NCBI RefSeq assembly: GCF_002896855.1
Contig: NZ_CP021850.1
Span: 124,001 to 188,000, forward strand
Length of the DNA stretch: 64,000 nucleotides
Direction of reading: 5' to 3'
From: Clostridium thermosuccinogenes
GTDB taxonomy: Bacteria; Bacillota; Clostridia; Acetivibrionales; DSM-5807
Position numbers and translations under genes: made by a program. Below, piece after piece: positions 1 to 64,000 of this stretch. The notes beneath the pieces are model-generated. The model saw nothing but the letters and a program-made list of their open reading frames with translations, had not been told where the DNA came from and did not search any database. Position 1 is the stretch's first letter. Each line of letters begins with the position of its first letter.

Positions 1-1260
1 AAGGGATTCATAGATAAAAAGTTCGATATTTTAGACAGTGTAAAAGAAATAAATACCGGAAATAAAATACCTGTCACTTTAAGCATGGGCTTTGGCATAA
101 ACGGGAGTTCCTTCCTGGAGAGCTTTAATTTTGCCGCGGCCTCCATAGATATAGCATTGGGGAGGGGCGGAGACCAGGTAGTCATCAAGGATGGAGAAAA
201 ATTCAGCTTCTACGGCGGAAAAACCAGAGAGCTGGAGAAGCGCACAAGGGTCAAGGCCAGGGTTATTGCTTATGCCTTGAGAGAATTCATCGACCAGTCC
301 CCTCTGGTTTTGATAATGGGTCATGAAAAGGCCGATGTGGATTCTCTCGGCGCTTCCCTTGGCCTGTATAGGATTGTCAAAGAAAGAGGAAAAAATGCCC
401 ATATCGTGCTTAATGAAGTGAATTCTTCCATTAAAAATATAATGTCAAAGATAGAGCAGGACCAGGCTTATGATGGGGTATTTATAAGCGGGGATACAGC
501 TATGGAAATCGTAGATAACAATACGCTGCTTATCGTTGTTGACACCCATCGGCCAGGCTTTACGGAATGCCCTGAACTGCTGAAGCAAACCAGCCAGGTG
601 GTTGTTATAGACCATCATAGAAAAGGTGCGGATTTTATCCAGGATGCGGTGCTCACATACCAGGAAATATACGCTTCTTCCACCTGTGAGCTGGTCACTG
701 AAATACTGCAATACGTGGGGGATAAAATCAAACTGAGGCCAATTGAGGCTGAAGCCCTTTATTCCGGTATTGTAGTTGATACTAAGAACTTCACCTTCAA
801 AACAGGAGTCAGGACTTTTGACGCTGCTTCCTTCCTGAAAAGGCAGGGTGTGGATACTATATCTGTAAAGCAGCTGTTCCAGAATGACCTGGAAACATAT
901 ATTAATATATCCAATGTGGTGATGGCGGCGGATATCATAGATGACAGGATAGCCATATCGGTATGCCCGCCGGATATGAAGGATGCCCAGTTGATAGCCG
1001 CCAAATCTGCGGACCAGCTTCTGACCCTCACAGGAATTGCCGCTGCTTTTGTGCTCTGCCATGCCAACGGTGAGGTGGCTATAAGCGGAAGATCTTTGGG
1101 AGATATCAATGTGCAGATGATCCTTGAAAAATTAGGAGGCGGAGGACATCTCTCGGTTGCGGGTGCGCAGCTTCAGGGAATTTCAATGGAAGATGCGGTC
1201 GAAAAGCTAAAATATGCTATAATAGAATATATAAATGAAAGCAATAATGAAAAGCAATAA
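1..1260 (+). CDS. gdpP: GdpP-type c-di-AMP phosphodiesterase, 3' part
   Basis: The reading frame is already open at base 1, so only the C-terminal 419 residues are present; the membrane segments and PAS part lie outside the window. Visible in order: the end of a degenerate GGDEF domain ([10 protein letters not shown], with the signature replaced as in GdpP), then a DHH phosphoesterase domain ([12 protein letters not shown] near base 319 and [12 protein letters not shown] near base 600), then DHHA1 with [13 protein letters not shown] near base 1135. The family hydrolyses cyclic di-AMP to pApA at the membrane. It sits upstream of rplI and dnaB, the usual Firmicutes order gdpP-rplI-dnaB. Product family is certain; the true start is not visible. 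Confidence 0.95.
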
Positions 1261-1341
1261 CAACAGCGAATTGTCGGTGATGATTAAAAAAGTTCCATAC
1301 GATAGACATTCGATAAATATTGATGCCGGCTCAGGAAAAAG

Positions 1342-1357
1342 GCAGCCGGCTGGCTGC
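1342..1357 (+). other. GC-rich hairpin in the rplI leader
   Basis: GCAGCC (1342-1347) and GGCTGC (1352-1357) form a six-pair stem with a GGCT loop, about 48 bases before the rplI start. No T-tract follows, so it is not a classical terminator. It may be a leader structure or processing site between gdpP and rplI. Function unknown. Confidence 0.35.
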
Positions 1358-1404
1358 GTTTCATCAGTGGCTGAAAATTAATGAACCAAAGAGGAGGTTA
1401 TGTT

Positions 1405-1851
1405 ATGAAAGTCATATTGAAACAGGACGTTAAAGGCCTTGGTAAAAGTGGAGAAATGCATGAGGTCAGCGACGGATATGCAAGGAATTTTCTTTTGCCA
1501 AGGGGATTGGCAGTGGAAGCCAATGCAACTAATATAAATGAAATGAATGTAAAAAAAGAAGCCGAAAAGATGCGCAAAGACAAGGAACTGGCTAAAGCCA
1601 AGGAGCTGGCTGAAAGGTTAAAGGACATAACAGTGGTTATAAAGGCAAAAGCCGGTGAGAACGGCAAGCTGTTTGGCTCCATCACCAGCAAGGAAATAGC
1701 GGATAGGCTGAAGAGCGACTTTAAGATAGATATAGATAAAAGGAAAATACATCTTCCCGATGCGCTGAAATCCCTTGGTACGACAGAACTGGATGTGAAG
1801 CTGTATCCTGAGGTTAGCGCAAAGCTTAAGGTAAGGATTGAGCAGGAATAA
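1405..1851 (+). CDS. rplI: 50S ribosomal protein L9
   Basis: The 148-residue product begins [16 protein letters not shown] and continues with the L9 signature around [17 protein letters not shown], a long central helix rich in Lys/Glu (residues about 45-75) and a C-terminal domain with [13 protein letters not shown]9 binds 23S rRNA in the large subunit. An in-frame ATG exists at 1381, but GAGGAGG at 1391-1397 sits correctly for the ATG at 1405, and the resulting length fits the family (about 147-149). It lies between gdpP and dnaB as in many Firmicutes. Confidence 0.97.
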
Positions 1852-1895
1852 ATGCTGAAAGCGTGATATCAAACATTATTCTTGGATATAATCTG

Positions 1896-1928
1896 GCGGT
1901 TGTGCCGGTGTTTTACCGGGACAACCGC
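1896..1928 (+). other. Strong hairpin downstream of rplI
   Basis: GCGGTTGT (1896-1903) plus CCGGT (1905-1909) pair with ACCGG (1915-1919) plus ACAACCGC (1921-1928); one G-G mismatch interrupts 13 base pairs around a five-base loop. It is not followed by a T-run, so it resembles an mRNA-stability or attenuation hairpin more than an intrinsic terminator. dnaB starts 94 bases further on. Confidence 0.45.
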
Positions 1929-2021
1929 TCATGCATGCGTATATGACCAAAAAGCTTTGGTTGTATTTTTATATTAAGAGTAAGCTTAATTATTAAAATT
2001 GATTAAATAAGAGGTAATGCT

Positions 2022-3359
2022 ATGGATATTGGTTCACTGGGAAGAATACCCCCGCAGAGTATAGAAGCAGAACAGTCCGTGTTGGGATCCATGCTTCTTA
2101 ACAGGGAGACTATACCGATAGTAACCGAAATTATAAAACCAGAAGATTTTTACAGGGAAGACAACAAGGAAATCTATGAGGCCATTCTGGATCTTTTTGA
2201 CCGGGGCGAACCAATTGATTTGATAACCGTGTCGGAACAGTTGAAGTTAAGGGGGACAATGGACGGGATAGGAGGCTTAGAATACCTCACCTATCTGGCC
2301 AATTCTGTGCCGACTACTGCAAATGCCAGGCATTATGCGCAAATCGTCGAGGAGAAATCCATTTTAAGAAATCTGATAAAGGCTTCCAGCGAGATTGTAA
2401 ACATGGGATATGAAGCTTCGGAAGAAGTTAACTATGTCCTGGATAAGGCGGAGAAAAGCATATTTGACATACTGCAGAAGCGAAACCTCAAAGGCTTCAC
2501 CCCGATAAAGGAAGTGCTGGTGGAGACTTTTAACAAGCTGGAAGAACTTTACAACAATAAAGGGCATGTAACAGGAATACCTACAGGGTTCAGCGATCTT
2601 GATTTCAAGACCTCAGGGCTTCACAACTCGGATCTGATATTGATTGCTGCCCGGCCTGCCATGGGGAAGACGGCATTTGCCCTTAATATTGCCCAACATG
2701 CTGCAGTTCACGAAAAGGTTCCTGTAGCCATATTCAGCCTTGAGATGTCCAAAGAACAGCTTGTGAACAGGATGCTTTGCTGCGAAGCGATGGTGGACAG
2801 CCAAAAGATGAGAACCGGAAAGCTGGAGGATGATGACTGGCAAAAGGTTGCCAAGGCTTTGGGGCCTCTGTCTGAAGCTCCGATATACATAGATGATACC
2901 CCTGGCGTTTCAGTAATGGAGTTAAGGGCGAAATGCCGAAGACTTAAGCTGGAAAAAGGTCTTGGCCTTGTAGTTATAGACTACCTGCAGCTCATGCAGG
3001 GTAGAGGGAAGAGTGACAGCAGGCAGCAGGAGATATCAGAAATATCCAGATCATTGAAAATCCTGGCGAAGGAAATCAATGTCCCTGTCATTACCCTTTC
3101 CCAGCTCAGCCGCGCCCCGGAGGCCAGAACAGACCACAGGCCGATGCTGAGCGACCTCAGGGAGTCGGGGGCTATAGAGCAGGATGCGGATATAGTAATG
3201 TTTTTGTATAGGGATGATTATTATAATCCTGATACGGAAAAAAAGAATATTGCTGAAGTGATATTGGCCAAACATAGAAACGGTTCGACCGGGACGGTGG
3301 AACTGGTATGGCTCGGGCAGTATACAAAATTTGCAAATCTGGAAAAGTTCAGAGGATAG
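2022..3359 (+). CDS. dnaB: Replicative DNA helicase DnaB/DnaC
   Basis: A 445-residue hexameric 5'-3' helicase of the replication fork. The N-terminal DnaB domain (residues about 8-110, starting IPPQSIEAEQSVLGSML) is followed by a linker and a RecA-like motor. Walker A is AARPAMGKTAF (about residue 208), Walker B is VVIDYLQLM (about 318), and later motifs include SQLSRAPEAR and LRESGAIEQDAD. AAGAGGT precedes the ATG. Length and motif order are normal for Firmicutes. The tilS gene follows after 22 bases, suggesting cotranscription. Confidence 0.97.
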   Translation: MDIGSLGRIPPQSIEAEQSVLGSMLLNRETIPIVTEIIKPEDFYREDNKEIYEAILDLFDRGEPIDLITVSEQLKLRGTMDGIGGLEYLTYLANSVPTTANARHYAQIVEEKSILRNLIKASSEIVNMGYEASEEVNYVLDKAEKSIFDILQKRNLKGFTPIKEVLVETFNKLEELYNNKGHVTGIPTGFSDLDFKTSGLHNSDLILIAARPAMGKTAFALNIAQHAAVHEKVPVAIFSLEMSKEQLVNRMLCCEAMVDSQKMRTGKLEDDDWQKVAKALGPLSEAPIYIDDTPGVSVMELRAKCRRLKLEKGLGLVVIDYLQLMQGRGKSDSRQQEISEISRSLKILAKEINVPVITLSQLSRAPEARTDHRPMLSDLRESGAIEQDADIVMFLYRDDYYNPDTEKKNIAEVILAKHRNGSTGTVELVWLGQYTKFANLEKFRG

Positions 3360-3381
3360 GTGGTTAGTTGCCAATTAGAAT

Positions 3382-4788
3382 ATGCTGAAAGATAGGATAC
3401 TGGATACCATCAATAAGTATAAACTGATAGAAAAGGGAGAAGGTGTGGTCGTTGGTGTTTCCGGCGGCCCGGATTCCGTATGCCTTTTGCACGTATTGAA
3501 TTCCCTTTCGGAAAACTTAAAGCTCAGGCTGTTTGCGGTTCATATAAACCATATGCTGCGCGGTGAAGAGGCAGATGCTGATCAGAAATATGTAGAAAGC
3601 TTGTGTGAAAAACTCGGGGTGCCTTTGTATGTGCGTTCCTTTGACATAGGTGGAATTGCTGCCCGGGAAGGCATTTCCCTTGAGGAAGCCGGCAGGGAAA
3701 TCCGATACCGCGAGTTTGATAAAATATCCCGGGATGTGGGCGCTGATAAAATAGCTGTAGCCCATAACAGGAATGACCAGGCTGAGACCGTGCTTATGAA
3801 TATTATGCGCGGTACAGGCATGGATGGACTGAAAGGGATGGATTTTAAACGTGGAAATATAGTCCGGCCCCTTTTGGAAATAGACAGAAAAGATATTGAG
3901 GAGTATTGCAGAATCCATTCGTTAAACCCCAGAACTGACAGCTCCAATCTGGAAAGCTTATATACAAGGAATAAGATACGTCTTGAATTGATACCGCATA
4001 TGAGCAGGCTGTCCGGGACAGATATAACGGAAAGCCTTTTCAGGATGTCGAGACTTATCAAAGAGGATAGCGAGTTCATAGAAGATGCAGCAATTCAAGC
4101 TTTTTGTGAAAGCACTTCAGCAAAGGATGCCGGGGAAATATGTTTGGATGTTGAAAAGCTGAAGAAAAATCCCCCGGCAATATTAAAAAGAGTAATCCGC
4201 TTGGCAGTGAGGGAAATCAAGGGTAATCTGAAAGGCATTGAAAATGTGCATGTGGAAAAGGCTGTAGATCTGTGTATAAACGGTCAGACGGGAAAACAGA
4301 TTCACCTTCCTTCCGGGCTTAAGATATCAAAGTCTTACAATGTTCTTAAGATATCCAAAATCAAAGACCTGAAGAAAACACCAGCCTTTTGCGAACAGGT
4401 TAAAATACCGGGTACGACTGTGGTTGAACATCTCGATGCTGTTCTCACCGCCGATATTTTGCCCAATGACGGAGATTTTTCATTCCAAGGAAATGTCAAA
4501 AACCGGTCCCTGGTTCAATTTTTTGATTATAATAGGCTCTATGATGGAATATATATCAGGAATAGAAAAAATGGTGATGTTTTTAAGCCATATAAATCCA
4601 ATGGGACAAAAAAGCTTAAGGAATATTTCATTGATTGCAAAATTCCTAAAGAGATAAGAGATGAAATACCCGTCATTGCCTGCGGCAACGAAATAGTTTG
4701 GATAATCGGGCATAAAATAAGTGATAAATTTATAGTAACTGAAAATACTAAAAACATATTAAGGCTAGAATATAAATGCGCAAAGTAA
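3382..4788 (+). CDS. tilS: tRNA(Ile)-lysidine synthetase
   Basis: A 468-residue enzyme that converts C34 of the AUA-decoding tRNA(Ile) to lysidine using ATP and lysine. The PP-loop is GVSGGPDSVCLL at residues about 26-37; the catalytic domain continues with HINHMLRGEEAD and AHNRNDQAETVLMN. Residues about 210-300 look like the TilS substrate-binding domain, and the C-terminal domain (about 385-468) carries the KPYKSNGTKKLKEYF region typical of the family. It lies between dnaB and ftsH. The hpt gene often found between tilS and ftsH in Firmicutes is absent here. Confidence 0.95.
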   Translation: MLKDRILDTINKYKLIEKGEGVVVGVSGGPDSVCLLHVLNSLSENLKLRLFAVHINHMLRGEEADADQKYVESLCEKLGVPLYVRSFDIGGIAAREGISLEEAGREIRYREFDKISRDVGADKIAVAHNRNDQAETVLMNIMRGTGMDGLKGMDFKRGNIVRPLLEIDRKDIEEYCRIHSLNPRTDSSNLESLYTRNKIRLELIPHMSRLSGTDITESLFRMSRLIKEDSEFIEDAAIQAFCESTSAKDAGEICLDVEKLKKNPPAILKRVIRLAVREIKGNLKGIENVHVEKAVDLCINGQTGKQIHLPSGLKISKSYNVLKISKIKDLKKTPAFCEQVKIPGTTVVEHLDAVLTADILPNDGDFSFQGNVKNRSLVQFFDYNRLYDGIYIRNRKNGDVFKPYKSNGTKKLKEYFIDCKIPKEIRDEIPVIACGNEIVWIIGHKISDKFIVTENTKNILRLEYKCAK

Positions 4789-4938
4789 TAGCTGGTATTT
4801 ATTGTGTTTTATTTTCGTTTATGTTAATATATTAGTTAATATTGGGCAAAAGTGAAGTAAATAACAGGTTGCAAGATACAGATATTTTGGATATAGATTT
4901 TGACAGCTTTTTATTATTCAGAATGAGGAGGGAGCTAT

Positions 4939-6756
4939 TTGAAGTATTTCAAGGGATTAAGTTTTTATATAGTACTTTTCGTAATAATTATTTTTGTCCT
5001 TATGATGTTACAAGGTACTGATAATCCTCAAGAAAAAAATTATTCGGATCTGTTGACTGAAATAAACAATTCCAATGTAAAGACAATTGTGCTGCAGGGT
5101 AATGAGGCCACCGTAGAGTTTGTTAACAATCCGGATCCTGATTCAAGAAATAGGTATCTGGTAAATATACCATCCGTAGATTCGTTTACTGAATTGGTCA
5201 ATGATGCGGTCTTGAATAACAAAGTGAAGACCTTTAGGTATACACCACCACCATCACCTCCGTGGTGGGTAGCTATACTGCCAACTTTAGGATTGATAGT
5301 GGTATTTGTGCTCTTTTGGGTGTTTTTTCTCCAGCAGTCCCAGGGTGGTGGAGGAAATAGGGTGATGTCCTTCGGCAAAAGCAGGGCTAAAATGACCACC
5401 GACGATAAAAGGAAGATAACCTTTGACGATGTTGCTGGTGCAGATGAGGAAAAAGAAGAGCTGAAGGAAATAGTTGAATTCCTTAAGCAGCCCAAGAAGT
5501 TTGTGGAACTGGGAGCCAGGATTCCCAAAGGCGTTCTGCTGGTGGGACCTCCCGGTACAGGAAAAACCTTGCTGGCAAAAGCAGTTTCAGGAGAAGCCGG
5601 GGTTCCGTTTTTCAGCATAAGCGGTTCGGACTTTGTGGAAATGTTCGTGGGTGTCGGTGCTTCCCGTGTAAGGGATTTGTTTGAACAAGCGAAGAAAAAT
5701 GCTCCGTGCATTGTGTTCATAGACGAGATAGACGCAGTAGGAAGGCATAGAGGCGCTGGCTTAGGCGGTGGACATGATGAACGGGAGCAGACACTTAACC
5801 AGTTACTGGTGGAAATGGATGGTTTTGGAGTCAATGAAGGTGTTATAATACTGGCTGCTACAAACCGTCCTGATATTCTGGACCCTGCCCTTTTAAGACC
5901 TGGCAGATTCGACAGAAGAGTTGTAGTGGGACTGCCGGATGTAAAAGGAAGGGAGCAGATACTTAAAGTTCATGCGAGAGGAAAGCCTTTGGGAGACGAT
6001 GTTCATCTGGATGAGCTTGCCAAGAGCACTCCCGGATTTACCGGAGCTGATCTGGAAAATCTCCTGAACGAAGCGGCTCTCCTGGCTGCAAGAAAGAACA
6101 AGCGTCAGATAAATATGGAAGAAGTCAAGGAAGCAACCTTTAAAGTAGTCATGGGCCCCGAAAAGAAGAGCAGGGTTATGAGCGAGAAAGAGAAGAGGCT
6201 TACGGCATATCATGAAGCCGGCCATGCTATAGCAGTAAAGGTAGTGTCCACTACCGACAGGGTGGACAGAATATCCATAATTCCTTCGGGAATGGCAGGA
6301 GGATATACCTCCTTCAAACCCGATGAAGACAAGAGATACCATACCAAGTCCCAGTTGATGGAGTCCATAGTGATTGCGCTGGGAGGAAGAGCAGCAGAAG
6401 AGATCGTGCTGGGAGAAATAAGCACAGGAGCTTCCGGAGATCTGAAGCAGGCTAATAACGTGGCAAGAAGCATGATAACCAAATATGGTATGAGCGAAAA
6501 ACTTGGAAACCTCATTTTCGGAGATGAGAATGATGAAGTTTTCATCGGCCGCGATTTAGCTCATTCCAGGAATTACAGCGAGGAAGTTGCAGCCGCTATT
6601 GACAAGGAAGTCAAGAATATAATAGACGAAGCATATCAGAGGTCAAAGACTGTATTGATGGAAAACATAAATAAGCTGCATAAGCTTGCAGAAGCCCTTC
6701 TGGACAAGGAAAGAATCGAAGGGGAAGAGTTTGAAGAAATATTTGCAAATGCTTAG
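4939..6756 (+). CDS. ftsH: ATP-dependent zinc metalloprotease FtsH
   Basis: A 605-residue membrane AAA+ protease that degrades unassembled membrane proteins and regulators. Two membrane segments (about residues 5-24 and 110-130) flank an extracytoplasmic loop; the AAA module has Walker A GPPGTGKT (about 207), Walker [12 protein letters not shown] and the second region of homology RPGRFDR; the protease domain has the zinc site HEAGH (about 428). The start is a TTG at 4939 after GAGGAGGGAG. Length is slightly short of 610-650 but complete. Confidence 0.97.
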
Positions 6757-6763
6757 TAAGCAT

Positions 6764-6801
6764 AGGGCATGCTGCACGTGGGGCAGAAAGCAGTATGCCC
6801 T
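6764..6801 (+). terminator. Hairpin after ftsH, possible terminator
   Basis: AGGGCAT-G-CTG (6764-6774) pairs with CAG-T-ATGCCCT (6791-6801) around a 16-base loop, eight bases after the ftsH stop. The downstream sequence TGTTTGC is only weakly T-rich, so termination is inferred from position and stem strength. The rest of 6802-6998 shows no gene; it contains a short direct repeat GGTGATTTCCAA (two copies near 6880-6905). Confidence 0.45.
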
Positions 6802-6998
6802 TGTTTGCTGGAAATAAGCGGTATTTCTCCATACCCCGGCATGGATTTGAGACGGTGTTTATTCTTGGAGTCATTTTCAGTGGTGATTTCCAACGGTGAT
6901 TTCCAAAAGTGAGATGATGTTTTGTCTGGATTTGATGTTTGGCTTGACTTGAAATAGCATGTATGATAGATTTTAGATGGGTTTTTGTTGAATAAAGC

Positions 6999-7027
6999 TT
7001 TTCAGTAGAATTAATTTTTAATATAAT
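6999..7027 (+). promoter_or_regulatory. Sigma-A-type promoter of the SAM riboswitch/metK unit
   Basis: TATAAT at 7022-7027 is preceded at 17 bases by TTTTCA at 6999-7004. It places the transcription start a few bases before the riboswitch P1 stem at 7036. Confidence 0.6.
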
Positions 7028-7035
7028 ACGGAGAA

Positions 7036-7140
7036 CCTTATCAAGAGAGGTGGAGGGACTGGGCCCTATGAAACCCGGCAACCGGCTTATTGCATCGGTG
7101 CCAATTCCTGCTGGCTGTATATGCAGTCGGAAAGATGAGG
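7036..7140 (+). promoter_or_regulatory. SAM-I (S-box) riboswitch aptamer
   Basis: The sequence carries the S-box core in order: TCAAGAGAGGTGGAGGGACT, the GGCCC-TATGAAACC segment, GGCAACC, then GGTGCCAATTCC, and AAAGATGAGG. P1 is visible as CCTTATC (7036-7042) with GATGAGG (7134-7140), seven pairs with one G-T wobble. With SAM bound, P1 is stabilised and the downstream terminator can form. Placement directly before metK is the classic arrangement, giving feedback control of SAM synthesis. Confidence 0.96.
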
Positions 7141-7151
7141 ATAGAAAAGGA

Positions 7152-7176
7152 CCTCTTCTTCCAAGAGGCTTTTTTT
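7152..7176 (+). terminator. Expression-platform terminator of the SAM riboswitch
   Basis: CCTCTT (7152-7157) pairs with AAGAGG (7163-7168) and is followed by a run of T. CCTCTTC can alternatively pair with the P1 3' strand GATGAGG (7134-7140) with one mismatch, which gives the expected antiterminator when SAM is low. Confidence 0.85.
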
Positions 7177-7251
7177 ATAAATAATTAATGAAGCAGTATG
7201 GCAGACAGTATCATATTATTTATCTCTGTTTAAGATTAAGGAGTGTTTATT

Positions 7252-8445
7252 ATGGGAAGAAGATTATTTACTTCAGAATCAGTTACCGAAGGGCATCCGG
7301 ATAAAATCTGCGATCAGATATCCGATGCCGTATTGGATGCAATTTTAGCAAAGGATCCGGCAGCGAGAGTAGCTTGTGAAACAGCTGTGACCACCGGCCT
7401 GGTGCTGGTTATGGGTGAGATAACCACCAATTGCTACGTGGATATACCTGATATCGTTAGAAAGACAATAAGAGAGATAGGTTATGATAGGGCAAAATAC
7501 GGTTTTGATGCGGAAACGTGTGCTGTTCTGACCTCTATTGATGGTCAGTCTCCTGATATTGCCATGGGTGTGGACAAGGCATTGGAGGCTAAAACCGGGG
7601 AGATGACTGAAGATGAAATTAATGCCATAGGTGCCGGGGATCAGGGAATGATGTTCGGTTTCGCATGTGATGAAACTCCGGAACTAATGCCCATGCCGAT
7701 TTCACTGGCTCATAGAATTGTGAAAAGATTGAGCAGCGTGAGAAAGGACGGAACCCTTCCCTATCTTCGCCCGGATGGTAAGTCCCAGGTGACAGTTGAA
7801 TATGATGGGGACAAGCCTGTCAGAATAGACACCGTTCTGGTTTCCACCCAGCATGGCCCTGAAATTGACCATGATACCATCGAAAGAGATATAATAGAAA
7901 AGGTAATAAAGCCTACATTGCCGGAAAGTCTGGTTGACGACAGGACAAGGTTCCTCGTAAATCCTACGGGCAGGTTTGTTGTAGGTGGACCTCAGGGGGA
8001 TTCAGGACTTACGGGAAGAAAGATAATTGTTGACACATACGGAGGCTATGCAAGGCATGGTGGAGGAGCATTTTCAGGAAAAGATCCCACCAAGGTGGAC
8101 CGTTCAGCGGCTTATGCTGCCAGGTATGTGGCAAAAAATATAGTTGCTGCAGGTCTTGCCCGTAAATGTGAAGTCCAGCTGGCCTATGCCATAGGGGTTG
8201 CCAGGCCGGTATCCATAATGATTGATACTTTCGGGACAGGCATAATTCCGGAGGACAAGCTGGTGAGCCTGGTAAACAAGCATTTTGATCTCAGGCCTGC
8301 CGGCATAATTAAAACTCTGGACTTAAGGAGACCTATATACAGAAAGACAGCGGCATATGGGCACTTTGGAAGAAATGATGAAGACTTTACATGGGAGAAG
8401 ACCGATAAGGCTGAGATTCTAAGAAACGAGGCCCTGCATTTATAA
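7252..8445 (+). CDS. metK: S-adenosylmethionine synthetase
   Basis: A 397-residue enzyme making SAM from methionine and ATP. Motifs in order: [17 protein letters not shown] at the N-terminus (methionine/ATP binding), the [10 protein letters not shown] hexapeptide region (about residue 117), and [19 protein letters not shown] (about 263, P-loop-like). A GTG at 7243 is in frame, but AAGGAG at 7238-7243 fits the ATG at 7252. Expression should fall when SAM is abundant through the upstream S-box. A strong terminator follows. Confidence 0.98.
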
Positions 8446-8480
8446 TATGAAATATATATGTTGGATTCCCTTTTGGGTAG

Positions 8481-8513
8481 AAAACCGGACAGCACATACT
8501 GTCCGGTTTTTTT
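8481..8513 (+). terminator. Intrinsic terminator of metK
   Basis: AAAACCGGACAG (8481-8492) and CTGTCCGGTTTT (8499-8510) form a 12-pair stem with a six-base loop, followed by more T residues. Confidence 0.92.
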
Positions 8514-8564
8514 AGTGTAACAAATGCCACCCTGAAGCATATCATATAGGTACGGGGGGATGGT

Positions 8565-8927
8565 ATGGGTAAAATACTTTTTGAAGTGGTTGTAAGCGTT
8601 TTGGCCATATACGGAGCTATTACCCTGGCTTCACAAATTATCAATTCCATACGTTGTGGCAAGTATAGAAAGAATCCCGGAATAAAATTGATACTGGCAG
8701 TAAAAAACCAGGAAGATGTGATAGAGGGAATCATCCGGGGAATATATAGAGCAGGGCTGTTGGAGAAGGCAATGTGCAGCGGGCACCTCACAGTTCTGGA
8801 TATGGGTTCGAAGGATGATACGGTAAAGATTCTTATGAAGCTCAAGAAATATTACCAGGATTTTGATATAGCAGAAGCCGGGGATATTAATGCTATATTG
8901 GAAAGCTTCAGCAATAAAGATCCTTAA
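8565..8927 (+). CDS. Small membrane-anchored protein resembling a glycosyltransferase N-terminus
   Basis: 120 residues. One membrane segment (about 4-24, LFEVVVSVLAIYGAITLASQ) is followed by a soluble part KLILAVKNQEDVIEGIIRGIYR...LTVLDMGSKDDTVKIL, which has the beta-alpha-beta pattern of the first half of a family 2 glycosyltransferase: a first strand, a helix with acidic residues, and a D-x-G-S-x-D-D-T segment. The second half with the DXD site is missing. It could be a diverged non-catalytic domain or a truncated enzyme. ATG follows GGGGGGATGG, and the gene lies alone after the metK terminator. Function not recognised. Confidence 0.7.
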   Translation: MGKILFEVVVSVLAIYGAITLASQIINSIRCGKYRKNPGIKLILAVKNQEDVIEGIIRGIYRAGLLEKAMCSGHLTVLDMGSKDDTVKILMKLKKYYQDFDIAEAGDINAILESFSNKDP

Positions 8928-9453
8928 GAGGCTTCCCGCACAGTGAAAAATCTATGAATTGCCGGCAATACATATTGGGCTTTTATTAAGCAGCAATTTG
9001 GTTTATACTTAAATTAACTCATTGTGTTAGCATTTTCGATAGCAAAGTTCCGAGTAAAAGAGCTAGTAAAGCTTGTTATGGGGCAAATCAACTCACTTCG
9101 TTCAGGTGATTTGCCTTATCCTCCACTTCGCTAACATGGATGTCGCATTTTGAAAAATAGAAAACGAGGAAATGCGACTTACCATTTTAGCCAGCGTTGG
9201 ACTATGTACAAGCTTGAAACTTTAGATTACGCTGTCTATACTTCTATTGACTCTCCACAACGCTATCTTAAATTAGCTAACACAACAAATTAAAATATAT
9301 CGATTTTTCTATAAAATAACTCGGCCGACTTTACTAACTAATTATACTGACTTTGCAGTTGCTTATGGAGAATATTTACAGATGAACAACCGGAACGGAC
9401 ACGGAATTTTGGGTACAACCGGCGAGTTTAATAAATGTGCATGAGGGTAGTAA
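8928..9453. other. 526-base non-coding stretch before recD2
   Basis: No credible reading frame. Bases 9013-9293 are an inverted-repeat-rich block described separately. Bases 9294-9453 hold nothing recognised apart from the recD2 ribosome site GAGGG at 9443-9447. Confidence 0.6.
9013..9293. repeat. Nested inverted-repeat block, MITE-like element or structured RNA
   Basis: Outer arms TTGTGTTAGC (9022-9031) and GCTAACACAA (9276-9285) are perfect inverted repeats with imperfect AT-rich extensions. Moving inward, GATAGC (9038-9043) matches GCTATC (9262-9267), and AAGCTTGT (9069-9076) matches ACAAGCTT (9208-9215). Two hairpins sit inside: GGCAAATCA (9082-9090)/TGATTTGCC (9107-9115) and GTCGCATTT (9142-9150)/AAATGCGAC (9170-9178). 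Alternative pairings also exist, such as AGCGTTG (9193-9199)/CAACGCT (9258-9264). The layout fits a miniature inverted-repeat element or a folded RNA. No target duplication could be confirmed and no transposase is nearby. Confidence 0.6.
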
Positions 9454-11718
9454 ATGGAATCATATGTTACAATTGAAGGGACTGTGGAGGAGATAATTTT
9501 CTCCAACGAGGCCAATGGATATACTGTTTGTGATATAAAAGTGGATAAGGATACTATAACTGCAGTTGGATACATGCCTTTTGTAAGTGCAGGAGAAACC
9601 CTTAAGCTGTCCGGAAAGTGGGTAAATCACCCGGATTACGGTGAACAGCTTAAGGTTGAAATGTATGAGAAAGTGCTGCCTAAAACCACAGATGATATAG
9701 AAAGATACCTGTCGTCGGGAATTATCAAAGGAGTAGGTCCCGCAACTGCCCGGAAAATAGTTGACAGGTTTGGAGAGGATGCTCTCGATATCATTCAGTA
9801 TAATCCGGAACGCTTGTCGGAAATAAAAGGAATTAGTCTCGATAAAGCCATAGCTATTGGACAAGCCTTTGATGAACAGAGAGAGCTTAGGTCGGTGGTC
9901 ATGTTTTTTCAACAGTATGGGATCAGCCCCACCTATGCCGCCAAAATATATAAAGTGTTTGGAGAAAATACCATAAATGAAATCAAGACAAACCCTTACA
10001 GGCTTGCTGATGAAGTGTTCGGAATAGGGTTTAAGAAGGCTGACAGGATAGCTATGAATCTTGGTATTGACCCAGTTTCCATTTACAGGATACGCAGCGG
10101 TATAAAATATGTCTTGTCCCAGGCTGCAGGCGCCGGGCATACATATTTGCCGGATGAAGATCTCAAAAAACATGCATCGGAGCTTCTGAATGTAAGGCTG
10201 GAGAGCATTGATGACGCCATGGCTTCCCTTTTGTTGGATAAATCTGTTTGTGTGGAAAGGGAGGAAAGCTTCAACAGGGTATACCTGAGTTCCTTTTACA
10301 ACGCTGAAATCGGAGTAAGCAGGAGGCTGGCCGAACTTTCCATGGTAGATTTCAGCGGCAATCTGGATGGCTTTGAGGAAAGGATAGAGCGAATACAGAA
10401 GGAGGAAGGCATAGCACTGGCAGATATGCAGGTCACTGCCATCCGGGAAGCATTAACCGGTGGAGTGCTGGTTATTACCGGTGGCCCTGGTACTGGGAAA
10501 ACTACCATCATTAAAAGCATCATAAAACTCCTTTCCCATGAAGGTTATGAGATCGCTTTGGCAGCTCCGACCGGCAGAGCGGCAAAAAGAATGTCCGAAG
10601 CTACCGGTCATGAGGCAAAAACCATCCATCGTCTTCTGGAAATCGGTTATATGGGGGAGGAAACAGAACTGGTTTTCCTTAAAAATGAAGAGAACCAGTT
10701 GGAAGCAGATGCGGTTATTATCGATGAAATGTCCATGGTGGACGTGCTTCTCATGAATCATCTGCTAAAGGCTATCAGGCCCGGAACCAGGCTTATACTG
10801 GTAGGAGATGCCGATCAACTTCCTTCTGTTGGAGCGGGAAACGTTTTGAAGGATATAATAGCAAGTAAAGTCATAAAGACGGTAAGACTTACAGAAATCT
10901 TCAGGCAGGCCGAAGAGAGCATGATAACCGTGAATGCCCATAGGATCAACAGAGGCGAATACCCATTCCTGAATAAGAAGGAAAAGGACTTCTTTTTCCT
11001 TCCCAGAAATAATGCCGACGATATACTTCGAACCATAGTGGATCTTTGCATAAGAAGACTGCCTAAAACCTATGGCTATGACCCGATGAAGCATATACAG
11101 GTTTTAACTCCCACACGGAAAGGGACTGTAGGAGTGACAAACCTTAATATAGAGCTTCAGAAAGCACTGAATCCCCCAAGTAAAGATAAAAACGAGAAAA
11201 TATTCAGGGATTATATTTTCCGAGAAGGGGACAAGGTCATGCAGATAAAGAACAATTACAACCTCAGGTGGAAAAAAAGCTCCGACCCTGATATTGATGG
11301 GGTTGGGGTGTTTAATGGGGATGCCGGGATAATTCTAAAAATTAATAATGAAGAAGAATTTATAGAGGTGCTGTTTGAAGATGACAGGGTTGTAGAATAT
11401 GATTACAGCATATTGGATGAAATTGAACCGGCTTTTGCAGTTACCGTCCACAAGAGCCAGGGCAGTGAATTTCCCGTTGTGATAATCCCATTGTATCCGG
11501 GACCTCAGATTCTTATGACCCGAAATCTTCTTTATACCGCCATCACCCGGGCTAAAAACCTTGTAATCCTTGTAGGTCAAGAAAGCACATTGAGGGATAT
11601 GATCAATAATGAAAGGGAAACCTTGAGATATTCAGGACTTAAAGACAAGCTGGAAAACATTTTTCTTGGACCGCAAGGAGTGATGGACATGCTTGGCCAT
11701 ACCAGGAATATCCCTTAG
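9454..11718 (+). CDS. recD2: RecD2-family ATP-dependent DNA helicase
   Basis: A 754-residue superfamily 1B 5'-3' helicase, the RecD-like form found without RecBC. The N-terminal domain (about 1-90) is followed by helix-hairpin-helix repeats (GIIKGVGPATARKIVDRFG; EIKGISLDKAIAIG; VFGIGFKKADRIA, about 85-200). The motor has Walker A GGPGTGKTT (about 345), the DE box IIDEMSMVD (about 423), GDADQLPSVGAGNVL, and the late motif VTVHKSQGSEFPVV (about 665). GAGGG lies before the ATG. The stop codon overlaps the comFC ribosome site, so the two are probably cotranscribed. Confidence 0.95.
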   Translation: MESYVTIEGTVEEIIFSNEANGYTVCDIKVDKDTITAVGYMPFVSAGETLKLSGKWVNHPDYGEQLKVEMYEKVLPKTTDDIERYLSSGIIKGVGPATARKIVDRFGEDALDIIQYNPERLSEIKGISLDKAIAIGQAFDEQRELRSVVMFFQQYGISPTYAAKIYKVFGENTINEIKTNPYRLADEVFGIGFKKADRIAMNLGIDPVSIYRIRSGIKYVLSQAAGAGHTYLPDEDLKKHASELLNVRLESIDDAMASLLLDKSVCVEREESFNRVYLSSFYNAEIGVSRRLAELSMVDFSGNLDGFEERIERIQKEEGIALADMQVTAIREALTGGVLVITGGPGTGKTTIIKSIIKLLSHEGYEIALAAPTGRAAKRMSEATGHEAKTIHRLLEIGYMGEETELVFLKNEENQLEADAVIIDEMSMVDVLLMNHLLKAIRPGTRLILVGDADQLPSVGAGNVLKDIIASKVIKTVRLTEIFRQAEESMITVNAHRINRGEYPFLNKKEKDFFFLPRNNADDILRTIVDLCIRRLPKTYGYDPMKHIQVLTPTRKGTVGVTNLNIELQKALNPPSKDKNEKIFRDYIFREGDKVMQIKNNYNLRWKKSSDPDIDGVGVFNGDAGIILKINNEEEFIEVLFEDDRVVEYDYSILDEIEPAFAVTVHKSQGSEFPVVIIPLYPGPQILMTRNLLYTAITRAKNLVILVGQESTLRDMINNERETLRYSGLKDKLENIFLGPQGVMDMLGHTRNIP

Positions 11719-11729
11719 GAGGTTAAATC

Positions 11730-12389
11730 ATGTTCTCACGCCTGCTCAATCTGATATTTCCCCCGAAATGCATTTTTTGCGGAGGCATACTGGATGCCGG
11801 ATCAGATATTTTTATATGCGATGACTGCTACCTCAGTATACCTTTCATGAAAGCTGATTATCTTGGCAAGAGTGGAAATTACTGCGATTCCATAATATGT
11901 GCCTGTGAATATACAGGAGTGATAAAGGAGTCTTTAAAAAGATATAAATTTTATAACAAGCCTGGCTATTACAGCACTTTCGGATGGATTTTGTCGGAAA
12001 AAATAAAAAAAGTGACAAATTTTCACAAATTTGATATAATTATAAGTGTACCTTTGCACAAGAAACGCGAGAAGACACGAGGCTATAACCAGTCTCTGTT
12101 GATTTCCAGGGCTGTAGCAAAAACACTCGGCATTCCTGAGTGCTCATGGCTCCTTGAAAGAGTCAGGGATACCCACAGCCAGAGCCTGTTGGGCATGCGT
12201 GAGAGGCATATAAACATCAGGGAAGCCTTTCGGGTCACCTATGCCAGCAAGGTGAGAGACAAGGAGATATTGCTGATTGATGATATCCTGACGACCGGAA
12301 GCACTGTCGAAGAATGCGGAAGAGTTTTGAAGGAGTGCGGAGCAAAGCATGTTACAGCAGCAGTGATTGCTTCTGGAAGGAAATATTAG
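11730..12389 (+). CDS. comFC: ComF family phosphoribosyltransferase-like protein
   Basis: 219 residues. An N-terminal zinc-binding segment CIFCGG...CDDCY (about 12-35) is followed by a phosphoribosyltransferase fold with HKKREKTRGYNQSLLISRA and the PRPP loop LLIDDILTTGST (about 180). ComFC is linked to natural DNA uptake and recombination in Bacillus; in many Firmicutes it heads the late flagellar operon as here. The strong site TTAGGAGG overlaps the recD2 stop. Confidence 0.9.
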   Translation: MFSRLLNLIFPPKCIFCGGILDAGSDIFICDDCYLSIPFMKADYLGKSGNYCDSIICACEYTGVIKESLKRYKFYNKPGYYSTFGWILSEKIKKVTNFHKFDIIISVPLHKKREKTRGYNQSLLISRAVAKTLGIPECSWLLERVRDTHSQSLLGMRERHINIREAFRVTYASKVRDKEILLIDDILTTGSTVEECGRVLKECGAKHVTAAVIASGRKY

Positions 12390-12529
12390 AAATGCCGGGA
12401 AATGCTATATGGCAGGGATTAGGGAGAAAGTCTGAGATCTTAATTATTCTTGAAGTTTATCTTGACTTACGATGTTTGCATACAAAAATGGAATTCCCAA
12501 ATAACCAATCTACCGGAGGTGATGAATAA

Positions 12530-12955
12530 ATGCCGGATGTACGAAATTGCAAAAGGTGTGGAAGAGTATATAATTACATAGGAGGACCTCCGCTGTGTCC
12601 TGTTTGCAGGGATGAAGACGAGCAGGAATACAAGAGGGTAAAGGAGTACCTCTATGAGTACCCGGGAGCGACCATGACTCAAGTGTCGACGGAGCTCAAC
12701 GTCAGCGTGGAGAAAATTAAGCGCTTCCTGAAAGAAGGCAGGCTTGAAATTGTAAATGACGACCCCAATTTTATACTTCAGTGTGAAATGTGTGGAAAAT
12801 CGATAAAAACCGGACGCTACTGCAATGCGTGTGAAAGGGAGCTCACCAGCGGCTTTAAGAAAATATCGGACAGCTTTAGGCCAAGAAGGGATGATACCCT
12901 TTCACGAGATTTAAGGATTCGTTATATGTCAAAGGATCAAAAGGGTAAAAAATAA
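12530..12955 (+). CDS. yvyF: YvyF-type flagellar operon protein
   Basis: 141 residues with two zinc-ribbon-like motifs, CKRCGRVYNYIGGPPLCPVC near the N-terminus and CEMCGKSIKTGRYCNACE in the C-terminal half, separated by a helical segment (EEYPGATMTQVSTELNVS-like) that looks like a small winged-helix or HTH. This matches the family found between comFC and flgM in Bacillus (named from the operon, molecular role not established). CGGAGGTGAT precedes the ATG. Confidence 0.88.
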   Translation: MPDVRNCKRCGRVYNYIGGPPLCPVCRDEDEQEYKRVKEYLYEYPGATMTQVSTELNVSVEKIKRFLKEGRLEIVNDDPNFILQCEMCGKSIKTGRYCNACERELTSGFKKISDSFRPRRDDTLSRDLRIRYMSKDQKGKK

Positions 12956-13114
12956 AGGACAGATTCAAGAGGATGCAGGAAACTCCAACCATGAGGTTAA
13001 TAGCTTGCGATTTTAGTCTATTATTTTCTGCTCAGAGTTTAGTGATTTATCAATATCAGAAATCCAGCTAAGAAAATATTATCCGATAATAGAATTTCAT
13101 CAAATTTATAGATT

Positions 13115-13150
13115 AGCTGCTTTTAGATTCATATCTTAAGCAGCTTTTTT
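13115..13150 (+). terminator. Intrinsic terminator between yvyF and flgM
   Basis: AGCTGCTT (13115-13122) pairs with AAGCAGCT (13138-13145), followed by six T. It separates the comFC-yvyF transcript from the flagellar filament genes. Confidence 0.85.
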
Positions 13151-13218
13151 ATTCTAGGCTCAGTATGATTTATCACGATCTTTTCCTTAATCTGGAAGCA
13201 GAAATATGAAATATATAT

Positions 13219-13245
13219 TAATGGATTTTTGGGAAATACCGATAT
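13219..13245 (+). promoter_or_regulatory. Candidate SigD (sigma-28) promoter for flgM
   Basis: ACCGATAT at 13238-13245 matches the flagellar sigma -10 consensus GCCGATAT in seven of eight positions. TAAT at 13219-13222 lies 15 bases upstream where TAAA is expected. The spacing is right, but the -35 match is partial and the leader to flgM would be about 140 bases. Confidence 0.5.
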
Positions 13246-13393
13246 CTATAATGAATAAATTTAGCAAAGGATGAGATGGCTTGCTCTGCAAAAGGTCGTA
13301 TAACGGCGGTGGCAAGTATGTATATACATAGGAAGACATAATAAAATATGATATAGTACGACCAGGCAATATTGATGAAAGTGGAGTGATTAA

Positions 13394-13681
13394 ATGAAAA
13401 TCTGGGGAGAGATCCCAAAGGTAACAGAGATTTACGGCAAGCAAAAAAGCGTAGGAAAAGTAGTTAAAACACACCCTGCAGTGTCAAAAGAGGACGTGGT
13501 GGCAATATCAAACAATGCAAAGGATTTCCAGACAGCTATGAAATATATAAAAGAAATTCCGGATATACGTCAGGATAAGGTAAATGAGCTGATAGAAAGA
13601 TATGAGTCTGGAAATTACAATGTAAAAGGCAGGGAAATTGCTGAACGTATTGTTAGATCAGTTTTTGACAAAAAAGCGTAA
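13394..13681 (+). CDS. flgM: Anti-sigma factor FlgM
   Basis: 95 residues. The C-terminal half, with IPDIRQDKVNELIERYESG and YNVKGREIAERIV, is the typical sigma-28-binding region of FlgM; the N-terminal half is low-complexity and probably disordered. FlgM holds SigD inactive until it is exported through the completed hook. Position directly before flgN and flgK matches the Bacillus order. Confidence 0.92.
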   Translation: MKIWGEIPKVTEIYGKQKSVGKVVKTHPAVSKEDVVAISNNAKDFQTAMKYIKEIPDIRQDKVNELIERYESGNYNVKGREIAERIVRSVFDKKA

Positions 13682-13695
13682 TCCGGTTGAACATC

Positions 13696-13719
13696 TGCGG
13701 GATAAAATTTTATCCCGCA
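13696..13719. repeat. 24-base perfect palindrome between flgM and flgN
   Basis: The left half TGCGGGATAAAA (13696-13707) is the exact reverse complement of the right half TTTTATCCCGCA (13708-13719). It lies 15 bases after the flgM stop. As RNA it gives a hairpin with an AAUU-type loop; the downstream AAAAATTTATCCTTTAT is not a clean T-run. Operator, processing site or attenuator are all possible. Confidence 0.7.
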
Positions 13720-13829
13720 AAAATTTATCCTTTATATGACACCTAAGTCAAGCTTCAGTATAAAAAGAGCATCATACATGAACAGTATAAATAAACCCGA
13801 TATTTGACTTTCAGGAGGTGGAGATAGCC

Positions 13830-14327
13830 TTGCAGGAATTGGTGAAAGAATTGCTGGAAGTTTTGGATGCTGAGAAAAACATATATGATGGATTGCTGAA
13901 TATTTCGAAGGACAAGACAAAGATTATTGTAGAAGGCAAAGTGGATGAACTGGATAAGATTACAAAGATGGAACAGTCTGCCATGCTCCAGATGTCAAAA
14001 TTAGAGGATAAAAGAGAGAAGATTATAAACCGTATAGCTTCAATTACAGGTGAAAAACCTGAGAGTCTTACGGTATCAAAGCTTATAGATTATGTTGACA
14101 ATGAGGATGGAATCAAGCTTCGAAGCATGAAAGACGGCATCACGAAAGTTCTGACGGAATTGAAGGAACTGAATGCTTTAAATTCCAAACTGATCGAGAA
14201 TTCATTGGAGTATATCAACTTTTCATTGAACCTGTTTGCCAGTGTTGGGGTGGAAGACAACAATTACAATATGGGAGCAGAAAAGCTGAGCAATAAAGGA
14301 AAGAACTTTTTGGACTTCAAGGTATAA
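13830..14327 (+). CDS. flgN: FlgN-family flagellar chaperone
   Basis: 165 residues, almost entirely helical with heptad-like spacing (LVKELLEVLDAEKNIYDGLL; KVDELDKITKMEQSAMLQMSKLEDKREKI). The family binds the C-termini of FlgK and FlgL and keeps them export-ready; both clients lie immediately downstream. A GTG at 13818 is in frame but sits inside the ribosome site AGGAGGT (13813-13819), so the TTG at 13830 is the better start and gives the family-typical beginning MQELVKELLEV. Confidence 0.85.
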   Translation: MQELVKELLEVLDAEKNIYDGLLNISKDKTKIIVEGKVDELDKITKMEQSAMLQMSKLEDKREKIINRIASITGEKPESLTVSKLIDYVDNEDGIKLRSMKDGITKVLTELKELNALNSKLIENSLEYINFSLNLFASVGVEDNNYNMGAEKLSNKGKNFLDFKV

Positions 14328-14391
14328 GATAGGCCAAGCATGCTTTGTAGCGCATCAACATTTCATTAAGAGCAAGCATAGGAGGGTTAAA

Positions 14392-16452
14392 ATGGCTTTA
14401 GGTTTCGGCAGCCTTGAAATCGCAAGATCCGGGCTGTATACAAATGAACGTGGACTTTTTGTTACCGGGCATAACATATCCAATGTAAATACCCTGGGAT
14501 ATGTGAGACAGCAGGCTATGATCACTACAGCGAATTATTATAATACAATGAAATACCAGTTGGGTCTTGGCGCTGACATAGCAGGAATAAGGCAGATTCG
14601 CCATCAGTTCCTCGACAATATGTACCGCTCGGAAGCAAAGACCTTAGGTTATTGGGAAGCCCGGCAGAAAACTTTTACAGATGTCCAGGCTATCCTGGGA
14701 GAACCTATGGCTGATGGATTGCAGGACAGCATGAATATGTTCTGGGATGCATGGCAGGAGCTGTCTAAGGATCCCGGCAGCCTTACTACAAGGGCTATGG
14801 TAAGGCAGCGGGCGAATACCCTTATCCAGTACATAAATCATATGGGTTCCCAGTTGGATCGGCTGCAGGAGGATTTGAATTCTGAAATCATAGTCAGGAT
14901 AGATGAAATAAATGACCTTACCGCGAGCATTGCAAAGCTTAATGTAGAGATAGCCAAGGCTGAAGCTATGGGAGATGCAGCCAATGACTTGAGGGATCAA
15001 AGAAATCTCAATATTGACAAGCTAAGCAAGCTGATCGGCTGTGAAGTAAGTGAGGGTAAGGACGGACAGGTTTCTATAACCGTAGGTGGATACTTTATAG
15101 TAAACAAAGATAGGTTTGAACCCATCAAAGCTGTTCCTAATAAGCCGGGAAGTCTTTTTGTAGCTCCGGCTATAGGGGAAGAAAACACGATCCTTCAGAT
15201 AAACAGTGGTACGCTGAAAGGATTGCTGGAATCCAGAGGTGAAGTAAAATATACCAAGGGCAGCACGGAAAACGGCAGCCCTTATGATAAATTGAATCTC
15301 GTGTTTGCATTCAATCTGAATGATTCTGTGGATGCCAGGGATGAACTGCTGGTCCGAATAGACTCCATAGTGAAGACCTATACCGAAAAGGGTATACAGG
15401 TAAAGCTGGGTTTTGTTACCTTTGATGAAAACGGAGTCAGGAACAGCACAACCTTTGCGAATGATGTGGAAGATTTTAAAACTCAGGTGGGTTCGCTGGT
15501 TTTTGACGGAGGAGTTGCTGATGCAGGCGATGTGAGTGCCGCATTGAAGGATGCGCTGGACAAGACCAATCAGGAAGATGAGGATTCCGGTTGGACCAAT
15601 GCTGCAAAGCAGTTTATTCTCTTCTCCGAATCAACGGTGGATGTATCCGATGCAGCCAACGTCGATGCTTTGATTAAGCAGGCAAAGCTCATGCAAAAGG
15701 AAAATGCCCATACTCTGATATTTTCCGGCGATGGAAACAAGGATGTTCTGGGGGCGGTTTCGGAAATATCGGGAGACAGGTTTATTATTAGCGGTTTGTC
15801 CACTCCTGATACCTCGGATGATGTGGCAATAGATGAGACCATCCTGGAGAGCATGCGAAACAGCATATTTGGTGATGTGGAAAGCACAGGGAATATAATA
15901 CCGGATATAAGAAAACAGCTCAACCTTATTGTTAGCGCTTTGGTCAGGGAGGTCAACCGGCTGCACAGAAGCGGTACGACACTGGAGGGCAACCCGGGTG
16001 AGGATTTCTTTGTGGCAATCGATCCTAGTTATCCGCTTCAAATGGGAAATATACAGATCAATCCCATATTTTCCGACGCCATTGGAGGTCTTAATAACAT
16101 AGTTGCTTCCTTGAACAATTCTACCGGAGACAACACAATAGCACTTGAAATAGCCAACTTGAGGAGCATGGATTTGGTAGGTAACTTTGGACAGGTACAG
16201 AATTTGGATGAATTTTATCAGTCGATAATTATGTTGGTGGGCAATGGAGGTTCGGAGGCGACAAGCATACTAAAGAGCCAGGACACCCTTGTAAATTCCA
16301 TAGACAATCAAAGGCAATCCATCATGGGAGTATCCATGGATGAAGAGATGACCAATATGATGAAATATCAGTTTGCCTACGGGGCTTCCGGTAGGGTGAT
16401 AAATATATTGGATGAGATGTATGATACGATAATTAACAGAATGGGGGCGTAA
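14392..16452 (+). CDS. flgK: Flagellar hook-associated protein 1 with vWA-like insert
   Basis: 686 residues. FlgK forms the first hook-filament junction ring. The N-terminal D0/D1 region has ARSGLYTNERGLFVTGHNIS and NVNTLGYVRQ; the C-terminus has GVSMDEEMTNMMKYQFAYGA, both diagnostic. Typical FlgK is about 500-550 residues. The excess is residues 299-468 (15286-15795), which read as a von Willebrand A-like fold: LNLVFAFNLNDS for the first strand and MIDAS loop, VKLGFVTFDE, SLVFDGGVADAGDVSAALKDAL, and WTNAAKQFILFSEST. The MIDAS aspartate is replaced by Asn308, so metal binding is doubtful. A second flgK follows after three bases. Confidence 0.93.
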   Translation: MALGFGSLEIARSGLYTNERGLFVTGHNISNVNTLGYVRQQAMITTANYYNTMKYQLGLGADIAGIRQIRHQFLDNMYRSEAKTLGYWEARQKTFTDVQAILGEPMADGLQDSMNMFWDAWQELSKDPGSLTTRAMVRQRANTLIQYINHMGSQLDRLQEDLNSEIIVRIDEINDLTASIAKLNVEIAKAEAMGDAANDLRDQRNLNIDKLSKLIGCEVSEGKDGQVSITVGGYFIVNKDRFEPIKAVPNKPGSLFVAPAIGEENTILQINSGTLKGLLESRGEVKYTKGSTENGSPYDKLNLVFAFNLNDSVDARDELLVRIDSIVKTYTEKGIQVKLGFVTFDENGVRNSTTFANDVEDFKTQVGSLVFDGGVADAGDVSAALKDALDKTNQEDEDSGWTNAAKQFILFSESTVDVSDAANVDALIKQAKLMQKENAHTLIFSGDGNKDVLGAVSEISGDRFIISGLSTPDTSDDVAIDETILESMRNSIFGDVESTGNIIPDIRKQLNLIVSALVREVNRLHRSGTTLEGNPGEDFFVAIDPSYPLQMGNIQINPIFSDAIGGLNNIVASLNNSTGDNTIALEIANLRSMDLVGNFGQVQNLDEFYQSIIMLVGNGGSEATSILKSQDTLVNSIDNQRQSIMGVSMDEEMTNMMKYQFAYGASGRVINILDEMYDTIINRMGA

Positions 16453-16455
16453 TAG

Positions 16456-18114
16456 GTGAGGTCGTCATTTTTCGGTTTAAATGTCGCTATTACAGGACTG
16501 TACGCAGCACAGCGGAATTTGGATACCGTAGGACATAATCTATCTAATATAAATACCGAGGGGTATTCCCGTCAGGAAAATATACAGAGAGCATCACGGG
16601 CAATGTTGACATACAATGGTTCGGGGATGGTGGGAACCGGAACAGAAGTTGTTTCGACTGTGAGAATACGGGATGCATATCTCGATTACAAATACTGGAG
16701 CGAGAACATCTCTCTGGGCGAGTGGGAAGTTAAGAGCACTCAGTTGACGGAGCTGGAAAGGCTATTTAATGAACCATCTATGAATAAATCAGGATTTAAT
16801 GCTATAATGGACAGCTTTTTCAACGCCATATCCGACCTTTCAAAAAACCCTAGCGACCTGAGCGCCAGAAGAGTAGTGATAAACAGGGGAGTGTCCATGG
16901 CGAAGTATTTCAACAGTATTGCCACCCATTTGGAGAAATTGCAGTCGGATTTGAATGAATCGGTAAAACTAAAAGTTGATGAGATAAATGCCCTTGCATC
17001 ACAGATAGCTCAGTTAAACCAGAAGATACACACCTTTGAAGTCGGAGGGGATGTGGCCAACGATCTGAGGGATCAAAGAGGTGTGCTGGTGGACAAGCTG
17101 TCCAAGATTATAAATATTGATGTTAATGAGGTAGTGGTAGGAAAGCTGCCCAATGGTGAAAATAATACGCACTTTGTAATAACTGTAAGCGGCAAAGCCC
17201 TTGTGGATCATGTTAACGGATATAAGCTTGAGGTTGTGCAAAGGGATAAAAAGATAAATGTGGAAGAAGACATAGACAGGCTGTACGATGTTCGCTGGGA
17301 AGACGGCAACAAACTGGAGATTACAGGCGGAGAATTAAAAGGGTATCTCGACATGAGGGACGGAAATGAAGGCCTGGATCAGGGTAACGGGCAAAGCCCC
17401 AGATTTAAAGGCATACCTTTTTACATAAGAAGGCTCAATGAATTCGTCAGAAAATTTGCATTGGCTTTTAATGAGGGAATTGTCCAGACTGCCGGAGGAA
17501 CAGACAGCTGGATTAAGGAACATGCAGGACATGCCGACGGTTATGGCATGCAAAAGCCAGGGACAACGGTTAATCCTACCGGTATAAGATTTTTCACCAT
17601 GACGGGATGGTCAAATATAGATAATAAAACCACCGAACTGACATCGGATGAATTTATAGACAATGCCGACACTGTTGATGATATAGTAAAAAAATATAAG
17701 CTGATTACTGCTAAGAATTTCAGCGTAAGTGGAGACTTGCTGAACCAGCAGTATGGAGAGTATAATTTAGCGGCTTCGTTGGATTCGGGGCTTGGTGAGG
17801 ACAATTCCAATCTTCTTAATTTTCTGGATATGCGTGAGAACTCACATCTATTCTCAGAGGGTACACCGGAAGATTATATGACATCACTGATTGCGACCCT
17901 GGGTATAGACTCTCAGCAGGCTGCTCAGTTTTTCAGCAGTCAGGAAAACCTCACCAGCCATATAGACAACAGGAGGGTATCGGTTTCGGGAGTATCCATC
18001 AATGAAGAAATGGCAAACCTGGTGAAATTCCAGCAGGCATATAATGCCTCGGCTAAGATGATTACCACCATGGCTGAGATTTACGATAAATTGATAAACG
18101 GAATCGGAGTATAA
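16456..18114 (+). CDS. flgK: Second FlgK paralogue
   Basis: 552 residues, normal FlgK length. N-terminus GLNVAITGLYAAQRNLDTVGHNLSNINTEGYSRQ and C-terminus GVSINEEMANLVKFQQAYNASAKMI are textbook FlgK. Residues about 85-215 align in pattern with the preceding paralogue (LNEPSMNKSG/NAISDLSKNPSDLSARRVVI; GGDVANDLRDQRGVLVDKLSK), but there is no vWA-like insert. GTG start after GGGGGCG, three bases past the first flgK stop. This one looks like the conventional hook-associated protein 1; the division of labour between the two is unknown. Confidence 0.94.
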   Translation: MRSSFFGLNVAITGLYAAQRNLDTVGHNLSNINTEGYSRQENIQRASRAMLTYNGSGMVGTGTEVVSTVRIRDAYLDYKYWSENISLGEWEVKSTQLTELERLFNEPSMNKSGFNAIMDSFFNAISDLSKNPSDLSARRVVINRGVSMAKYFNSIATHLEKLQSDLNESVKLKVDEINALASQIAQLNQKIHTFEVGGDVANDLRDQRGVLVDKLSKIINIDVNEVVVGKLPNGENNTHFVITVSGKALVDHVNGYKLEVVQRDKKINVEEDIDRLYDVRWEDGNKLEITGGELKGYLDMRDGNEGLDQGNGQSPRFKGIPFYIRRLNEFVRKFALAFNEGIVQTAGGTDSWIKEHAGHADGYGMQKPGTTVNPTGIRFFTMTGWSNIDNKTTELTSDEFIDNADTVDDIVKKYKLITAKNFSVSGDLLNQQYGEYNLAASLDSGLGEDNSNLLNFLDMRENSHLFSEGTPEDYMTSLIATLGIDSQQAAQFFSSQENLTSHIDNRRVSVSGVSINEEMANLVKFQQAYNASAKMITTMAEIYDKLINGIGV

Positions 18115-18167
18115 AAACCCATAACTGTTCTATATGTTTCTCTCTGCGAATGAAAGGAGTATGATTT

Positions 18168-19811
18168 ATGCGAACCACGAACAATATGTTGATTAACAAT
18201 ATGATGTTCTATATGAAGAGCAACTTGGAAAGGGTCAGCAAATACCAAACACAGCTGGCCACGGGTAAAAAGATAACCGTACCTTCGGATGACCCTATAG
18301 TTGCGGCAAGAGCGCTCAGGTTCAGAACCGATGTGTCCCAGGTGACCCAGTTCCAAAGCAATGCAAAGGACGCAAATTCATGGATGGATATGACTGAAGA
18401 TGCCCTCGGCAAGATGGGAAATATACTGCAAACGGTTTATGATAAGGCAGTGGAGGCAGCAAATACAGGTACGCAGGGCTTTGATGAAAGAAACAGCATA
18501 AGGCAGGAGATTATGCAATTAAAGGATCAAATCATCCATCTGGCTAATTCTTCGTATGCAGGGAGATACATTTTCTCCGGTTACAGCACTGATTCAAAGC
18601 TCCTTAATGATGACGGAACTTATGCTGTGTCAGTTTCCTCACGGGAAACCGCCGTTATTACCGGGGCGTTGGTTAATATGCCGGTTACCATTGACGGAAC
18701 CAATAATACTTTTGACATAAGCCTTACCGGTGGAGGGTATACTACAATTACCCTTGCGCCTAAAGCTTACACCTCCTTGGATGAACTGGCAGCGGATATA
18801 CAGAACGCCATAACTACTAAAGACCCGGATAACCTTGGAGGAATAAGGGTAAAAAACAATGGCGGCAGATTGGAGTTTTCACTGCCAAACACTGTTGATT
18901 CCAATGGGAATTACCGGCAGATATATTTGCGGAAAGGAACCAACGATCTGCTGAGCGCAGTAAACATTAAGACAGATGTCATTACAGGAATAGTAATCTC
19001 CAAAAGCGAGGATATAAATTATCAGGTAGGCATTGGAGATCTGCTTAATGTAAATGCTCTGGGGTCTGAGGTTTTTGGCTCCGGAGTAAAAGGTGATATG
19101 GGTGAACTCATATTGAAGTTGAATAACTTTATAGATTCCCTGGCGTATACGGATGACAGAAGCTATATTTACGGGCAGCCCCTTAAGGCTGATAGCCTCA
19201 ATCCCCTGACTTTTACCGGCAATGAGGAGTTCAGCATAACCATAGATGGAATCACCTATGACCATATAAAACTATCCGCTAAAACCTATGACGGGGATGC
19301 CGCTGCTAATCAGACTCTGGATGATCTGGCCTTGGATATTCAAACCCAGATAAATAATGCTATCGGTGCTGATGGCTATAGCGTAACTGTAAAAAATGAC
19401 AACGGCAGAATTGTAATATGTGAAGACAGTGGTAAACAGATAACCCTGACGGAAGGTGCGGCCGGGGTGGATGCCCTGAGGAAGCTCAATATTTACACCA
19501 ATACGGACAAGAAGGTCACCTCCTTTACAGGTGAAGAAGGATTACAGAATGCGATCGGCGATATGCAGCTTTTGCATAATAAAATATTGAGCATACAGGC
19601 TGACATAGGTGCGAGGACAAACCGGGCGGAACTGACCTTAAACCGTCTCGGAAGCGACGAGATGAACTTTACGGAGCTTATGAGCAACAATGAGGATGTG
19701 GATATTGCCGAGGCCATCATGAATCTCATGAACGAATATAATGTATATAATGCTTCCCTGGCGGGAGGCGCCAGGGTTATAATGACATCTCTGGTGGATT
19801 TTCTAAAATAG
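18168..19811 (+). CDS. flgL: Flagellar hook-associated protein 3, enlarged
   Basis: 547 residues against about 300 in Bacillus. The N-terminus MRTTNNMLINNMMFYMKSNL and the C-terminal helix region (GARTNRAELTLNRLGSDEMNF...EDVDIAEAIMNLMNEYNVYNASL) are those of FlgL, the second junction protein. The extra central part has two related beta-rich modules, residues about 173-266 and 348-441, each with an ITIDG/VTIDG strand, a (S/T)LD(E/D)LA.DIQ..I helix and a final G(R)(L/I).. strand, so it looks internally duplicated. GAAAGGAGT lies before the ATG. Confidence 0.92.
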   Translation: MRTTNNMLINNMMFYMKSNLERVSKYQTQLATGKKITVPSDDPIVAARALRFRTDVSQVTQFQSNAKDANSWMDMTEDALGKMGNILQTVYDKAVEAANTGTQGFDERNSIRQEIMQLKDQIIHLANSSYAGRYIFSGYSTDSKLLNDDGTYAVSVSSRETAVITGALVNMPVTIDGTNNTFDISLTGGGYTTITLAPKAYTSLDELAADIQNAITTKDPDNLGGIRVKNNGGRLEFSLPNTVDSNGNYRQIYLRKGTNDLLSAVNIKTDVITGIVISKSEDINYQVGIGDLLNVNALGSEVFGSGVKGDMGELILKLNNFIDSLAYTDDRSYIYGQPLKADSLNPLTFTGNEEFSITIDGITYDHIKLSAKTYDGDAAANQTLDDLALDIQTQINNAIGADGYSVTVKNDNGRIVICEDSGKQITLTEGAAGVDALRKLNIYTNTDKKVTSFTGEEGLQNAIGDMQLLHNKILSIQADIGARTNRAELTLNRLGSDEMNFTELMSNNEDVDIAEAIMNLMNEYNVYNASLAGGARVIMTSLVDFLK

Positions 19812-19830
19812 CTGAATGGAGAGAATATAT

Positions 19831-20283
19831 ATGGATATAAATACCAGGCACTTTGGAAAGATTACAGTGAAAGATGAGGATATAATAGACTTTCCTGAAG
19901 GGATTCCGGGATTTGAAGGCACAAAGAAGTTTGTGCTTCTGGATGATGGAGATAAAAGTTCCCCTTTCAGGTGGCTGCAAGGCGTGGACAATCCTGAGCT
20001 GGCCCTCGTTTTGATTGACCCTAGATATTTTAAGCCTGATTATGTGGTGGATGTAAATGATGCTGATGTGGAAATACTAGATATCAAGGATACCGACAAG
20101 GTTATCGTTTATAGCATTGTAGTGATACCTGAAGATGTCTCAAAAATGACAGCGAATCTCAAGGCTCCTGTGCTTATAAACACAGAAAACAGGACGGGCA
20201 AACAGGTGGTAACCGAAAACAACGACTACAGGGTCAGGCACTACATAATGGAAGAGATGAAGCTGATTGGAGGACAGGTATAG
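19831..20283 (+). CDS. fliW: Flagellar assembly factor FliW
   Basis: 150 residues beginning MDINTRHFGKITVKDEDI with the FliW signature FPEGIPGFEGTKKFVLLDD. FliW binds either flagellin or CsrA; when flagellin is exported, FliW is freed, sequesters CsrA and relieves repression of flagellin translation. An ATG at 19816 is in frame but lacks a ribosome site, while GGAGAG at 19818-19823 fits the ATG at 19831. The stop directly abuts the csrA ATG, so both are likely translationally coupled. Confidence 0.94.
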   Translation: MDINTRHFGKITVKDEDIIDFPEGIPGFEGTKKFVLLDDGDKSSPFRWLQGVDNPELALVLIDPRYFKPDYVVDVNDADVEILDIKDTDKVIVYSIVVIPEDVSKMTANLKAPVLINTENRTGKQVVTENNDYRVRHYIMEEMKLIGGQV

Positions 20284-20577
20284 ATGCTGGTGCTGACAAG
20301 AAAAAAGGGCCAATCAATCATGGTGGGTGAAGATATAGAAATAACCATCGTGGACATCCAGGGAGACCAGGTGCGCCTTGGAATAAACGCTCCAAAAAAC
20401 GTCGCTATCCACAGGAAGGAAGTGTTTGTCGAGATACAGGAGGAAAACAGGATAGCGGCGGATGTTAATCCGGAAAGGCTGAAAGGCATATTGTCGAAAA
20501 GTTGTAAAGAAAAAGATGAAAAAAGGTATAAAGTATTTTTCCGGGTGTTCGATATATATAATAAGAAACCAGAATAA
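20284..20577 (+). CDS. csrA: Translational regulator CsrA, extended C-terminus
   Basis: 97 residues. The core [20 protein letters not shown]...[22 protein letters not shown] (1-50) is classical CsrA and includes the RNA-contact residues Leu4, Arg6 and the VAIHR(K)E segment containing Arg44. CsrA is usually 60-75 residues; here about 25-30 extra, Lys-rich residues ([24 protein letters not shown]) follow. GGAGG at 20269-20273 inside fliW serves as the ribosome site. The flagellin leader 70-110 bases downstream has two candidate target sites. Confidence 0.95.
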
Positions 20578-20647
20578 AGCATATTTTCTGTGCCGGCCGG
20601 GCAGTAAATAGAGCTTTGTGTATGGTTTATATACCAAATAATAAACT

Positions 20648-20687
20648 AAAGCCCCATGGATGGAGCTTTGGGAAAAATCAAGGAGGA
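20648..20687 (+). promoter_or_regulatory. CsrA-binding sites in the flagellin leader
   Basis: A hairpin AAAGCCCC (20648-20655) / GGAGCTTT (20662-20669), one mismatch, presents the hexaloop ATGGAT (20656-20661), matching the ANGGAN loop preferred by CsrA. A second site, AAGGAGGAT (from 20680), overlaps the flagellin ribosome site and ends ten bases before the ATG at 20697; GGGAA at 20669-20673 adds a further GGA. A two-site leader is known for Bacillus hag. Here it is inferred from sequence only. Confidence 0.75.
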
Positions 20688-20696
20688 TGAATTAAT

Positions 20697-21551
20697 ATGA
20701 TTATCAATCACAATCTTTTGGCTATGAACGCTCATCGCCAGCTGTCAATAAACAGCAATGCACAGACTAAGTCACTGGAAAAGCTCTCTTCTGGTTACAG
20801 GATAAACAGAGCCGGTGACGATGCTGCTGGTTTGGCAATATCCGAAAAAATGAGAAGCCAGATCAGAGGTTTGAACCAGGCTTCAAGAAATGCTCAGGAT
20901 GGCATCTCCCTCATACAGACTGCAGAAGGCGCATTGAATGAAACCCATGAAATACTGCAGAGAATGAGAGAACTGGTTGTACAGGCTGGTAACACTGGTA
21001 CAAACGATACAAATGATTTGAAGAAAATCCAGGACGAAATAGACGCTCTCCAGAAAGAGCTTGGTGGAATTAGCGGAGATAGTGGAATTTCAGACCGTAC
21101 TCAGTTTAACGGAAAAGCTTTGTTGAATGGAAGTGTGACAACAGGCTTTACTTTCCAGATCGGTGCTAACTCTGGACAACAGGTATCACTTACTATTTCA
21201 TCAATGTCAGTTGCAAGCTTGGGAGTAGGTGCAGGTTCAATTGCCGTTGCTTCTTTTGCTACAGACAGTACTGCATTCAATACTCAGCTGAAGGCTATTG
21301 ATGATGCTATAGAAAAGGTTTCAACTCAGCGTTCAGCTCTCGGTGCTATGCAGAACAGGCTTGAACATACTATCAAGAACCTGGACAATGCTGCTGAGAA
21401 CCTGCAGGCTGCAGAATCCCGTATCCGTGATGTAGACATGGCTAAGGAAATGATGGAGTATACGAAACAGAGCATACTCAATCAGGCAGCTACTGCAATG
21501 CTTGCTCAGGCAAATCAGGTGCCACAGAATGTGCTTCAGTTGCTGAGATAA
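20697..21551 (+). CDS. hag: Flagellin
   Basis: 284 residues. The N-terminal domain begins MIINHNLLAMNAHRQLSIN and carries SSGYRINRAGDDAAGLAISEKMR; the C-terminal domain has AESRIRDVDMAKEMMEYTK and ends NVLQLLR. The variable centre (about 130-200) is short and rich in Ser, Thr and Gly, a plausible region for O-glycosylation. It is the filament monomer. AAGGAGGA precedes the ATG, a leader hairpin suggests CsrA control, and a strong terminator follows. Codon use is cleaner than in the following genes, as expected for an abundant protein. Confidence 0.97.
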   Translation: MIINHNLLAMNAHRQLSINSNAQTKSLEKLSSGYRINRAGDDAAGLAISEKMRSQIRGLNQASRNAQDGISLIQTAEGALNETHEILQRMRELVVQAGNTGTNDTNDLKKIQDEIDALQKELGGISGDSGISDRTQFNGKALLNGSVTTGFTFQIGANSGQQVSLTISSMSVASLGVGAGSIAVASFATDSTAFNTQLKAIDDAIEKVSTQRSALGAMQNRLEHTIKNLDNAAENLQAAESRIRDVDMAKEMMEYTKQSILNQAATAMLAQANQVPQNVLQLLR

Positions 21552-21563
21552 TTCATAACTGTA

Positions 21564-21594
21564 AAAAGGAGAGTGAATCAGCTCTCCTTTTTTA
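21564..21594 (+). terminator. Intrinsic terminator of flagellin
   Basis: AAAAAGGAGAG (21564-21574) pairs with CTCTCC plus T residues (21583-21594). Confidence 0.93.
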
Positions 21595-21676
21595 TTACAT
21601 ATTAGCTTTATAGAGTGCTTCGGAAGGAGTGTTGTATAAAGCTAATAAAACACTGATGAAGAAAGGGTCATACTTT

Positions 21677-24600
21677 ATGAAATTGAGCATAGCTATGATG
21701 GTTAAAAATCAATCAAAACATCTTGATGAATGCTTGAAGAGTTTACAACCTGTCAGAGAAAAAATAGATTCAGAGCTTATAATAGTGGATACAGGTTCTG
21801 AAGATGATACTGTTGATATTGCGAAAAGATATACCGATAAGGTGTATTTTCATGAGTGGACCGGGAATTTTGCCGAGATGAGGAATATTTCCATCAGCTA
21901 TACCAAAGGAGAATGGGTTTTTATTATAGATGGAGATGAAGTCATTGAAAATGCTGATCCGTTAATAGATTTCTTTAAAAAAGGCATTTATAAAAACTAT
22001 AATGCAGCTGTTATTACTGTCCGAAGTTTTTCAAATGACAAATATGATGCATATTATGATGCGTGCTTGCCACGGCTGTTTAAGAAGACTGCCCAATTTA
22101 AGTATGAAGGAGCTATACATGAACAGCCGGTAGTAAGCTTGCCTGTGTGCAGGATTAATTTGATGCTTCTTCATTATGGTTATATAACTACGGATAACAA
22201 GCTTATGGAGTATAAATTTAAAAGGAATGTGGAAATGCTGAAAAAAGAGCTGGACAGGGACCCTGAGAATATTTACTACTGGTTTCAAATGTCCCAGTCC
22301 TATGGTATGCATAGAGATTTCAAAGATGCGATGGAAGCCATAGATATTGCCTATAACCTGCTTAAGCAAAAGGGGAAAGATTTGAACGATTATTATTATG
22401 TGTTGCATCATATGGTGTACGTTTACAATTTGAATGGGAAATACAAAGAAACGGAGAAGCTATGTCATGAGGCCATAAAAGTAAAGGACGGCTATATCGA
22501 TATATATTATCACCTGGGAAAAGCTCAAATGAATCTTGGAAAGTATGATGAGGCGGTTAAAAGCTTTAGTGCATATCTTTCCATGTTGGAATGTCCCGAA
22601 AAATTTACCGGTAAAAACGATGCAACGCTGACTCACTATACATTGCAAGCATATGAAGAAATATACAGGGACATGGTTCTGCTGTATGAAGCATTGGAAA
22701 ACTATTCTGAAGCACTATCATATGCAGAAAAGATCAATGATAAGAGTTTTCTTGTCTCTGCATTTCCTGGAATCATAAAGTCCTATATAAAAGATAACAG
22801 GATTACAGGCTTAAAGGATTATTTTGATAATGTGGTTAAGGGTAAGTTTCCTGAATTGGAGAATGACTTCATTATCAGCCTTGAAAACATAAAATATAAA
22901 GAGTTTAGTTCTGAAATACAGCATAAGCTGACCGAAGCTTTTGCAGCAGGTGATGGGAACTATGCTTTATTGAATAAGATTAGGCTGCATGAAGATAAGG
23001 ATGATCTGGCTTCAAGCCTGGTTGATAGCATAAAAGGTTGGGATTTTGCTGCTTTGCCTGCTGCATATGGCGATATACTATATTACCTTATGAAGAGAAA
23101 TATATCCATACATCCATTTTTTGACAGATTAATGGAGAAGTATTTGATCGGCTGCATTGAATATATTTCCGTTCTTCATAAAGATGCTGCAGCTGTCATT
23201 TATGACTATATTGCTAATGTGATGTCTCATGCCGAATCCCTTGAAGAGCTTAGTATAAAAAGGGCTCTGGAAAGATGCGCTTTACTGATTGGTGGATTGG
23301 ATGAGAAACAATACAGTGATGTATTCAGTAAGTATATAAAGGATGGAACTGAATTTATTAATAATCTATACAAGAGGGAAATAATTGAGAATGAAGCAGT
23401 TCATCTGGTGAAAACCGAAGAAGATGCTTTTCTCATTTACATGATTCTTGCTGAACAGAATAAGGAAAAGAGCCCTTTGAAGTATGTTCAATATTTGCGA
23501 AAGGCTCTAAAAGTATATCCAGCTATGAAAAAGGGCATAGAGCTGTTGCTTGATGATATTAAGAAAGAAGAAGGATCTGAAGAGAAAAATCTGAATGAAT
23601 ATAAAAGAATATTTAAAGAGAACATCAAAAAGCAGGTGGAATCCGGGGAGATTGCCCTTTCTTTGACATTAATAAATGAGTATAAAAAACTTGTGGGTGA
23701 GGATGTAGATATATACTCAATCGAGGCGGTTATTGCCATGATGGAGGGAAGGCTGGATGATGCGGAAAGCTTGCTGAATAAAGGAATGAATATAGATGGA
23801 GCTAATTTCGATATTCTTTATAATTTAGCTTATGTTTATATGCTTAAAGAAGATAAAAGTAAGGCATTTGTATATTATTCAAAAGCGTATGAAGTATCAA
23901 AGGACAGTAACCTTAAAGATGAAATAGCTGCAATATTGGATCAAATCAAAAATGAAAAAGGATTTGATGAAATCCTCTATGAAACGGAAATGGCTGGGCA
24001 GGATAATGAAAAGGATCCTGGCAGCATGCTGAATAAATATAAAAGAGAGGTAAAAATCAGTATTCAGTCCATGATAGAACAAGGATTGCTGCAGGAAGCC
24101 AAGGCCTTAGTAAGCGAATACAACGAAATTGTAAAAGACGATATAGAGATATACTCCATGCAAGGAGTTATTGCCATGATGGATGGAGATATGGAGGTCG
24201 CAGAAGAGATCTTTAAGGCAGGTCTTGCTGTGGATGATGAAAATTTTGATCTTCTATATAATCTAGGCTATCTATATCAGTCTAAACAAGAAAATGATAA
24301 GGCAATAGAGTTTTATCAGAGAGCTCTTAAAAATGCTAATGATGAGAGTACTGCGAATGGTTTATATGAAATACTCCGGGGTTTAGGAGTTCAGAAAAGC
24401 AAAGATAGCCTTGTGCGTAAGGCTTTGCCAAAGACAAGCATTATTATACTAACCTATAACAATCTGGAATACAACAAACTGTGTATAGAGAGCATCAGAA
24501 AGTATACAGAAAAAGAAACCTATGAAATAATTGTGGTAGACAATCACTCAACTGATGGGACAGTAGATTGGCTGAAACAGCAAAATGATCTAAAACTGAT

Positions 24601-26119
24601 TTTGAATAATAAAAATTATGGCTTCCCCAAAGGATGCAATCAGGGAATTAAGGCTGCAGAGGAAGGCAATGATATATTGCTGTTGAATAACGATACGATT
24701 GTTACCCCGAACTGGCTAAAAAATTTGAAAAAATGTTTATACAGCAAAGATGATATAGGTGCAGTAGGATCGGTAACAAATTCTTGCTCAAATTTACAGG
24801 TTATACCTGCAAATTACAGTAATCTTGAAGAAATGATCGCCTTTGCTGCTAAGAACAATGTGAGCAACAGTTCTTTATGGGAAGAAAGGCTAAGGCTTGT
24901 AGGCTTCTGCATGCTGATAAAAAATGAAGTGGTAAAAAAGATAGGCTTACTGGATGAAAGGTTCACACCTGGAAATTTTGAGGATGATGATTTCTCATTT
25001 AGAATAAGAAAAGCCGGATATAGGCTGATTCTTTGCAAGGATAGCTTCATTCACCATTTTGGAAGTACTTCTTTTAAAAAAGTATCCGATAAATATAATG
25101 AGTTGCTTATTAACAACAGGAAGAAGTTTGCTGAAAAATGGGGGTTTGATCCTTATTATATAATAGATATTGATAGGGGAATAACGGAACTAGTGAGTAA
25201 GACAGGCAAAGAAAACATCCGTGTTCTGCATATTGGTTGCGCAGGTGGCGGGACATTGCTGGACATAAAAAATACTGTTCCTTCATCTGAACTGTTCGGA
25301 ATAGAACCTGTAAAAGAATGTATTGTTAATGTAAACCATTTTGCGGATATAAGAGTTGGTGATTTAGAAGCAATAAAGACATTTGATAAGAATTATTTCG
25401 ACTTTATAATATATACACAGCCGCAACGTAAAGAAAGTATAGTGGAAGATTTATTGCTGATAAAAGAATATTTAAAAGAAAACGGCACTATGTATATTGC
25501 TATTACCGAAGAGTCAGTTAACGCAGATAGAAATTTCATTAAGAGCTTGAGAGAAAAAATTGAAGGTTATTCATTCAAGTTTATTACAGTGATGGGCCGA
25601 CAGTTTTTAGTAATGGAGGAAGCAGGTGACGAAGGTTCTGGTAGTGTTTTAAAACTGAAAGTATACAACAAAGAGAATATATGCAAATTGGTAGCTAATG
25701 GGATACCAGGGAGTGGATTGCCAGATCATGATGCTATAATAAAACTCATTAGGAGACTAGACAGCAATATTGATTATGATAGGTGTTTGGAAAGGATTGG
25801 TATACTGGTTGAGGAAGGCAAGCTAGATAGTGAAAAAGTAAAAAATATTATTCAAAAGCATGGAACTGACAAGATAAGATTGTTTAATTTGATGGGGTTA
25901 TTATTCTTTCAAAATAGATTTTATGATAAGGCATTAATGCTTTTAAGAGAGGCCCTAAAGTTGGACAGGAAGAACAGGGATACTATCTACAATATTGCCT
26001 TTGTTTTGCACCGGTTAAATCAAAATGAAGCGGCACTTGGATTTTTAAATGAAATAAACTATTCAGAAAAAGATACAGAATTCGCCCAATTAAAGCACCA
26101 GATAGAGGAGGCATTATAA
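21677..26119 (+). CDS. Giant TPR protein with two glycosyltransferase domains and a methyltransferase-like domain
   Basis: 1480 residues. Residues 1-110 are a family 2 glycosyltransferase (MKLSIAMMVKNQSKHLDECL, DTGSEDDTVDIA, DGDEVIEN as the DXD-type site). A long TPR-like helical region follows (about 190-870) and contains a duplicated unit, each with N.YKR, (E/Q).VIAMM(E/D)G and NFD(I/L)LYNL. A second family 2 domain spans about 916-1165 (TSIIILTYNNLEYNKLC, VVDNHSTDGTVDWL, LLNNDTIVTPNW). Residues about 1178-1300 (VLHIGCAGGGTLLDI, LFGIEPV) resemble a class I methyltransferase, then more TPR. GAAAGGG at 21661-21667 supports this ATG over in-frame starts at 21629 and 21656. Next to flagellin, filament glycosylation is the likely role. 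Confidence 0.85.
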   Translation: MKLSIAMMVKNQSKHLDECLKSLQPVREKIDSELIIVDTGSEDDTVDIAKRYTDKVYFHEWTGNFAEMRNISISYTKGEWVFIIDGDEVIENADPLIDFFKKGIYKNYNAAVITVRSFSNDKYDAYYDACLPRLFKKTAQFKYEGAIHEQPVVSLPVCRINLMLLHYGYITTDNKLMEYKFKRNVEMLKKELDRDPENIYYWFQMSQSYGMHRDFKDAMEAIDIAYNLLKQKGKDLNDYYYVLHHMVYVYNLNGKYKETEKLCHEAIKVKDGYIDIYYHLGKAQMNLGKYDEAVKSFSAYLSMLECPEKFTGKNDATLTHYTLQAYEEIYRDMVLLYEALENYSEALSYAEKINDKSFLVSAFPGIIKSYIKDNRITGLKDYFDNVVKGKFPELENDFIISLENIKYKEFSSEIQHKLTEAFAAGDGNYALLNKIRLHEDKDDLASSLVDSIKGWDFAALPAAYGDILYYLMKRNISIHPFFDRLMEKYLIGCIEYISVLHKDAAAVIYDYIANVMSHAESLEELSIKRALERCALLIGGLDEKQYSDVFSKYIKDGTEFINNLYKREIIENEAVHLVKTEEDAFLIYMILAEQNKEKSPLKYVQYLRKALKVYPAMKKGIELLLDDIKKEEGSEEKNLNEYKRIFKENIKKQVESGEIALSLTLINEYKKLVGEDVDIYSIEAVIAMMEGRLDDAESLLNKGMNIDGANFDILYNLAYVYMLKEDKSKAFVYYSKAYEVSKDSNLKDEIAAILDQIKNEKGFDEILYETEMAGQDNEKDPGSMLNKYKREVKISIQSMIEQGLLQEAKALVSEYNEIVKDDIEIYSMQGVIAMMDGDMEVAEEIFKAGLAVDDENFDLLYNLGYLYQSKQENDKAIEFYQRALKNANDESTANGLYEILRGLGVQKSKDSLVRKALPKTSIIILTYNNLEYNKLCIESIRKYTEKETYEIIVVDNHSTDGTVDWLKQQNDLKLILNNKNYGFPKGCNQGIKAAEEGNDILLLNNDTIVTPNWLKNLKKCLYSKDDIGAVGSVTNSCSNLQVIPANYSNLEEMIAFAAKNNVSNSSLWEERLRLVGFCMLIKNEVVKKIGLLDERFTPGNFEDDDFSFRIRKAGYRLILCKDSFIHHFGSTSFKKVSDKYNELLINNRKKFAEKWGFDPYYIIDIDRGITELVSKTGKENIRVLHIGCAGGGTLLDIKNTVPSSELFGIEPVKECIVNVNHFADIRVGDLEAIKTFDKNYFDFIIYTQPQRKESIVEDLLLIKEYLKENGTMYIAITEESVNADRNFIKSLREKIEGYSFKFITVMGRQFLVMEEAGDEGSGSVLKLKVYNKENICKLVANGIPGSGLPDHDAIIKLIRRLDSNIDYDRCLERIGILVEEGKLDSEKVKNIIQKHGTDKIRLFNLMGLLFFQNRFYDKALMLLREALKLDRKNRDTIYNIAFVLHRLNQNEAALGFLNEINYSEKDTEFAQLKHQIEEAL

Positions 26120-28260
26120 TGAATGATAAAAAGATATGCTTTATAAGCTGTGTTAATGATCATGAGCTCTATCGGGAAGCTCTCTTTTACATCAATCAGT
26201 TGGAAGTACCGGAGGGTTATGAAATAGAGTGCATTTCCGTAGAGAATGCCGAATCTATGGCTCAGGGATACAATGAAGCTATGAAGGCCTCAGATGCGAA
26301 ATACAAGGTGTATTTGCATCAAGACGTGTATATAAGGAATCGTTTTTTCATTAGAGATATTATAAATATCTTTAAAAGTGATGATAGAATTGGGATGATT
26401 GGTGTTATAGGTTCCAAAACAATTCCTCCAAGCGGTATATGGTGGGAATCTGGTAGAAAGTGTGGAAAAGTATTTGATAGTCATACAGGTGAAATGCAGC
26501 TGTTGTCTTATGGCGATGTACAAAGCGAATACGATATAGTGCAGGCTATAGATGGTCTTATTATGATTACACAGTATGATGTTCCATGGCGCGAGGACAT
26601 ATTTGACGGATGGCATTTTTATGATATTTCACAATGTATAGAGTTTAATATGAGAGGATACAAAGTTTCCATTCCGAGACAGGAACAGCCTTGGGTAATA
26701 CATGACTGCGGCCTTGTAAATGTAAGAAACGGATATGATAAGTATCGTTCCATATTTGTTAGTGAGTATAGCAAGTTTTCTATCTTTACTGATGGAGAAA
26801 ATGATATGAATTTTTATAGCTTTGGTATAAATTCTAGGATTGACAGAGGATATGATATTTTTTGCCCTGAGGGTATCTCTATCGGTAATAATGTTTTAAT
26901 TCAAAGAGATTGCTGGTTAATGCTTCCTTTTAATAATTTTTATGGTAGTCCCAGGATTGTTATCGGTGACGGTTGCGATATAGGTAGAAGATGCAATATT
27001 TCTGCTGCTAACCGAATTGAGTTAGAGAAAAATGTACTTGTGGCTCCTAATGTTCATATATCAGACCATAACCATGCATATGACTTGATTGGGATTCCCA
27101 TAAAAAACCAGGGCATAGATTCATTTAACAACGAGGTTGTAATTGGTGAAGGCTCTTGGATTGGAATTAACAGCGTTATCGTTGGGAATGTACATATCGG
27201 TAAGGGTAGTGTAATTGGTGCTAATAGTGTGGTTATTGATGATTTACCAGAATACTGTGTGGCAGCAGGCAATCCTGCTAAAGTAATTAAGCTGTTTGAT
27301 AGAGTTTCTGGAAAATGGATTAGAGTGAAAGACAAGGAGCATCTAGATGAAATTCTTAAAGCTAGAGAGACTGCATCCCCTTTATTATCAATATGTATAC
27401 CTACATTTAACAGAGCAAAAAAACTAGAAAAATGCTTAAACTCAATATACAGCCAAATTGGTAATGATTCTAATTTTGAAATTGTAATATCAGATAATAA
27501 TTCTCCTGACAATACAAAAGAGGTAGTTGAGAAATATAAAGCAACGTATAGTAATATAAACTATTATAAAAATGATACGAATATTGGTCCAGAAAGAAAT
27601 TTCATAAGTTGCATTAAAAAAGCTAATGGTAAATATGTTCTATTGCATGGTGATGATGATTATTTTAAGGCTGGTACATTATACAAATTATTAAATATCA
27701 TAATGAAAATTAGTAATTGTTCTTTGTATTTTATTAATGTTTTAAAAGATGATCAGAGTGTAGAGATTTTAGAAGGCCTAGATGTTTTTTTAAAGGAGAC
27801 ATCAATAAATTCAACTTTTGCTTCATCTATCCTTTTTAGCAAAGAGGAATTTGATTGTATTGATGATATATGTAAATTCATTGGAAGTAGCATAAACCAT
27901 TTATACTGGCAGTTTATGCTTTTGAAAAAGAATCCAACCTTTTGCTTGATCAACGAATCTATCTTTTATCAAGATAAGAATGAGAATTCTGGATATAATT
28001 ATGGAGAAGTTTTTATTAAAAATTACTTAGCAATACTAAACTATTTTGTAGAAGATGGAAGTCTTAGCGCAGAAGTGGTGAAGGAAGACAAAAAGAAAAT
28101 TTTAGATTCAACAATATTCTACTGGTATAAGTATATTCTTGATAACAACCTAGACTTGGATGTTAGCAATCTGGAGAACATATTTATAGAGCATTATAAG
28201 GATGAACCTTATTTTGAAAAAGCTCACTCAATTATAAAAGCTATAAAATATAATCGATAG
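26119..28260 (+). CDS. Glycosyltransferase - hexapeptide acyltransferase - glycosyltransferase fusion
   Basis: 713 residues in three parts. About 1-215 resembles the glycosyltransferase-like group with CISVENAESMAQGYNEAM and VYLHQDVYI. About 247-400 is a left-handed beta-helix acyltransferase (repeating I/V-G-x-G-x-x-I, HISDHNHAYD with the catalytic-type His, and GNPAKVIK at its end). About 414-640 is a family 2 glycosyltransferase (LLSICIPTFNRAKKLEKCL, SDNNSPDNTKEVV, LLHGDDDYF). The ATG overlaps the previous TAA (TAATG), so the two are translationally coupled. Base use becomes markedly AT-rich from about 27300. Likely transfers and acylates glycan residues; substrates unknown. Confidence 0.82.
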   Translation: MNDKKICFISCVNDHELYREALFYINQLEVPEGYEIECISVENAESMAQGYNEAMKASDAKYKVYLHQDVYIRNRFFIRDIINIFKSDDRIGMIGVIGSKTIPPSGIWWESGRKCGKVFDSHTGEMQLLSYGDVQSEYDIVQAIDGLIMITQYDVPWREDIFDGWHFYDISQCIEFNMRGYKVSIPRQEQPWVIHDCGLVNVRNGYDKYRSIFVSEYSKFSIFTDGENDMNFYSFGINSRIDRGYDIFCPEGISIGNNVLIQRDCWLMLPFNNFYGSPRIVIGDGCDIGRRCNISAANRIELEKNVLVAPNVHISDHNHAYDLIGIPIKNQGIDSFNNEVVIGEGSWIGINSVIVGNVHIGKGSVIGANSVVIDDLPEYCVAAGNPAKVIKLFDRVSGKWIRVKDKEHLDEILKARETASPLLSICIPTFNRAKKLEKCLNSIYSQIGNDSNFEIVISDNNSPDNTKEVVEKYKATYSNINYYKNDTNIGPERNFISCIKKANGKYVLLHGDDDYFKAGTLYKLLNIIMKISNCSLYFINVLKDDQSVEILEGLDVFLKETSINSTFASSILFSKEEFDCIDDICKFIGSSINHLYWQFMLLKKNPTFCLINESIFYQDKNENSGYNYGEVFIKNYLAILNYFVEDGSLSAEVVKEDKKKILDSTIFYWYKYILDNNLDLDVSNLENIFIEHYKDEPYFEKAHSIIKAIKYNR

Positions 28261-28290
28261 TGTTCTCAAAAGTATAAAGGGGGGTACAGC

Positions 28291-29067
28291 ATGAAAGTAG
28301 TAATACTAGCAGGCGGTTTTGGCTCTCGCATAAGTGAAGAATCACATCTAAAACCTAAACCTATGATTGAGTTAGGTGATAAGCCAATATTATGGCATAT
28401 AATGAAAATTTACTCGCATTATGGTTATAACGATTTTATCATATGCTTAGGGTATAAAGGCTACTATATAAAGGAGTACTTTGCACATTACTTTCTTCAT
28501 GAATCGGATGTCACTTTTGACTTTGGAAATGGAGGAAATATGACGGTTAACAGTAATTTATCCGAACCGTGGAAAGTAACCCTTGTTAACACGGGAATAA
28601 ACACAATGACTGGAGGTAGAGTTAAAAGAATTGAGCCATATATAGGAAACGAGACATTTATGTTAACTTATGGAGATGGAGTAGCCGATATAGATATTAA
28701 TGAATTGCTTAGATTCCATAGATCACACGGAAAGCTTGTTACACTTACATCTGTACAGCCGGAAGGAAGATTTGGTCATCTTAGTATTAGTGCTGATGAT
28801 AGAGTGTTAGGGTTTGAAGAAAAGCCAAAAGGAGACGGCAACTGGGTAAATGGAGGATATTTTGTAATGGAACCGGGTATTTTTGAATACTTAAATGGAG
28901 ATGACACAGTGCTTGAGAAGTACCCACTAGAAAGATTAGCTATAGAGGGAGAACTTGCTGCATATAAGCATACAGGCTTTTGGTATTCTATGGATACCAT
29001 GAGAGATAAAAACTATTTGGACCATATATGGCAAACCGGTAATGCACCATGGAAAGTATGGAGGTAA
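28291..29067 (+). CDS. rfbF: Glucose-1-phosphate cytidylyltransferase
   Basis: 258 residues. The nucleotidyltransferase start is VVILAGGFGSRISEESHLKPKPMIELGDKPILWHIM, with LTYGDGVADID as the metal site and FEEKPKGDGNWVNGGYFV later; all are hallmarks of the CDP-glucose-forming type. It makes CDP-glucose, the first step to CDP-deoxysugars. AAGGGGGG precedes the ATG. It opens the AT-rich CDP-sugar cassette. Confidence 0.95.
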   Translation: MKVVILAGGFGSRISEESHLKPKPMIELGDKPILWHIMKIYSHYGYNDFIICLGYKGYYIKEYFAHYFLHESDVTFDFGNGGNMTVNSNLSEPWKVTLVNTGINTMTGGRVKRIEPYIGNETFMLTYGDGVADIDINELLRFHRSHGKLVTLTSVQPEGRFGHLSISADDRVLGFEEKPKGDGNWVNGGYFVMEPGIFEYLNGDDTVLEKYPLERLAIEGELAAYKHTGFWYSMDTMRDKNYLDHIWQTGNAPWKVWR

Positions 29068-29078
29068 TCAATAAACTT

Positions 29079-30149
29079 ATGATAGATGTAGGCTTCTGGA
29101 GCAATAAAAAAGTATTAGTGACAGGACATACAGGGTTTAAAGGCTCATGGTTGAGTATATGGCTTTATTCTATGGGTGCCAAAGTAATGGGATATTCATT
29201 AGAACCACCTACAGAACCAAGCCTTTATAAAATATGCAGAGTAGATGAACTAGTTGTTTCGCATATTGGAGATATTCGTGATAAGGAATCTCTAATTACC
29301 TATTTTATGTCATTTAGACCAGAAATCGTCATACACATGGCAGCTCAACCAATAGTACGTGAGTCCTATAAAAATCCGGTTGGTACATATGAAATAAATG
29401 TTATGGGGACAGTTAACCTGTTGGAAGCTGTTAGAATGAGTCCAGGAGTTAAAGCCGTAATTAATGTTACAACAGATAAATGCTATGAAAATAAGGAATG
29501 GGTTTGGGGATACAGAGAATTAGACCAGCTTGGCGGGTACGATCCTTACTCAAATAGCAAAGCTTGTTCCGAGCTTATAACCGAATCATATAGAAGTTCG
29601 TTTTTTAACCCAAATGAATACGATACTCATGGAGTGGCTATAGCAACAGCGAGAGCTGGAAATGTTATTGGTGGAGGGGACTGGGCGACAGACAGGCTTA
29701 TACCAGATTGTATCAAAGCATTGCTTAGTAATAATGAAATCTTAGTAAGAAACCCTAACTCTGTTAGGCCATGGCAGCATGTACTAGAGCCCCTTTCTGG
29801 ATATCTAATTTTGGCACAGAAGCTTTTTGAACAAGGACCAGAATACTCAGGAGCTTGGAATTTTGGACCGGAGTTTCCTGATGCCAGACCGGTAAGCTGG
29901 ATCGTAAGTGAATTGTGTAGACTTTGGGGCAAAAATGCGACTTTCAGAATAGACAAAAGCAAGCAACCTCATGAAGCAAATTATCTTAGGCTGGATTGTT
30001 CCAAAGCTAAGCAAATGCTTGGGTGGAGCCCAAGATGGGATATTGAAACTGCGTTGAAAAAAGTCGTAGATTGGACACTAGAATATAAAGATGGATTAGA
30101 TCCAAGGGAATCCTGCATTAGACAGATTAATGAGTACTTAAATACTTAA
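29079..30149 (+). CDS. rfbG: CDP-glucose 4,6-dehydratase
   Basis: 356 residues, a short-chain dehydrogenase-type sugar dehydratase. NAD site TGHTGFKGSWLS near the N-terminus; catalytic YSNSK (in YDPYSNSKACSEL) with the upstream TTDKCYEN segment typical of this subfamily; VRPWQHVLEPLSGYL is also characteristic. It converts CDP-glucose to CDP-4-keto-6-deoxyglucose. In-frame ATGs at 29049 and 29058 overlap rfbF; ATG 29079 gives the family-typical beginning MIDVGFWSNKKVLVTG, though its spacing to TGGAGG is long. Confidence 0.93.
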   Translation: MIDVGFWSNKKVLVTGHTGFKGSWLSIWLYSMGAKVMGYSLEPPTEPSLYKICRVDELVVSHIGDIRDKESLITYFMSFRPEIVIHMAAQPIVRESYKNPVGTYEINVMGTVNLLEAVRMSPGVKAVINVTTDKCYENKEWVWGYRELDQLGGYDPYSNSKACSELITESYRSSFFNPNEYDTHGVAIATARAGNVIGGGDWATDRLIPDCIKALLSNNEILVRNPNSVRPWQHVLEPLSGYLILAQKLFEQGPEYSGAWNFGPEFPDARPVSWIVSELCRLWGKNATFRIDKSKQPHEANYLRLDCSKAKQMLGWSPRWDIETALKKVVDWTLEYKDGLDPRESCIRQINEYLNT

Positions 30150-30169
30150 GACGGAGTGTGATAGCTTAT

Positions 30170-31528
30170 ATGGAAAACTCATTAGATAAAGAGAAAGCAC
30201 TTAGAGAGAAAGTAATTAATGCTGCAATTGAGCATTATAAGGTAATGCATGGTCAAAACAAAGGTAGATTTACCCCTGGTGATCGCATCTCCTATGCAGG
30301 AAGAGTTTTTGATGAAAAAGAAATATCATACTTGATAGATGCTTCATTGGAATTTTGGCTGACTTCAGGTAAGTATGCTGATATGTTTGAAAGGAAATTC
30401 GCAGAATTCCTGGGTGTAAATTATTGTTCCTTAGTGAATTCAGGTTCTTCTGCCAACTTGCTTGCTTTTATGGCATTAACATCTCCGGAACTAGAAGCAA
30501 GAGCCATAAAACGAGGGGATGAGGTTATTACTGTTGCAGCAGGTTTTCCAACTACAGTAGCGCCTATAATACAGTACGGAGCAGTTCCAGTGTTTATCGA
30601 TGTTACTATTCCAGAATGTAATATTGACTGTTCGTTACTTGAGAAAGCATTGTCATCAAAAACAAAAGCAGTCATGCTTGCTCATACTCTTGGTAATCCT
30701 TTTGATCTTGAAGCTTTGAGAAACTTTTGTGACAGACATGGATTATGGCTTATAGAAGATAATTGTGACGCCCTTGGAACTAAGTATTATTATAATGATT
30801 GCTGGAGATATACAGGTACAATTGGTGATATTGGCACTTCAAGTTTTTATCCTCCTCATCACATAACTATGGGTGAGGGAGGGGCAGTTTATACTAATAA
30901 TTTAAGATTAAAGAGAATAATTGATTCTCTTAGAGATTGGGGAAGAGATTGCTGGTGCCAATCGGGATATGATAATACATGCAATAAAAGATTCAGTCAG
31001 CAATTTGGTGAGCTACCGTATGGATATGATCACAAATATGTATATTCACATTTTGGTTATAATCTGAAAGTAACCGATATGCAGGCTGCAATTGGTTGTG
31101 CTCAGTTAGAAAAACTCCCAGCATTTATTGCAGCTCGAAAACACAACTGGAAAATTTTGAGATCTGGTTTAGACGGTTTTAGTGACAAGTTTATATTGCC
31201 AAAGGCAGCAAAAAATTCTGATCCCAGTTGGTTCGGATTTTTGATTATGGTTAAAGAGGATGCAGGATTTACAAGAGATGAATTTGTTGATTATTTAGAA
31301 AGCAATAATATTCAGACAAGGATGTTATTTGCTGGTAATCTTATTAAGCATCCTTGTTTTAATGAAATGAGAAACACAGGAGAAGGTTATAGAGTGGTTG
31401 GTAAACTTACTAATACTGACAGAATAATGAATCAATCTTTATGGATTGGCGTATATCCAGGTATGACACATCAAATGCTTGAGTATATTATCTCTAAAAT
31501 TACTGACTATGTGAGGAGATATAGGTGA
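30170..31528 (+). CDS. rfbH: CDP-4-keto-6-deoxyglucose-3-dehydratase (E1)
   Basis: 452 residues, a DegT-fold PMP enzyme with an iron-sulfur cluster that removes the C3 hydroxyl. Diagnostic features: the PLP lysine is replaced by His in FYPPHHITMGEGGAVY, and the cluster cysteines are visible in DWGRDCWCQSGYDNTC. NSGSSANLLA and LIEDNCDALGT are cofactor-contact segments. The product is the intermediate for 3,6-dideoxy sugars. No matching E3 reductase gene lies in this cassette, so the electron donor must be elsewhere. The stop overlaps the next start by four bases. Confidence 0.95.
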   Translation: MENSLDKEKALREKVINAAIEHYKVMHGQNKGRFTPGDRISYAGRVFDEKEISYLIDASLEFWLTSGKYADMFERKFAEFLGVNYCSLVNSGSSANLLAFMALTSPELEARAIKRGDEVITVAAGFPTTVAPIIQYGAVPVFIDVTIPECNIDCSLLEKALSSKTKAVMLAHTLGNPFDLEALRNFCDRHGLWLIEDNCDALGTKYYYNDCWRYTGTIGDIGTSSFYPPHHITMGEGGAVYTNNLRLKRIIDSLRDWGRDCWCQSGYDNTCNKRFSQQFGELPYGYDHKYVYSHFGYNLKVTDMQAAIGCAQLEKLPAFIAARKHNWKILRSGLDGFSDKFILPKAAKNSDPSWFGFLIMVKEDAGFTRDEFVDYLESNNIQTRMLFAGNLIKHPCFNEMRNTGEGYRVVGKLTNTDRIMNQSLWIGVYPGMTHQMLEYIISKITDYVRRYR

Positions 31529-32598
31529 ATGCAATTTTAGTAGAAGACTTTAAAATCATAAATAAATATATCGACAAGTCAGCATTAATGAATAGTAAAT
31601 GGTTTATAACAGGCTCTACGGGAATGTTGGGCTCATATTTTGTATCATTTCTCAGTTGGTTAAATGAAAATGAGCTGAATAATTCACTTACAATGACGCT
31701 GACGCATAGAAGTAAATCGATAAAAGATGATGCAAATATAGGTTACCTGACGAACAAAAAATATATTAATTTTGTGCAAGTTGATTTAAGTTCTGAGTTC
31801 GAAGCAATAAAGTATCATGGTGAGTATGACTATGTTGTACACGCAGCATCGAACGCTGCTCCAAGAATATATCTCGAAGATCCTGTAGGCACAATAAATA
31901 CAAATGTGAGAGCAACACAAATATTGCTTGAAAGTCTTAAGAAATCTAAAAAACTTAAGGCATTTATGTATGTAAGCTCAGGAGAAGTATATGGTAACCC
32001 TCCAATGGAAGCAGTGCCTACTCCTGAAAGCTATATAGGTGTGACAGATAATCTTTCAAATAGATCATGTTATGTCGAATCAAAGAGATTTGCAGAAACA
32101 ATCTGCTGGAATTATTATAAACATTATGGAATGCCTGTGAGGATTATAAGACCTGTACATCTATATGGTCCAGGTTTCAGAGAAAACGATAGCAGAGTTT
32201 GGGCTGATTTTATTATGAAAGCAGTGAATGCTAGGGACATAGAAATATTGGGAGATGGGCTTTCACGAAGAGGTTTCTGCTACTTAGCGGATGCTGTTGT
32301 ACAAATATTACTGGTTTTGTTACATGGAGAAAACGGGGAAGTATATAATATTGGAAGTGATAAGCACATATCAATCAAAGAGTTAGCTGATGTTATTGCA
32401 TCTTTGACTAATGATACAGTTAGTGTAAAGATAAAAAACGATCTGCCGGACTATTTAAAAGGGAGTCCTCAGATATCATGTCCATCGGTAGAAAAAGTTA
32501 GTTCTCTTTCAAAATTACATTATACTACTATAAAAACAGGGTTAGATAGAACAATGAAATGGTATAATATCAAGTTAAAAGGAGAATACGATGAGTGA
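31525..32598 (+). CDS. NAD(P)-dependent sugar epimerase/ketoreductase
   Basis: 357 residues of the extended short-chain dehydrogenase family. Cofactor loop TGSTGMLGSYF (about 29-39), VHAASNAAPRIYLEDP, catalytic Ser in SSGEVYG and Tyr/Lys in CYVESKRFAE. By position after rfbFGH it could reduce C4, or a two-carbon branch, of the CDP-3,6-dideoxy-4-keto sugar, in the place of abequose/paratose synthase or a YerF-type reductase; the sequence alone does not decide. GTG start inside the rfbH stop (GTGA overlap) shows coupling. Confidence 0.85.
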   Translation: MNAILVEDFKIINKYIDKSALMNSKWFITGSTGMLGSYFVSFLSWLNENELNNSLTMTLTHRSKSIKDDANIGYLTNKKYINFVQVDLSSEFEAIKYHGEYDYVVHAASNAAPRIYLEDPVGTINTNVRATQILLESLKKSKKLKAFMYVSSGEVYGNPPMEAVPTPESYIGVTDNLSNRSCYVESKRFAETICWNYYKHYGMPVRIIRPVHLYGPGFRENDSRVWADFIMKAVNARDIEILGDGLSRRGFCYLADAVVQILLVLLHGENGEVYNIGSDKHISIKELADVIASLTNDTVSVKIKNDLPDYLKGSPQISCPSVEKVSSLSKLHYTTIKTGLDRTMKWYNIKLKGEYDE

Positions 32599-33805
32599 GA
32601 ATTATTTTAATCTTATTAGTGAATGCAGGTCATGTAGGAGTAAAAATATTATAGAAATGTATAAGACTGAATACATACCAGTTGCGGGTATTTATTATGA
32701 TGAGGGTTCTAAACCTCTTAATATTAAGTCACCAATGACTTTGCTATTTTGCGAAGACTGTGGGCTAGTGCAGCTCAAAGAGACTATTAGTTCTAATATA
32801 TACAGCGACTATAATTTTAGTGGAAATACTATGAATTCGTATAAGAACCATTTGGAAAAGATAGCCGGGCTAATTGTTGACGAATGGAATATTAAGAATA
32901 AGCATGTATTTGAAGTAGGTGCAAGTGATGGAGCATTGCTTAAATATATAGCAGACAAAGGAAACAATAAAGTTGCAGGAGTAGAGCCCTCAAAAAAGCT
33001 TTGTGATTATGCACATAGCTTAGGTATAGATCTCAAGAATGATTATTTTAATGGAGATTATATAAGGAGAAATCCTGAAGAGAAATATGATTGTGTAGTA
33101 GTTAGACATGTAATGGAGCATATTGATGATTTAAATGATATAGCGGATTCCTTACGCAAAATACTAAATGAAGATGGACTGCTTGTAGTAGAAGTGCCTG
33201 ACGTTGAGGCTATATTAACCAATAATCTTTATTCAAATATATTTCACGAGCATTTGAACTACTTTTCGCAAGTGTCAATTAACAGGTTATTTGCAAGATA
33301 TGGATTTAAGTCTGTTTATGAAACAAAAGTTAATATCCATGGAGGCTCCTTACTCGTATTTTATAAACTAAGACAATTAGATGAAATAAGCAATATTAGT
33401 AAAGAATTCCGTAATAAGCTTAAAAGTTTTGCTGAGAATATTAGCAAGTACTATTCTCGAATTAATAGGCTTATATTGGATTTGTCCAGAGAAAATAAGA
33501 TTATCCATGGGTATGGAGCATCTCACAGAACTTTCATTTTGCTTGGTAATGCTCATTTGCACGACTGTATACCTATTATATATGACAGTAATCCTTTCCT
33601 AGATAATAGAAGACTTAATGGCTTTCATTCATTGGTCATGAACCCTGATACCATAGTAAACAATAATCCTGATACTATTGTGGTTTTTGCAACTTCATAT
33701 GAAAGCGAAATAGTAAAGGATTTAAGAGAAAAATATCACTATGATAAGCAGATAATATCCTTAAGATTTGAGGCGGATGAATCTAATGATTACAAAAGAG
33801 ATTAG
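32591..33805 (+). CDS. SAM-dependent sugar C-methyltransferase
   Basis: 404 residues in the three-part layout of sugar C-methyltransferases. An N-terminal zinc-binding domain has CRSCRSKNI and CEDCGLVQL; the central Rossmann domain has VFEVGASDGALLKYI as the SAM loop and CVVVRHVMEHIDD; the C-terminal domain has HGYGASHRTFILLG and IYDSNPF. Relatives add a methyl group to C3 of NDP-4-keto sugars. Overlaps the previous gene by eight bases. In this cassette it would act on a CDP-keto-deoxysugar, but the substrate is inferred. Confidence 0.88.
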   Translation: MSENYFNLISECRSCRSKNIIEMYKTEYIPVAGIYYDEGSKPLNIKSPMTLLFCEDCGLVQLKETISSNIYSDYNFSGNTMNSYKNHLEKIAGLIVDEWNIKNKHVFEVGASDGALLKYIADKGNNKVAGVEPSKKLCDYAHSLGIDLKNDYFNGDYIRRNPEEKYDCVVVRHVMEHIDDLNDIADSLRKILNEDGLLVVEVPDVEAILTNNLYSNIFHEHLNYFSQVSINRLFARYGFKSVYETKVNIHGGSLLVFYKLRQLDEISNISKEFRNKLKSFAENISKYYSRINRLILDLSRENKIIHGYGASHRTFILLGNAHLHDCIPIIYDSNPFLDNRRLNGFHSLVMNPDTIVNNNPDTIVVFATSYESEIVKDLREKYHYDKQIISLRFEADESNDYKRD

Positions 33806-34568
33806 GAAATCCATATTGCAAATGGTGTATAGATCAAAATCATCTCATATTGGGAGTTGTCTTTCTATAGTTGAAATTCTATATGTATTATACTTCAAAG
33901 TTATGCGCATAGATCCTGCTCATCCAGACAATGAGAGCAGAGATAAATTCATTTTAAGCAAAGGTCATGCAAGTGCAGCATTATACGCTACACTTGCTGA
34001 AAAAGGTTTTTTCCAAAAACAATTATTGGAGCGATTTTATGTAGATTATGGTTTGCTTCCGGGACATGTAGATATGAAAGCAGTCCCGGGCATAGAAGCT
34101 TCTTCTGGTTCTCTTGGACATGGGTTATCAATAGGAATAGGAATGGCTATAGCAAATAAACTTTCAAATAATCCAGGGCATATTTATGTTTTGCTTGGTG
34201 ATGGTGAATGTAATGAGGGTTCTATATGGGAGGGTGTAATGATTGCTCCAATGTTAAAGCTCGATAATCTTACAGTTATTATTGATTTAAACAAACTTCA
34301 GGGGTACGGTAGAAGTGACGAAATTATAAATCAATCTAATATCATTGAAAGATGGAAAGCCTTTGGGTGGGACACTTACGATATAGATGGGCATGATACA
34401 GAAGAAATTGAAGTTGCGTTAAAATATTACCATAGCATGCCAAAGGTAATAGTCGCTAATACAATAAAGGGAAAAGGAATATCATTTATGGAAAATAAGT
34501 TAGAGTGGCATTACAAATCTCCAAACACTGAGGAATATCAAAAAGCACTGGCGGAATTAGGTGATTAA
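33786..34568 (+). CDS. Transketolase-like protein, N-terminal (TPP-binding) subunit
   Basis: 260 residues. Motifs SSHIGSCLSIVEIL, KFILSKGHASAALYA, GSLGHGLSIGIGMA and the TPP site LGDGECNEGSIWEG are those of split transketolases. An in-frame TTG at 33768 and ATG at 33777 lie upstream, but GAGGCGG (33770-33776) fits the ATG at 33786, within the end of the methyltransferase gene. Split transketolases also serve the pentose phosphate pathway, but the position inside a sugar cassette and the AT-rich composition suggest transfer of a two-carbon unit to a keto sugar. Confidence 0.9.
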   Translation: MITKEIRKSILQMVYRSKSSHIGSCLSIVEILYVLYFKVMRIDPAHPDNESRDKFILSKGHASAALYATLAEKGFFQKQLLERFYVDYGLLPGHVDMKAVPGIEASSGSLGHGLSIGIGMAIANKLSNNPGHIYVLLGDGECNEGSIWEGVMIAPMLKLDNLTVIIDLNKLQGYGRSDEIINQSNIIERWKAFGWDTYDIDGHDTEEIEVALKYYHSMPKVIVANTIKGKGISFMENKLEWHYKSPNTEEYQKALAELGD

Positions 34569-34569
34569 A

Positions 34570-35493
34570 ATGAGAAATGCTTTTGTTAGATGCCTTATGA
34601 AGCAGGCAAAAAAGGATGATAGGATTTTTGTTATTACCCCTGATTTGGGTTACTCGGTGTTTGATACTTTTGCAGAAGAGTTTCCCGACAAATTTTTGAA
34701 TGTAGGAATTGCTGAGCAAAATGCAATTGGCATTGCTTCCGGATTAGCATTATCAGGAAGACTTGTATACGTATACAGTATAATACCTTTTATGACAATG
34801 AGATGTTACGAGCAAATAAGAGTCGATGTAGCATATATGAATACAAACGTAAGAATTGTGGGAGTAGGAGCAGGATTATCTTATGGTTCGGCAGGCGCTA
34901 CCCATCACGCTATAGAGGATATTGCTATTATGAGAGTTCTTCCCAATATGACAGTATGTTGCCCTGGAGATCCTTTAGAAGTGGAGTGGGTAATGAATAA
35001 AAGTGTAATGTATAATGGACCTATGTATATAAGGCTTGGTAAGAGTGGTGAATCAAATATTCACCAGCAAAAAATAGGATGTGAATTTGGTAAGGCAATA
35101 CCATTACTGAAAGGAGATACTCTTGCAATATTAACTACCAGCAATATGCTTGAAATCGGATTCGAATTAAGTAAGAGGCTCAGGGAGGTTGGACTAAGCA
35201 TAGAGTTAGCGAGTATGCCTGTAGTAAAACCTTTAGATGTTGAGTATATTATGCAATTAGTAGAGAGAGATCTCTCTATAGTGACTCTTGAAGAACACAG
35301 CATTATTGGTGGATTTGGTAGTGCAGTAGCTGAGGTTATAGCAGAATTAAATTGTAAAGTGAAATTCAAACGAATAGCTATTAAAGATTGTTATTCACAT
35401 TGCGTTGGAGGGCATAGAGTCTTAAGGGAGCACTTTGGTTTGTGCACTGATAAGATATTTTGTGAATTAATAGGCTTTTTGGCAGATAAGTGA
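34570..35493 (+). CDS. Transketolase-like protein, C-terminal subunit
   Basis: 307 residues. The pyrimidine-binding domain has FLNVGIAEQNAIGIASGLAL with the catalytic-type Glu, then GVGAGLSYGSAGATHHAIED; the C-terminal domain has LTTSNMLEIGFEL and VTLEEHSIIGGFGSAVAEV. With the preceding subunit it should form a TPP-dependent ketol transferase. A GTG at 34561 is possible, but AGGTGA fits the ATG at 34570. It is the last gene of the AT-rich cassette before the broken rfbB. Confidence 0.9.
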   Translation: MRNAFVRCLMKQAKKDDRIFVITPDLGYSVFDTFAEEFPDKFLNVGIAEQNAIGIASGLALSGRLVYVYSIIPFMTMRCYEQIRVDVAYMNTNVRIVGVGAGLSYGSAGATHHAIEDIAIMRVLPNMTVCCPGDPLEVEWVMNKSVMYNGPMYIRLGKSGESNIHQQKIGCEFGKAIPLLKGDTLAILTTSNMLEIGFELSKRLREVGLSIELASMPVVKPLDVEYIMQLVERDLSIVTLEEHSIIGGFGSAVAEVIAELNCKVKFKRIAIKDCYSHCVGGHRVLREHFGLCTDKIFCELIGFLADK

Positions 35494-35556
35494 TAATATC
35501 GATATGACAATATTAATCGGAAATCATAGTCCACTAGGCTATGAAATTAAAGGGTT

Positions 35557-36375
35557 TTGGATGATAAACTGAATAGTAAGGAATTTATCAGTACGAATAT
35601 TGAAGGAACTTACACATTATTGGAAGCAGCAAAAAAAGCCTGGCTGGAAAACGATATCTGGGCAGAGGGAAAGAAGTTTGTTCAGGTTTCTACCGATGAA
35701 GTATATGGCTCTTTGGGAGAAACCGGATACTTTACCGAAACAACTCCATTGGACCCTAGAAATCCTTATTCTGCAAGCAAAGCTTCTGCAGATATGCTGG
35801 TAAAATCCTATTATGATACCTACGGAATGCCGATAAATATAACAAGATGCTCTAATAACTATGGACCGTATCAGTTTCCTGAGAAGCTGATACCTTTAAT
35901 GATTAACAATTGTCTTAATGGAAAAGACCTGCCTATTTATGGAGATGGGAAAAATATCAGAGACTGGATTTATGTCAAAGATCATTGTCGTGCTATTGAT
36001 TTGGTTGTAAACAATGGTCAAATAGGGGAGATTTATAATATTGGTGGTAAAAGTGAAAAAACCAACATTGAGATAGTAAAGACAATTATTAATACTCTGA
36101 AGGATTTGCTGGAAGATGGTGATGAATGTAAGAGTTCTCTTGGAGAAAACAGGATCAGGTATGTAAAGGACAGAAAAGGTCATGACAGAAGGTATGCAAT
36201 TGATCCGTCAAAGATTAAAGCCCAATTAGGCTGGGAACCTGAGACATCCTTTGAAGAAGGAATTATTGCGACTATAAAATGGTATCTGGAAAATAGTAAG
36301 TGGTTAAATGAAGTAACTTCTGGAGAATATGAGAAATATTACAGTAAAATGTACCCTAATAGGGAAAGGGAGTAG
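35557..36375 (+). pseudogene. rfbB: dTDP-glucose 4,6-dehydratase lacking its N-terminus
   Basis: About 272 residues remain of a protein that is normally 340-350. The frame opens after a TAA at 35548-35550 and begins, in register, just where the HVDxSI segment should end (TNIEGTYTLLEAAKKAW). The catalytic region is intact (STDEVYGSLGE and YSASKASADML, with RCSNNYGPYQFPEKLIPL), but the whole NAD-binding half-fold with GxxGxxG is missing and no matching fragment lies upstream. The only start is a TTG two bases after AAAGGG. Probably inactive; base use (27 G/C in 35701-35760) is unlike the preceding cassette. Confidence 0.85.
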
Positions 36376-36380
36376 GTATT

Positions 36381-37238
36381 TTGAGGGGGATCATATTAGC
36401 AGGGGGCAGCGGAACACGCCTATACCCAATAACCAAACCCATAAGCAAGCAGATAGTGCCGATTTATGATAAACCGATGATCTACTATCCCCTATCTGTT
36501 TTGATGCTTGCAAATATAAGGGAAATATTGATTATTTCAACACCGAGGGATTTACCGTTATATAAGGAGCTTTTTGGTGATGGAAGTCAATTGGGAATGT
36601 CCTTTTCCTATGAAGCACAAGCTCAACCAAATGGGATCGCAGAAGCGTTTATTGTTGGAGAGAAGTTTATAGGAAATGACTCAGTTGCTTTGATATTGGG
36701 AGATAACGTTTTTTATGGCCATGGCTTTTCTGGCATACTACAGGAAATTTCTCTCTTGCGCGAAGGTGCGTGCATATTTGGATATTATGTAAACAATCCG
36801 AAAGCATATGGAGTGGTGGAATTTGATGAAGAGGGACATGTGCTATCCATTGAAGAAAAGCCTGAGAAACCTAAGTCCAACTACGCTGTGCCGGGACTTT
36901 ATTTCTATGATAATAATGTAGTTCAGATTGCCAGAAACCTGAAGCCATCGCCGAGAGGAGAATTGGAGATTACAGACGTCAACAGGGAATATCTCAGGAG
37001 AGGCTGCTTAAATATGCAAATATTAGGAAGAGGCTTTGCATGGCTTGATACCGGAACTCATGATTCCTTACTGGAAGCCAGCAATTTTGTCCAAACGGTT
37101 CAAAAAAGACAAGGCCTTTATGTTGCTTGTATAGAAGAAATAGCATACAGGAATAGGTTTATAACAAAAGAGCAGCTACATACACTAGCGAAGCCATTAA
37201 TCAAGACTGAATATGGACAGTATTTAATGAGATTATAG
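36381..37238 (+). CDS. rfbA: Glucose-1-phosphate thymidylyltransferase
   Basis: 285 residues. Nucleotidyltransferase motif [19 protein letters not shown] with [15 protein letters not shown], the metal-site segment [11 protein letters not shown] and [16 protein letters not shown]. Makes dTDP-glucose, normally the substrate of RfbB. TTG start eight bases after AAAGGGAG. The gene looks intact, although the neighbouring rfbB is truncated and rfbC/rfbD are not present, so dTDP-rhamnose synthesis would need genes elsewhere. Confidence 0.95.
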
Positions 37239-37331
37239 GATTTATTTAGGAAGTACCGATGTCAAATGTATGTAAACATATTCTACCTTCAATCCGATAT
37301 ATTTATTAGCACGCTATATGGAGGGATAAGT

Positions 37332-37718
37332 ATGCAAATAAATGGCATGGATGCCGCTTCTATGATAAAGACAAACACGGATGTTACTGCAGTTGCAAAA
37401 GCTAATACCAATACAGTGCAAAAAAAAGGCGATTTGCTGGAGAACAAAAGCATATCAAGCTTGACGGAATTTGATAAAATGACGATGCCTGTGGCTGAAA
37501 AGGTACTGATTGATGCCATTGAAAGGGCTAATAAATCCTTGGCAGGCACCAACCGCAAATTTGAGGTTTCAGTGCATGAAAAGACCAACGATATCATGGT
37601 AAAGGTTATAAATACGGAAAGCAATGAGGTAATCAGGGAAATACCTCCTGAAAAAATCCTTGACCTCGTAGCTAAGCTATGGGAGCTTGCCGGAATTATC
37701 GTGGATGAAAGGAGATGA
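37332..37718 (+). CDS. flaG: Flagellar protein FlaG
   Basis: 128 residues. The C-terminal domain with NRKFEVSVHEKTNDIMVKVI and SNEVIREIPPEKILDLVAKL is the FlaG signature; the N-terminal 50 residues are low-complexity. FlaG-type proteins influence filament length and usually precede fliD. An ATG at 37266 is in frame, but GGAGGGAT just before 37332 sets the start. The stop overlaps in-frame ATGs of fliD, indicating coupling. Confidence 0.92.
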   Translation: MQINGMDAASMIKTNTDVTAVAKANTNTVQKKGDLLENKSISSLTEFDKMTMPVAEKVLIDAIERANKSLAGTNRKFEVSVHEKTNDIMVKVINTESNEVIREIPPEKILDLVAKLWELAGIIVDERR

Positions 37719-37723
37719 TGGGC

Positions 37724-40390
37724 ATGGCTACCAACAGTTATATCAATGCGATGAGCAACAGGTTCAGGATGACAGGAACCAGCGGTTTAGATGTCGAGAG
37801 CATGGTACAGCAGCTTATGAAGGTTGAAAGGCTGAAAATGGACAAGCTTGTCAAGAGCAGGCAGTTGAAAACGTGGATGATGGAAGACTATAGATCTATA
37901 ACCAACAAAATGAGGGAGTTTTATGATACATATTTCAACATAGCTAAGCCTGCTACCAACTTTACTTCTGCCAGCGCTTTTACTGCATATAAAGCAGTAT
38001 CTTCCAATTCAGCCATATCAGTTACGGCAGGAAGTGGAGCTACTACAGGTGTGCGCCAGATTACAGTGAAATCGACCGCTTCTGCTGCGACAAAAAACGG
38101 AGCTTCAATGCCAGCTTCATTAAAAGGTGCTTCGGCAGTAGATATGACCAAGATGAAGAAGGGAAAACAGTTTACCATCACCTTGGATGGAGTTACAAAA
38201 ACCATTACATTGGACAAGGATTATTCTTCAGGCACGGTATCAGAACTGGCGGGAGACGGGACAAGCGGCCTGCAGAAGCTGATAGATGATGCTTTTGGAG
38301 CAGGTAAAATAAAAGTGGAAGAAGACAAGAATAATCCCGGCGCATTAGTATTTACACCGGCTCTCAAAAGCAGTTCCTTAAGCATAGGAAATGCTACGGA
38401 CAGTTACCTGTCAGTACTGGGACTGGTAAATGGAAAGAGTAATGCGATTACCAGCGGTGCTATAACGGATTTCAGCGGAACGGAGTTTAAGGATAGGGAG
38501 TTCAAAGTACAAATAGGCTCCGGTACTGCGGTTACCGTAAAAATTAATGCAGAGGTCAATAGTATTGACGAACTTATCAATAGTATAAACGACGCTCTCA
38601 TTGGAACAGAAGTCAAAGTTGACGGAAAGACCAGCAATCTTGGTAAATATGTCAGGGTGATAAAAGACTCCGGTTCATCTGAATCTGACAAGTTGAAGTT
38701 TGTAGCCATTGATTCGTCCCAGACGATTAAGCTTCAAAGCAGCGACAATTCCGATGCCGATCTTTTATCAAAGATTGGCATAAGCTCAGGAACGTCCATT
38801 AGCAACCTGTCGGGTTCTGTTAATATCAGCGCTTCCGATGCATATAAGAGTTTCAATATAAAGGTTGATGACGGTACTACTGTCAAAACTGTAAACATTT
38901 ATTTGGACGGCGATTATACCGATTTCTCTGATTTGCAAGCTGCAATACAAAGCCAGATAAGTGACAAAGTATCCGGAGTATCCGGAGTTGAAGTGCGAAT
39001 TACAGATGGAAAGATCAGCTTTGTTTCTACAGATCAAAATGCTGTAAAGCAGATCACTGTGGAGGCTGAGGATGTCAGGTCCGCTTTAGGGTTTAGCTCA
39101 TCCCAGACTAGCAGCAACAGGATAAACCTGAACGATACCCTTGAGAATATAAACAAAAGTGGGATTTTAGCTGAGAATTTTAATTTTGGAACAGATGATG
39201 AACTGTCTTTCACAATAAACGGCGAGGAGTTTACAGTATCCAAAACGGATACGTTGAGCAGCATAATATCAAGAATCAACAGCAGCAGCGCTGGGGTTAC
39301 AATAAGGTATGATACGGTAAACAACCGTTTTGCCATCCAATCCAAAAACACAGGAAGTGCTGCCGTTATTGACAATGAGGACAATACCGACGGTGATGGG
39401 GGCAACTTCTTTAAAGCCCTTGGCATAACAACTACAACGGATCAGGGAGGAAGTATTACCAGAGGTACCAATGCCAGCCTTACTATAGATGGAGTGGATG
39501 TGGAGCGCTCCACCAACGAATTCACCATCGAAGGAGTGACATATAAGCTGCAGGAAATGGCCAGTGGTGCCGACCCAATCAGTGCAACCGTCACGGTATC
39601 CTCCAATCCCGATGAGTTATTTGAGAAGATAAAAGGCTTTGTAGATAAATACAATGAATTGGTGGGGCTTATCAATACCAAGTTAAATGAAGAAAGATTC
39701 AGGGATTATGAACCTCTTACTTCTGAACAGAAAGCTCAAATGTCGGAAAATGAGATAAAGCTGTGGGAGGAAAAGGCGAGGTCAGGTTTGCTGCGCAATG
39801 ACAGCACATTGAGCAGTATTTTAAACAACATGAGAAGAGCTCTTTATGACGCTATCTATTCTGACGCTTCTGACAGCGATTCGAAACTGTCTTTGCACCT
39901 CAGCTCCATAGGAATAACTACAAGCAGCAACTATAAGGACGGAGGCAAGCTGGTGATCGATGAGCAGAAGCTTAAAAATGCCATAATCAACAATCCTGAT
40001 GAAGTGGTGCAGCTGTTTGCCAAGGATGATTCTGGGATATCCTATTACAATACCCTTTCCGACTCTTCAAAGAAGTCTGAAAGGTATAAGGAGTCGGGCC
40101 TGGCTGTGAGGCTTTCCGATATAATACAGGATAACATAAGGGTTATTGGAAACAGCAACGGACAAAAGGGTGCACTGCTGGAGAAGGCAGGAATGATAGG
40201 AGATTCGTCTGAATATACCAACCTTTTATATAAGGAAATAAAATCCTATGATAAAAGTATTTATGAGATGACTATAAAGTTGATCGAAAAAGAAAATAGT
40301 TATTACAACATGTTTGCAGCCATGGAAGATGCTCTGAACAAGATGTATTCCCAGAGTAGCTGGCTGGCTGCCCAATTTTCGCAAGGTTAA
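37724..40390 (+). CDS. fliD: Flagellar cap protein FliD, enlarged
   Basis: 888 residues against about 500 in Bacillus. The N-terminal segment NRFRMTGTSGLDVESMVQQLMKVERLKMDKL and the C-terminal region (about 640-888) with ELFEKIKGFVDKYNELVGLIN, GLLRNDSTLSSILNNMRRAL and the SSIGITTSSNYKDGGKL strand are FliD. Between them lie several repeated beta modules of the flagellin-IN type (ITLDGVTKTITLD; FTINGEEFTVSKTDTLSSIISRINSS; LTIDGVDVERSTNEF). It caps the filament and folds arriving flagellin. AAGGAG spacing favours the ATG at 37724 over 37715 and 37718. Confidence 0.93.
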   Translation: MATNSYINAMSNRFRMTGTSGLDVESMVQQLMKVERLKMDKLVKSRQLKTWMMEDYRSITNKMREFYDTYFNIAKPATNFTSASAFTAYKAVSSNSAISVTAGSGATTGVRQITVKSTASAATKNGASMPASLKGASAVDMTKMKKGKQFTITLDGVTKTITLDKDYSSGTVSELAGDGTSGLQKLIDDAFGAGKIKVEEDKNNPGALVFTPALKSSSLSIGNATDSYLSVLGLVNGKSNAITSGAITDFSGTEFKDREFKVQIGSGTAVTVKINAEVNSIDELINSINDALIGTEVKVDGKTSNLGKYVRVIKDSGSSESDKLKFVAIDSSQTIKLQSSDNSDADLLSKIGISSGTSISNLSGSVNISASDAYKSFNIKVDDGTTVKTVNIYLDGDYTDFSDLQAAIQSQISDKVSGVSGVEVRITDGKISFVSTDQNAVKQITVEAEDVRSALGFSSSQTSSNRINLNDTLENINKSGILAENFNFGTDDELSFTINGEEFTVSKTDTLSSIISRINSSSAGVTIRYDTVNNRFAIQSKNTGSAAVIDNEDNTDGDGGNFFKALGITTTTDQGGSITRGTNASLTIDGVDVERSTNEFTIEGVTYKLQEMASGADPISATVTVSSNPDELFEKIKGFVDKYNELVGLINTKLNEERFRDYEPLTSEQKAQMSENEIKLWEEKARSGLLRNDSTLSSILNNMRRALYDAIYSDASDSDSKLSLHLSSIGITTSSNYKDGGKLVIDEQKLKNAIINNPDEVVQLFAKDDSGISYYNTLSDSSKKSERYKESGLAVRLSDIIQDNIRVIGNSNGQKGALLEKAGMIGDSSEYTNLLYKEIKSYDKSIYEMTIKLIEKENSYYNMFAAMEDALNKMYSQSSWLAAQFSQG

Positions 40391-40421
40391 GATGTAGCAA
40401 TAATACGGAGGTGTGCTAATA

Positions 40422-40799
40422 GTGATAAATAACCCCTATGCCCAGTACAAGGAAAATTCTGTTTTTACCGCGACTCCTGAGGAATTGACCCTCATGCTTT
40501 ATAATGGGCTCGTGAAGTTTATATTGCAGGGGATTAATGCTATAGAGGAAAAAAACATAAAGAAGGCTAACGGTTGCTTAATAAGATGCCAGGATATAAT
40601 TACGGAATTCAGAGCGACTCTGGATATGAACTATGAAATTTCCAAAAGTTTCGACAGTATTTATGAGTACATGTACAGGCGTCTGGTGGATGCGAATATC
40701 AGGAAGGACAAAGCCATATTGGAAGAAGTCCTCGGATATGCGAAAGAGCTCCGCGACACCTGGCAGGAAGCAATGAAGTTGGCGAAACGCGGAAGATAG
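40422..40799 (+). CDS. fliS: Flagellin export chaperone FliS
   Basis: 125 residues starting MINNPYAQYKENSVFTATPEELTLMLYNG, the canonical FliS N-terminus. FliS binds the C-terminal helices of flagellin and prevents premature polymerisation. A GTG at 40413 is in frame but overlaps the ribosome site ACGGAGGTG; the GTG at 40422 has proper spacing and the family-typical first residues. It follows fliD by 31 bases. Confidence 0.95.
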   Translation: MINNPYAQYKENSVFTATPEELTLMLYNGLVKFILQGINAIEEKNIKKANGCLIRCQDIITEFRATLDMNYEISKSFDSIYEYMYRRLVDANIRKDKAILEEVLGYAKELRDTWQEAMKLAKRGR

Positions 40800-40890
40800 T
40801 AATACCTCCAAAAGCGCAAGAGTAAAATTCTCGTCGCCTGCAATGAGTTGGCGCTTTCCTTGCAGTCTTGTAAATTGCTTAGTTCATGTG

Positions 40891-40923
40891 TGAATCCATC
40901 TGATATAATAGTAGATGGATTCA
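40891..40923. promoter_or_regulatory. Inverted repeat around the -10 box of the FliT-like gene
   Basis: TGAATCCATCT (40891-40901) and AGATGGATTCA (40913-40923) are perfect 11-base inverted repeats. Their 11-base spacer contains TATAAT (40904-40909). No good -35 element is visible at normal spacing. The arrangement resembles an operator covering the promoter, or an activator-dependent promoter; a folded RNA is the alternative. Confidence 0.55.
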
Positions 40924-40983
40924 TATTGTTTTAGAGGTCTTAAATTTCACAGGGACGTTATTGATGTCCGGAAGGAGTTATAT

Positions 40984-41463
40984 ATGGTGGATATTTGTAT
41001 AAGAAAAATGATAGAGTTATCGTCAAAAAAATATTCTCTCCTGCAGGACATGCTGGAATTGACCCGGGCCCAGTCCGGGACTATAACAGAGGATGGGATT
41101 GAGAATCTGCAAAAACTCATAGCAGAAAAGCAAACTAAGATAGAGGAAATCGACAAACTTGATGAGGAGTTTACCTCCTGCTTCCAGCAGCTTAAGCAGG
41201 AATTGAAGGTAGAGAGGCTCGAAGAAATCAATAATGCTTCCATTCCAGGCATAAAGGAACTGAAGGATACTGTCGGGAGGATAATGGAGCTCCTGGAAGA
41301 AATAAGAAAGCTGGAATCCCGGAACATTGAGAATGCTGAAAAGTTGATGGATGGGCTGTCAACTCAAATAAAAAAGCTCAATCAGGGTAAGACTATAAAT
41401 GCAGCATATGGAAAAAATGTAGTTGCAGCACCGCCGTCATTCTTTGTGGACAGCAGAAAGTGA
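40984..41463 (+). CDS. FliT/FlgN-like flagellar chaperone candidate
   Basis: 159 residues, nearly all helical and acidic/Lys-rich, with coiled-coil spacing (LQKLIAEKQTKIEEIDKLDEEF; VGRIMELLEEIRKLESRNIENAEKL). No signature motif proves its identity, but position after fliD and fliS is that of fliT in many flagellar loci, and the general build is that of small export chaperones. An in-frame ORF extends upstream to 40915, but GAAGGAG (40971-40977) supports the ATG at 40984. It may have its own promoter with the inverted repeat at 40891-40923. Confidence 0.72.
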   Translation: MVDICIRKMIELSSKKYSLLQDMLELTRAQSGTITEDGIENLQKLIAEKQTKIEEIDKLDEEFTSCFQQLKQELKVERLEEINNASIPGIKELKDTVGRIMELLEEIRKLESRNIENAEKLMDGLSTQIKKLNQGKTINAAYGKNVVAAPPSFFVDSRK

Positions 41464-41589
41464 GAAATGAATTTGCCGGGATAATTGCCGAAGCAATATA
41501 TAACACGAAATTGATTCTTGGAACCGGTAATTCTATTGACATGGGATAAAGCCGGATATATAATAAAAACACTATTGAGATGTAGATTT

Positions 41590-41634
41590 GCATCGAAACA
41601 TGAAGAATTAACTTGCTTTTTTATGTTCCGATGC
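41590..41634. promoter_or_regulatory. Inverted repeat straddling the -35 region of the M-box promoter
   Basis: GCATCGAAACAT (41590-41601) and ATGTTCCGATGC (41623-41634) are inverted repeats matching at 11 of 12 positions, with the right arm falling between the -35 and -10 boxes. It could be an operator, or a hairpin ending the upstream flagellar transcript, since T-rich sequence lies in its loop rather than after it. Confidence 0.5.
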
Positions 41635-41641
41635 TTATAAG
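41613..41641 (+). promoter_or_regulatory. Sigma-A-type promoter of the M-box/corA unit
   Basis: TTGCTT (41613-41618) and TATAAG (41636-41641) with a 17-base spacer, about 20 bases before the riboswitch. Confidence 0.65.
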
Positions 41642-41659
41642 AATATTAAATAAAAAATG

Positions 41660-41815
41660 CTTTGTTAGGCGAGGCTCCTTTATAGACACATGCTGCTACC
41701 CGGAAACGTCGAGAGACGCCAAATGGGTCAACAGGCACTGCCGGATTAAGGTTTTGCTTAATGTAGCTGGTTGGTTAACACCTACGCTATAAAGTGCTAA
41801 AGCTCAACGAGGGAA
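41660..41815 (+). promoter_or_regulatory. M-box (ykoK-type) magnesium riboswitch
   Basis: The conserved blocks occur in order: GTTAGGCGAGGCTCCT, ACACATGCTGCTACCCGGAA, ACGTCGAGAGACGCC, AATGGGTCAACAGGCA, GGATTAAGGTTTTGCTTAATG, TAGCTGGTTGG, ACACCTACGC and GTGCTAAAGCTCAACGAGGG. M-boxes fold on Mg2+ and shut off Mg2+ uptake genes. The following terminator and a CorA-type transporter complete the classical unit. Confidence 0.96.
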
Positions 41816-41853
41816 GAAACGTATATATTAATATGTATATTAATTATATTAAG

Positions 41854-41877
41854 CTTCCACTCGTCTGGAAGTTTTTT
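41854..41877 (+). terminator. Expression-platform terminator of the M-box
   Basis: CTTCCA (41854-41859) pairs with TGGAAG (41866-41871), followed by six T. It should form when Mg2+ is bound. Confidence 0.85.
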
Positions 41878-41988
41878 GTTTTTATATAGAAAAATAGATA
41901 AGATATGATAAATTGCGCAAATTCTATAAGGAGTACAAATAGAAGATTTACATATAGAATTTTACACATTTAAAGGAGGGTGCCGGGT

Positions 41989-42927
41989 ATGATGGAAATA
42001 TTCAAAAGCAGTGAAAATGGACAGGAACTCTATAGCATAGAAAATATTGAAAAAGGATGCTGGATAAATCTAGTTGCTCCTACGGAGGATGAAATGAACC
42101 GTATCCAGAGCTCCCTGGGTGTATCATCCAATTTTTTAAGGGACCCGCTGGATGAAGAGGAAAAGCCCAGAATAGATGTTGATGGCAACCAGACCCTGAT
42201 TATTGTAGACGTGCCTTATGTTTATGAAGAGAATAAGGAGCTCAAATATGAAACCATCCCTATGGGTTTGCTTGTGGCAGAGGACTGTTTTATTACCATA
42301 TGCCTGAAGGAAAACACTGTCCTTAGGGTTTTCAGGAGTAAAAAGGTAAAAGAATTCTTTACTTTTAAAAAGACGAGGTTTACATTCCAGATACTTTTTG
42401 AGATAGCAAGGGAGTTTCTCACCTATCTGCGGCATATAAACAAGAAGACCGACGATGTGGAAAGAGCGCTTCATAAGTCTATGAAAAATAAAGAACTGCT
42501 GAAACTTCTGGACTTTGAAAAAAGCCTTGTGTTCTTTACTACATCTCTCAAATCCAACGAAATTGTGATGGAGAAGTTATTAAGGGGAAAATATCTTAAA
42601 ATGTATGAAGAGGATCAAGACTTGCTGGAGGACGTAATCATTGAAAACAAGCAGGCTATTGAAATGGCAAATATATACAGCTCCATTTTGAGTGGCATGA
42701 TGGACGCTTTTGCCTCAGTTATATCGAACAACCTGAATATCGTGATGAAATTTCTGACATCGGTGACGATAGTTTTGTCTGTACCTACGATGATATCCAG
42801 CTTCTTTGGAATGAACGTCCCTGTACCGTATGCGTCTAATCCTCTGGGATTTTTCTATGTGTTGCTTATATCTCTGGCAGTATCACTGGTGGTAATATAT
42901 ATCCTATCAAAAAAGGAGATGTTTTGA
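41989..42927 (+). CDS. corA: CorA-family magnesium transporter
   Basis: 312 residues. A cytoplasmic alpha/beta domain is followed by long helices (about 140-245) and two C-terminal membrane segments. The first ends in the family filter signature GMN (in SSFFGMNVPVPYAS), and the second is FFYVLLISLAVSLVVIYIL, followed by a short basic tail. CorA pentamers import Mg2+. AAAGGAGGG at 41972-41980 fits ATG 41989; the GTG at 41980 lies inside it. Expression is likely controlled by the M-box upstream. Confidence 0.95.
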   Translation: MMEIFKSSENGQELYSIENIEKGCWINLVAPTEDEMNRIQSSLGVSSNFLRDPLDEEEKPRIDVDGNQTLIIVDVPYVYEENKELKYETIPMGLLVAEDCFITICLKENTVLRVFRSKKVKEFFTFKKTRFTFQILFEIAREFLTYLRHINKKTDDVERALHKSMKNKELLKLLDFEKSLVFFTTSLKSNEIVMEKLLRGKYLKMYEEDQDLLEDVIIENKQAIEMANIYSSILSGMMDAFASVISNNLNIVMKFLTSVTIVLSVPTMISSFFGMNVPVPYASNPLGFFYVLLISLAVSLVVIYILSKKEMF

Positions 42928-42963
42928 AAAGCCCATATCCTTTATACGCTATACTTCCGATAG

Positions 42964-43007
42964 ATATCCTTTAATTCACTCCCCTGAATTGAAGGATATT
43001 TTATTTA
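42964..43007 (+). terminator. Intrinsic terminator between corA and the convergent small gene
   Basis: ATATCCTTTAATTCA (42964-42978) pairs with TGAATTGAAGGATAT (42985-42999) with one T-G wobble, followed by TTTTATTT. It reads best for corA; the stop codon of the minus-strand gene lies within it. Confidence 0.8.
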
Positions 43008-43164
43008 TCAGCTCTGATACAACATCGCTTATATCCCGCCCGGAAAAGAAGGAATATATGACAATTGCTATTATTGCTATCAGGGCTAGAATTGCCAGGG
43101 TCAGTAAAAAGTTGCGAAATCTATGCTTCTTACGGGATACATAAGTTACTCCGCTGATTTTCAT
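42976..43164 (-). CDS. Small single-pass membrane protein
   Basis: 62 residues: a basic N-terminus (MKISGVTYVSRKKHRFRNF), one membrane segment (LLTLAILALIAIIAIVIYSFF) and a short tail (SGRDISDVVSELINKISFN). The basic side before the helix predicts the N-terminus inside the cell. GAGAGG lies nine bases before the ATG (an in-frame TTG lies six bases earlier). Family not recognised; the clean topology and ribosome site make a real gene likely. It is convergent with corA. Confidence 0.6.
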   Translation of the reverse strand: MKISGVTYVSRKKHRFRNFLLTLAILALIAIIAIVIYSFFSGRDISDVVSELINKISFNSGE

Positions 43165-43267
43165 ATGCAAATACCTCTCTTGACTATAAACTCATTTAAT
43201 CTTATTATATTTTTATTTAAATATAATGTAAAGTATGTTTATGTATAGTGACTTTTTGGAGGAAAAT

Positions 43268-44149
43268 ATGACTTGCAATATATGTCCCAGAAATTGCTCT
43301 GCCAAAAGAAGCAAAAATCCGGGTTTTTGCTGCATGGGAGAAATGCCGGTGGTTTCCAAGGCCTATCTGCACATGTGGGAAGAACCTTGCATAAGCGGTG
43401 TGAATGGTTCGGGCACCGTCTTTTTTTCCGGATGCAATTTAAAATGCGTTTTTTGTCAGAATTATAAAATAAGCCAGGAGAATTTCGGAATAGAGATAAC
43501 TACAGACAAGCTGGCGCAGATTTTTATCAACCTCCAGCAAAAAGGCGCCCATAATATAAACCTTGTAAATCCAACACATTTTGTAAAACAGATAAGGGAA
43601 GCTCTTCAAAAGGCTGAAGGGCTCAAGATTCCTGTGGTTTACAATTCCAATGGGTATGAGAAGGTTGAAACTTTAAGAACGATGGAGGGTATGATAAACG
43701 TATACCTGCCGGATCTAAAATATTACAATCCCGAAGTTTCAAAAAAATATTCAGCAGCTTCCGACTATTTTGAGGTCGCTACTGCAGCGATTTTAGAGAT
43801 GTACAGGCAGGTGGGGGGAGTTGTTTTTGATGAAAACGGGCTGCTAAAAAAGGGTATGATAATACGCCACCTGATATTGCCGGGTATGGCGAAACAATCC
43901 ATTAAAATTTTGGACTGGATAAAAGCAAACCTTCCCGGGGATATTCTAATAAGCCTTATGAGCCAGTATACACCTTATTATAAGGCAGAAAAGCATCCGG
44001 AAATAAATAGGAGGATTACAAGGTATGAGTATGATATGGTGGTGAACCACTGCATTAAAATAGGCCTGGACAATGGCTATATCCAGGAGCGGGATTCAGC
44101 TGAAGAGGAGTACATTCCCGATTTCAACCTGGAAGGTGTTGATTTCTGA
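43268..44149 (+). CDS. Radical SAM protein of the PflA-like COG1313 type
   Basis: 293 residues. An N-terminal cysteine cluster CNICPRNCSAKRSKNPGFCC is followed by the radical SAM motif CNLKCVFCQN (CxxxCxxC) about residue 58. Later IRHLILPGMAKQSIKIL and SLMSQYTPYYKA are typical of this group, often annotated as pyruvate formate-lyase activating-like. No pyruvate formate-lyase gene is nearby, so the glycyl-radical partner or other substrate is unknown. In-frame ATGs at 43235 and 43241 lack a ribosome site; GGAGG at 43258-43262 supports ATG 43268. Confidence 0.88.
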   Translation: MTCNICPRNCSAKRSKNPGFCCMGEMPVVSKAYLHMWEEPCISGVNGSGTVFFSGCNLKCVFCQNYKISQENFGIEITTDKLAQIFINLQQKGAHNINLVNPTHFVKQIREALQKAEGLKIPVVYNSNGYEKVETLRTMEGMINVYLPDLKYYNPEVSKKYSAASDYFEVATAAILEMYRQVGGVVFDENGLLKKGMIIRHLILPGMAKQSIKILDWIKANLPGDILISLMSQYTPYYKAEKHPEINRRITRYEYDMVVNHCIKIGLDNGYIQERDSAEEEYIPDFNLEGVDF

Positions 44150-44482
44150 GCAGATTTTTACTTTACTTATTATGTCTATTTTTCTTGCCTATTAGCCATG
44201 TGCCATAATTAGCATAAGATGCCAGCATTCTAATAAAGAGCTGGCTTTGCTATTTTAAAGGAATATTAGCAGGGGTTAAGCTGCTGATTTTTCGTGAATA
44301 TTCTCCAAGAAGGAAGTTTATGTATATAAAGAAAAACAAAAAAATATTTTATAATATGGAAAAAAGTGTAGAAATTTACGATAATATGTGTTATTATAAT
44401 ACTGATCCCTATTTTATAAATATTTACATATAAGGCAATTAACATAAATAATGTAGAATAAATGCTGGGATGGTAGTTTTAT
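44150..44482. other. 333-base gap before the pilus locus
   Basis: Contains a weak terminator-like hairpin GCCAGC (44221-44226)/GCTGGC (44240-44245) followed by TTTGCTATTTT, probably ending the radical SAM transcript, and a TATAAT at 44395-44400 that may serve the kinase gene, though no clear -35 box is seen at 16-18 bases. No small gene recognised. Confidence 0.45.
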
Positions 44483-46204
44483 ATGAATGCTAAACTGTTT
44501 GAAGGTAACTACAGGATTCTCTCAACTCTTGGAAAAGGTGGGATGGGCACGGTGTACCTGGCGGAAAACATACGACTGGGAACACTGTGGGCAATCAAGG
44601 AAATTACCAGAAAGTCCGGATCTAAAACCGATATGTTTGTAGAGCCTAATATTCTTAAAAAGCTAAATCACCCTGCCCTTCCAAGAATTTTTGACATATT
44701 GGAGGATGAAGAATCCATATATCTCATCGTTGATTATATTGATGGAGAAAATCTGGAAGAAATCCTGAAAAGAGAGGGAAAATTCCCGGAAGCAAAAGTA
44801 ATCGACTGGGCAAAACAGCTCTGTGATGTTCTCAATTATCTCCATACTTTTAAGCCAAACCCCATCATATACAGGGATATCAAACCATCCAACATCATGC
44901 TCACAAAAGATGAAAAAATAAAATTGATTGACTTTGGAATTGCCAGGGAGTATAAGGAGGATGCCGGCAGCGATACCGTTTATATAGGAACTAGAGGTTA
45001 TGCGGCTCCGGAACAGTATGGACTGGGCCAGACCAGTGTGGCCAGCGATATATACAGCCTTGGCATAACCATGTTCCATCTGCTGACCGGTATCAGCCCA
45101 ATGGACCCATCTTTTGAACTGAAGCCGGTGAGATATTTTGATAAAGACCTTTCTGTGGGAATTGAACGCATAATCAGCAAGTGCACCATGTATAATCCAT
45201 CTGAAAGATATTCAAAAGCTATGGAGCTCCATACAGCCTTGGAGCAATTGGAAAGTTCTCAAAGGAGTAGCTTTCTGGGGAACTCAGAAGTGAGGTTGGG
45301 AGATGCTGTGACACTTTCCACAGCGCCAGAAGGCAGGATCATCAGCTTCAAGAAACTCATCATCACGGTTTTTGACAATGCGGAATTCGCATGCGAGTTG
45401 GCTTATACGGCTGCCCGCTGCACAAATCTGAACGTACTGCTGCTGGATCTCGATACCCTAAACGCCACCGCCGACGAATATCTTAATGTACCAAAATATC
45501 CGAAAAATATCCGTTCCTTTGAAGAACCACTGGACAATACCGGTCTCAACATCTGCATGGATGCGGCAGATAAGAAGATTTTAACCAGGGAGCTGTTCCT
45601 GGAGTCATTGATACAGAAACTGAAGAATTTCTATATACTAACCGGCAATTACAACCTCTCCAACTTTGAATATTATAGTGAAGCGAGCTTAAATACCCTG
45701 ATTGAAAAAGCTTATGAGCTTTTTGACATTACGATCATTATAACGAACGGCTTTATTTATGATGCTTTTACTCTCATAGCCCTTCGTAAGTCCGATTATA
45801 ATATAGCTGCGGTAAAGGCAGATAAAATCACAGTCAGAAAAATCAACAGATACCTTGTCTATCTTAAAGAGAAACAGAACATTCCACCGGAAAAGACCAA
45901 GTTTGTCGCTTATGAATATAACGGCCGGACTGACCTCAGGAAGGATATTATGAATGAGCTTACAGAAGGAAATTACATAGGTTGGGTGAGCTGCAGCCAG
46001 AAACGCCAGGTTTACCGGAATATGAGGCCGACGTATGCCAAAAACATGGATAAAAAAATCCGGAACGAATATATCCACATTCTTTCCAGGTTCAATATCG
46101 TACCCAGAAGGACATTGCTTGGCACCATAAGGGACAGCTTGACTCTGGGAATGAGAAAGCTCAGGAAGGCATTTGCCATGAGGAGAAAGGCAGAGAATGC
46201 CTGA
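44483..46204 (+). CDS. Ser/Thr protein kinase fused to a degenerate CpaE/MinD-like domain
   Basis: 573 residues. Residues about 11-265 are a Hanks-type kinase with all key sites: glycine loop GKGGMGTVYLAE, Lys in WAIKEI, catalytic YRDIKPSNIML, IDFGIAR and GTRGYAAPEQYG. Residues about 290-520 read as a P-loop ATPase fold (NVLLLDLDTLNATADEYL; ITIIITNGFIYDAFTLIALRKSD; FVAYEYN) like CpaE of Tad pili, but the Walker A position (VFDNAEFACELAYTA) has no GKGGxGKS. No PASTA or membrane segment is present. It heads the pilus operon, 37 bases before the TadA homologue, so a regulatory or localisation role in pilus assembly is inferred. Confidence 0.88.
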   Translation: MNAKLFEGNYRILSTLGKGGMGTVYLAENIRLGTLWAIKEITRKSGSKTDMFVEPNILKKLNHPALPRIFDILEDEESIYLIVDYIDGENLEEILKREGKFPEAKVIDWAKQLCDVLNYLHTFKPNPIIYRDIKPSNIMLTKDEKIKLIDFGIAREYKEDAGSDTVYIGTRGYAAPEQYGLGQTSVASDIYSLGITMFHLLTGISPMDPSFELKPVRYFDKDLSVGIERIISKCTMYNPSERYSKAMELHTALEQLESSQRSSFLGNSEVRLGDAVTLSTAPEGRIISFKKLIITVFDNAEFACELAYTAARCTNLNVLLLDLDTLNATADEYLNVPKYPKNIRSFEEPLDNTGLNICMDAADKKILTRELFLESLIQKLKNFYILTGNYNLSNFEYYSEASLNTLIEKAYELFDITIIITNGFIYDAFTLIALRKSDYNIAAVKADKITVRKINRYLVYLKEKQNIPPEKTKFVAYEYNGRTDLRKDIMNELTEGNYIGWVSCSQKRQVYRNMRPTYAKNMDKKIRNEYIHILSRFNIVPRRTLLGTIRDSLTLGMRKLRKAFAMRRKAENA

Positions 46205-46241
46205 ATCATAGGAAATCAAAAGACTAGGAGGAAAGCAGAAT

Positions 46242-47510
46242 ATGCCGGTAGTTCAAACCTTGAACAAATGTGATGAAAGTATTGTCCACCCGGGAAAAAG
46301 CTCAGTGAATGATCTGGTAGAAAAAATCACTTTTGATATATTGAGAGAAATACCTCAGCTGGTAGTGGAAGTGGAATCCGGAAACCTCGATAAAAGGATG
46401 CTGGAAAAAGAAATTATCAGAAATATTGATAAAAACAAGTACTTTTTAGGAAGCAGCAGGGAAGAGCTGATAAGAAAAGTCTTTGATTATATGTTCGGAT
46501 ACTGGGATCTGGAGCAGTATATTCAGGATGAGAGCATAAGTGATATCGACGGGATACGGTATGATTATTTCACTGTAAAGAGAAATGGTATAAAAGAGGA
46601 GATTCCTCTGAAGTTTTCCACAGAACAACAATTTGATAGTTTCTGCAAGCTGGTTGCTATAAGAAATGGCGGGATATTAAATGAAAATGACAGCCACTGC
46701 CGGGTGACGGATGAGAAAAATCGCCTCAGGATAAATGTTTCCATCCGGCCCAGAAATATCACCGGTCCTGCTATAAATATCAGAAAGCATCCAAAAGAGA
46801 GCCCCGGCTTGAAGGAGTTGGAGCAACAGGGCATGATGGATGGAAGGCTAAGGGCATTCTTTGAAGAGCTGGCTTGTTCCAGCGCCAATATTGTGTTCTG
46901 CGGAAAAGGTGCTGCAGGCAAGACCACACTTTTGAGGGCGCTGTCCAAATCCTTTGATTCTAAAGAGCGGGTTCTGGTATGCGAATCGGATTCGGAAATC
47001 TATCCTGATAACCCCAACTTCATTGTGCAGAGAATAAAGAAGAACAATGAGGGAGGCAAGGCGATAACGTTGAGAGATTTAGTGAAAGACGGCTTGACCA
47101 TGTCCCTGGACACATATATCATCGGGGAGATTGTAGGGGACGAGGCCTGGGAATTTGTTAAAGCTGGGCTTACAGGGCACAGAATATTGGCAACCACCCA
47201 CTCCCAGTCTTCGGAGGATGTATTTGACAGACTTATAACTTTGATAAAAAGCGCCAATGTGGATCATACGGAGAAAACTCTGAGGAGGATGCTGGCTTCC
47301 AGCATTGATGTGGTAGTGCTTCTGAAAAAATTCAAGGTGGTTGAGGTAATCGAGGTTATTGGCTATGACGAACATAAGGATACTATAAATACAGCCTGCT
47401 TGTTTGGTTTCAACATACTTGAGGAAGACGAGGAGAGGATATCGGGAGAATTTGTGCAGCACGGGGAAATCAGTGGCAAACTGGGGAAGAAAATGATGAA
47501 AAAGGGGTAA
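46242..47510 (+). CDS. cpaF: TadA/CpaF-type pilus assembly ATPase
   Basis: 422 residues of the type II/IV secretion ATPase family. An N-terminal helical domain leads to INVSIRPRNITGPAINIRK, Walker A FCGKGAAGKTTLLRAL (about 222), the Asp box LVCESDSEIY, Walker B-like TYIIGEIVGDEAWEF and the His box GHRILATTHSQSSEDVFDRL. The P-loop reads GKGAAGKTT rather than the usual GGTGSGKTT. It should power Flp-type pilus extension. TAGGAGG precedes the ATG. Followed directly by tadB- and tadC-like genes. Confidence 0.93.
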   Translation: MPVVQTLNKCDESIVHPGKSSVNDLVEKITFDILREIPQLVVEVESGNLDKRMLEKEIIRNIDKNKYFLGSSREELIRKVFDYMFGYWDLEQYIQDESISDIDGIRYDYFTVKRNGIKEEIPLKFSTEQQFDSFCKLVAIRNGGILNENDSHCRVTDEKNRLRINVSIRPRNITGPAINIRKHPKESPGLKELEQQGMMDGRLRAFFEELACSSANIVFCGKGAAGKTTLLRALSKSFDSKERVLVCESDSEIYPDNPNFIVQRIKKNNEGGKAITLRDLVKDGLTMSLDTYIIGEIVGDEAWEFVKAGLTGHRILATTHSQSSEDVFDRLITLIKSANVDHTEKTLRRMLASSIDVVVLLKKFKVVEVIEVIGYDEHKDTINTACLFGFNILEEDEERISGEFVQHGEISGKLGKKMMKKG

Positions 47511-47515
47511 TCATT

Positions 47516-48511
47516 TTGAAAGAGTTCATAAAATTATTATTAAGTGATGTACGTCTTTCATTAATTTTCGCCTTACTGGTTTTATTGACCATAGTGTTGA
47601 TTATGCTTTTGATACCGTATATACATATGAGCGGCATTAAAGGATACCTGGACTATGGCATCAGCAAAATGAATGATATTTACAATGAGAAAAGGCTGTT
47701 AAACCAAATAAAGAAATATTCAAAGAACATAAGCATAAAGATGAGCATCATAGACAGGATTGAGCTCACCTTGATTGACAAATCCAACATCAGAACCTAT
47801 ATACCTTTTGTAAACTTCTATTCTCTGGCAATTCTCTCGGCGGCTCTGTTCATTGTAACTTTCAAACCTGTTTATGCTCTATTGTATTCTCTTCCATCCA
47901 CGTTCATAATCTGCAGCCTGTGTGCATGCTTTCCATACCTTGTGCTGGAAATATGGGGCAGGTACAATTCAGAAAAGGTGAGAAGGCAGCTTGCCAGTTT
48001 TATAAGTACATTGAACCGCTGGTGCGCAGTAAAGGAAGACATAATTTATGCCTTTGAAAAGTCTACGGATTCCGGATTAGGGGAACCTTTGAGAACGTAT
48101 ATAAAAGATGCAGTTATACAGGTTAAAAGGGGCTTGGATGTCCAGGAAGCCCTGGAATTGCTTCAAATGAAGGTGGATAGCGAACAGTTCAGGGATTTCA
48201 TACTGAATATCAGGCAGAGCATAAAACACCGGGGAGACATCAGGAAGCTGCTTACCAATATGGAGGATGAGTTTTACAGGCTGGAAGAGGAGTATACACG
48301 GCGCAAGATATCCTCCTACAGGGACAAATTCCTTATATATGGGACCATGATAGCTGTGCTTGTGGTAGCATACTTTTTCCTGAAATTTAATCCCAACGTC
48401 ATGCAGTTTTATCTGTCCACCTCCAGGGGAAGGGCGTTGATCACAATATTTTCAATAATGTATTTTACTGCTTTCATATCATCCTTGAGGATTTCAAGAT
48501 TTGATTACTAA
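47516..48511 (+). CDS. tadB: TadB-like inner-membrane platform protein
   Basis: 331 residues. Membrane segments about 14-36 and two in 100-145, then a cytoplasmic GspF-type domain (RRQLASFISTLNRWCAVKEDIIYAFEKS; VQEALELLQMKVDSEQFRDFILNIRQSI), and C-terminal membrane helices (about 275-295 and 305-325). It should form the assembly platform with the TadC-like neighbour. TTG start after AAAAGGGG, five bases past cpaF. Confidence 0.85.
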   Translation: MKEFIKLLLSDVRLSLIFALLVLLTIVLIMLLIPYIHMSGIKGYLDYGISKMNDIYNEKRLLNQIKKYSKNISIKMSIIDRIELTLIDKSNIRTYIPFVNFYSLAILSAALFIVTFKPVYALLYSLPSTFIICSLCACFPYLVLEIWGRYNSEKVRRQLASFISTLNRWCAVKEDIIYAFEKSTDSGLGEPLRTYIKDAVIQVKRGLDVQEALELLQMKVDSEQFRDFILNIRQSIKHRGDIRKLLTNMEDEFYRLEEEYTRRKISSYRDKFLIYGTMIAVLVVAYFFLKFNPNVMQFYLSTSRGRALITIFSIMYFTAFISSLRISRFDY

Positions 48512-48529
48512 ACCGGGGGTGAGCTGCCA

Positions 48530-49447
48530 TTGAAGGACCTTGTCGTTTCTATCCATAATCAAGGTGCTATTTTTACCATGATACTGATTCTGGATGCAAT
48601 ATTGGCGATTATCATCGCTCCCAGGCTGTACCTCATACTGAACAGGCATCTGGTTGAAGCTCTGGGGGGCCGGGGGGAGAAAAAACGTCCATACCAGAGA
48701 TATGCCGGGTATGTCAGGAAGTATATTGAAAGATATGGCAGCAGAGCAAATAAGGATAATTTTTTTACCCGATTGTTTCGCAAAGCAAAGGCAGAAGTTA
48801 AAAGATGCGGTTATTACAGCAATTTGGCTGCCTTTATGTATATATTCCTGCGGTACGTTTTGCCTGTAATAGTATTTATCCTTGGGCTTTTGCTGAACTA
48901 CCCGAGAGTGCTTCCGGCAGTTTCCGGTGCTGTCCTGATATTTCTGCTGGTGAACTACAGCATGCGAAGGATGAGACAGAAGCTGGAAAATGAATTCAAA
49001 TATTCCGCCTACAAGATATACCGATATCTCCACAACCAGATATCGTCGGGGGTGAGCGTTACGGATGCTATAAAGACCGTCTACAAGGTGGCGGACGACA
49101 GCAAGCTCCAGGACAACCTCATACTGCTGGCAGCCCGTTATGCCAGGACTCTGGATATAAACTCATCGCTGGAGGAGTTTAAAAGCAATTATTCCCTACA
49201 GGAAGTGGAAAGCCTGTGTGTAGCCTTGAAACAGGGAATAGAAACCGGTGATAACAAGGATATACTGGAAAGGCAGGAAAAGCTCATGTTCAGCCAATAT
49301 TTCAACTACATACAGGCGGAGACGGACGCATGCCGGAGAAAAAGGACTTTGATCACCGCTGTCTATGCTTTGATCATCATAATAATGCTGTCAATTCCCA
49401 TGATAAATGACGCTGTTGATGCGGTGGGAAAGATTTTCGTAGGATGA
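48530..49447 (+). CDS. tadC: TadC-like inner-membrane platform protein
   Basis: 305 residues with an N-terminal membrane helix (TMILILDAILAIIIAPRLYLI), a pair at about 100-145 (FMYIFLRYVLPVIVFILGLLL; VLPAVSGAVLIFLLVNYSM), a GspF-like cytoplasmic domain (YRYLHNQISSGVSVTDAIKTV; LCVALKQGIETGDNKDILERQEKLM) and a final helix (AVYALIIIIMLSIPMINDAV). TTG start after CGGGGGTGAG, 18 bases past the tadB-like gene. Paralogue partner of TadB in the pilus platform. Confidence 0.84.
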   Translation: MKDLVVSIHNQGAIFTMILILDAILAIIIAPRLYLILNRHLVEALGGRGEKKRPYQRYAGYVRKYIERYGSRANKDNFFTRLFRKAKAEVKRCGYYSNLAAFMYIFLRYVLPVIVFILGLLLNYPRVLPAVSGAVLIFLLVNYSMRRMRQKLENEFKYSAYKIYRYLHNQISSGVSVTDAIKTVYKVADDSKLQDNLILLAARYARTLDINSSLEEFKSNYSLQEVESLCVALKQGIETGDNKDILERQEKLMFSQYFNYIQAETDACRRKRTLITAVYALIIIIMLSIPMINDAVDAVGKIFVG

Positions 49448-49615
49448 ATATGTGGAGAACGGCCCCGATTATTTTTGATGCCGGAAGTATTTTTGGTGTT
49501 CCAGCAAAGGTGAATTGCAGTTCAAATAACTCTATGAAATTGCGGTGTTCCAAATCTGATAAAAGCTTAATTGCAAATATATAAAAGATTAACATATCAA
49601 AATGGAGGGATTAAA

Positions 49616-49849
49616 ATGTTTGATTGCTTTAAGGTCAAGCACCTTGTTAAAAGCAAAGTGCGCAAGCTTAGGAGAGACGAAAGGGGGCAGAGCTTTACCG
49701 AGCTCGTGATATTGATATGCGTAGGACTGATAATTGCAGCGTTTATCATCGTGCCTAATCTGAAAGCCTTTGCTGTTACTATTGTAACTGGCCTTTCCAG
49801 CTGGTGGACCAATACGATATCAAAAGTGCTTTTCCCGACCTCTTATTGA
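49616..49849 (+). CDS. Flp-type prepilin-like protein
   Basis: 77 residues. A basic leader of about 25 residues ends in RRDERG, followed by QSFTELVILICVGLIIAAFIIV: a Gly at the cleavage position, Glu at +5 and a hydrophobic stretch, the type IVb prepilin pattern. The short tail GLSSWWTNTISKVLFPTSY fits a small Flp-like subunit. TGGAGGGA at 49603-49610 sets the ATG. No prepilin peptidase gene lies in the window. Likely the major subunit by position. Confidence 0.78.
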   Translation: MFDCFKVKHLVKSKVRKLRRDERGQSFTELVILICVGLIIAAFIIVPNLKAFAVTIVTGLSSWWTNTISKVLFPTSY

Positions 49850-50056
49850 TCCGGAAGGAGGGCTGTCATTCTTTTGCGGCCCTCTCCCATGTTGGGAAAG
49901 GGCTTTGCGAATCGAAAATTCAAGTGGGAAAGTCCTTATTTGTGCTTGGCTGTTAAATCACTTATTACCTTCGCGGTTCAGATATGGATTTCCGCTCATA
50001 TAGATTTAGAAAGGAACTATTTGAGAAAGAATGATATGCAAAGGAGGATGGGGGGA

Positions 50057-50431
50057 ATGGAAAGACCTATCATTGCAGGCATTATAATTGTTTTCTTGAT
50101 TGCCATAGCCGTAGGCATTATTGAATATTTCGTACCCCTCAATGCACGGTTCGAAATGAACAGCGACTGCAGAAAAGCATTGCTTCTTGTTGAACAGCAG
50201 GCTGGGCTTACTGAGGAAGATAAAAACAAGCTGCGGGAAGATCTGGCTGAGGATGGTTTTAAAAATATTGTGATTACCGTCACCGGAGGCTCTGCCCAGG
50301 GAAGCAAGATTACACTGCGTGTTGAGGCTGATTTTGAGTATCCAAAGCTGGTTGACATATTTACACGCAACATGGTGTTGCAAAAAGCAATATATGAAAA
50401 AACGACAACCGTTAGAAAGGTAGTAAACTGA
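50057..50431 (+). CDS. TadE-like/DUF4320-type pseudopilin
   Basis: 124 residues with one N-terminal membrane segment (IIAGIIIVFLIAIAVGIIEYF) followed by an exported domain (LNARFEMNSDCRKALLLVEQQAGL; DGFKNIVITVTGGSA; KITLRVEADFEYP). This is the build of TadE-like minor subunits in Gram-positive Tad loci. In-frame ATGs reach back to 50036 and an open frame to 49874, but AGGAGG at 50042-50047 fits ATG 50057. The stop abuts the next ATG. Confidence 0.75.
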   Translation: MERPIIAGIIIVFLIAIAVGIIEYFVPLNARFEMNSDCRKALLLVEQQAGLTEEDKNKLREDLAEDGFKNIVITVTGGSAQGSKITLRVEADFEYPKLVDIFTRNMVLQKAIYEKTTTVRKVVN

Positions 50432-50974
50432 ATGAAAAATAGGCTGAGGATCTTAATCTGCAGGGAAAAAGGCGATGCTGTAACCGATGTCCTGCTTTTT
50501 GCCTTCATATTGGTGTTTGCAATATTTCCGGTGGCTTCTGTAATATTGGAGAAGTACATAGCCATGGCAAAAGGGCAGCAGATACAGGATGCTCTTGATA
50601 TCACGAATGTGGCGGTATATAATGCGATGAGCCTTCAGGCTGCCAGCATGGCTTCGGTGGATTTTAACAGCGCGGAAGCAATGGACATTTATAGGGAGCT
50701 GTTGGCGATGAATATGAAGCTTGACAGCGACCTTGCCCCACTGCCAGGCTCAATTGCGGAAAGTAATGTGGTCATAGAAGAACTGCACTTGTATACCGGG
50801 GGCTTTCCGATCAACTGCTCGAAGGGTAAGCTGCTGAACCGGCCTACAATTCACACCTGTGTAAGCGTGCCTGTAAGGCCTTCCCTGTATAGAGCAGTTT
50901 TGCTCCAACTCATGGGGAAGGAATATGTGGAACTGAAGGTTCATGTGGATACGGAACTGCCTGTAAACAGATAG
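50432..50974 (+). CDS. TadE/TadF-like pseudopilin
   Basis: 180 residues. After the leader MKNRLRILICREKGDAVTD comes one hydrophobic segment (VLLFAFILVFAIFPVASVIL), then an extracytoplasmic domain with two cysteines (NCSKG and HTCVS) that could form a disulfide. The leader EKGDAVTD... resembles a prepilin-type site, though the +5 Glu is replaced. Immediately follows the previous pseudopilin with no gap, so both are likely made together as minor pilus parts. Confidence 0.72.
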   Translation: MKNRLRILICREKGDAVTDVLLFAFILVFAIFPVASVILEKYIAMAKGQQIQDALDITNVAVYNAMSLQAASMASVDFNSAEAMDIYRELLAMNMKLDSDLAPLPGSIAESNVVIEELHLYTGGFPINCSKGKLLNRPTIHTCVSVPVRPSLYRAVLLQLMGKEYVELKVHVDTELPVNR

Positions 50975-50988
50975 GGGGGATATCTTAT

Positions 50989-51687
50989 ATGAAGCGGCTA
51001 TATATGGCTTTAATCGTTGCAGTGGCGATAGTGGCGCTTGTGGCAACTGAGGTTGTGATAATCAGGAGTTTATCTAACTTTGAACCAAAAATACCGGTGG
51101 TGTATGCTAAAAGGCAAATTTTGCCGCAAGACGAAATAACAGCCGACATGGTGGAAATAAAGAACGTGAATATAAGTTATGCTCATAAACTGGCTGTCAG
51201 GAGGTTGGAGGATGTCGTAGGGCAAAAGGCCAGAGTGGCAATAGAAAGCGGCGAGATGATATTATCCAGCAGGATTGGTTATGTGGATGATATTCCGGCT
51301 ATTGAGCTTAAAAAAGCCGAAAACAGGCTGTTTACAGTAGAATTTAAGCCCGATCAGGCCAATGGATGGTGGCTTCTGGTGGACCAATATGTAGATATAC
51401 TGTATGTGCCGGACGAAGAACCGACCATTGTCGTGGCACAGGCTTCAGCACCCCAGGATTCCCAGAATCAGGCGCGGCATGGATATGATGAAAGCAAGGT
51501 GGTAAGGCTCAGCAACATCCGGGTAGCGGCAATTATAGACGAAAGAGGAAACCTTTTATCCAACGGCAAAAGGGATATTGTGCCTCGGTATGTGAGCTTT
51601 GAGGTGGATGACAAGCAGGATGCATTTTTGGCTTATGCAAAAAGCCATGGCAGGCTGGAGATATCTGTGCGGCCATCGAGGAAATAA
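50989..51687 (+). CDS. cpaB: CpaB/RcpC-like SAF-domain pilus protein
   Basis: 232 residues. One N-terminal membrane segment (YMALIVAVAIVALVATEVVII) is followed by a SAF domain (IPVVYAKRQILPQDEITADMVEI, with ARVAIESGEMILSSRIG) and a C-terminal region with FTVEFKPDQANGWWLLVDQYVDILY, as in CpaB. In Gram-negatives CpaB helps the outer-membrane channel; here it may organise the pilus at the cell wall. GGGGGGAT precedes the ATG. Confidence 0.85.
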   Translation: MKRLYMALIVAVAIVALVATEVVIIRSLSNFEPKIPVVYAKRQILPQDEITADMVEIKNVNISYAHKLAVRRLEDVVGQKARVAIESGEMILSSRIGYVDDIPAIELKKAENRLFTVEFKPDQANGWWLLVDQYVDILYVPDEEPTIVVAQASAPQDSQNQARHGYDESKVVRLSNIRVAAIIDERGNLLSNGKRDIVPRYVSFEVDDKQDAFLAYAKSHGRLEISVRPSRK

Positions 51688-51785
51688 GGTTGAAAGTGGA
51701 GGGGTACCGCCGGTAAGCGATGCTGCCTGTTTGATTCATGGATTGAAGCAATCTGAAATTAGTTCATTGATGGAGGAGGATGTAT

Positions 51786-53057
51786 ATGATAAAGCAAAAA
51801 AAATTCAAGGTATTAACCGGTATATTGCTCATATTTGCAATATTGAGTTCATTGACTTTAAATGTATTTGCTGCAGATGAAAGCAGCACGGTAACAGGTA
51901 TGCGGATGCAGCCGTTAATAAATGAGCTGGCTAAAATGACCCAGGAAGATATTGATGCCAGCATAGCCAAATTCACTGACATAAGCAAGCACTGGGGAAG
52001 GCAGGAAATAGGCAAGCTTACTAAGTTGGGCATCCTTGCCGGTGTGGGCAACAACAAATTTGACCCGGAAGGGGATATGTCGGTGGCAGCCTTTTTAAAG
52101 GTGGTAGTATTGACCCTGGGACATAAAATATCTCAGCCGGTGAGCGGCTATTGGGCGGCCCCATATATTGAGCAGGCCAAAAAGGACAGGCTTATCGATG
52201 AAAAGGAGTATACCGACTATAACAAGCCTATCACCAGGGAGCAGGCGGCCAAAATCATATACAGGGCGGCAACCTTGTTCCGTCCGGCAGTAGAAAATGT
52301 CGGCTATGTAAATGTAATGAGAAACAGGGTAAAGGACTATGCAAAGATAGGGGACGCATACAAGGACGACTTTATGAAAGCATACATAATGGGATATTTT
52401 GTGTTGGACAATACAGCCCTTTGCAACCCTAAAGCAAAACTTACCCGTGCCCAGGCTTGCACCATAGCCATAAGGCTTTTGCAGTCAGACTCCCTGCCGG
52501 AGTTTGAACCGATGGAAGGCGAATATTTTATAGATAAATACGGTGAGATATGTTATCCGGCTGGCACGGATGAAGGTGTTAAAGCTATAAATTTTGTAGA
52601 GAAAATTTTGAGTAAATCTAAAGGGTATTTAGATAAAACCATATATTCAACTGCAGGGATATATAGATTTTATAAGAATGAACAGGAGAGGAAAACAGAT
52701 CCGGTAACTGGCACAGATTTTAGTCTTTGGATTAAAAACGATATAAATATATATCCCGCAAACTGGATATATGAATTGAACATATTTGACACAAATGAAA
52801 CAAAGCAGTACCATATGGAATTTTTAAAGGAACTGTTCAAGTATATATTTGAAGACAAATATGAGGATGCTATTAAGGAATTAAATGCCGTGTTTTCAGC
52901 CAACGGAAAGGAAATAAATAAGGAAGTAAAGCTGGGTGATAGATATATCAGCATTTGGGGCGGAGGCAGCATAGGAGGAAATGGTTATACAATAGCCATA
53001 ACATGCAGAGGCGGCCTGTCCTTTGAAGATTTCAAAAAGAAACATCCTGAGTGGTAA
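51786..53057 (+). CDS. Secreted S-layer homology domain protein
   Basis: 423 residues. Signal peptide MIKQKKFKVLTGILLIFAILSSLTLNVFA with a cut after AFA/ADE. Three SLH modules follow: about 46-95 (FTDISKHWGRQEIGKLTKLGI), 108-160 (GYWAAPYIEQAKKDRLI; ITREQAAKIIYRA) and 183-236 (AYKDDFMKAYIMGYF; LTRAQACTIAIRL). They should bind cell-wall secondary polymer. The C-terminal 180 residues were not recognised. GGAGGAGG at 51772-51779 favours the second ATG at 51786. It may anchor the adjacent pilus apparatus or giant protein to the wall. Confidence 0.88.
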   Translation: MIKQKKFKVLTGILLIFAILSSLTLNVFAADESSTVTGMRMQPLINELAKMTQEDIDASIAKFTDISKHWGRQEIGKLTKLGILAGVGNNKFDPEGDMSVAAFLKVVVLTLGHKISQPVSGYWAAPYIEQAKKDRLIDEKEYTDYNKPITREQAAKIIYRAATLFRPAVENVGYVNVMRNRVKDYAKIGDAYKDDFMKAYIMGYFVLDNTALCNPKAKLTRAQACTIAIRLLQSDSLPEFEPMEGEYFIDKYGEICYPAGTDEGVKAINFVEKILSKSKGYLDKTIYSTAGIYRFYKNEQERKTDPVTGTDFSLWIKNDINIYPANWIYELNIFDTNETKQYHMEFLKELFKYIFEDKYEDAIKELNAVFSANGKEINKEVKLGDRYISIWGGGSIGGNGYTIAITCRGGLSFEDFKKKHPEW

Positions 53058-53074
53058 AGTGGGTGAGGTCTCCT

Positions 53075-56000
53075 ATGAATCGAATTAAACGACCAATAGC
53101 GTTTCTTTTGATTATGTCCATAATAGCTTCCCTTCAAATTATTATTTCCTATACCGGTGGCATCGAAGTTTTAGCAGCAGAGCCTAAAGAAGAGCCTAAA
53201 TATGAAATAGGGATGGACAAAATAAGGGTTTCCAATGGAACGATGGGAGTTTATGCCCCGGAGGTATACAATGTTTCAAACCCGAATGCCGATACCAGCG
53301 CCAAGGCATGGAATACTCTTAAATCCTCTGGGCAGCTGCCGGAATTTGTAACTTCTCCTTACGTTCAAGTCGGAGGGAAAAAGTATGGCTTTAATTTCAA
53401 GCTTTGGAACGATAAGCACATCGTTGTATACGGCAAGGCCACCGATGTGGGGGTAAATCCCAGGTTGACAGCAGTTAACGGTTACAAGGACTGGAAAACA
53501 AAAAAGGATGATCCTACATGTGGACAATACTACGCTAGAGGGGGAGAAAGGGGAGAATACCGGTATCATGGTTATGATGCCTCCGGAAACCTGTATTCCA
53601 ACACTTCCTTTCCCATAGACGGTGTAGGAAAGAACATGAATGAATACAAGTGGATATATAAGCCATGGGATAATAGGATTGTTGAAATAAGTGACTGGAA
53701 TGATTATGCATTGCAGTATTATGATATGGATATTCGTCAAGGCAAGCAGCCTTCGGAAGAAGCGCAGACGCTAGCCGAATGGATCTCCAAAGGCTTTTAT
53801 AAAGACGAAGCCGATACCAAAACCAAGCAGCCCATAACTACCCTGGACTGGAGCAATGCCGAAGCGCCTGACGACTTATCGGGAGTCGTTTCCAGCTATA
53901 ACGGAAGGTTGGCATATAATTACGCCAACGTGATGTCGGCTCCAACTCCTTTATATCCCGGTGAAGCAAAAATGTGGATAAGGGCCCAGGATGGCACATA
54001 TCGCTATAGAACGGCTTTTATACCGGCTTTTGGTGATAAGCTAAAAAAAGGAGAAGTTTCAGCAGAGATCGTTGTGCTGACTAACGAAATGCAGGATATA
54101 AGTATCAGAGACTGGGATGATTCCGACGATTATAAAAAGCATCTGAATGAAACGAAAAAAGTTGAATTACAGGTCATAAGCACCCTACCTGATAAAGACA
54201 TATTCAACGACCCGATAAAAAAGACCATATACTTCAACAGAAATGACATGGTGGCAGGGGAGGACGCATGGAGGATTAATCTTACGGATAAAACCAACCT
54301 TGGCGGTGTGCCTAATGCCAGCTGGGACAAAAAATCCCCATATTATGTGGACTGGCAGGGCGATGGCAATGCTCATGGCCGGGCTACCTTCACAATAACC
54401 ATGAAAGTATCGGATATAATAAGGGCATATAAGGAAGGAAAAACCGGGATAGAGGTATCCTATAAGGCAACTGCAAGGTTTTACAGCAAAGAAAATAAGT
54501 CGGAGCCTACTGAAATAAGCAGCAGTGTTTATACCTACCATATACCATTTGAGGTGAAAGAAGGCCCTCCTCCCCCTCCTCCACCTCCTCCTAAGGAAGA
54601 AATAGAAGAGGAAGTGGATCCGCCGGATTTTATAAACCCCGATGTATACCTTCCTGAACCGGCTTTTGACATAGTGCCATATAAGCCAGAGGACAGGACT
54701 GAATATAAGGATGCTAAGGGCGGGGCTGTAGATATAGTAAGCAAAAAGGTTTATGTGGACGGTGATCCGGTAAGCTATGATGAATTTTTCAGTGGTGAAT
54801 TTGTGTTCGGAGAGTGCGGATATGACAGGCTGGCAAACATAATAGTTGTATATACGGCATCGGATGGTTCGGTATCCTATACCTCAAGATGGATAAGGGT
54901 ATTGAACACCAAGCCCAGGGTGCAATTTATCTTCTCCGGTGATTACAAGCAGAACAGAAAGCAGTCCGTCGAAAACACATCACCGCTGGCCAACACAAAA
55001 GAGGTCATTGAAACATACCCCATAGTAAAATATGAATGGACGGTGGAAGCAGTTGGGGGAGGGGCTTCCAACACAGCCATAAAAAGCGGAACTCTTACCG
55101 ACATGTACCGGGAGTTTACCTTCAAAGAGCCGGGTTCATACAGAATAACCCTGGTAGGAACTAATACCCTGGGACGAGTATCCGATCCCTATGTATTGGA
55201 TTTTGAAATTCTACCGGATACGCCGCCGGCAGTTATATGTGAGCTTAACAATGTATCCGTTGCCAGGGGCGAAACTATAAAATCGTATTTCTTTGAATCG
55301 GTAAGCACTGACGGCGACAGCATTGAGAGTACAACAGTACAGCTTTACCATGATGCCGACAATGACGGTGAGCCGGAAACCCTGTTGAAAACCTGGAACA
55401 ACGTTGCCAATGGGGAATTCCCCGAATATACCGTTTCAAAGCTGGGCATGTACAGGTTTAAGATTACTTCTAAGGAAAAGATGCATGGAAGCTTTATCGA
55501 CGGACATGTTACAGCTGCCGATGCCCAGGTAAAAGTAATCGAAAGGGATTTCTGGGTTGACAACTATGTACCGCAGACGGATATATACACCGATGTGCCC
55601 ATGGAGAGGGCACAAGTGGATGTACATATCCTGACCGACTCCCAGCTGGCGCAGCAGAAAATTGACCATGTAAAAAACGGAAGGATGGATCTCAATAACT
55701 ACCTGAGGATGTATAATTTTAATCCTGTAGTTGAGCATTGGGATTTAAAGACATACACCTATTCCCAGTCGGCAAGCGCTAGCAGGAATACCGGTACATC
55801 ATATCCTCCTTCCAGCGTATACTACTCAAGCGGTGGGTATTCCGGAACATTGTCCAGGACAAGCGTAAGCGATAACGGAAGCTACCAGGATTTCGGCCAC
55901 TATGAGGAAAGGGAAGAATCAAAAACCGCAACAAGTACAGCTGGTGGATACAACTATAATTATTACAAATACACAAATGGTAGTTGGGTCGAGACTGGTT

Positions 56001-58438
56001 CTAGCGGCTCCGATACCCCTACCATAAGCTATAGTGATGCCGATGGATTTACCGGAACTTTAGAAAAAAGGAATGTCGAAAAGACATATGATAGCGGAGT
56101 ACCTTCGGGAGAGGCTGAGGAAGGTGCTACATATACAAGGGTTAGATATTATACCGCATATTATTCCGGTACTGTTACAAGAAAGGTGCAATACTGGGTA
56201 TCGGATTGGCAATGGGTTCCTAACTATACAGGCTTTTATAGCGGAACTATTTACAAATATGTAAAGGCGCCTTATATCGATCCTTTCCGGGCAACATCGG
56301 AAAAGTATGTGATATATATAAGCGATGGAAAAATTAATGATATGCCGGATCTTCAAAGTGTATTGAGCAAGTCCGGAGCAAAGCTCATATTGATAGGCAG
56401 CTCTGCTGCTGCATCCCAGGTTTCATCGGTCAAATATATACCGGTTACAGGGGACATAAGCGCAGATATAAACAATGCTCTCAACTTCATAGTTGAAACC
56501 ATTCCGAAAAAAGATGGGTACTATGTTCTGGCAGGGGTTGACACTATAGACTTTAAGGTTGATGATTTCGACCAGGAGAATGACCCGATAGTTGAGGCTA
56601 AATTCCTGTATGTCCAGGATGCCAACTACTTTGACAATACTCAGGGCTTGGATAGCTTTGCAGTGCCGGAGTTCAGCCAAACCAGTGGATGGACAACAAC
56701 AAAGGCCACAAAGCTCAATAAAGTGGGCAAATACAATATTTACAGGAGGATAAAAGACCAACCTTCCACCGATCCGAGGTTTGCCGGTTACAGCTATTAT
56801 TCCGGAACACCGTATATTACGGTCTATGCCCACAGGAAGCCTATAGCCCTGGCTGAACTGCAATGGACATTTGACAAAACCACCACAACATACAACACCA
56901 CCTGGGCGGACAAGTCCTATGACTTGGATCATCAATACAGCAGGGCGGATAAGGGTATAGTGGAAAGGAAAATCAAGTTCCGTCAGGTAGGCGCCGACTG
57001 GAACTATTACATCCCGGCAAAGCTTTCTCCGGGCAATTATGAGCTGGAGTACTATGTCAAAGATGTAGAAGGTGTATGGTCTGATCCCTTTAGAATGAAC
57101 TTTACACTTTTGGCCAATCCGGCGCCGACAGTTGACGCAACCCCTACAAGTGTAGATTGGACAAATGCCAATGTAACCTGTACTATCACGGCCAGCGATC
57201 CTTCGGGGGATTATGCCTACACTAACTATATGTGGAGCACATCAACCACAAAGCCGACTTCCGGCTGGACAATGAATATCGCCGGCACATTTAATGTAAC
57301 ACAGTCAACGCAAGGTGTATGGTATCTGCATATGGAAGCGTTCGATTACGGCGGAAACAGATTTTACCGCATGAGAGGGCCATATAAAATAGATAAGACA
57401 CCACCTTCGGCAGTGTTTAACCCCAATTCTGCTTCCTGGAGAAACACTAATGTAAATGTGGTTATCGATCCTTCGGATACAGGCGGCAGCGGCATTAAAC
57501 AATGGAGGTACAGGAAGTCCACCGATAACGGCAGCACCTATGGGGAATGGAGCAATTATGTAACAGGGGACACAAACTGGACTGTAGTCGTTGATACTAC
57601 CGGTCTTAACAAGATACAGGCAGAGATCCAGGACAATGCCGGTAATATTGGCTATGTAACATCAGGAACCTATTATATAGACAAGATAGCCCCTACAATA
57701 ACTGCTAACCCTGCAACATTGGAAAGCACCAATCCGGTCACCGTGGCGGTGACATCTGTTGATACTGGAGGAAGCGGATTAAAACAGACTAACTACAGGT
57801 GGTCAACTACTACTGCAAAACCCACAAGCGGATGGTCAACATCAACTGCCGGCAGTTTTACTACTTCCCTTACTATAGAAAATGTTGCACATTACCTGCA
57901 TGTTGAAGCTTTCGATAACGCCGGCAATTCGACCTACAGAGTTTTCGGGCCGTATATATATAATCCTGTAAAAATCACCAGCGTAACCATATCCGGCTAT
58001 TGGAATCACTGGCGCGGGCAGACAGACCTATTGGGAAAACGCATGACCAATGAGCCTCATAGGTTCCTTAGCCTTGAAAAGGTCAGAGTAGAGGTAACGA
58101 CGATAGGTAATCCCGAAAGGATAGAAGTGAGATTCAGCCCTGAACTGGAAGCTATGATGTATGTTGATCCTAAGGGCAACAGATATGATTACAGGGAGAT
58201 GGTGGGCTATTATGTGGGATTTCCCTACCAGCCTGCTGTTAATGACAATAAAGCAGTGTGGGAATACATCCTGCCGCTGGCTCCAAGTACCAAAGACTGG
58301 GACAACAATGTGTTGAGGAGCCCGTACTGGATGAAAGTAACGGCATACAAGGGAAGTTCCTCCGACACTTATATGATCACAGATATAAATATAACCGGCA
58401 ATGTATATGATTTGATATACATACAGCCGGTAGATTAG
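53075..58438 (+). CDS. Giant secreted multidomain surface protein
   Basis: 1787 residues. A signal peptide (IAFLLIMSIIASLQIIISY, ending near VLAAEP) leads to an unrecognised 450-residue region, a linker of nine prolines (about 497-508) followed by KEEIEEEVDPPDF, PKD-like folds (about 610-720), a Rossmann-like segment with YVIYISDGKIND split by a Tyr/Ser-rich region with four short G(Y/F)(S/T)GT(L/V) repeats (about 915-1062), then three bacterial Ig-like repeats (about 1348-1630, each with TxxVxW or SWRNTNVNV and EAFDxAGN). No LPXTG or SLH is present. Last gene of the pilus locus; probably a cell-surface or pilus-tip adhesin. TGAGGT fits ATG 53075. Confidence 0.82.
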   Translation: MNRIKRPIAFLLIMSIIASLQIIISYTGGIEVLAAEPKEEPKYEIGMDKIRVSNGTMGVYAPEVYNVSNPNADTSAKAWNTLKSSGQLPEFVTSPYVQVGGKKYGFNFKLWNDKHIVVYGKATDVGVNPRLTAVNGYKDWKTKKDDPTCGQYYARGGERGEYRYHGYDASGNLYSNTSFPIDGVGKNMNEYKWIYKPWDNRIVEISDWNDYALQYYDMDIRQGKQPSEEAQTLAEWISKGFYKDEADTKTKQPITTLDWSNAEAPDDLSGVVSSYNGRLAYNYANVMSAPTPLYPGEAKMWIRAQDGTYRYRTAFIPAFGDKLKKGEVSAEIVVLTNEMQDISIRDWDDSDDYKKHLNETKKVELQVISTLPDKDIFNDPIKKTIYFNRNDMVAGEDAWRINLTDKTNLGGVPNASWDKKSPYYVDWQGDGNAHGRATFTITMKVSDIIRAYKEGKTGIEVSYKATARFYSKENKSEPTEISSSVYTYHIPFEVKEGPPPPPPPPPKEEIEEEVDPPDFINPDVYLPEPAFDIVPYKPEDRTEYKDAKGGAVDIVSKKVYVDGDPVSYDEFFSGEFVFGECGYDRLANIIVVYTASDGSVSYTSRWIRVLNTKPRVQFIFSGDYKQNRKQSVENTSPLANTKEVIETYPIVKYEWTVEAVGGGASNTAIKSGTLTDMYREFTFKEPGSYRITLVGTNTLGRVSDPYVLDFEILPDTPPAVICELNNVSVARGETIKSYFFESVSTDGDSIESTTVQLYHDADNDGEPETLLKTWNNVANGEFPEYTVSKLGMYRFKITSKEKMHGSFIDGHVTAADAQVKVIERDFWVDNYVPQTDIYTDVPMERAQVDVHILTDSQLAQQKIDHVKNGRMDLNNYLRMYNFNPVVEHWDLKTYTYSQSASASRNTGTSYPPSSVYYSSGGYSGTLSRTSVSDNGSYQDFGHYEEREESKTATSTAGGYNYNYYKYTNGSWVETGSSGSDTPTISYSDADGFTGTLEKRNVEKTYDSGVPSGEAEEGATYTRVRYYTAYYSGTVTRKVQYWVSDWQWVPNYTGFYSGTIYKYVKAPYIDPFRATSEKYVIYISDGKINDMPDLQSVLSKSGAKLILIGSSAAASQVSSVKYIPVTGDISADINNALNFIVETIPKKDGYYVLAGVDTIDFKVDDFDQENDPIVEAKFLYVQDANYFDNTQGLDSFAVPEFSQTSGWTTTKATKLNKVGKYNIYRRIKDQPSTDPRFAGYSYYSGTPYITVYAHRKPIALAELQWTFDKTTTTYNTTWADKSYDLDHQYSRADKGIVERKIKFRQVGADWNYYIPAKLSPGNYELEYYVKDVEGVWSDPFRMNFTLLANPAPTVDATPTSVDWTNANVTCTITASDPSGDYAYTNYMWSTSTTKPTSGWTMNIAGTFNVTQSTQGVWYLHMEAFDYGGNRFYRMRGPYKIDKTPPSAVFNPNSASWRNTNVNVVIDPSDTGGSGIKQWRYRKSTDNGSTYGEWSNYVTGDTNWTVVVDTTGLNKIQAEIQDNAGNIGYVTSGTYYIDKIAPTITANPATLESTNPVTVAVTSVDTGGSGLKQTNYRWSTTTAKPTSGWSTSTAGSFTTSLTIENVAHYLHVEAFDNAGNSTYRVFGPYIYNPVKITSVTISGYWNHWRGQTDLLGKRMTNEPHRFLSLEKVRVEVTTIGNPERIEVRFSPELEAMMYVDPKGNRYDYREMVGYYVGFPYQPAVNDNKAVWEYILPLAPSTKDWDNNVLRSPYWMKVTAYKGSSSDTYMITDINITGNVYDLIYIQPVD

Positions 58439-58577
58439 TTGGATATGCACCATGCTTTTTGTAGAACCCTTTTGGGAGGAAAGTCTGTTTACCCCTTGCC
58501 TGAGATTGCTGTTATGATAAAATATTAATCAGTAAGTTCAATCAGAAATAAACATAAACGGTTCGGAGGGTCATATA

Positions 58578-58901
58578 ATGGATGATAAGATTTTAGAATT
58601 GTTGACCAGGATGTACAGTGAATTCACAAACAGGTTTGAAAGTCTGGAGAACAGGTTTGAAGGTCTGGAAAAGGATTTTAACGAATTCAGGAAGGAAACC
58701 GATGACCGGTTTAGAAAAATTGAAACTATTCTGGAGAGTGAAATAAAGCCTGATATAAAGGCCTCTTTGGAAGGCTACCAAATGGTATATGAAATGCAGA
58801 AGGAACAGGCAAAGCGTTTGGATTCCATCGAGGAAAAGCTTGAAAAGCAGGATGTTGAGATAACTGTAATAAAAGGCGGAGTAGAGAAAAGGGTTAAGTA
58901 G
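58578..58901 (+). CDS. Small coiled-coil protein
   Basis: 107 residues, strongly acidic/basic heptads throughout, with near-repeats of NRFESLENRFEGLEKDFNEF at residues about 18-37 and a later coil (QKEQAKRLDSIEEKLEKQDVE). No membrane segment or catalytic motif. CGGAGGG lies before the ATG. Such short coiled-coil proteins are widespread in Clostridia without known function; an oligomeric scaffold is the only safe inference. Confidence 0.75.
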   Translation: MDDKILELLTRMYSEFTNRFESLENRFEGLEKDFNEFRKETDDRFRKIETILESEIKPDIKASLEGYQMVYEMQKEQAKRLDSIEEKLEKQDVEITVIKGGVEKRVK

Positions 58902-59612
58902 CTGTAGTGGTCGGCTTCGGTCTGAATTACAAATTTTGGGGAGTAGTAAAATGATTGATTTCCTAATTTATCAGAAGATTCTTGGTATAAGCCATTTTTT
59001 CTTGGCAGTATAACCGGTAAATAGTAATTATTATAGTAAAGATTTTTATATCCATCGTTTTTTTCTTTAAGGCTTTTAATGATGCTTTCTCCAGGCATTT
59101 CATTCCCGGTACCCATCTGTATTACGGCGTATGTTATAACTTTTGCATCTTTGATGCTAACAGGCATATATCGTATTTTTCTTTTGGCAGATGGCTCATC
59201 GCTTTGATAGGGGGCAATTTATAAATCATGAGATTATTAGCTTGTTAGCAGGCTATCATCCATGCATAAACCTGCTATTGAGCTACAATAGACTTTTTGT
59301 AGATTCGTCAAATCCATGCTTATAACATCTTAGAAACTCTTATGTAGTGCTAAATTGCATGCAATAATGAAAAGCTCAGAATTCTTGGTGTTCATTTACA
59401 TACATGACATCTTTTGAAGCTATCTTTCAAACTAATTTTTAGACTATCTTTTTAAACTATCTTTTAACCATCTTTTAAACTATCTTTCATAACCACACGC
59501 TCAGTTGACATAAATTTATAATGTGAATTGGAGACAAAAATGCATGCTGTAGTAAAATGTAGCTAAATATATTATAATAAATGTAATGTTTGAGAATAGG
59601 GGGATCGGTTGT
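58902..59612. other. 711-base region with no assured gene
   Basis: The minus strand is open from 59167 to 58775 (about 90 residues outside the coiled-coil gene, with segments such as ITYAVIQMGTGNEMPGESII), which may be a decayed fragment, but it runs antisense into the coiled-coil gene. A degenerate tandem repeat lies at 59407-59492 (separate entry). A TTGACA at 59505-59510 lacks a -10 box at proper spacing. Confidence 0.4.
59407..59492. repeat. Degenerate short tandem repeat
   Basis: About seven units of 11-14 bases related to CTATCTTTTAAA follow one another (for example CTATCTTTCAAAC, CTATCTTTTTAAA, CTATCTTTTAAC, CATCTTTTAAA). It lies 120-200 bases upstream of the AraC-type gene and is outside any reading frame I trust. 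Confidence 0.6.
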
Positions 59613-60536
59613 ATGGACATGGATAAAGATGTGTCTGTTCTTCCAAAGGCTTGGGAAAGCTTGCTCAAATCTTCGGATTATCTGCCAGTGATAGTCAAGA
59701 GCATTGAGAGGGTGCATGATACCAGCTGGTCTATGGAGCCGAATATCCATGACTTTTATGAAATGGTATATATGAAAAAGGGAAAAGCCGTTTTTGAAAT
59801 TTCCGGCCAGCCTGCGCCCATAGGACCCAATGACATAATCATTATAAAACCGAATCAACCGCATAAATTCATTGTAAAATCGGAACCGGGATGCGAATTC
59901 ATCGTTTTGAGTTTCAAGTTTGCCGGTCAGATGCACAGCGATTATTCGGAGGTATCCCTGGGGGATTTCCTTAACTTTGTAAGCGGACGGGAATCCGGAC
60001 CTTTTATTTCCCTCAAGGTAAGCCAGAAGAATGATATAATATTGCTGTTAAACAGGATTTTAAAGGAAAGGGAAAGCCAGGAAATAGGCAGTGAATTTTT
60101 GAATTACCTCCTTGTGCTGGAATTGTTTGTGCTCATTTCAAGAGCGCTGAAAATGGAATGGGAGAACAGCATAAAGGACAAGAGCCCCAAGCTTAAGGAA
60201 CTGATCCGGATTGCGGTAAATTATATAAACAACAACTTTGAAAGGGATATTTCCCTGGGAGATATAGCAAGGTTCGTGTTTCTGAGTCCGAGCTATTTTA
60301 CAAGGGCTTTCAAGGAAGAGGTGGGCATAAGCCCTATAAATTATCTGCTCAAGGTTAGGATTGCCAGGGCGGAGGAGCTGCTTGTTGAGACAAACCTTAA
60401 AATAAGCGATATCGCGCTGAGCGTAGGATTTTCAAATCAACAGAGGTTTAATGAGATTTTCAAAAAATATGTTAAGCAGACACCCCTTCAGTACAGAAAG
60501 CAGGAAAAGGAAAAGATTCTGAACCGGCGAGGATAA
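59613..60536 (+). CDS. AraC-family transcriptional regulator
   Basis: 307 residues. The N-terminal half is a cupin sensor domain (HDFYEMVYMKKGKAVFEI; IIIKPNQPHKFIV, the usual ligand-binding barrel). The C-terminal 100 residues hold two helix-turn-helix motifs: DISLGDIARFVFLSPSYFTR and KISDIALSVGFSNQQRFNEI, ending in TPLQYRKQ. Such proteins usually control nearby carbohydrate or stress genes, but no sugar-uptake genes are adjacent. AGGGGGAT (59598-59605) favours ATG 59613 over the ORF beginning at 59586. Confidence 0.93.
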   Translation: MDMDKDVSVLPKAWESLLKSSDYLPVIVKSIERVHDTSWSMEPNIHDFYEMVYMKKGKAVFEISGQPAPIGPNDIIIIKPNQPHKFIVKSEPGCEFIVLSFKFAGQMHSDYSEVSLGDFLNFVSGRESGPFISLKVSQKNDIILLLNRILKERESQEIGSEFLNYLLVLELFVLISRALKMEWENSIKDKSPKLKELIRIAVNYINNNFERDISLGDIARFVFLSPSYFTRAFKEEVGISPINYLLKVRIARAEELLVETNLKISDIALSVGFSNQQRFNEIFKKYVKQTPLQYRKQEKEKILNRRG

Positions 60537-60944
60537 AAGAGAAGATTCTTAAGCAGATCAGGGGAGGGATCAAGTTAACATAATACTTAGCCGAAAGCCT
60601 GTGACTTTAGTCACTGGGATGAAGGCCTGTCTTGATCTCATGAAACAGTTTACAGCTTTAGAAGGTTGCTTTTATGAGGAAAATAAGAGGAAATTGTCAA
60701 TTAAATCAATTAGTTATAAATCAGCTGATAGTACGGAAGTCGCAAGGTAAAGCAAGCCTGCGGCTTTTTTCATGTTCAAAAGCATCATGTCTTTGAGCTT
60801 TTATTTCTATTAATATTGAATCTTTTCCATAGCAGATAAAGTAAATAAAAAAGCGAACCAACACCGGATGATCGCCGCTAATGATGGGCAACATAATTAC
60901 ACAGCCTTCCTGTGCGATGAAGTTTAGCAATTTGATTGGCATTC
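60537..60944. other. Non-coding stretch between the AraC-type regulator and the MYG1-family gene
   Basis: Contains the possible IS200/IS605-type end relic (60596-60628) and a weak terminator-like hairpin AAGCC (60754-60758)/GGCTT (60762-60766) followed by T residues. Nothing else recognised. Confidence 0.5.
60596..60628 (+). mobile_element. Possible IS200/IS605-type right-end relic
   Basis: GTGACTTTAGTCAC (60601-60614) is a perfect-armed hairpin, GTGACT/AGTCAC, with a two-base TT loop, followed by TGGGATGAAGG and framed by GCC/GGC. ACTTTAGTC followed by a G-rich segment is a recurring feature at the right ends of TnpB-bearing IS200/IS605 elements, where it also forms the 3' end of the guide RNA. 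No tnpA or tnpB lies nearby, so at most a solo end remains. Assignment is by memory of the motif and stays tentative. Confidence 0.35.
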
Positions 60945-62003
60945 ATGGATTTCCTTTTTGGATGGGAGGATGATATTATAGATAACAAGAAACCTTTTAA
61001 AAGAGTAGGAACCCACAATGGAAAATTCCATGCCGACGAGGTGTTGGCGACTGCAATTCTTAAAGAAATATATGACATAGAGGTAGTCAGAAGCAGAGAC
61101 CCGGAGGTGTTAAGCAGTCTGGAGCTGGTATATGACGTGGGAGGCGGCGAGTTCGACCATCATGACAATGATAAAATTTATCGGGAAAGCGGCACCCCCT
61201 ACGCAGCTTGCGGCTTAATATGGAGGAAGTTCGGGAGAGATGTGATAAGAGCCAGGGATAGTTCCCTGACGGAATCTGATATAGACTGGGTCTTCAAGCA
61301 AATTGATGCGGTCTTGATGGAAGGGGTGGATGCCAACGATAACGGAGTGAAGACCAGTGAAACCATTATTCCCACCATGTGCATATCAACCATCATTTCA
61401 GGCTTCAATCCGCCATGGTATTCGCACAAGGACGAGGATGATGCTTTTCATGAAGCAGTGAGCCTGGCATCAATGGTTCTTGACAATACTATCAATCAGC
61501 AATTTTCAATCATAAAAGCGAGAAGCAAAGTGATTGAGGCTTACAAAAACCGCACCAAGCCCCAACTGCTGGTTCTTGATCAATATTGCCCATGGGGAAG
61601 GATACTTCAAGAAATCGACACCGAAAAAGAGGTGTTATTTGTTGTGTACCCCAACAGGGAAGGCTATGCCCTTCAGACGGTGAGAAAGGAAGGCGGCTCC
61701 TTCGAATCCAGAAAGAATTTGCCGAAAGAGTGGGCTGGAAAAAGGGATGAGGAGCTCGGTAAAATTATAGGCATCGATGATGCGGTATTCTGCCACCCTG
61801 CAAGATTCATTGCCGGAGCGAAGTCCTTCGAAAGCATAATGAAGATGGCGGATATAGCGATCGACAGGCGTCCGGAAATTATTATCCCGAAGATCCTAAA
61901 AGCACCAAAAGACTTGAAGTCATCGAAAACTTTGAAAGCATTTAAAAATCTGTTCGGAAAGGTAAAAAACAAATCAAGATACAAAGTTCGGATAAGGATA
62001 TAG
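60945..62003 (+). CDS. MYG1-family (UPF0160) DHH-type protein
   Basis: 352 residues from this ATG. KRVGTHNGKFHADEVLATAIL near the N-terminus and GGGEFDHHDNDKIYRESGTPYAACGLIW are the family signatures; DHH-type metal residues (HxH/D..D, DHH) are visible. Late motifs include VYPNREGYALQTVRKE and ICFCHPARFIAGAKS-like VFCHPARFIAGAKS. Eukaryotic MYG1 is an exonuclease; the bacterial role is not established. The start is unclear: ATG 60945 and TTG 60936 lack ribosome sites, while GGGAGG at 60964-60969 points to a rare ATT (60975) or ATA (60978) start just before NKKPFKRVG. Confidence 0.85.
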   Translation: MDFLFGWEDDIIDNKKPFKRVGTHNGKFHADEVLATAILKEIYDIEVVRSRDPEVLSSLELVYDVGGGEFDHHDNDKIYRESGTPYAACGLIWRKFGRDVIRARDSSLTESDIDWVFKQIDAVLMEGVDANDNGVKTSETIIPTMCISTIISGFNPPWYSHKDEDDAFHEAVSLASMVLDNTINQQFSIIKARSKVIEAYKNRTKPQLLVLDQYCPWGRILQEIDTEKEVLFVVYPNREGYALQTVRKEGGSFESRKNLPKEWAGKRDEELGKIIGIDDAVFCHPARFIAGAKSFESIMKMADIAIDRRPEIIIPKILKAPKDLKSSKTLKAFKNLFGKVKNKSRYKVRIRI

Positions 62004-62035
62004 AAAAAAGCCCTGGAGAAACCCGGGCTTTTTTT
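62004..62035. terminator. Bidirectional intrinsic terminator
   Basis: AAAAAAGCCC (62004-62013) pairs with GGGCTTTTTT (62025-62034). A-runs on one side and T-runs on the other make it usable for both the MYG1-family gene and the convergent minus-strand gene. Confidence 0.88.
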
Positions 62036-62674
62036 CTAGTCATTGGTAGCCATTCTGTCAATGGGTCCGTTGTCTGCCGCAATTTCCTGAAGCTCAAAAA
62101 CTGAAATGGGAAACATGGGAAGTCCCACCACATAAGGGGTGATTTCATACGTCTGAAAATACACCACCAGAGCCTTGTCGGCGATATAGTAGTCCTGGTT
62201 GGGGCTTATACCTTTAAAGTTGTCCAGCAGTGGTATATCCCTTTCCGCAATCTGCTTTCTTATGTTCTCCGAAATCAGGCTTACATAATCACTGCCCGGC
62301 TTAAACAGATCACTTAATTGATATTCCCTTCCTGTCTGAATGTCAAAAGTGAGGGACTTGATCACTGTCAATCCATGGGCAGCCATGGGTGGGTAAGAAT
62401 AATTGCCGATATTTAGGCTTAGTATACCCCTTAAATTGGACTTTAGTTCGTACCAGCCTGTAACTTGGGTTTGTGGGTTCTCATAATATCCCTGTTGAGC
62501 TATAAGTTGAATGACAAGGTTATAAATCCTGTTGTTTATGCTCTGCTGCACTGCCATGTTTGGAAGTCCTGACACAACAGGATAAAAGAGGTTCATATTC
62601 GGCATCAAAAGCCTGCGGGTGAACACCATGACCGGCGGCATCACTGTATTCATCACCGTACTCATAACTATCAT
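62036..62674 (-). CDS. DUF3298/DUF4163-type protein
   Basis: 212 residues. The order LFYPVVSGLPNMAVQQSINNRI, then LSLNIGNYSYPPMAAHGLTVIKSLTFDIQTG, then YQLSDLFKPGSDYVSLISENI, and a final VVYFQTYEITPYVVG(L)P, matches the DUF4163 plus DUF3298 layout seen in RsiV-like and PdaC-like proteins of Firmicutes. No signal peptide or membrane segment is present, unlike most relatives; the N-terminal 20 residues are Met/Val-rich. ACGGAGC precedes the ATG. Convergent with the MYG1-family gene. Role unknown. Confidence 0.82.
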   Translation of the reverse strand: MIVMSTVMNTVMPPVMVFTRRLLMPNMNLFYPVVSGLPNMAVQQSINNRIYNLVIQLIAQQGYYENPQTQVTGWYELKSNLRGILSLNIGNYSYPPMAAHGLTVIKSLTFDIQTGREYQLSDLFKPGSDYVSLISENIRKQIAERDIPLLDNFKGISPNQDYYIADKALVVYFQTYEITPYVVGLPMFPISVFELQEIAADNGPIDRMATND

Positions 62675-62920
62675 TTCTGCTCCGTCAAAAATAATCCTGA
62701 TGTAAGTTTATTCCTACCGGGCGGAAAATGTGCTCGGTTACCACCGGGATGCAGCAAAAATTGAGGAAACAGGTCTTCTATGTCCGCAGACTGTTATATA
62801 TGCTTATGATGGCGCATATATCAAAAAACGTGAAAAAACCGTTCAATTGTCAATAAGTATCGGGAAGAAGACAGAGTGATAAGCATGTATAATCTATTTA
62901 ACAATAAGGAGGGTTTTATT

Positions 62921-64000
62921 ATGGGCATGACGATGACACAAAAAATACTGGCTGACCATTCCGGACAGAAAAGCGTCAAGGCAGGTCAGTTGATAAGCGC
63001 CAAGCTGGATATGGTGCTGGGCAATGATGTCACAACTCCTGTGGCAGTCAAAGAGTTCAGGAAAGCAGGGCTTAACAAGGTTTTTGATATAAATAAAATC
63101 GCTATAGTACCGGACCATTTTACTCCGAACAAGGATATCAAATCTGCCGAGCAGGTTAAGTTTATCCGGGAGTTCGCCAGGGAAATGGGTATTGTTAATT
63201 TCTTCGAGATAGGCCAGATGGGAGTGGAGCATGCGCTTCTTCCGGAAAAAGGTCTGGTTGTACCGGGAGATGTGGTTATAGGAGCTGATTCCCATACATG
63301 TACCTATGGAGCATTGGGAGCCTTTTCCACAGGTGTGGGAAGCACCGACATGGCAGCAGGTATGGCAAGCGGCGAAGCATGGTTCAAAGTTCCGGAAGCA
63401 ATAAGATTTGTTCTGAAGGGCAAGCCTTCAAAATGGGTAAGCGGTAAAGACGTCATACTTCACATAATAGGCATGATAGGAGTAGATGGTGCGCTGTATA
63501 AATCAATGGAGTTTACCGGAGAAGGCCTGAAGCATTTGTCGATGGACGACAGGTTTGCCATGGCAAATATGGCTATTGAGGCCGGCGGTAAAAACGGCAT
63601 TTTCGAAGTGGATGAGAAAACCCTCGAATATGTGCGGGAGCATTCAACAAAGCCTTACAAGGTGTATAAAGCAGATGAAGATGCAGAGTATGAGAAAACT
63701 TATGAGATAGACCTTTCCAGCATAAAGCCTACGGTTGCGTTTCCGCATCTTCCTGAAAACACCAGGACAATTGACGAGGTGGGAGATGTAAAAATACACC
63801 AAGTGGTGATTGGTTCATGCACCAATGGAAGGATTGAGGATATGAGGGTTGCGGCGGAAATTCTTAAAGGCAGAAAAATACATCCTGACGTGAGATGCAT
63901 CATCATACCTGCCACCCAGAAGATATGGAAGCAAGCTATGAATGAAGGCCTGTTTGATATATTTGTTGATGCTGGAGCGGCAGTAAGTACGCCTACATGC
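62921..64000 (+). CDS. leuC: 3-isopropylmalate dehydratase large subunit, 5' part
   Basis: The first 360 residues of an aconitase-superfamily enzyme of about 420; the frame runs off the window. [52 protein letters not shown] and the cluster ligand [20 protein letters not shown] are those of the LeuC branch; the second cluster cysteine is in STPTC at the window edge. With LeuD it isomerises 2- to 3-isopropylmalate in leucine synthesis. AAGGAGGG (62906-62913) sets the ATG. The leader 62675-62920 shows no T-box signature (no AGGGTGGNACCGCG). Confidence 0.95.

Follow-up and report, generated by a model that had tools for sequence, protein, structure and literature searches.

The first of two tandem FlgK proteins (FlgK1) encoded by a 64,000-nucleotide stretch of Clostridium thermosuccinogenes DNA (positions 124,001 to 188,000 of contig NZ_CP021850.1; hereafter the window) is predicted to contain a complete von Willebrand A (vWA) domain at residues 298–494, an assignment strongly supported by family sequence comparisons and by the modelled structure. 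The gene flgK1 (14392–16452, forward strand) encodes the first hook-filament junction protein (HAP1), of 686 aa, which matches TIGR02492 (E = 2.6e-102; 343.4 bits for an equivalog cut-off of 170.75) and FlgK_D1 (E = 2.5e-54). The predicted structure has the FlgK D1 fold, its core aligning with 2d4y (Z = 33.5 over 340 residues, 2.0 Å) and with 4ut1, 9go6 and 5xbj (Z = 28.7–31.8). The second gene of the pair, flgK2 (16456–18114, forward strand), encodes a FlgK protein of 552 aa without a vWA domain (TIGR02492, E = 5e-95). Most relatives have this tandem arrangement (14392–18114) too, as do other clostridial families. According to modelling for Salmonella, FlgK layers stacked on one another clash (PMC12221982), which makes the sharing of one junction by two FlgK proteins a puzzle.

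Sequence searches of Pfam and the PDB with the window's copy of the insert alone gave no VWA match. We aligned 49 first FlgK proteins, from the window and from genomes of the same order. A homologous insert of 166–232 residues is present in 35 of them, indicating that it is genuine, conserved and bounded; two others leave their contig inside the insert and the remaining 12 have 0–31 residues at the site. Scanned singly, 17 of these 35 inserts match PF00092 (Pfam VWA; best E = 9.1e-12). The profile built from all 35 matches collagen VI in the PDB (6e-22, summed over many domains in one chain), as well as I domains such as those of integrin alpha-M and alpha-L (from 1e-5). In the AlphaFold model of FlgK1 (34 sequences, mean pLDDT 78), residues 300–494 adopt the canonical vWA order b1-a1-b2-b3-a2-a3-b4-a4-b5-a6-b6-a7, with a pLDDT mostly of 80–89 inside the domain and a low stretch at 469–477, i.e., a confidence that is good, not excellent. 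Structural alignment of residues 298–494 retrieves vWA structures (Z = 17–19, 162–178 residues, about 2.5 Å). The same procedure applied to a relative from another clade (L069) again gives a FlgK core and a vWA insert, and both predicted structures display a Rossmann-like fold whose strands and helices follow the canonical order. A preliminary description of this DNA had proposed a vWA-like domain in the first FlgK, and the motifs that it quoted do lie where it placed them; the structure prediction and the survey of FlgK proteins that it suggested both bear the proposal out. The contrary outcome that it named, a D2/D3 beta domain of the usual FlgK kind, was not found.

The putative vWA domain (15283–15873, forward strand; delimited by AlphaFold, vWA structural matches and the family profile) is composed of b1 (300–308), a1 (314–332), b2 (336–345), b3 (348–356), a2 (359–367), a3 (378–399), b4 (404–412), a4 (421–436), b5 (439–445), a6 (447–460), b6 (464–466) and a7 (480–494). 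It is preceded by a stalk or linker (residues 285–297; 15244–15282, forward strand) with the consensus VxGxxGSxENGxPN in the family alignment, whose V, N and G are invariant in 54 of 54 family members. The span originally proposed for the domain, residues 299–468, was right in location and has to be extended to 298–494 plus the stalk. Its 170 residues also fall short of the excess in length that they were meant to explain, which amounts to ~216 aa including the stalk when FlgK1 is compared with insert-less relatives of 476–518 aa. In L030, L033, L035 and L047, the insert has 166–172 aa and corresponds to a trimmed vWA domain from which strand 3, helix 2 and their surroundings are missing.

The N-terminal D0/D1 part of FlgK1 extends through helix a6 (residues 1–284, with a6 at 274–282; 14392–15243, forward strand; predicted secondary structure and alignment), and the C-terminal D1/D0 part begins with helix a7 (502–526; 15892–16452, forward strand; predicted secondary structure). 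These two helices flanking the insert correspond to a6 and a7 of Campylobacter jejuni FlgK. Sequence and model thus place the vWA domain inside the helical D1 domain, which it would split between a6 and a7, outside the D2/D3 region. At the same point, C. jejuni FlgK has a 14-residue insertion, and the Salmonella and Burkholderia proteins have one continuous helix (PMC5691160). The stretch running from a6 into a7 comprises 22–73 residues in the other clostridial FlgK proteins sampled and 38 aligned residues in FlgK2, and exceeds 200 only in vWA proteins. In known FlgK proteins, D2 comes after a7; the Salmonella domain comprises 120 residues and that of C. jejuni 160 (PMC5691160). FlgK1 has only ~55 aa (527–581) between a7 and the next D1 helix and hence no usual D2; in FlgK2, 119 aligned residues occupy this site. 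A nearly empty D2 site (63–68 aligned residues) is common to these vWA-bearing FlgK1 proteins, and relatives that lack the vWA domain have one just as small. The preliminary description had located the domain in the exposed region of FlgK. The splice point in D1, rather than in D2/D3, speaks against that placement; a globular domain of ~200 residues spliced into D1 would still be expected to project outward from the FlgK ring, and the notion of exposure is to that extent retained.

We surveyed 391 genomes of the class, counting vWA-FlgK proteins from frame length and profile span. FlgK of any kind is present in 153 of these genomes, and vWA-FlgK in 14 from the same order, 17 from one further family (f162) and three from another (f179). 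Among bearers with a name are Ruminiclostridium, Pseudobacteroides, Anaerobacterium, Herbivorax and Acetivibrio alkalicellulosi, and the domain occurs in many plant-fibre-degrading clostridia. The search of the genome collection used the insert alignment with its flanks and covers FlgK proteins whose flanking motif fits the search pattern. Beyond the class, 398 sampled genomes of the phylum yielded a few further vWA matches, mostly in long proteins; two frames of 488 and 502 aa (G109 and G351) are candidate vWA-FlgK proteins.

On the tree of the FlgK core, the presence and absence of the vWA domain needs five changes, at least four of them forced by well-supported branches, and insert-less relatives nested among bearers retain remnants of the stalk, such as SINSLGSMDGG in L031. 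This distribution reads as an old gain followed by repeated losses. In a separate order devoid of the vWA domain, the FlgK proteins inspected have GDVAGYKGSVENGS-like stalks, and the stalk could have arisen before the vWA domain. FlgK proteins from one other clostridial order (L140 and L149–L153) carry the motif GxVxGxxGSxENGS without a vWA domain, followed by an acidic stretch; their stalk would be either the scar of a loss or an older element. At the site of a lost vWA domain in L034 (1187–1279), the sequence DVDGDGVLD resembles a calcium-binding loop. The idea that vWA loss goes with thermophily was considered through the G+C content of 16S rRNA genes, of which few were measurable: 55.1% in one non-bearer, 50.8–53.1% in bearers. 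The 16S rRNA genes of L185 (G000), L182 and L184 are about 120–190 bases longer than in other relatives.

The vWA domain is the fastest-evolving part of FlgK1, at about three times the rate of the core, with a median pairwise identity of 0.28; the values for D1 and the stalk are 0.53 and 0.60, respectively. Where estimable, many distant pairs being saturated, dN/dS ranges from 0.08 to 0.27 in the vWA domain and from 0.04 to 0.11 in the core; it is 0.11 in the vWA domain of L005 and L006, a pair from inside the clade that lacks the metal ion-dependent adhesion site (MIDAS). These values, obtained from sequences, suggest a domain that changes quickly yet stays folded, under purifying selection. 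A pairing of the vWA domain with a larger hook protein was not supported, since FlgE open frames are mostly of 440–500 aa in bearers and non-bearers alike.

FlgK1 would be a normal junction subunit with a whole vWA domain spliced into the D1 bundle, between a6 and a7, on a 13-residue stalk. In Salmonella, FlgK forms an 11-subunit ring between the hook and FlgL, with exposed D2 domains (PMC12221982), so that up to 11 vWA domains could form a collar around the junction here, and fewer if FlgK2 shares the ring. Rapid evolution under purifying selection, together with repeated loss in lineages that have ordinary FlgE and FlgL sizes, suggests that the domain would be a surface module and not one that bears load. 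Its most likely role would be a metal-independent contact with a cell-surface or matrix protein, or with substrate-bound material; the MIDAS residues being absent (see below), this contact would be made by the face and loops of the domain instead of a bound Mg2+. From the fold, its site and its history we infer this exposed and dispensable collar, including its place in the ring and its function in binding, and the arguments on the two sides appear to us evenly balanced. In Salmonella, the D1 helices are described as lying buried in the junction (PMC12221982), and the exit of a vWA domain from that core is a supposition; the loss of the metal site is also what one expects of a domain losing its function; and the main protein of the junction could be the adjacent FlgK2. 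The wider proposal, that the junction of many clostridia bears a ring of vWA domains binding external proteins or matrix and so forms a collar with an adhesive or sensory function beyond mere coupling, is put forward tentatively, as somewhat doubtful.

Alternatively, the vWA domain could stand in for D2 as a structural spacer that fills or stiffens the junction ring, or packs on FlgL, with no external ligand. We consider this rather unlikely, even if the nearly empty D2 site of FlgK1 proteins would suit it, together with a stalk as conserved as the core and the co-variation of outer FlgK domains with hook domains in Campylobacter (PMC5691160). FlgL, for its part, is near 310 aa in the insert-less relatives measured and in many bearers, and FlgL frames of more than 400 aa, including those of the window's clade near 550 aa, belong within the order to bearers only, a distribution that is not independent of ancestry; this restriction leaves some weight to a structural role of the vWA domain. 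However, vWA-less relatives combine an equally small D2 site with ordinary FlgE and FlgL, indicating that the space need not be filled, and one would hardly look for a spacer in the part of FlgK1 that evolves fastest.

A metal-dependent adhesin operating through its MIDAS, like integrin I domains or PilB of Streptococcus sanguinis, is improbable even for part of the family. The PilB vWA module does bind protein ligands with a working MIDAS (PMC8179133), and the first MIDAS Asp is kept in 43 of 54 family members and the first Ser in 37; three members (L069, L074 and L091) have a near-complete site, with DxSxT or similar and Thr and Asp at the other positions. The third-loop Asp, however, is found in only seven of the 54, across which the alignment of the second MIDAS loop is uncertain, and the D319A substitution alone abolished metal binding in PilB (PMC8179133). 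In the window's copy, the first motif is degenerate (N308-L-N310-D-S312 in place of DxSxS; 15313–15327, forward strand; alignment of 54 members), and the metal positions are occupied by N308, N310, S312, Val and Glu, which do not make up a DxSxS/T/D site. The preliminary description had recognized a DxSxS-like loop without its first Asp, and N308 does replace that residue, but the loss is wider, the first Ser being gone as well (N310). The ligand-binding fold that it envisaged is therefore not supported here in the integrin (MIDAS) sense, the absence of these residues making an integrin-like, metal-dependent binding unlikely.

It is very improbable that the domain is a force sensor of the type suggested for PilY1 on type IV pili, deformed by junction torque into a surface-contact signal: PilY1 senses force with its vWA domain (PMC8806160), and the insertion interrupts a D1 helix of FlgK, for which a role in absorbing mechanical stress has been suggested (PMC12221982), but the window's vWA domain has no cysteine, on which the PilY1 mechanism depends, and the outside of a rotating shaft offers no obvious signal route. 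Equally remote is the case of a relict drifting without function in the window's lineage, where the missing metal site, several vWA losses in nearby lineages and the low identity have to be set against the dN/dS of the MIDAS-less pair, a full-length open frame and an intact predicted fold.

Returning to the proposed collar, FlgK1 resembles the FlgK (HAP1) proteins of Salmonella, Burkholderia and Campylobacter in its D0/D1 core (337–360 residues at 1.9–2.5 Å), but the outer domains of the latter lie at the D2 site after a7, whereas that of FlgK1 is found between a6 and a7, with D2 absent. Its vWA domain, of a kind with which integrins and pilus tips hold on to other proteins, has the fold, strand order and family profile match of vWA/integrin I domains (PF00092), but belongs to a flagellar axial protein and has a MIDAS that is lost here and incomplete in most relatives. 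In PilB (PMC8179133) and in PilY1 of Pseudomonas aeruginosa (PMC8806160), a vWA domain is likewise grafted on a secreted surface filament; there, the filament is a pilus and the MIDAS motif is kept, whereas the FlgK1 domain is flagellar and is located within a junction subunit instead of at a tip. A flagellar axial protein with a foreign domain inside it is also known from flagellinolysin (PMC5595980), where a peptidase occupies the hypervariable region of flagellin in many copies per filament, against at most ~11 copies of the FlgK1 vWA domain. We found no description of a vWA domain in FlgK in the open-access literature; the architecture may already be listed in automatic domain databases. 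Foreign domains in flagellin and vWA modules on pili are already known, and the D1 splice site departs from the D2/D3 location in solved FlgK structures. The junction is usually treated as a structural coupling, and a vWA collar, if confirmed, would be a new site of decoration on the flagellum. The existence of close relatives with and without the vWA domain makes its role directly testable.

The tandem genes are part of an operon with the order flgM-flgN-flgK1-flgK2-flgL-fliW-csrA-flagellin, all on the forward strand. Upstream are flgM (13394–13681; PF04316, 1.9e-16) and flgN (13818–14327; PF05130, 1.1e-27), and the downstream genes, assigned with Pfam, are flgL (18168–19811), fliW (19816–20283), csrA (20284–20577) and the flagellin gene (20697–21551). 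The window's FlgL has 547 aa, and the ~330 residues between its N- and C-terminal flagellin parts match no Pfam family. A FlgL length of ~550 aa is limited within the order to six genomes, which form the window's clade, where the FlgK vWA domain has lost its metal site. The region 3′ of the flagellin gene (21629–36375) encodes glycosyltransferases, an aminotransferase, epimerases, a nucleotidyltransferase and a split transketolase, and is a probable locus for flagellar or surface glycans.
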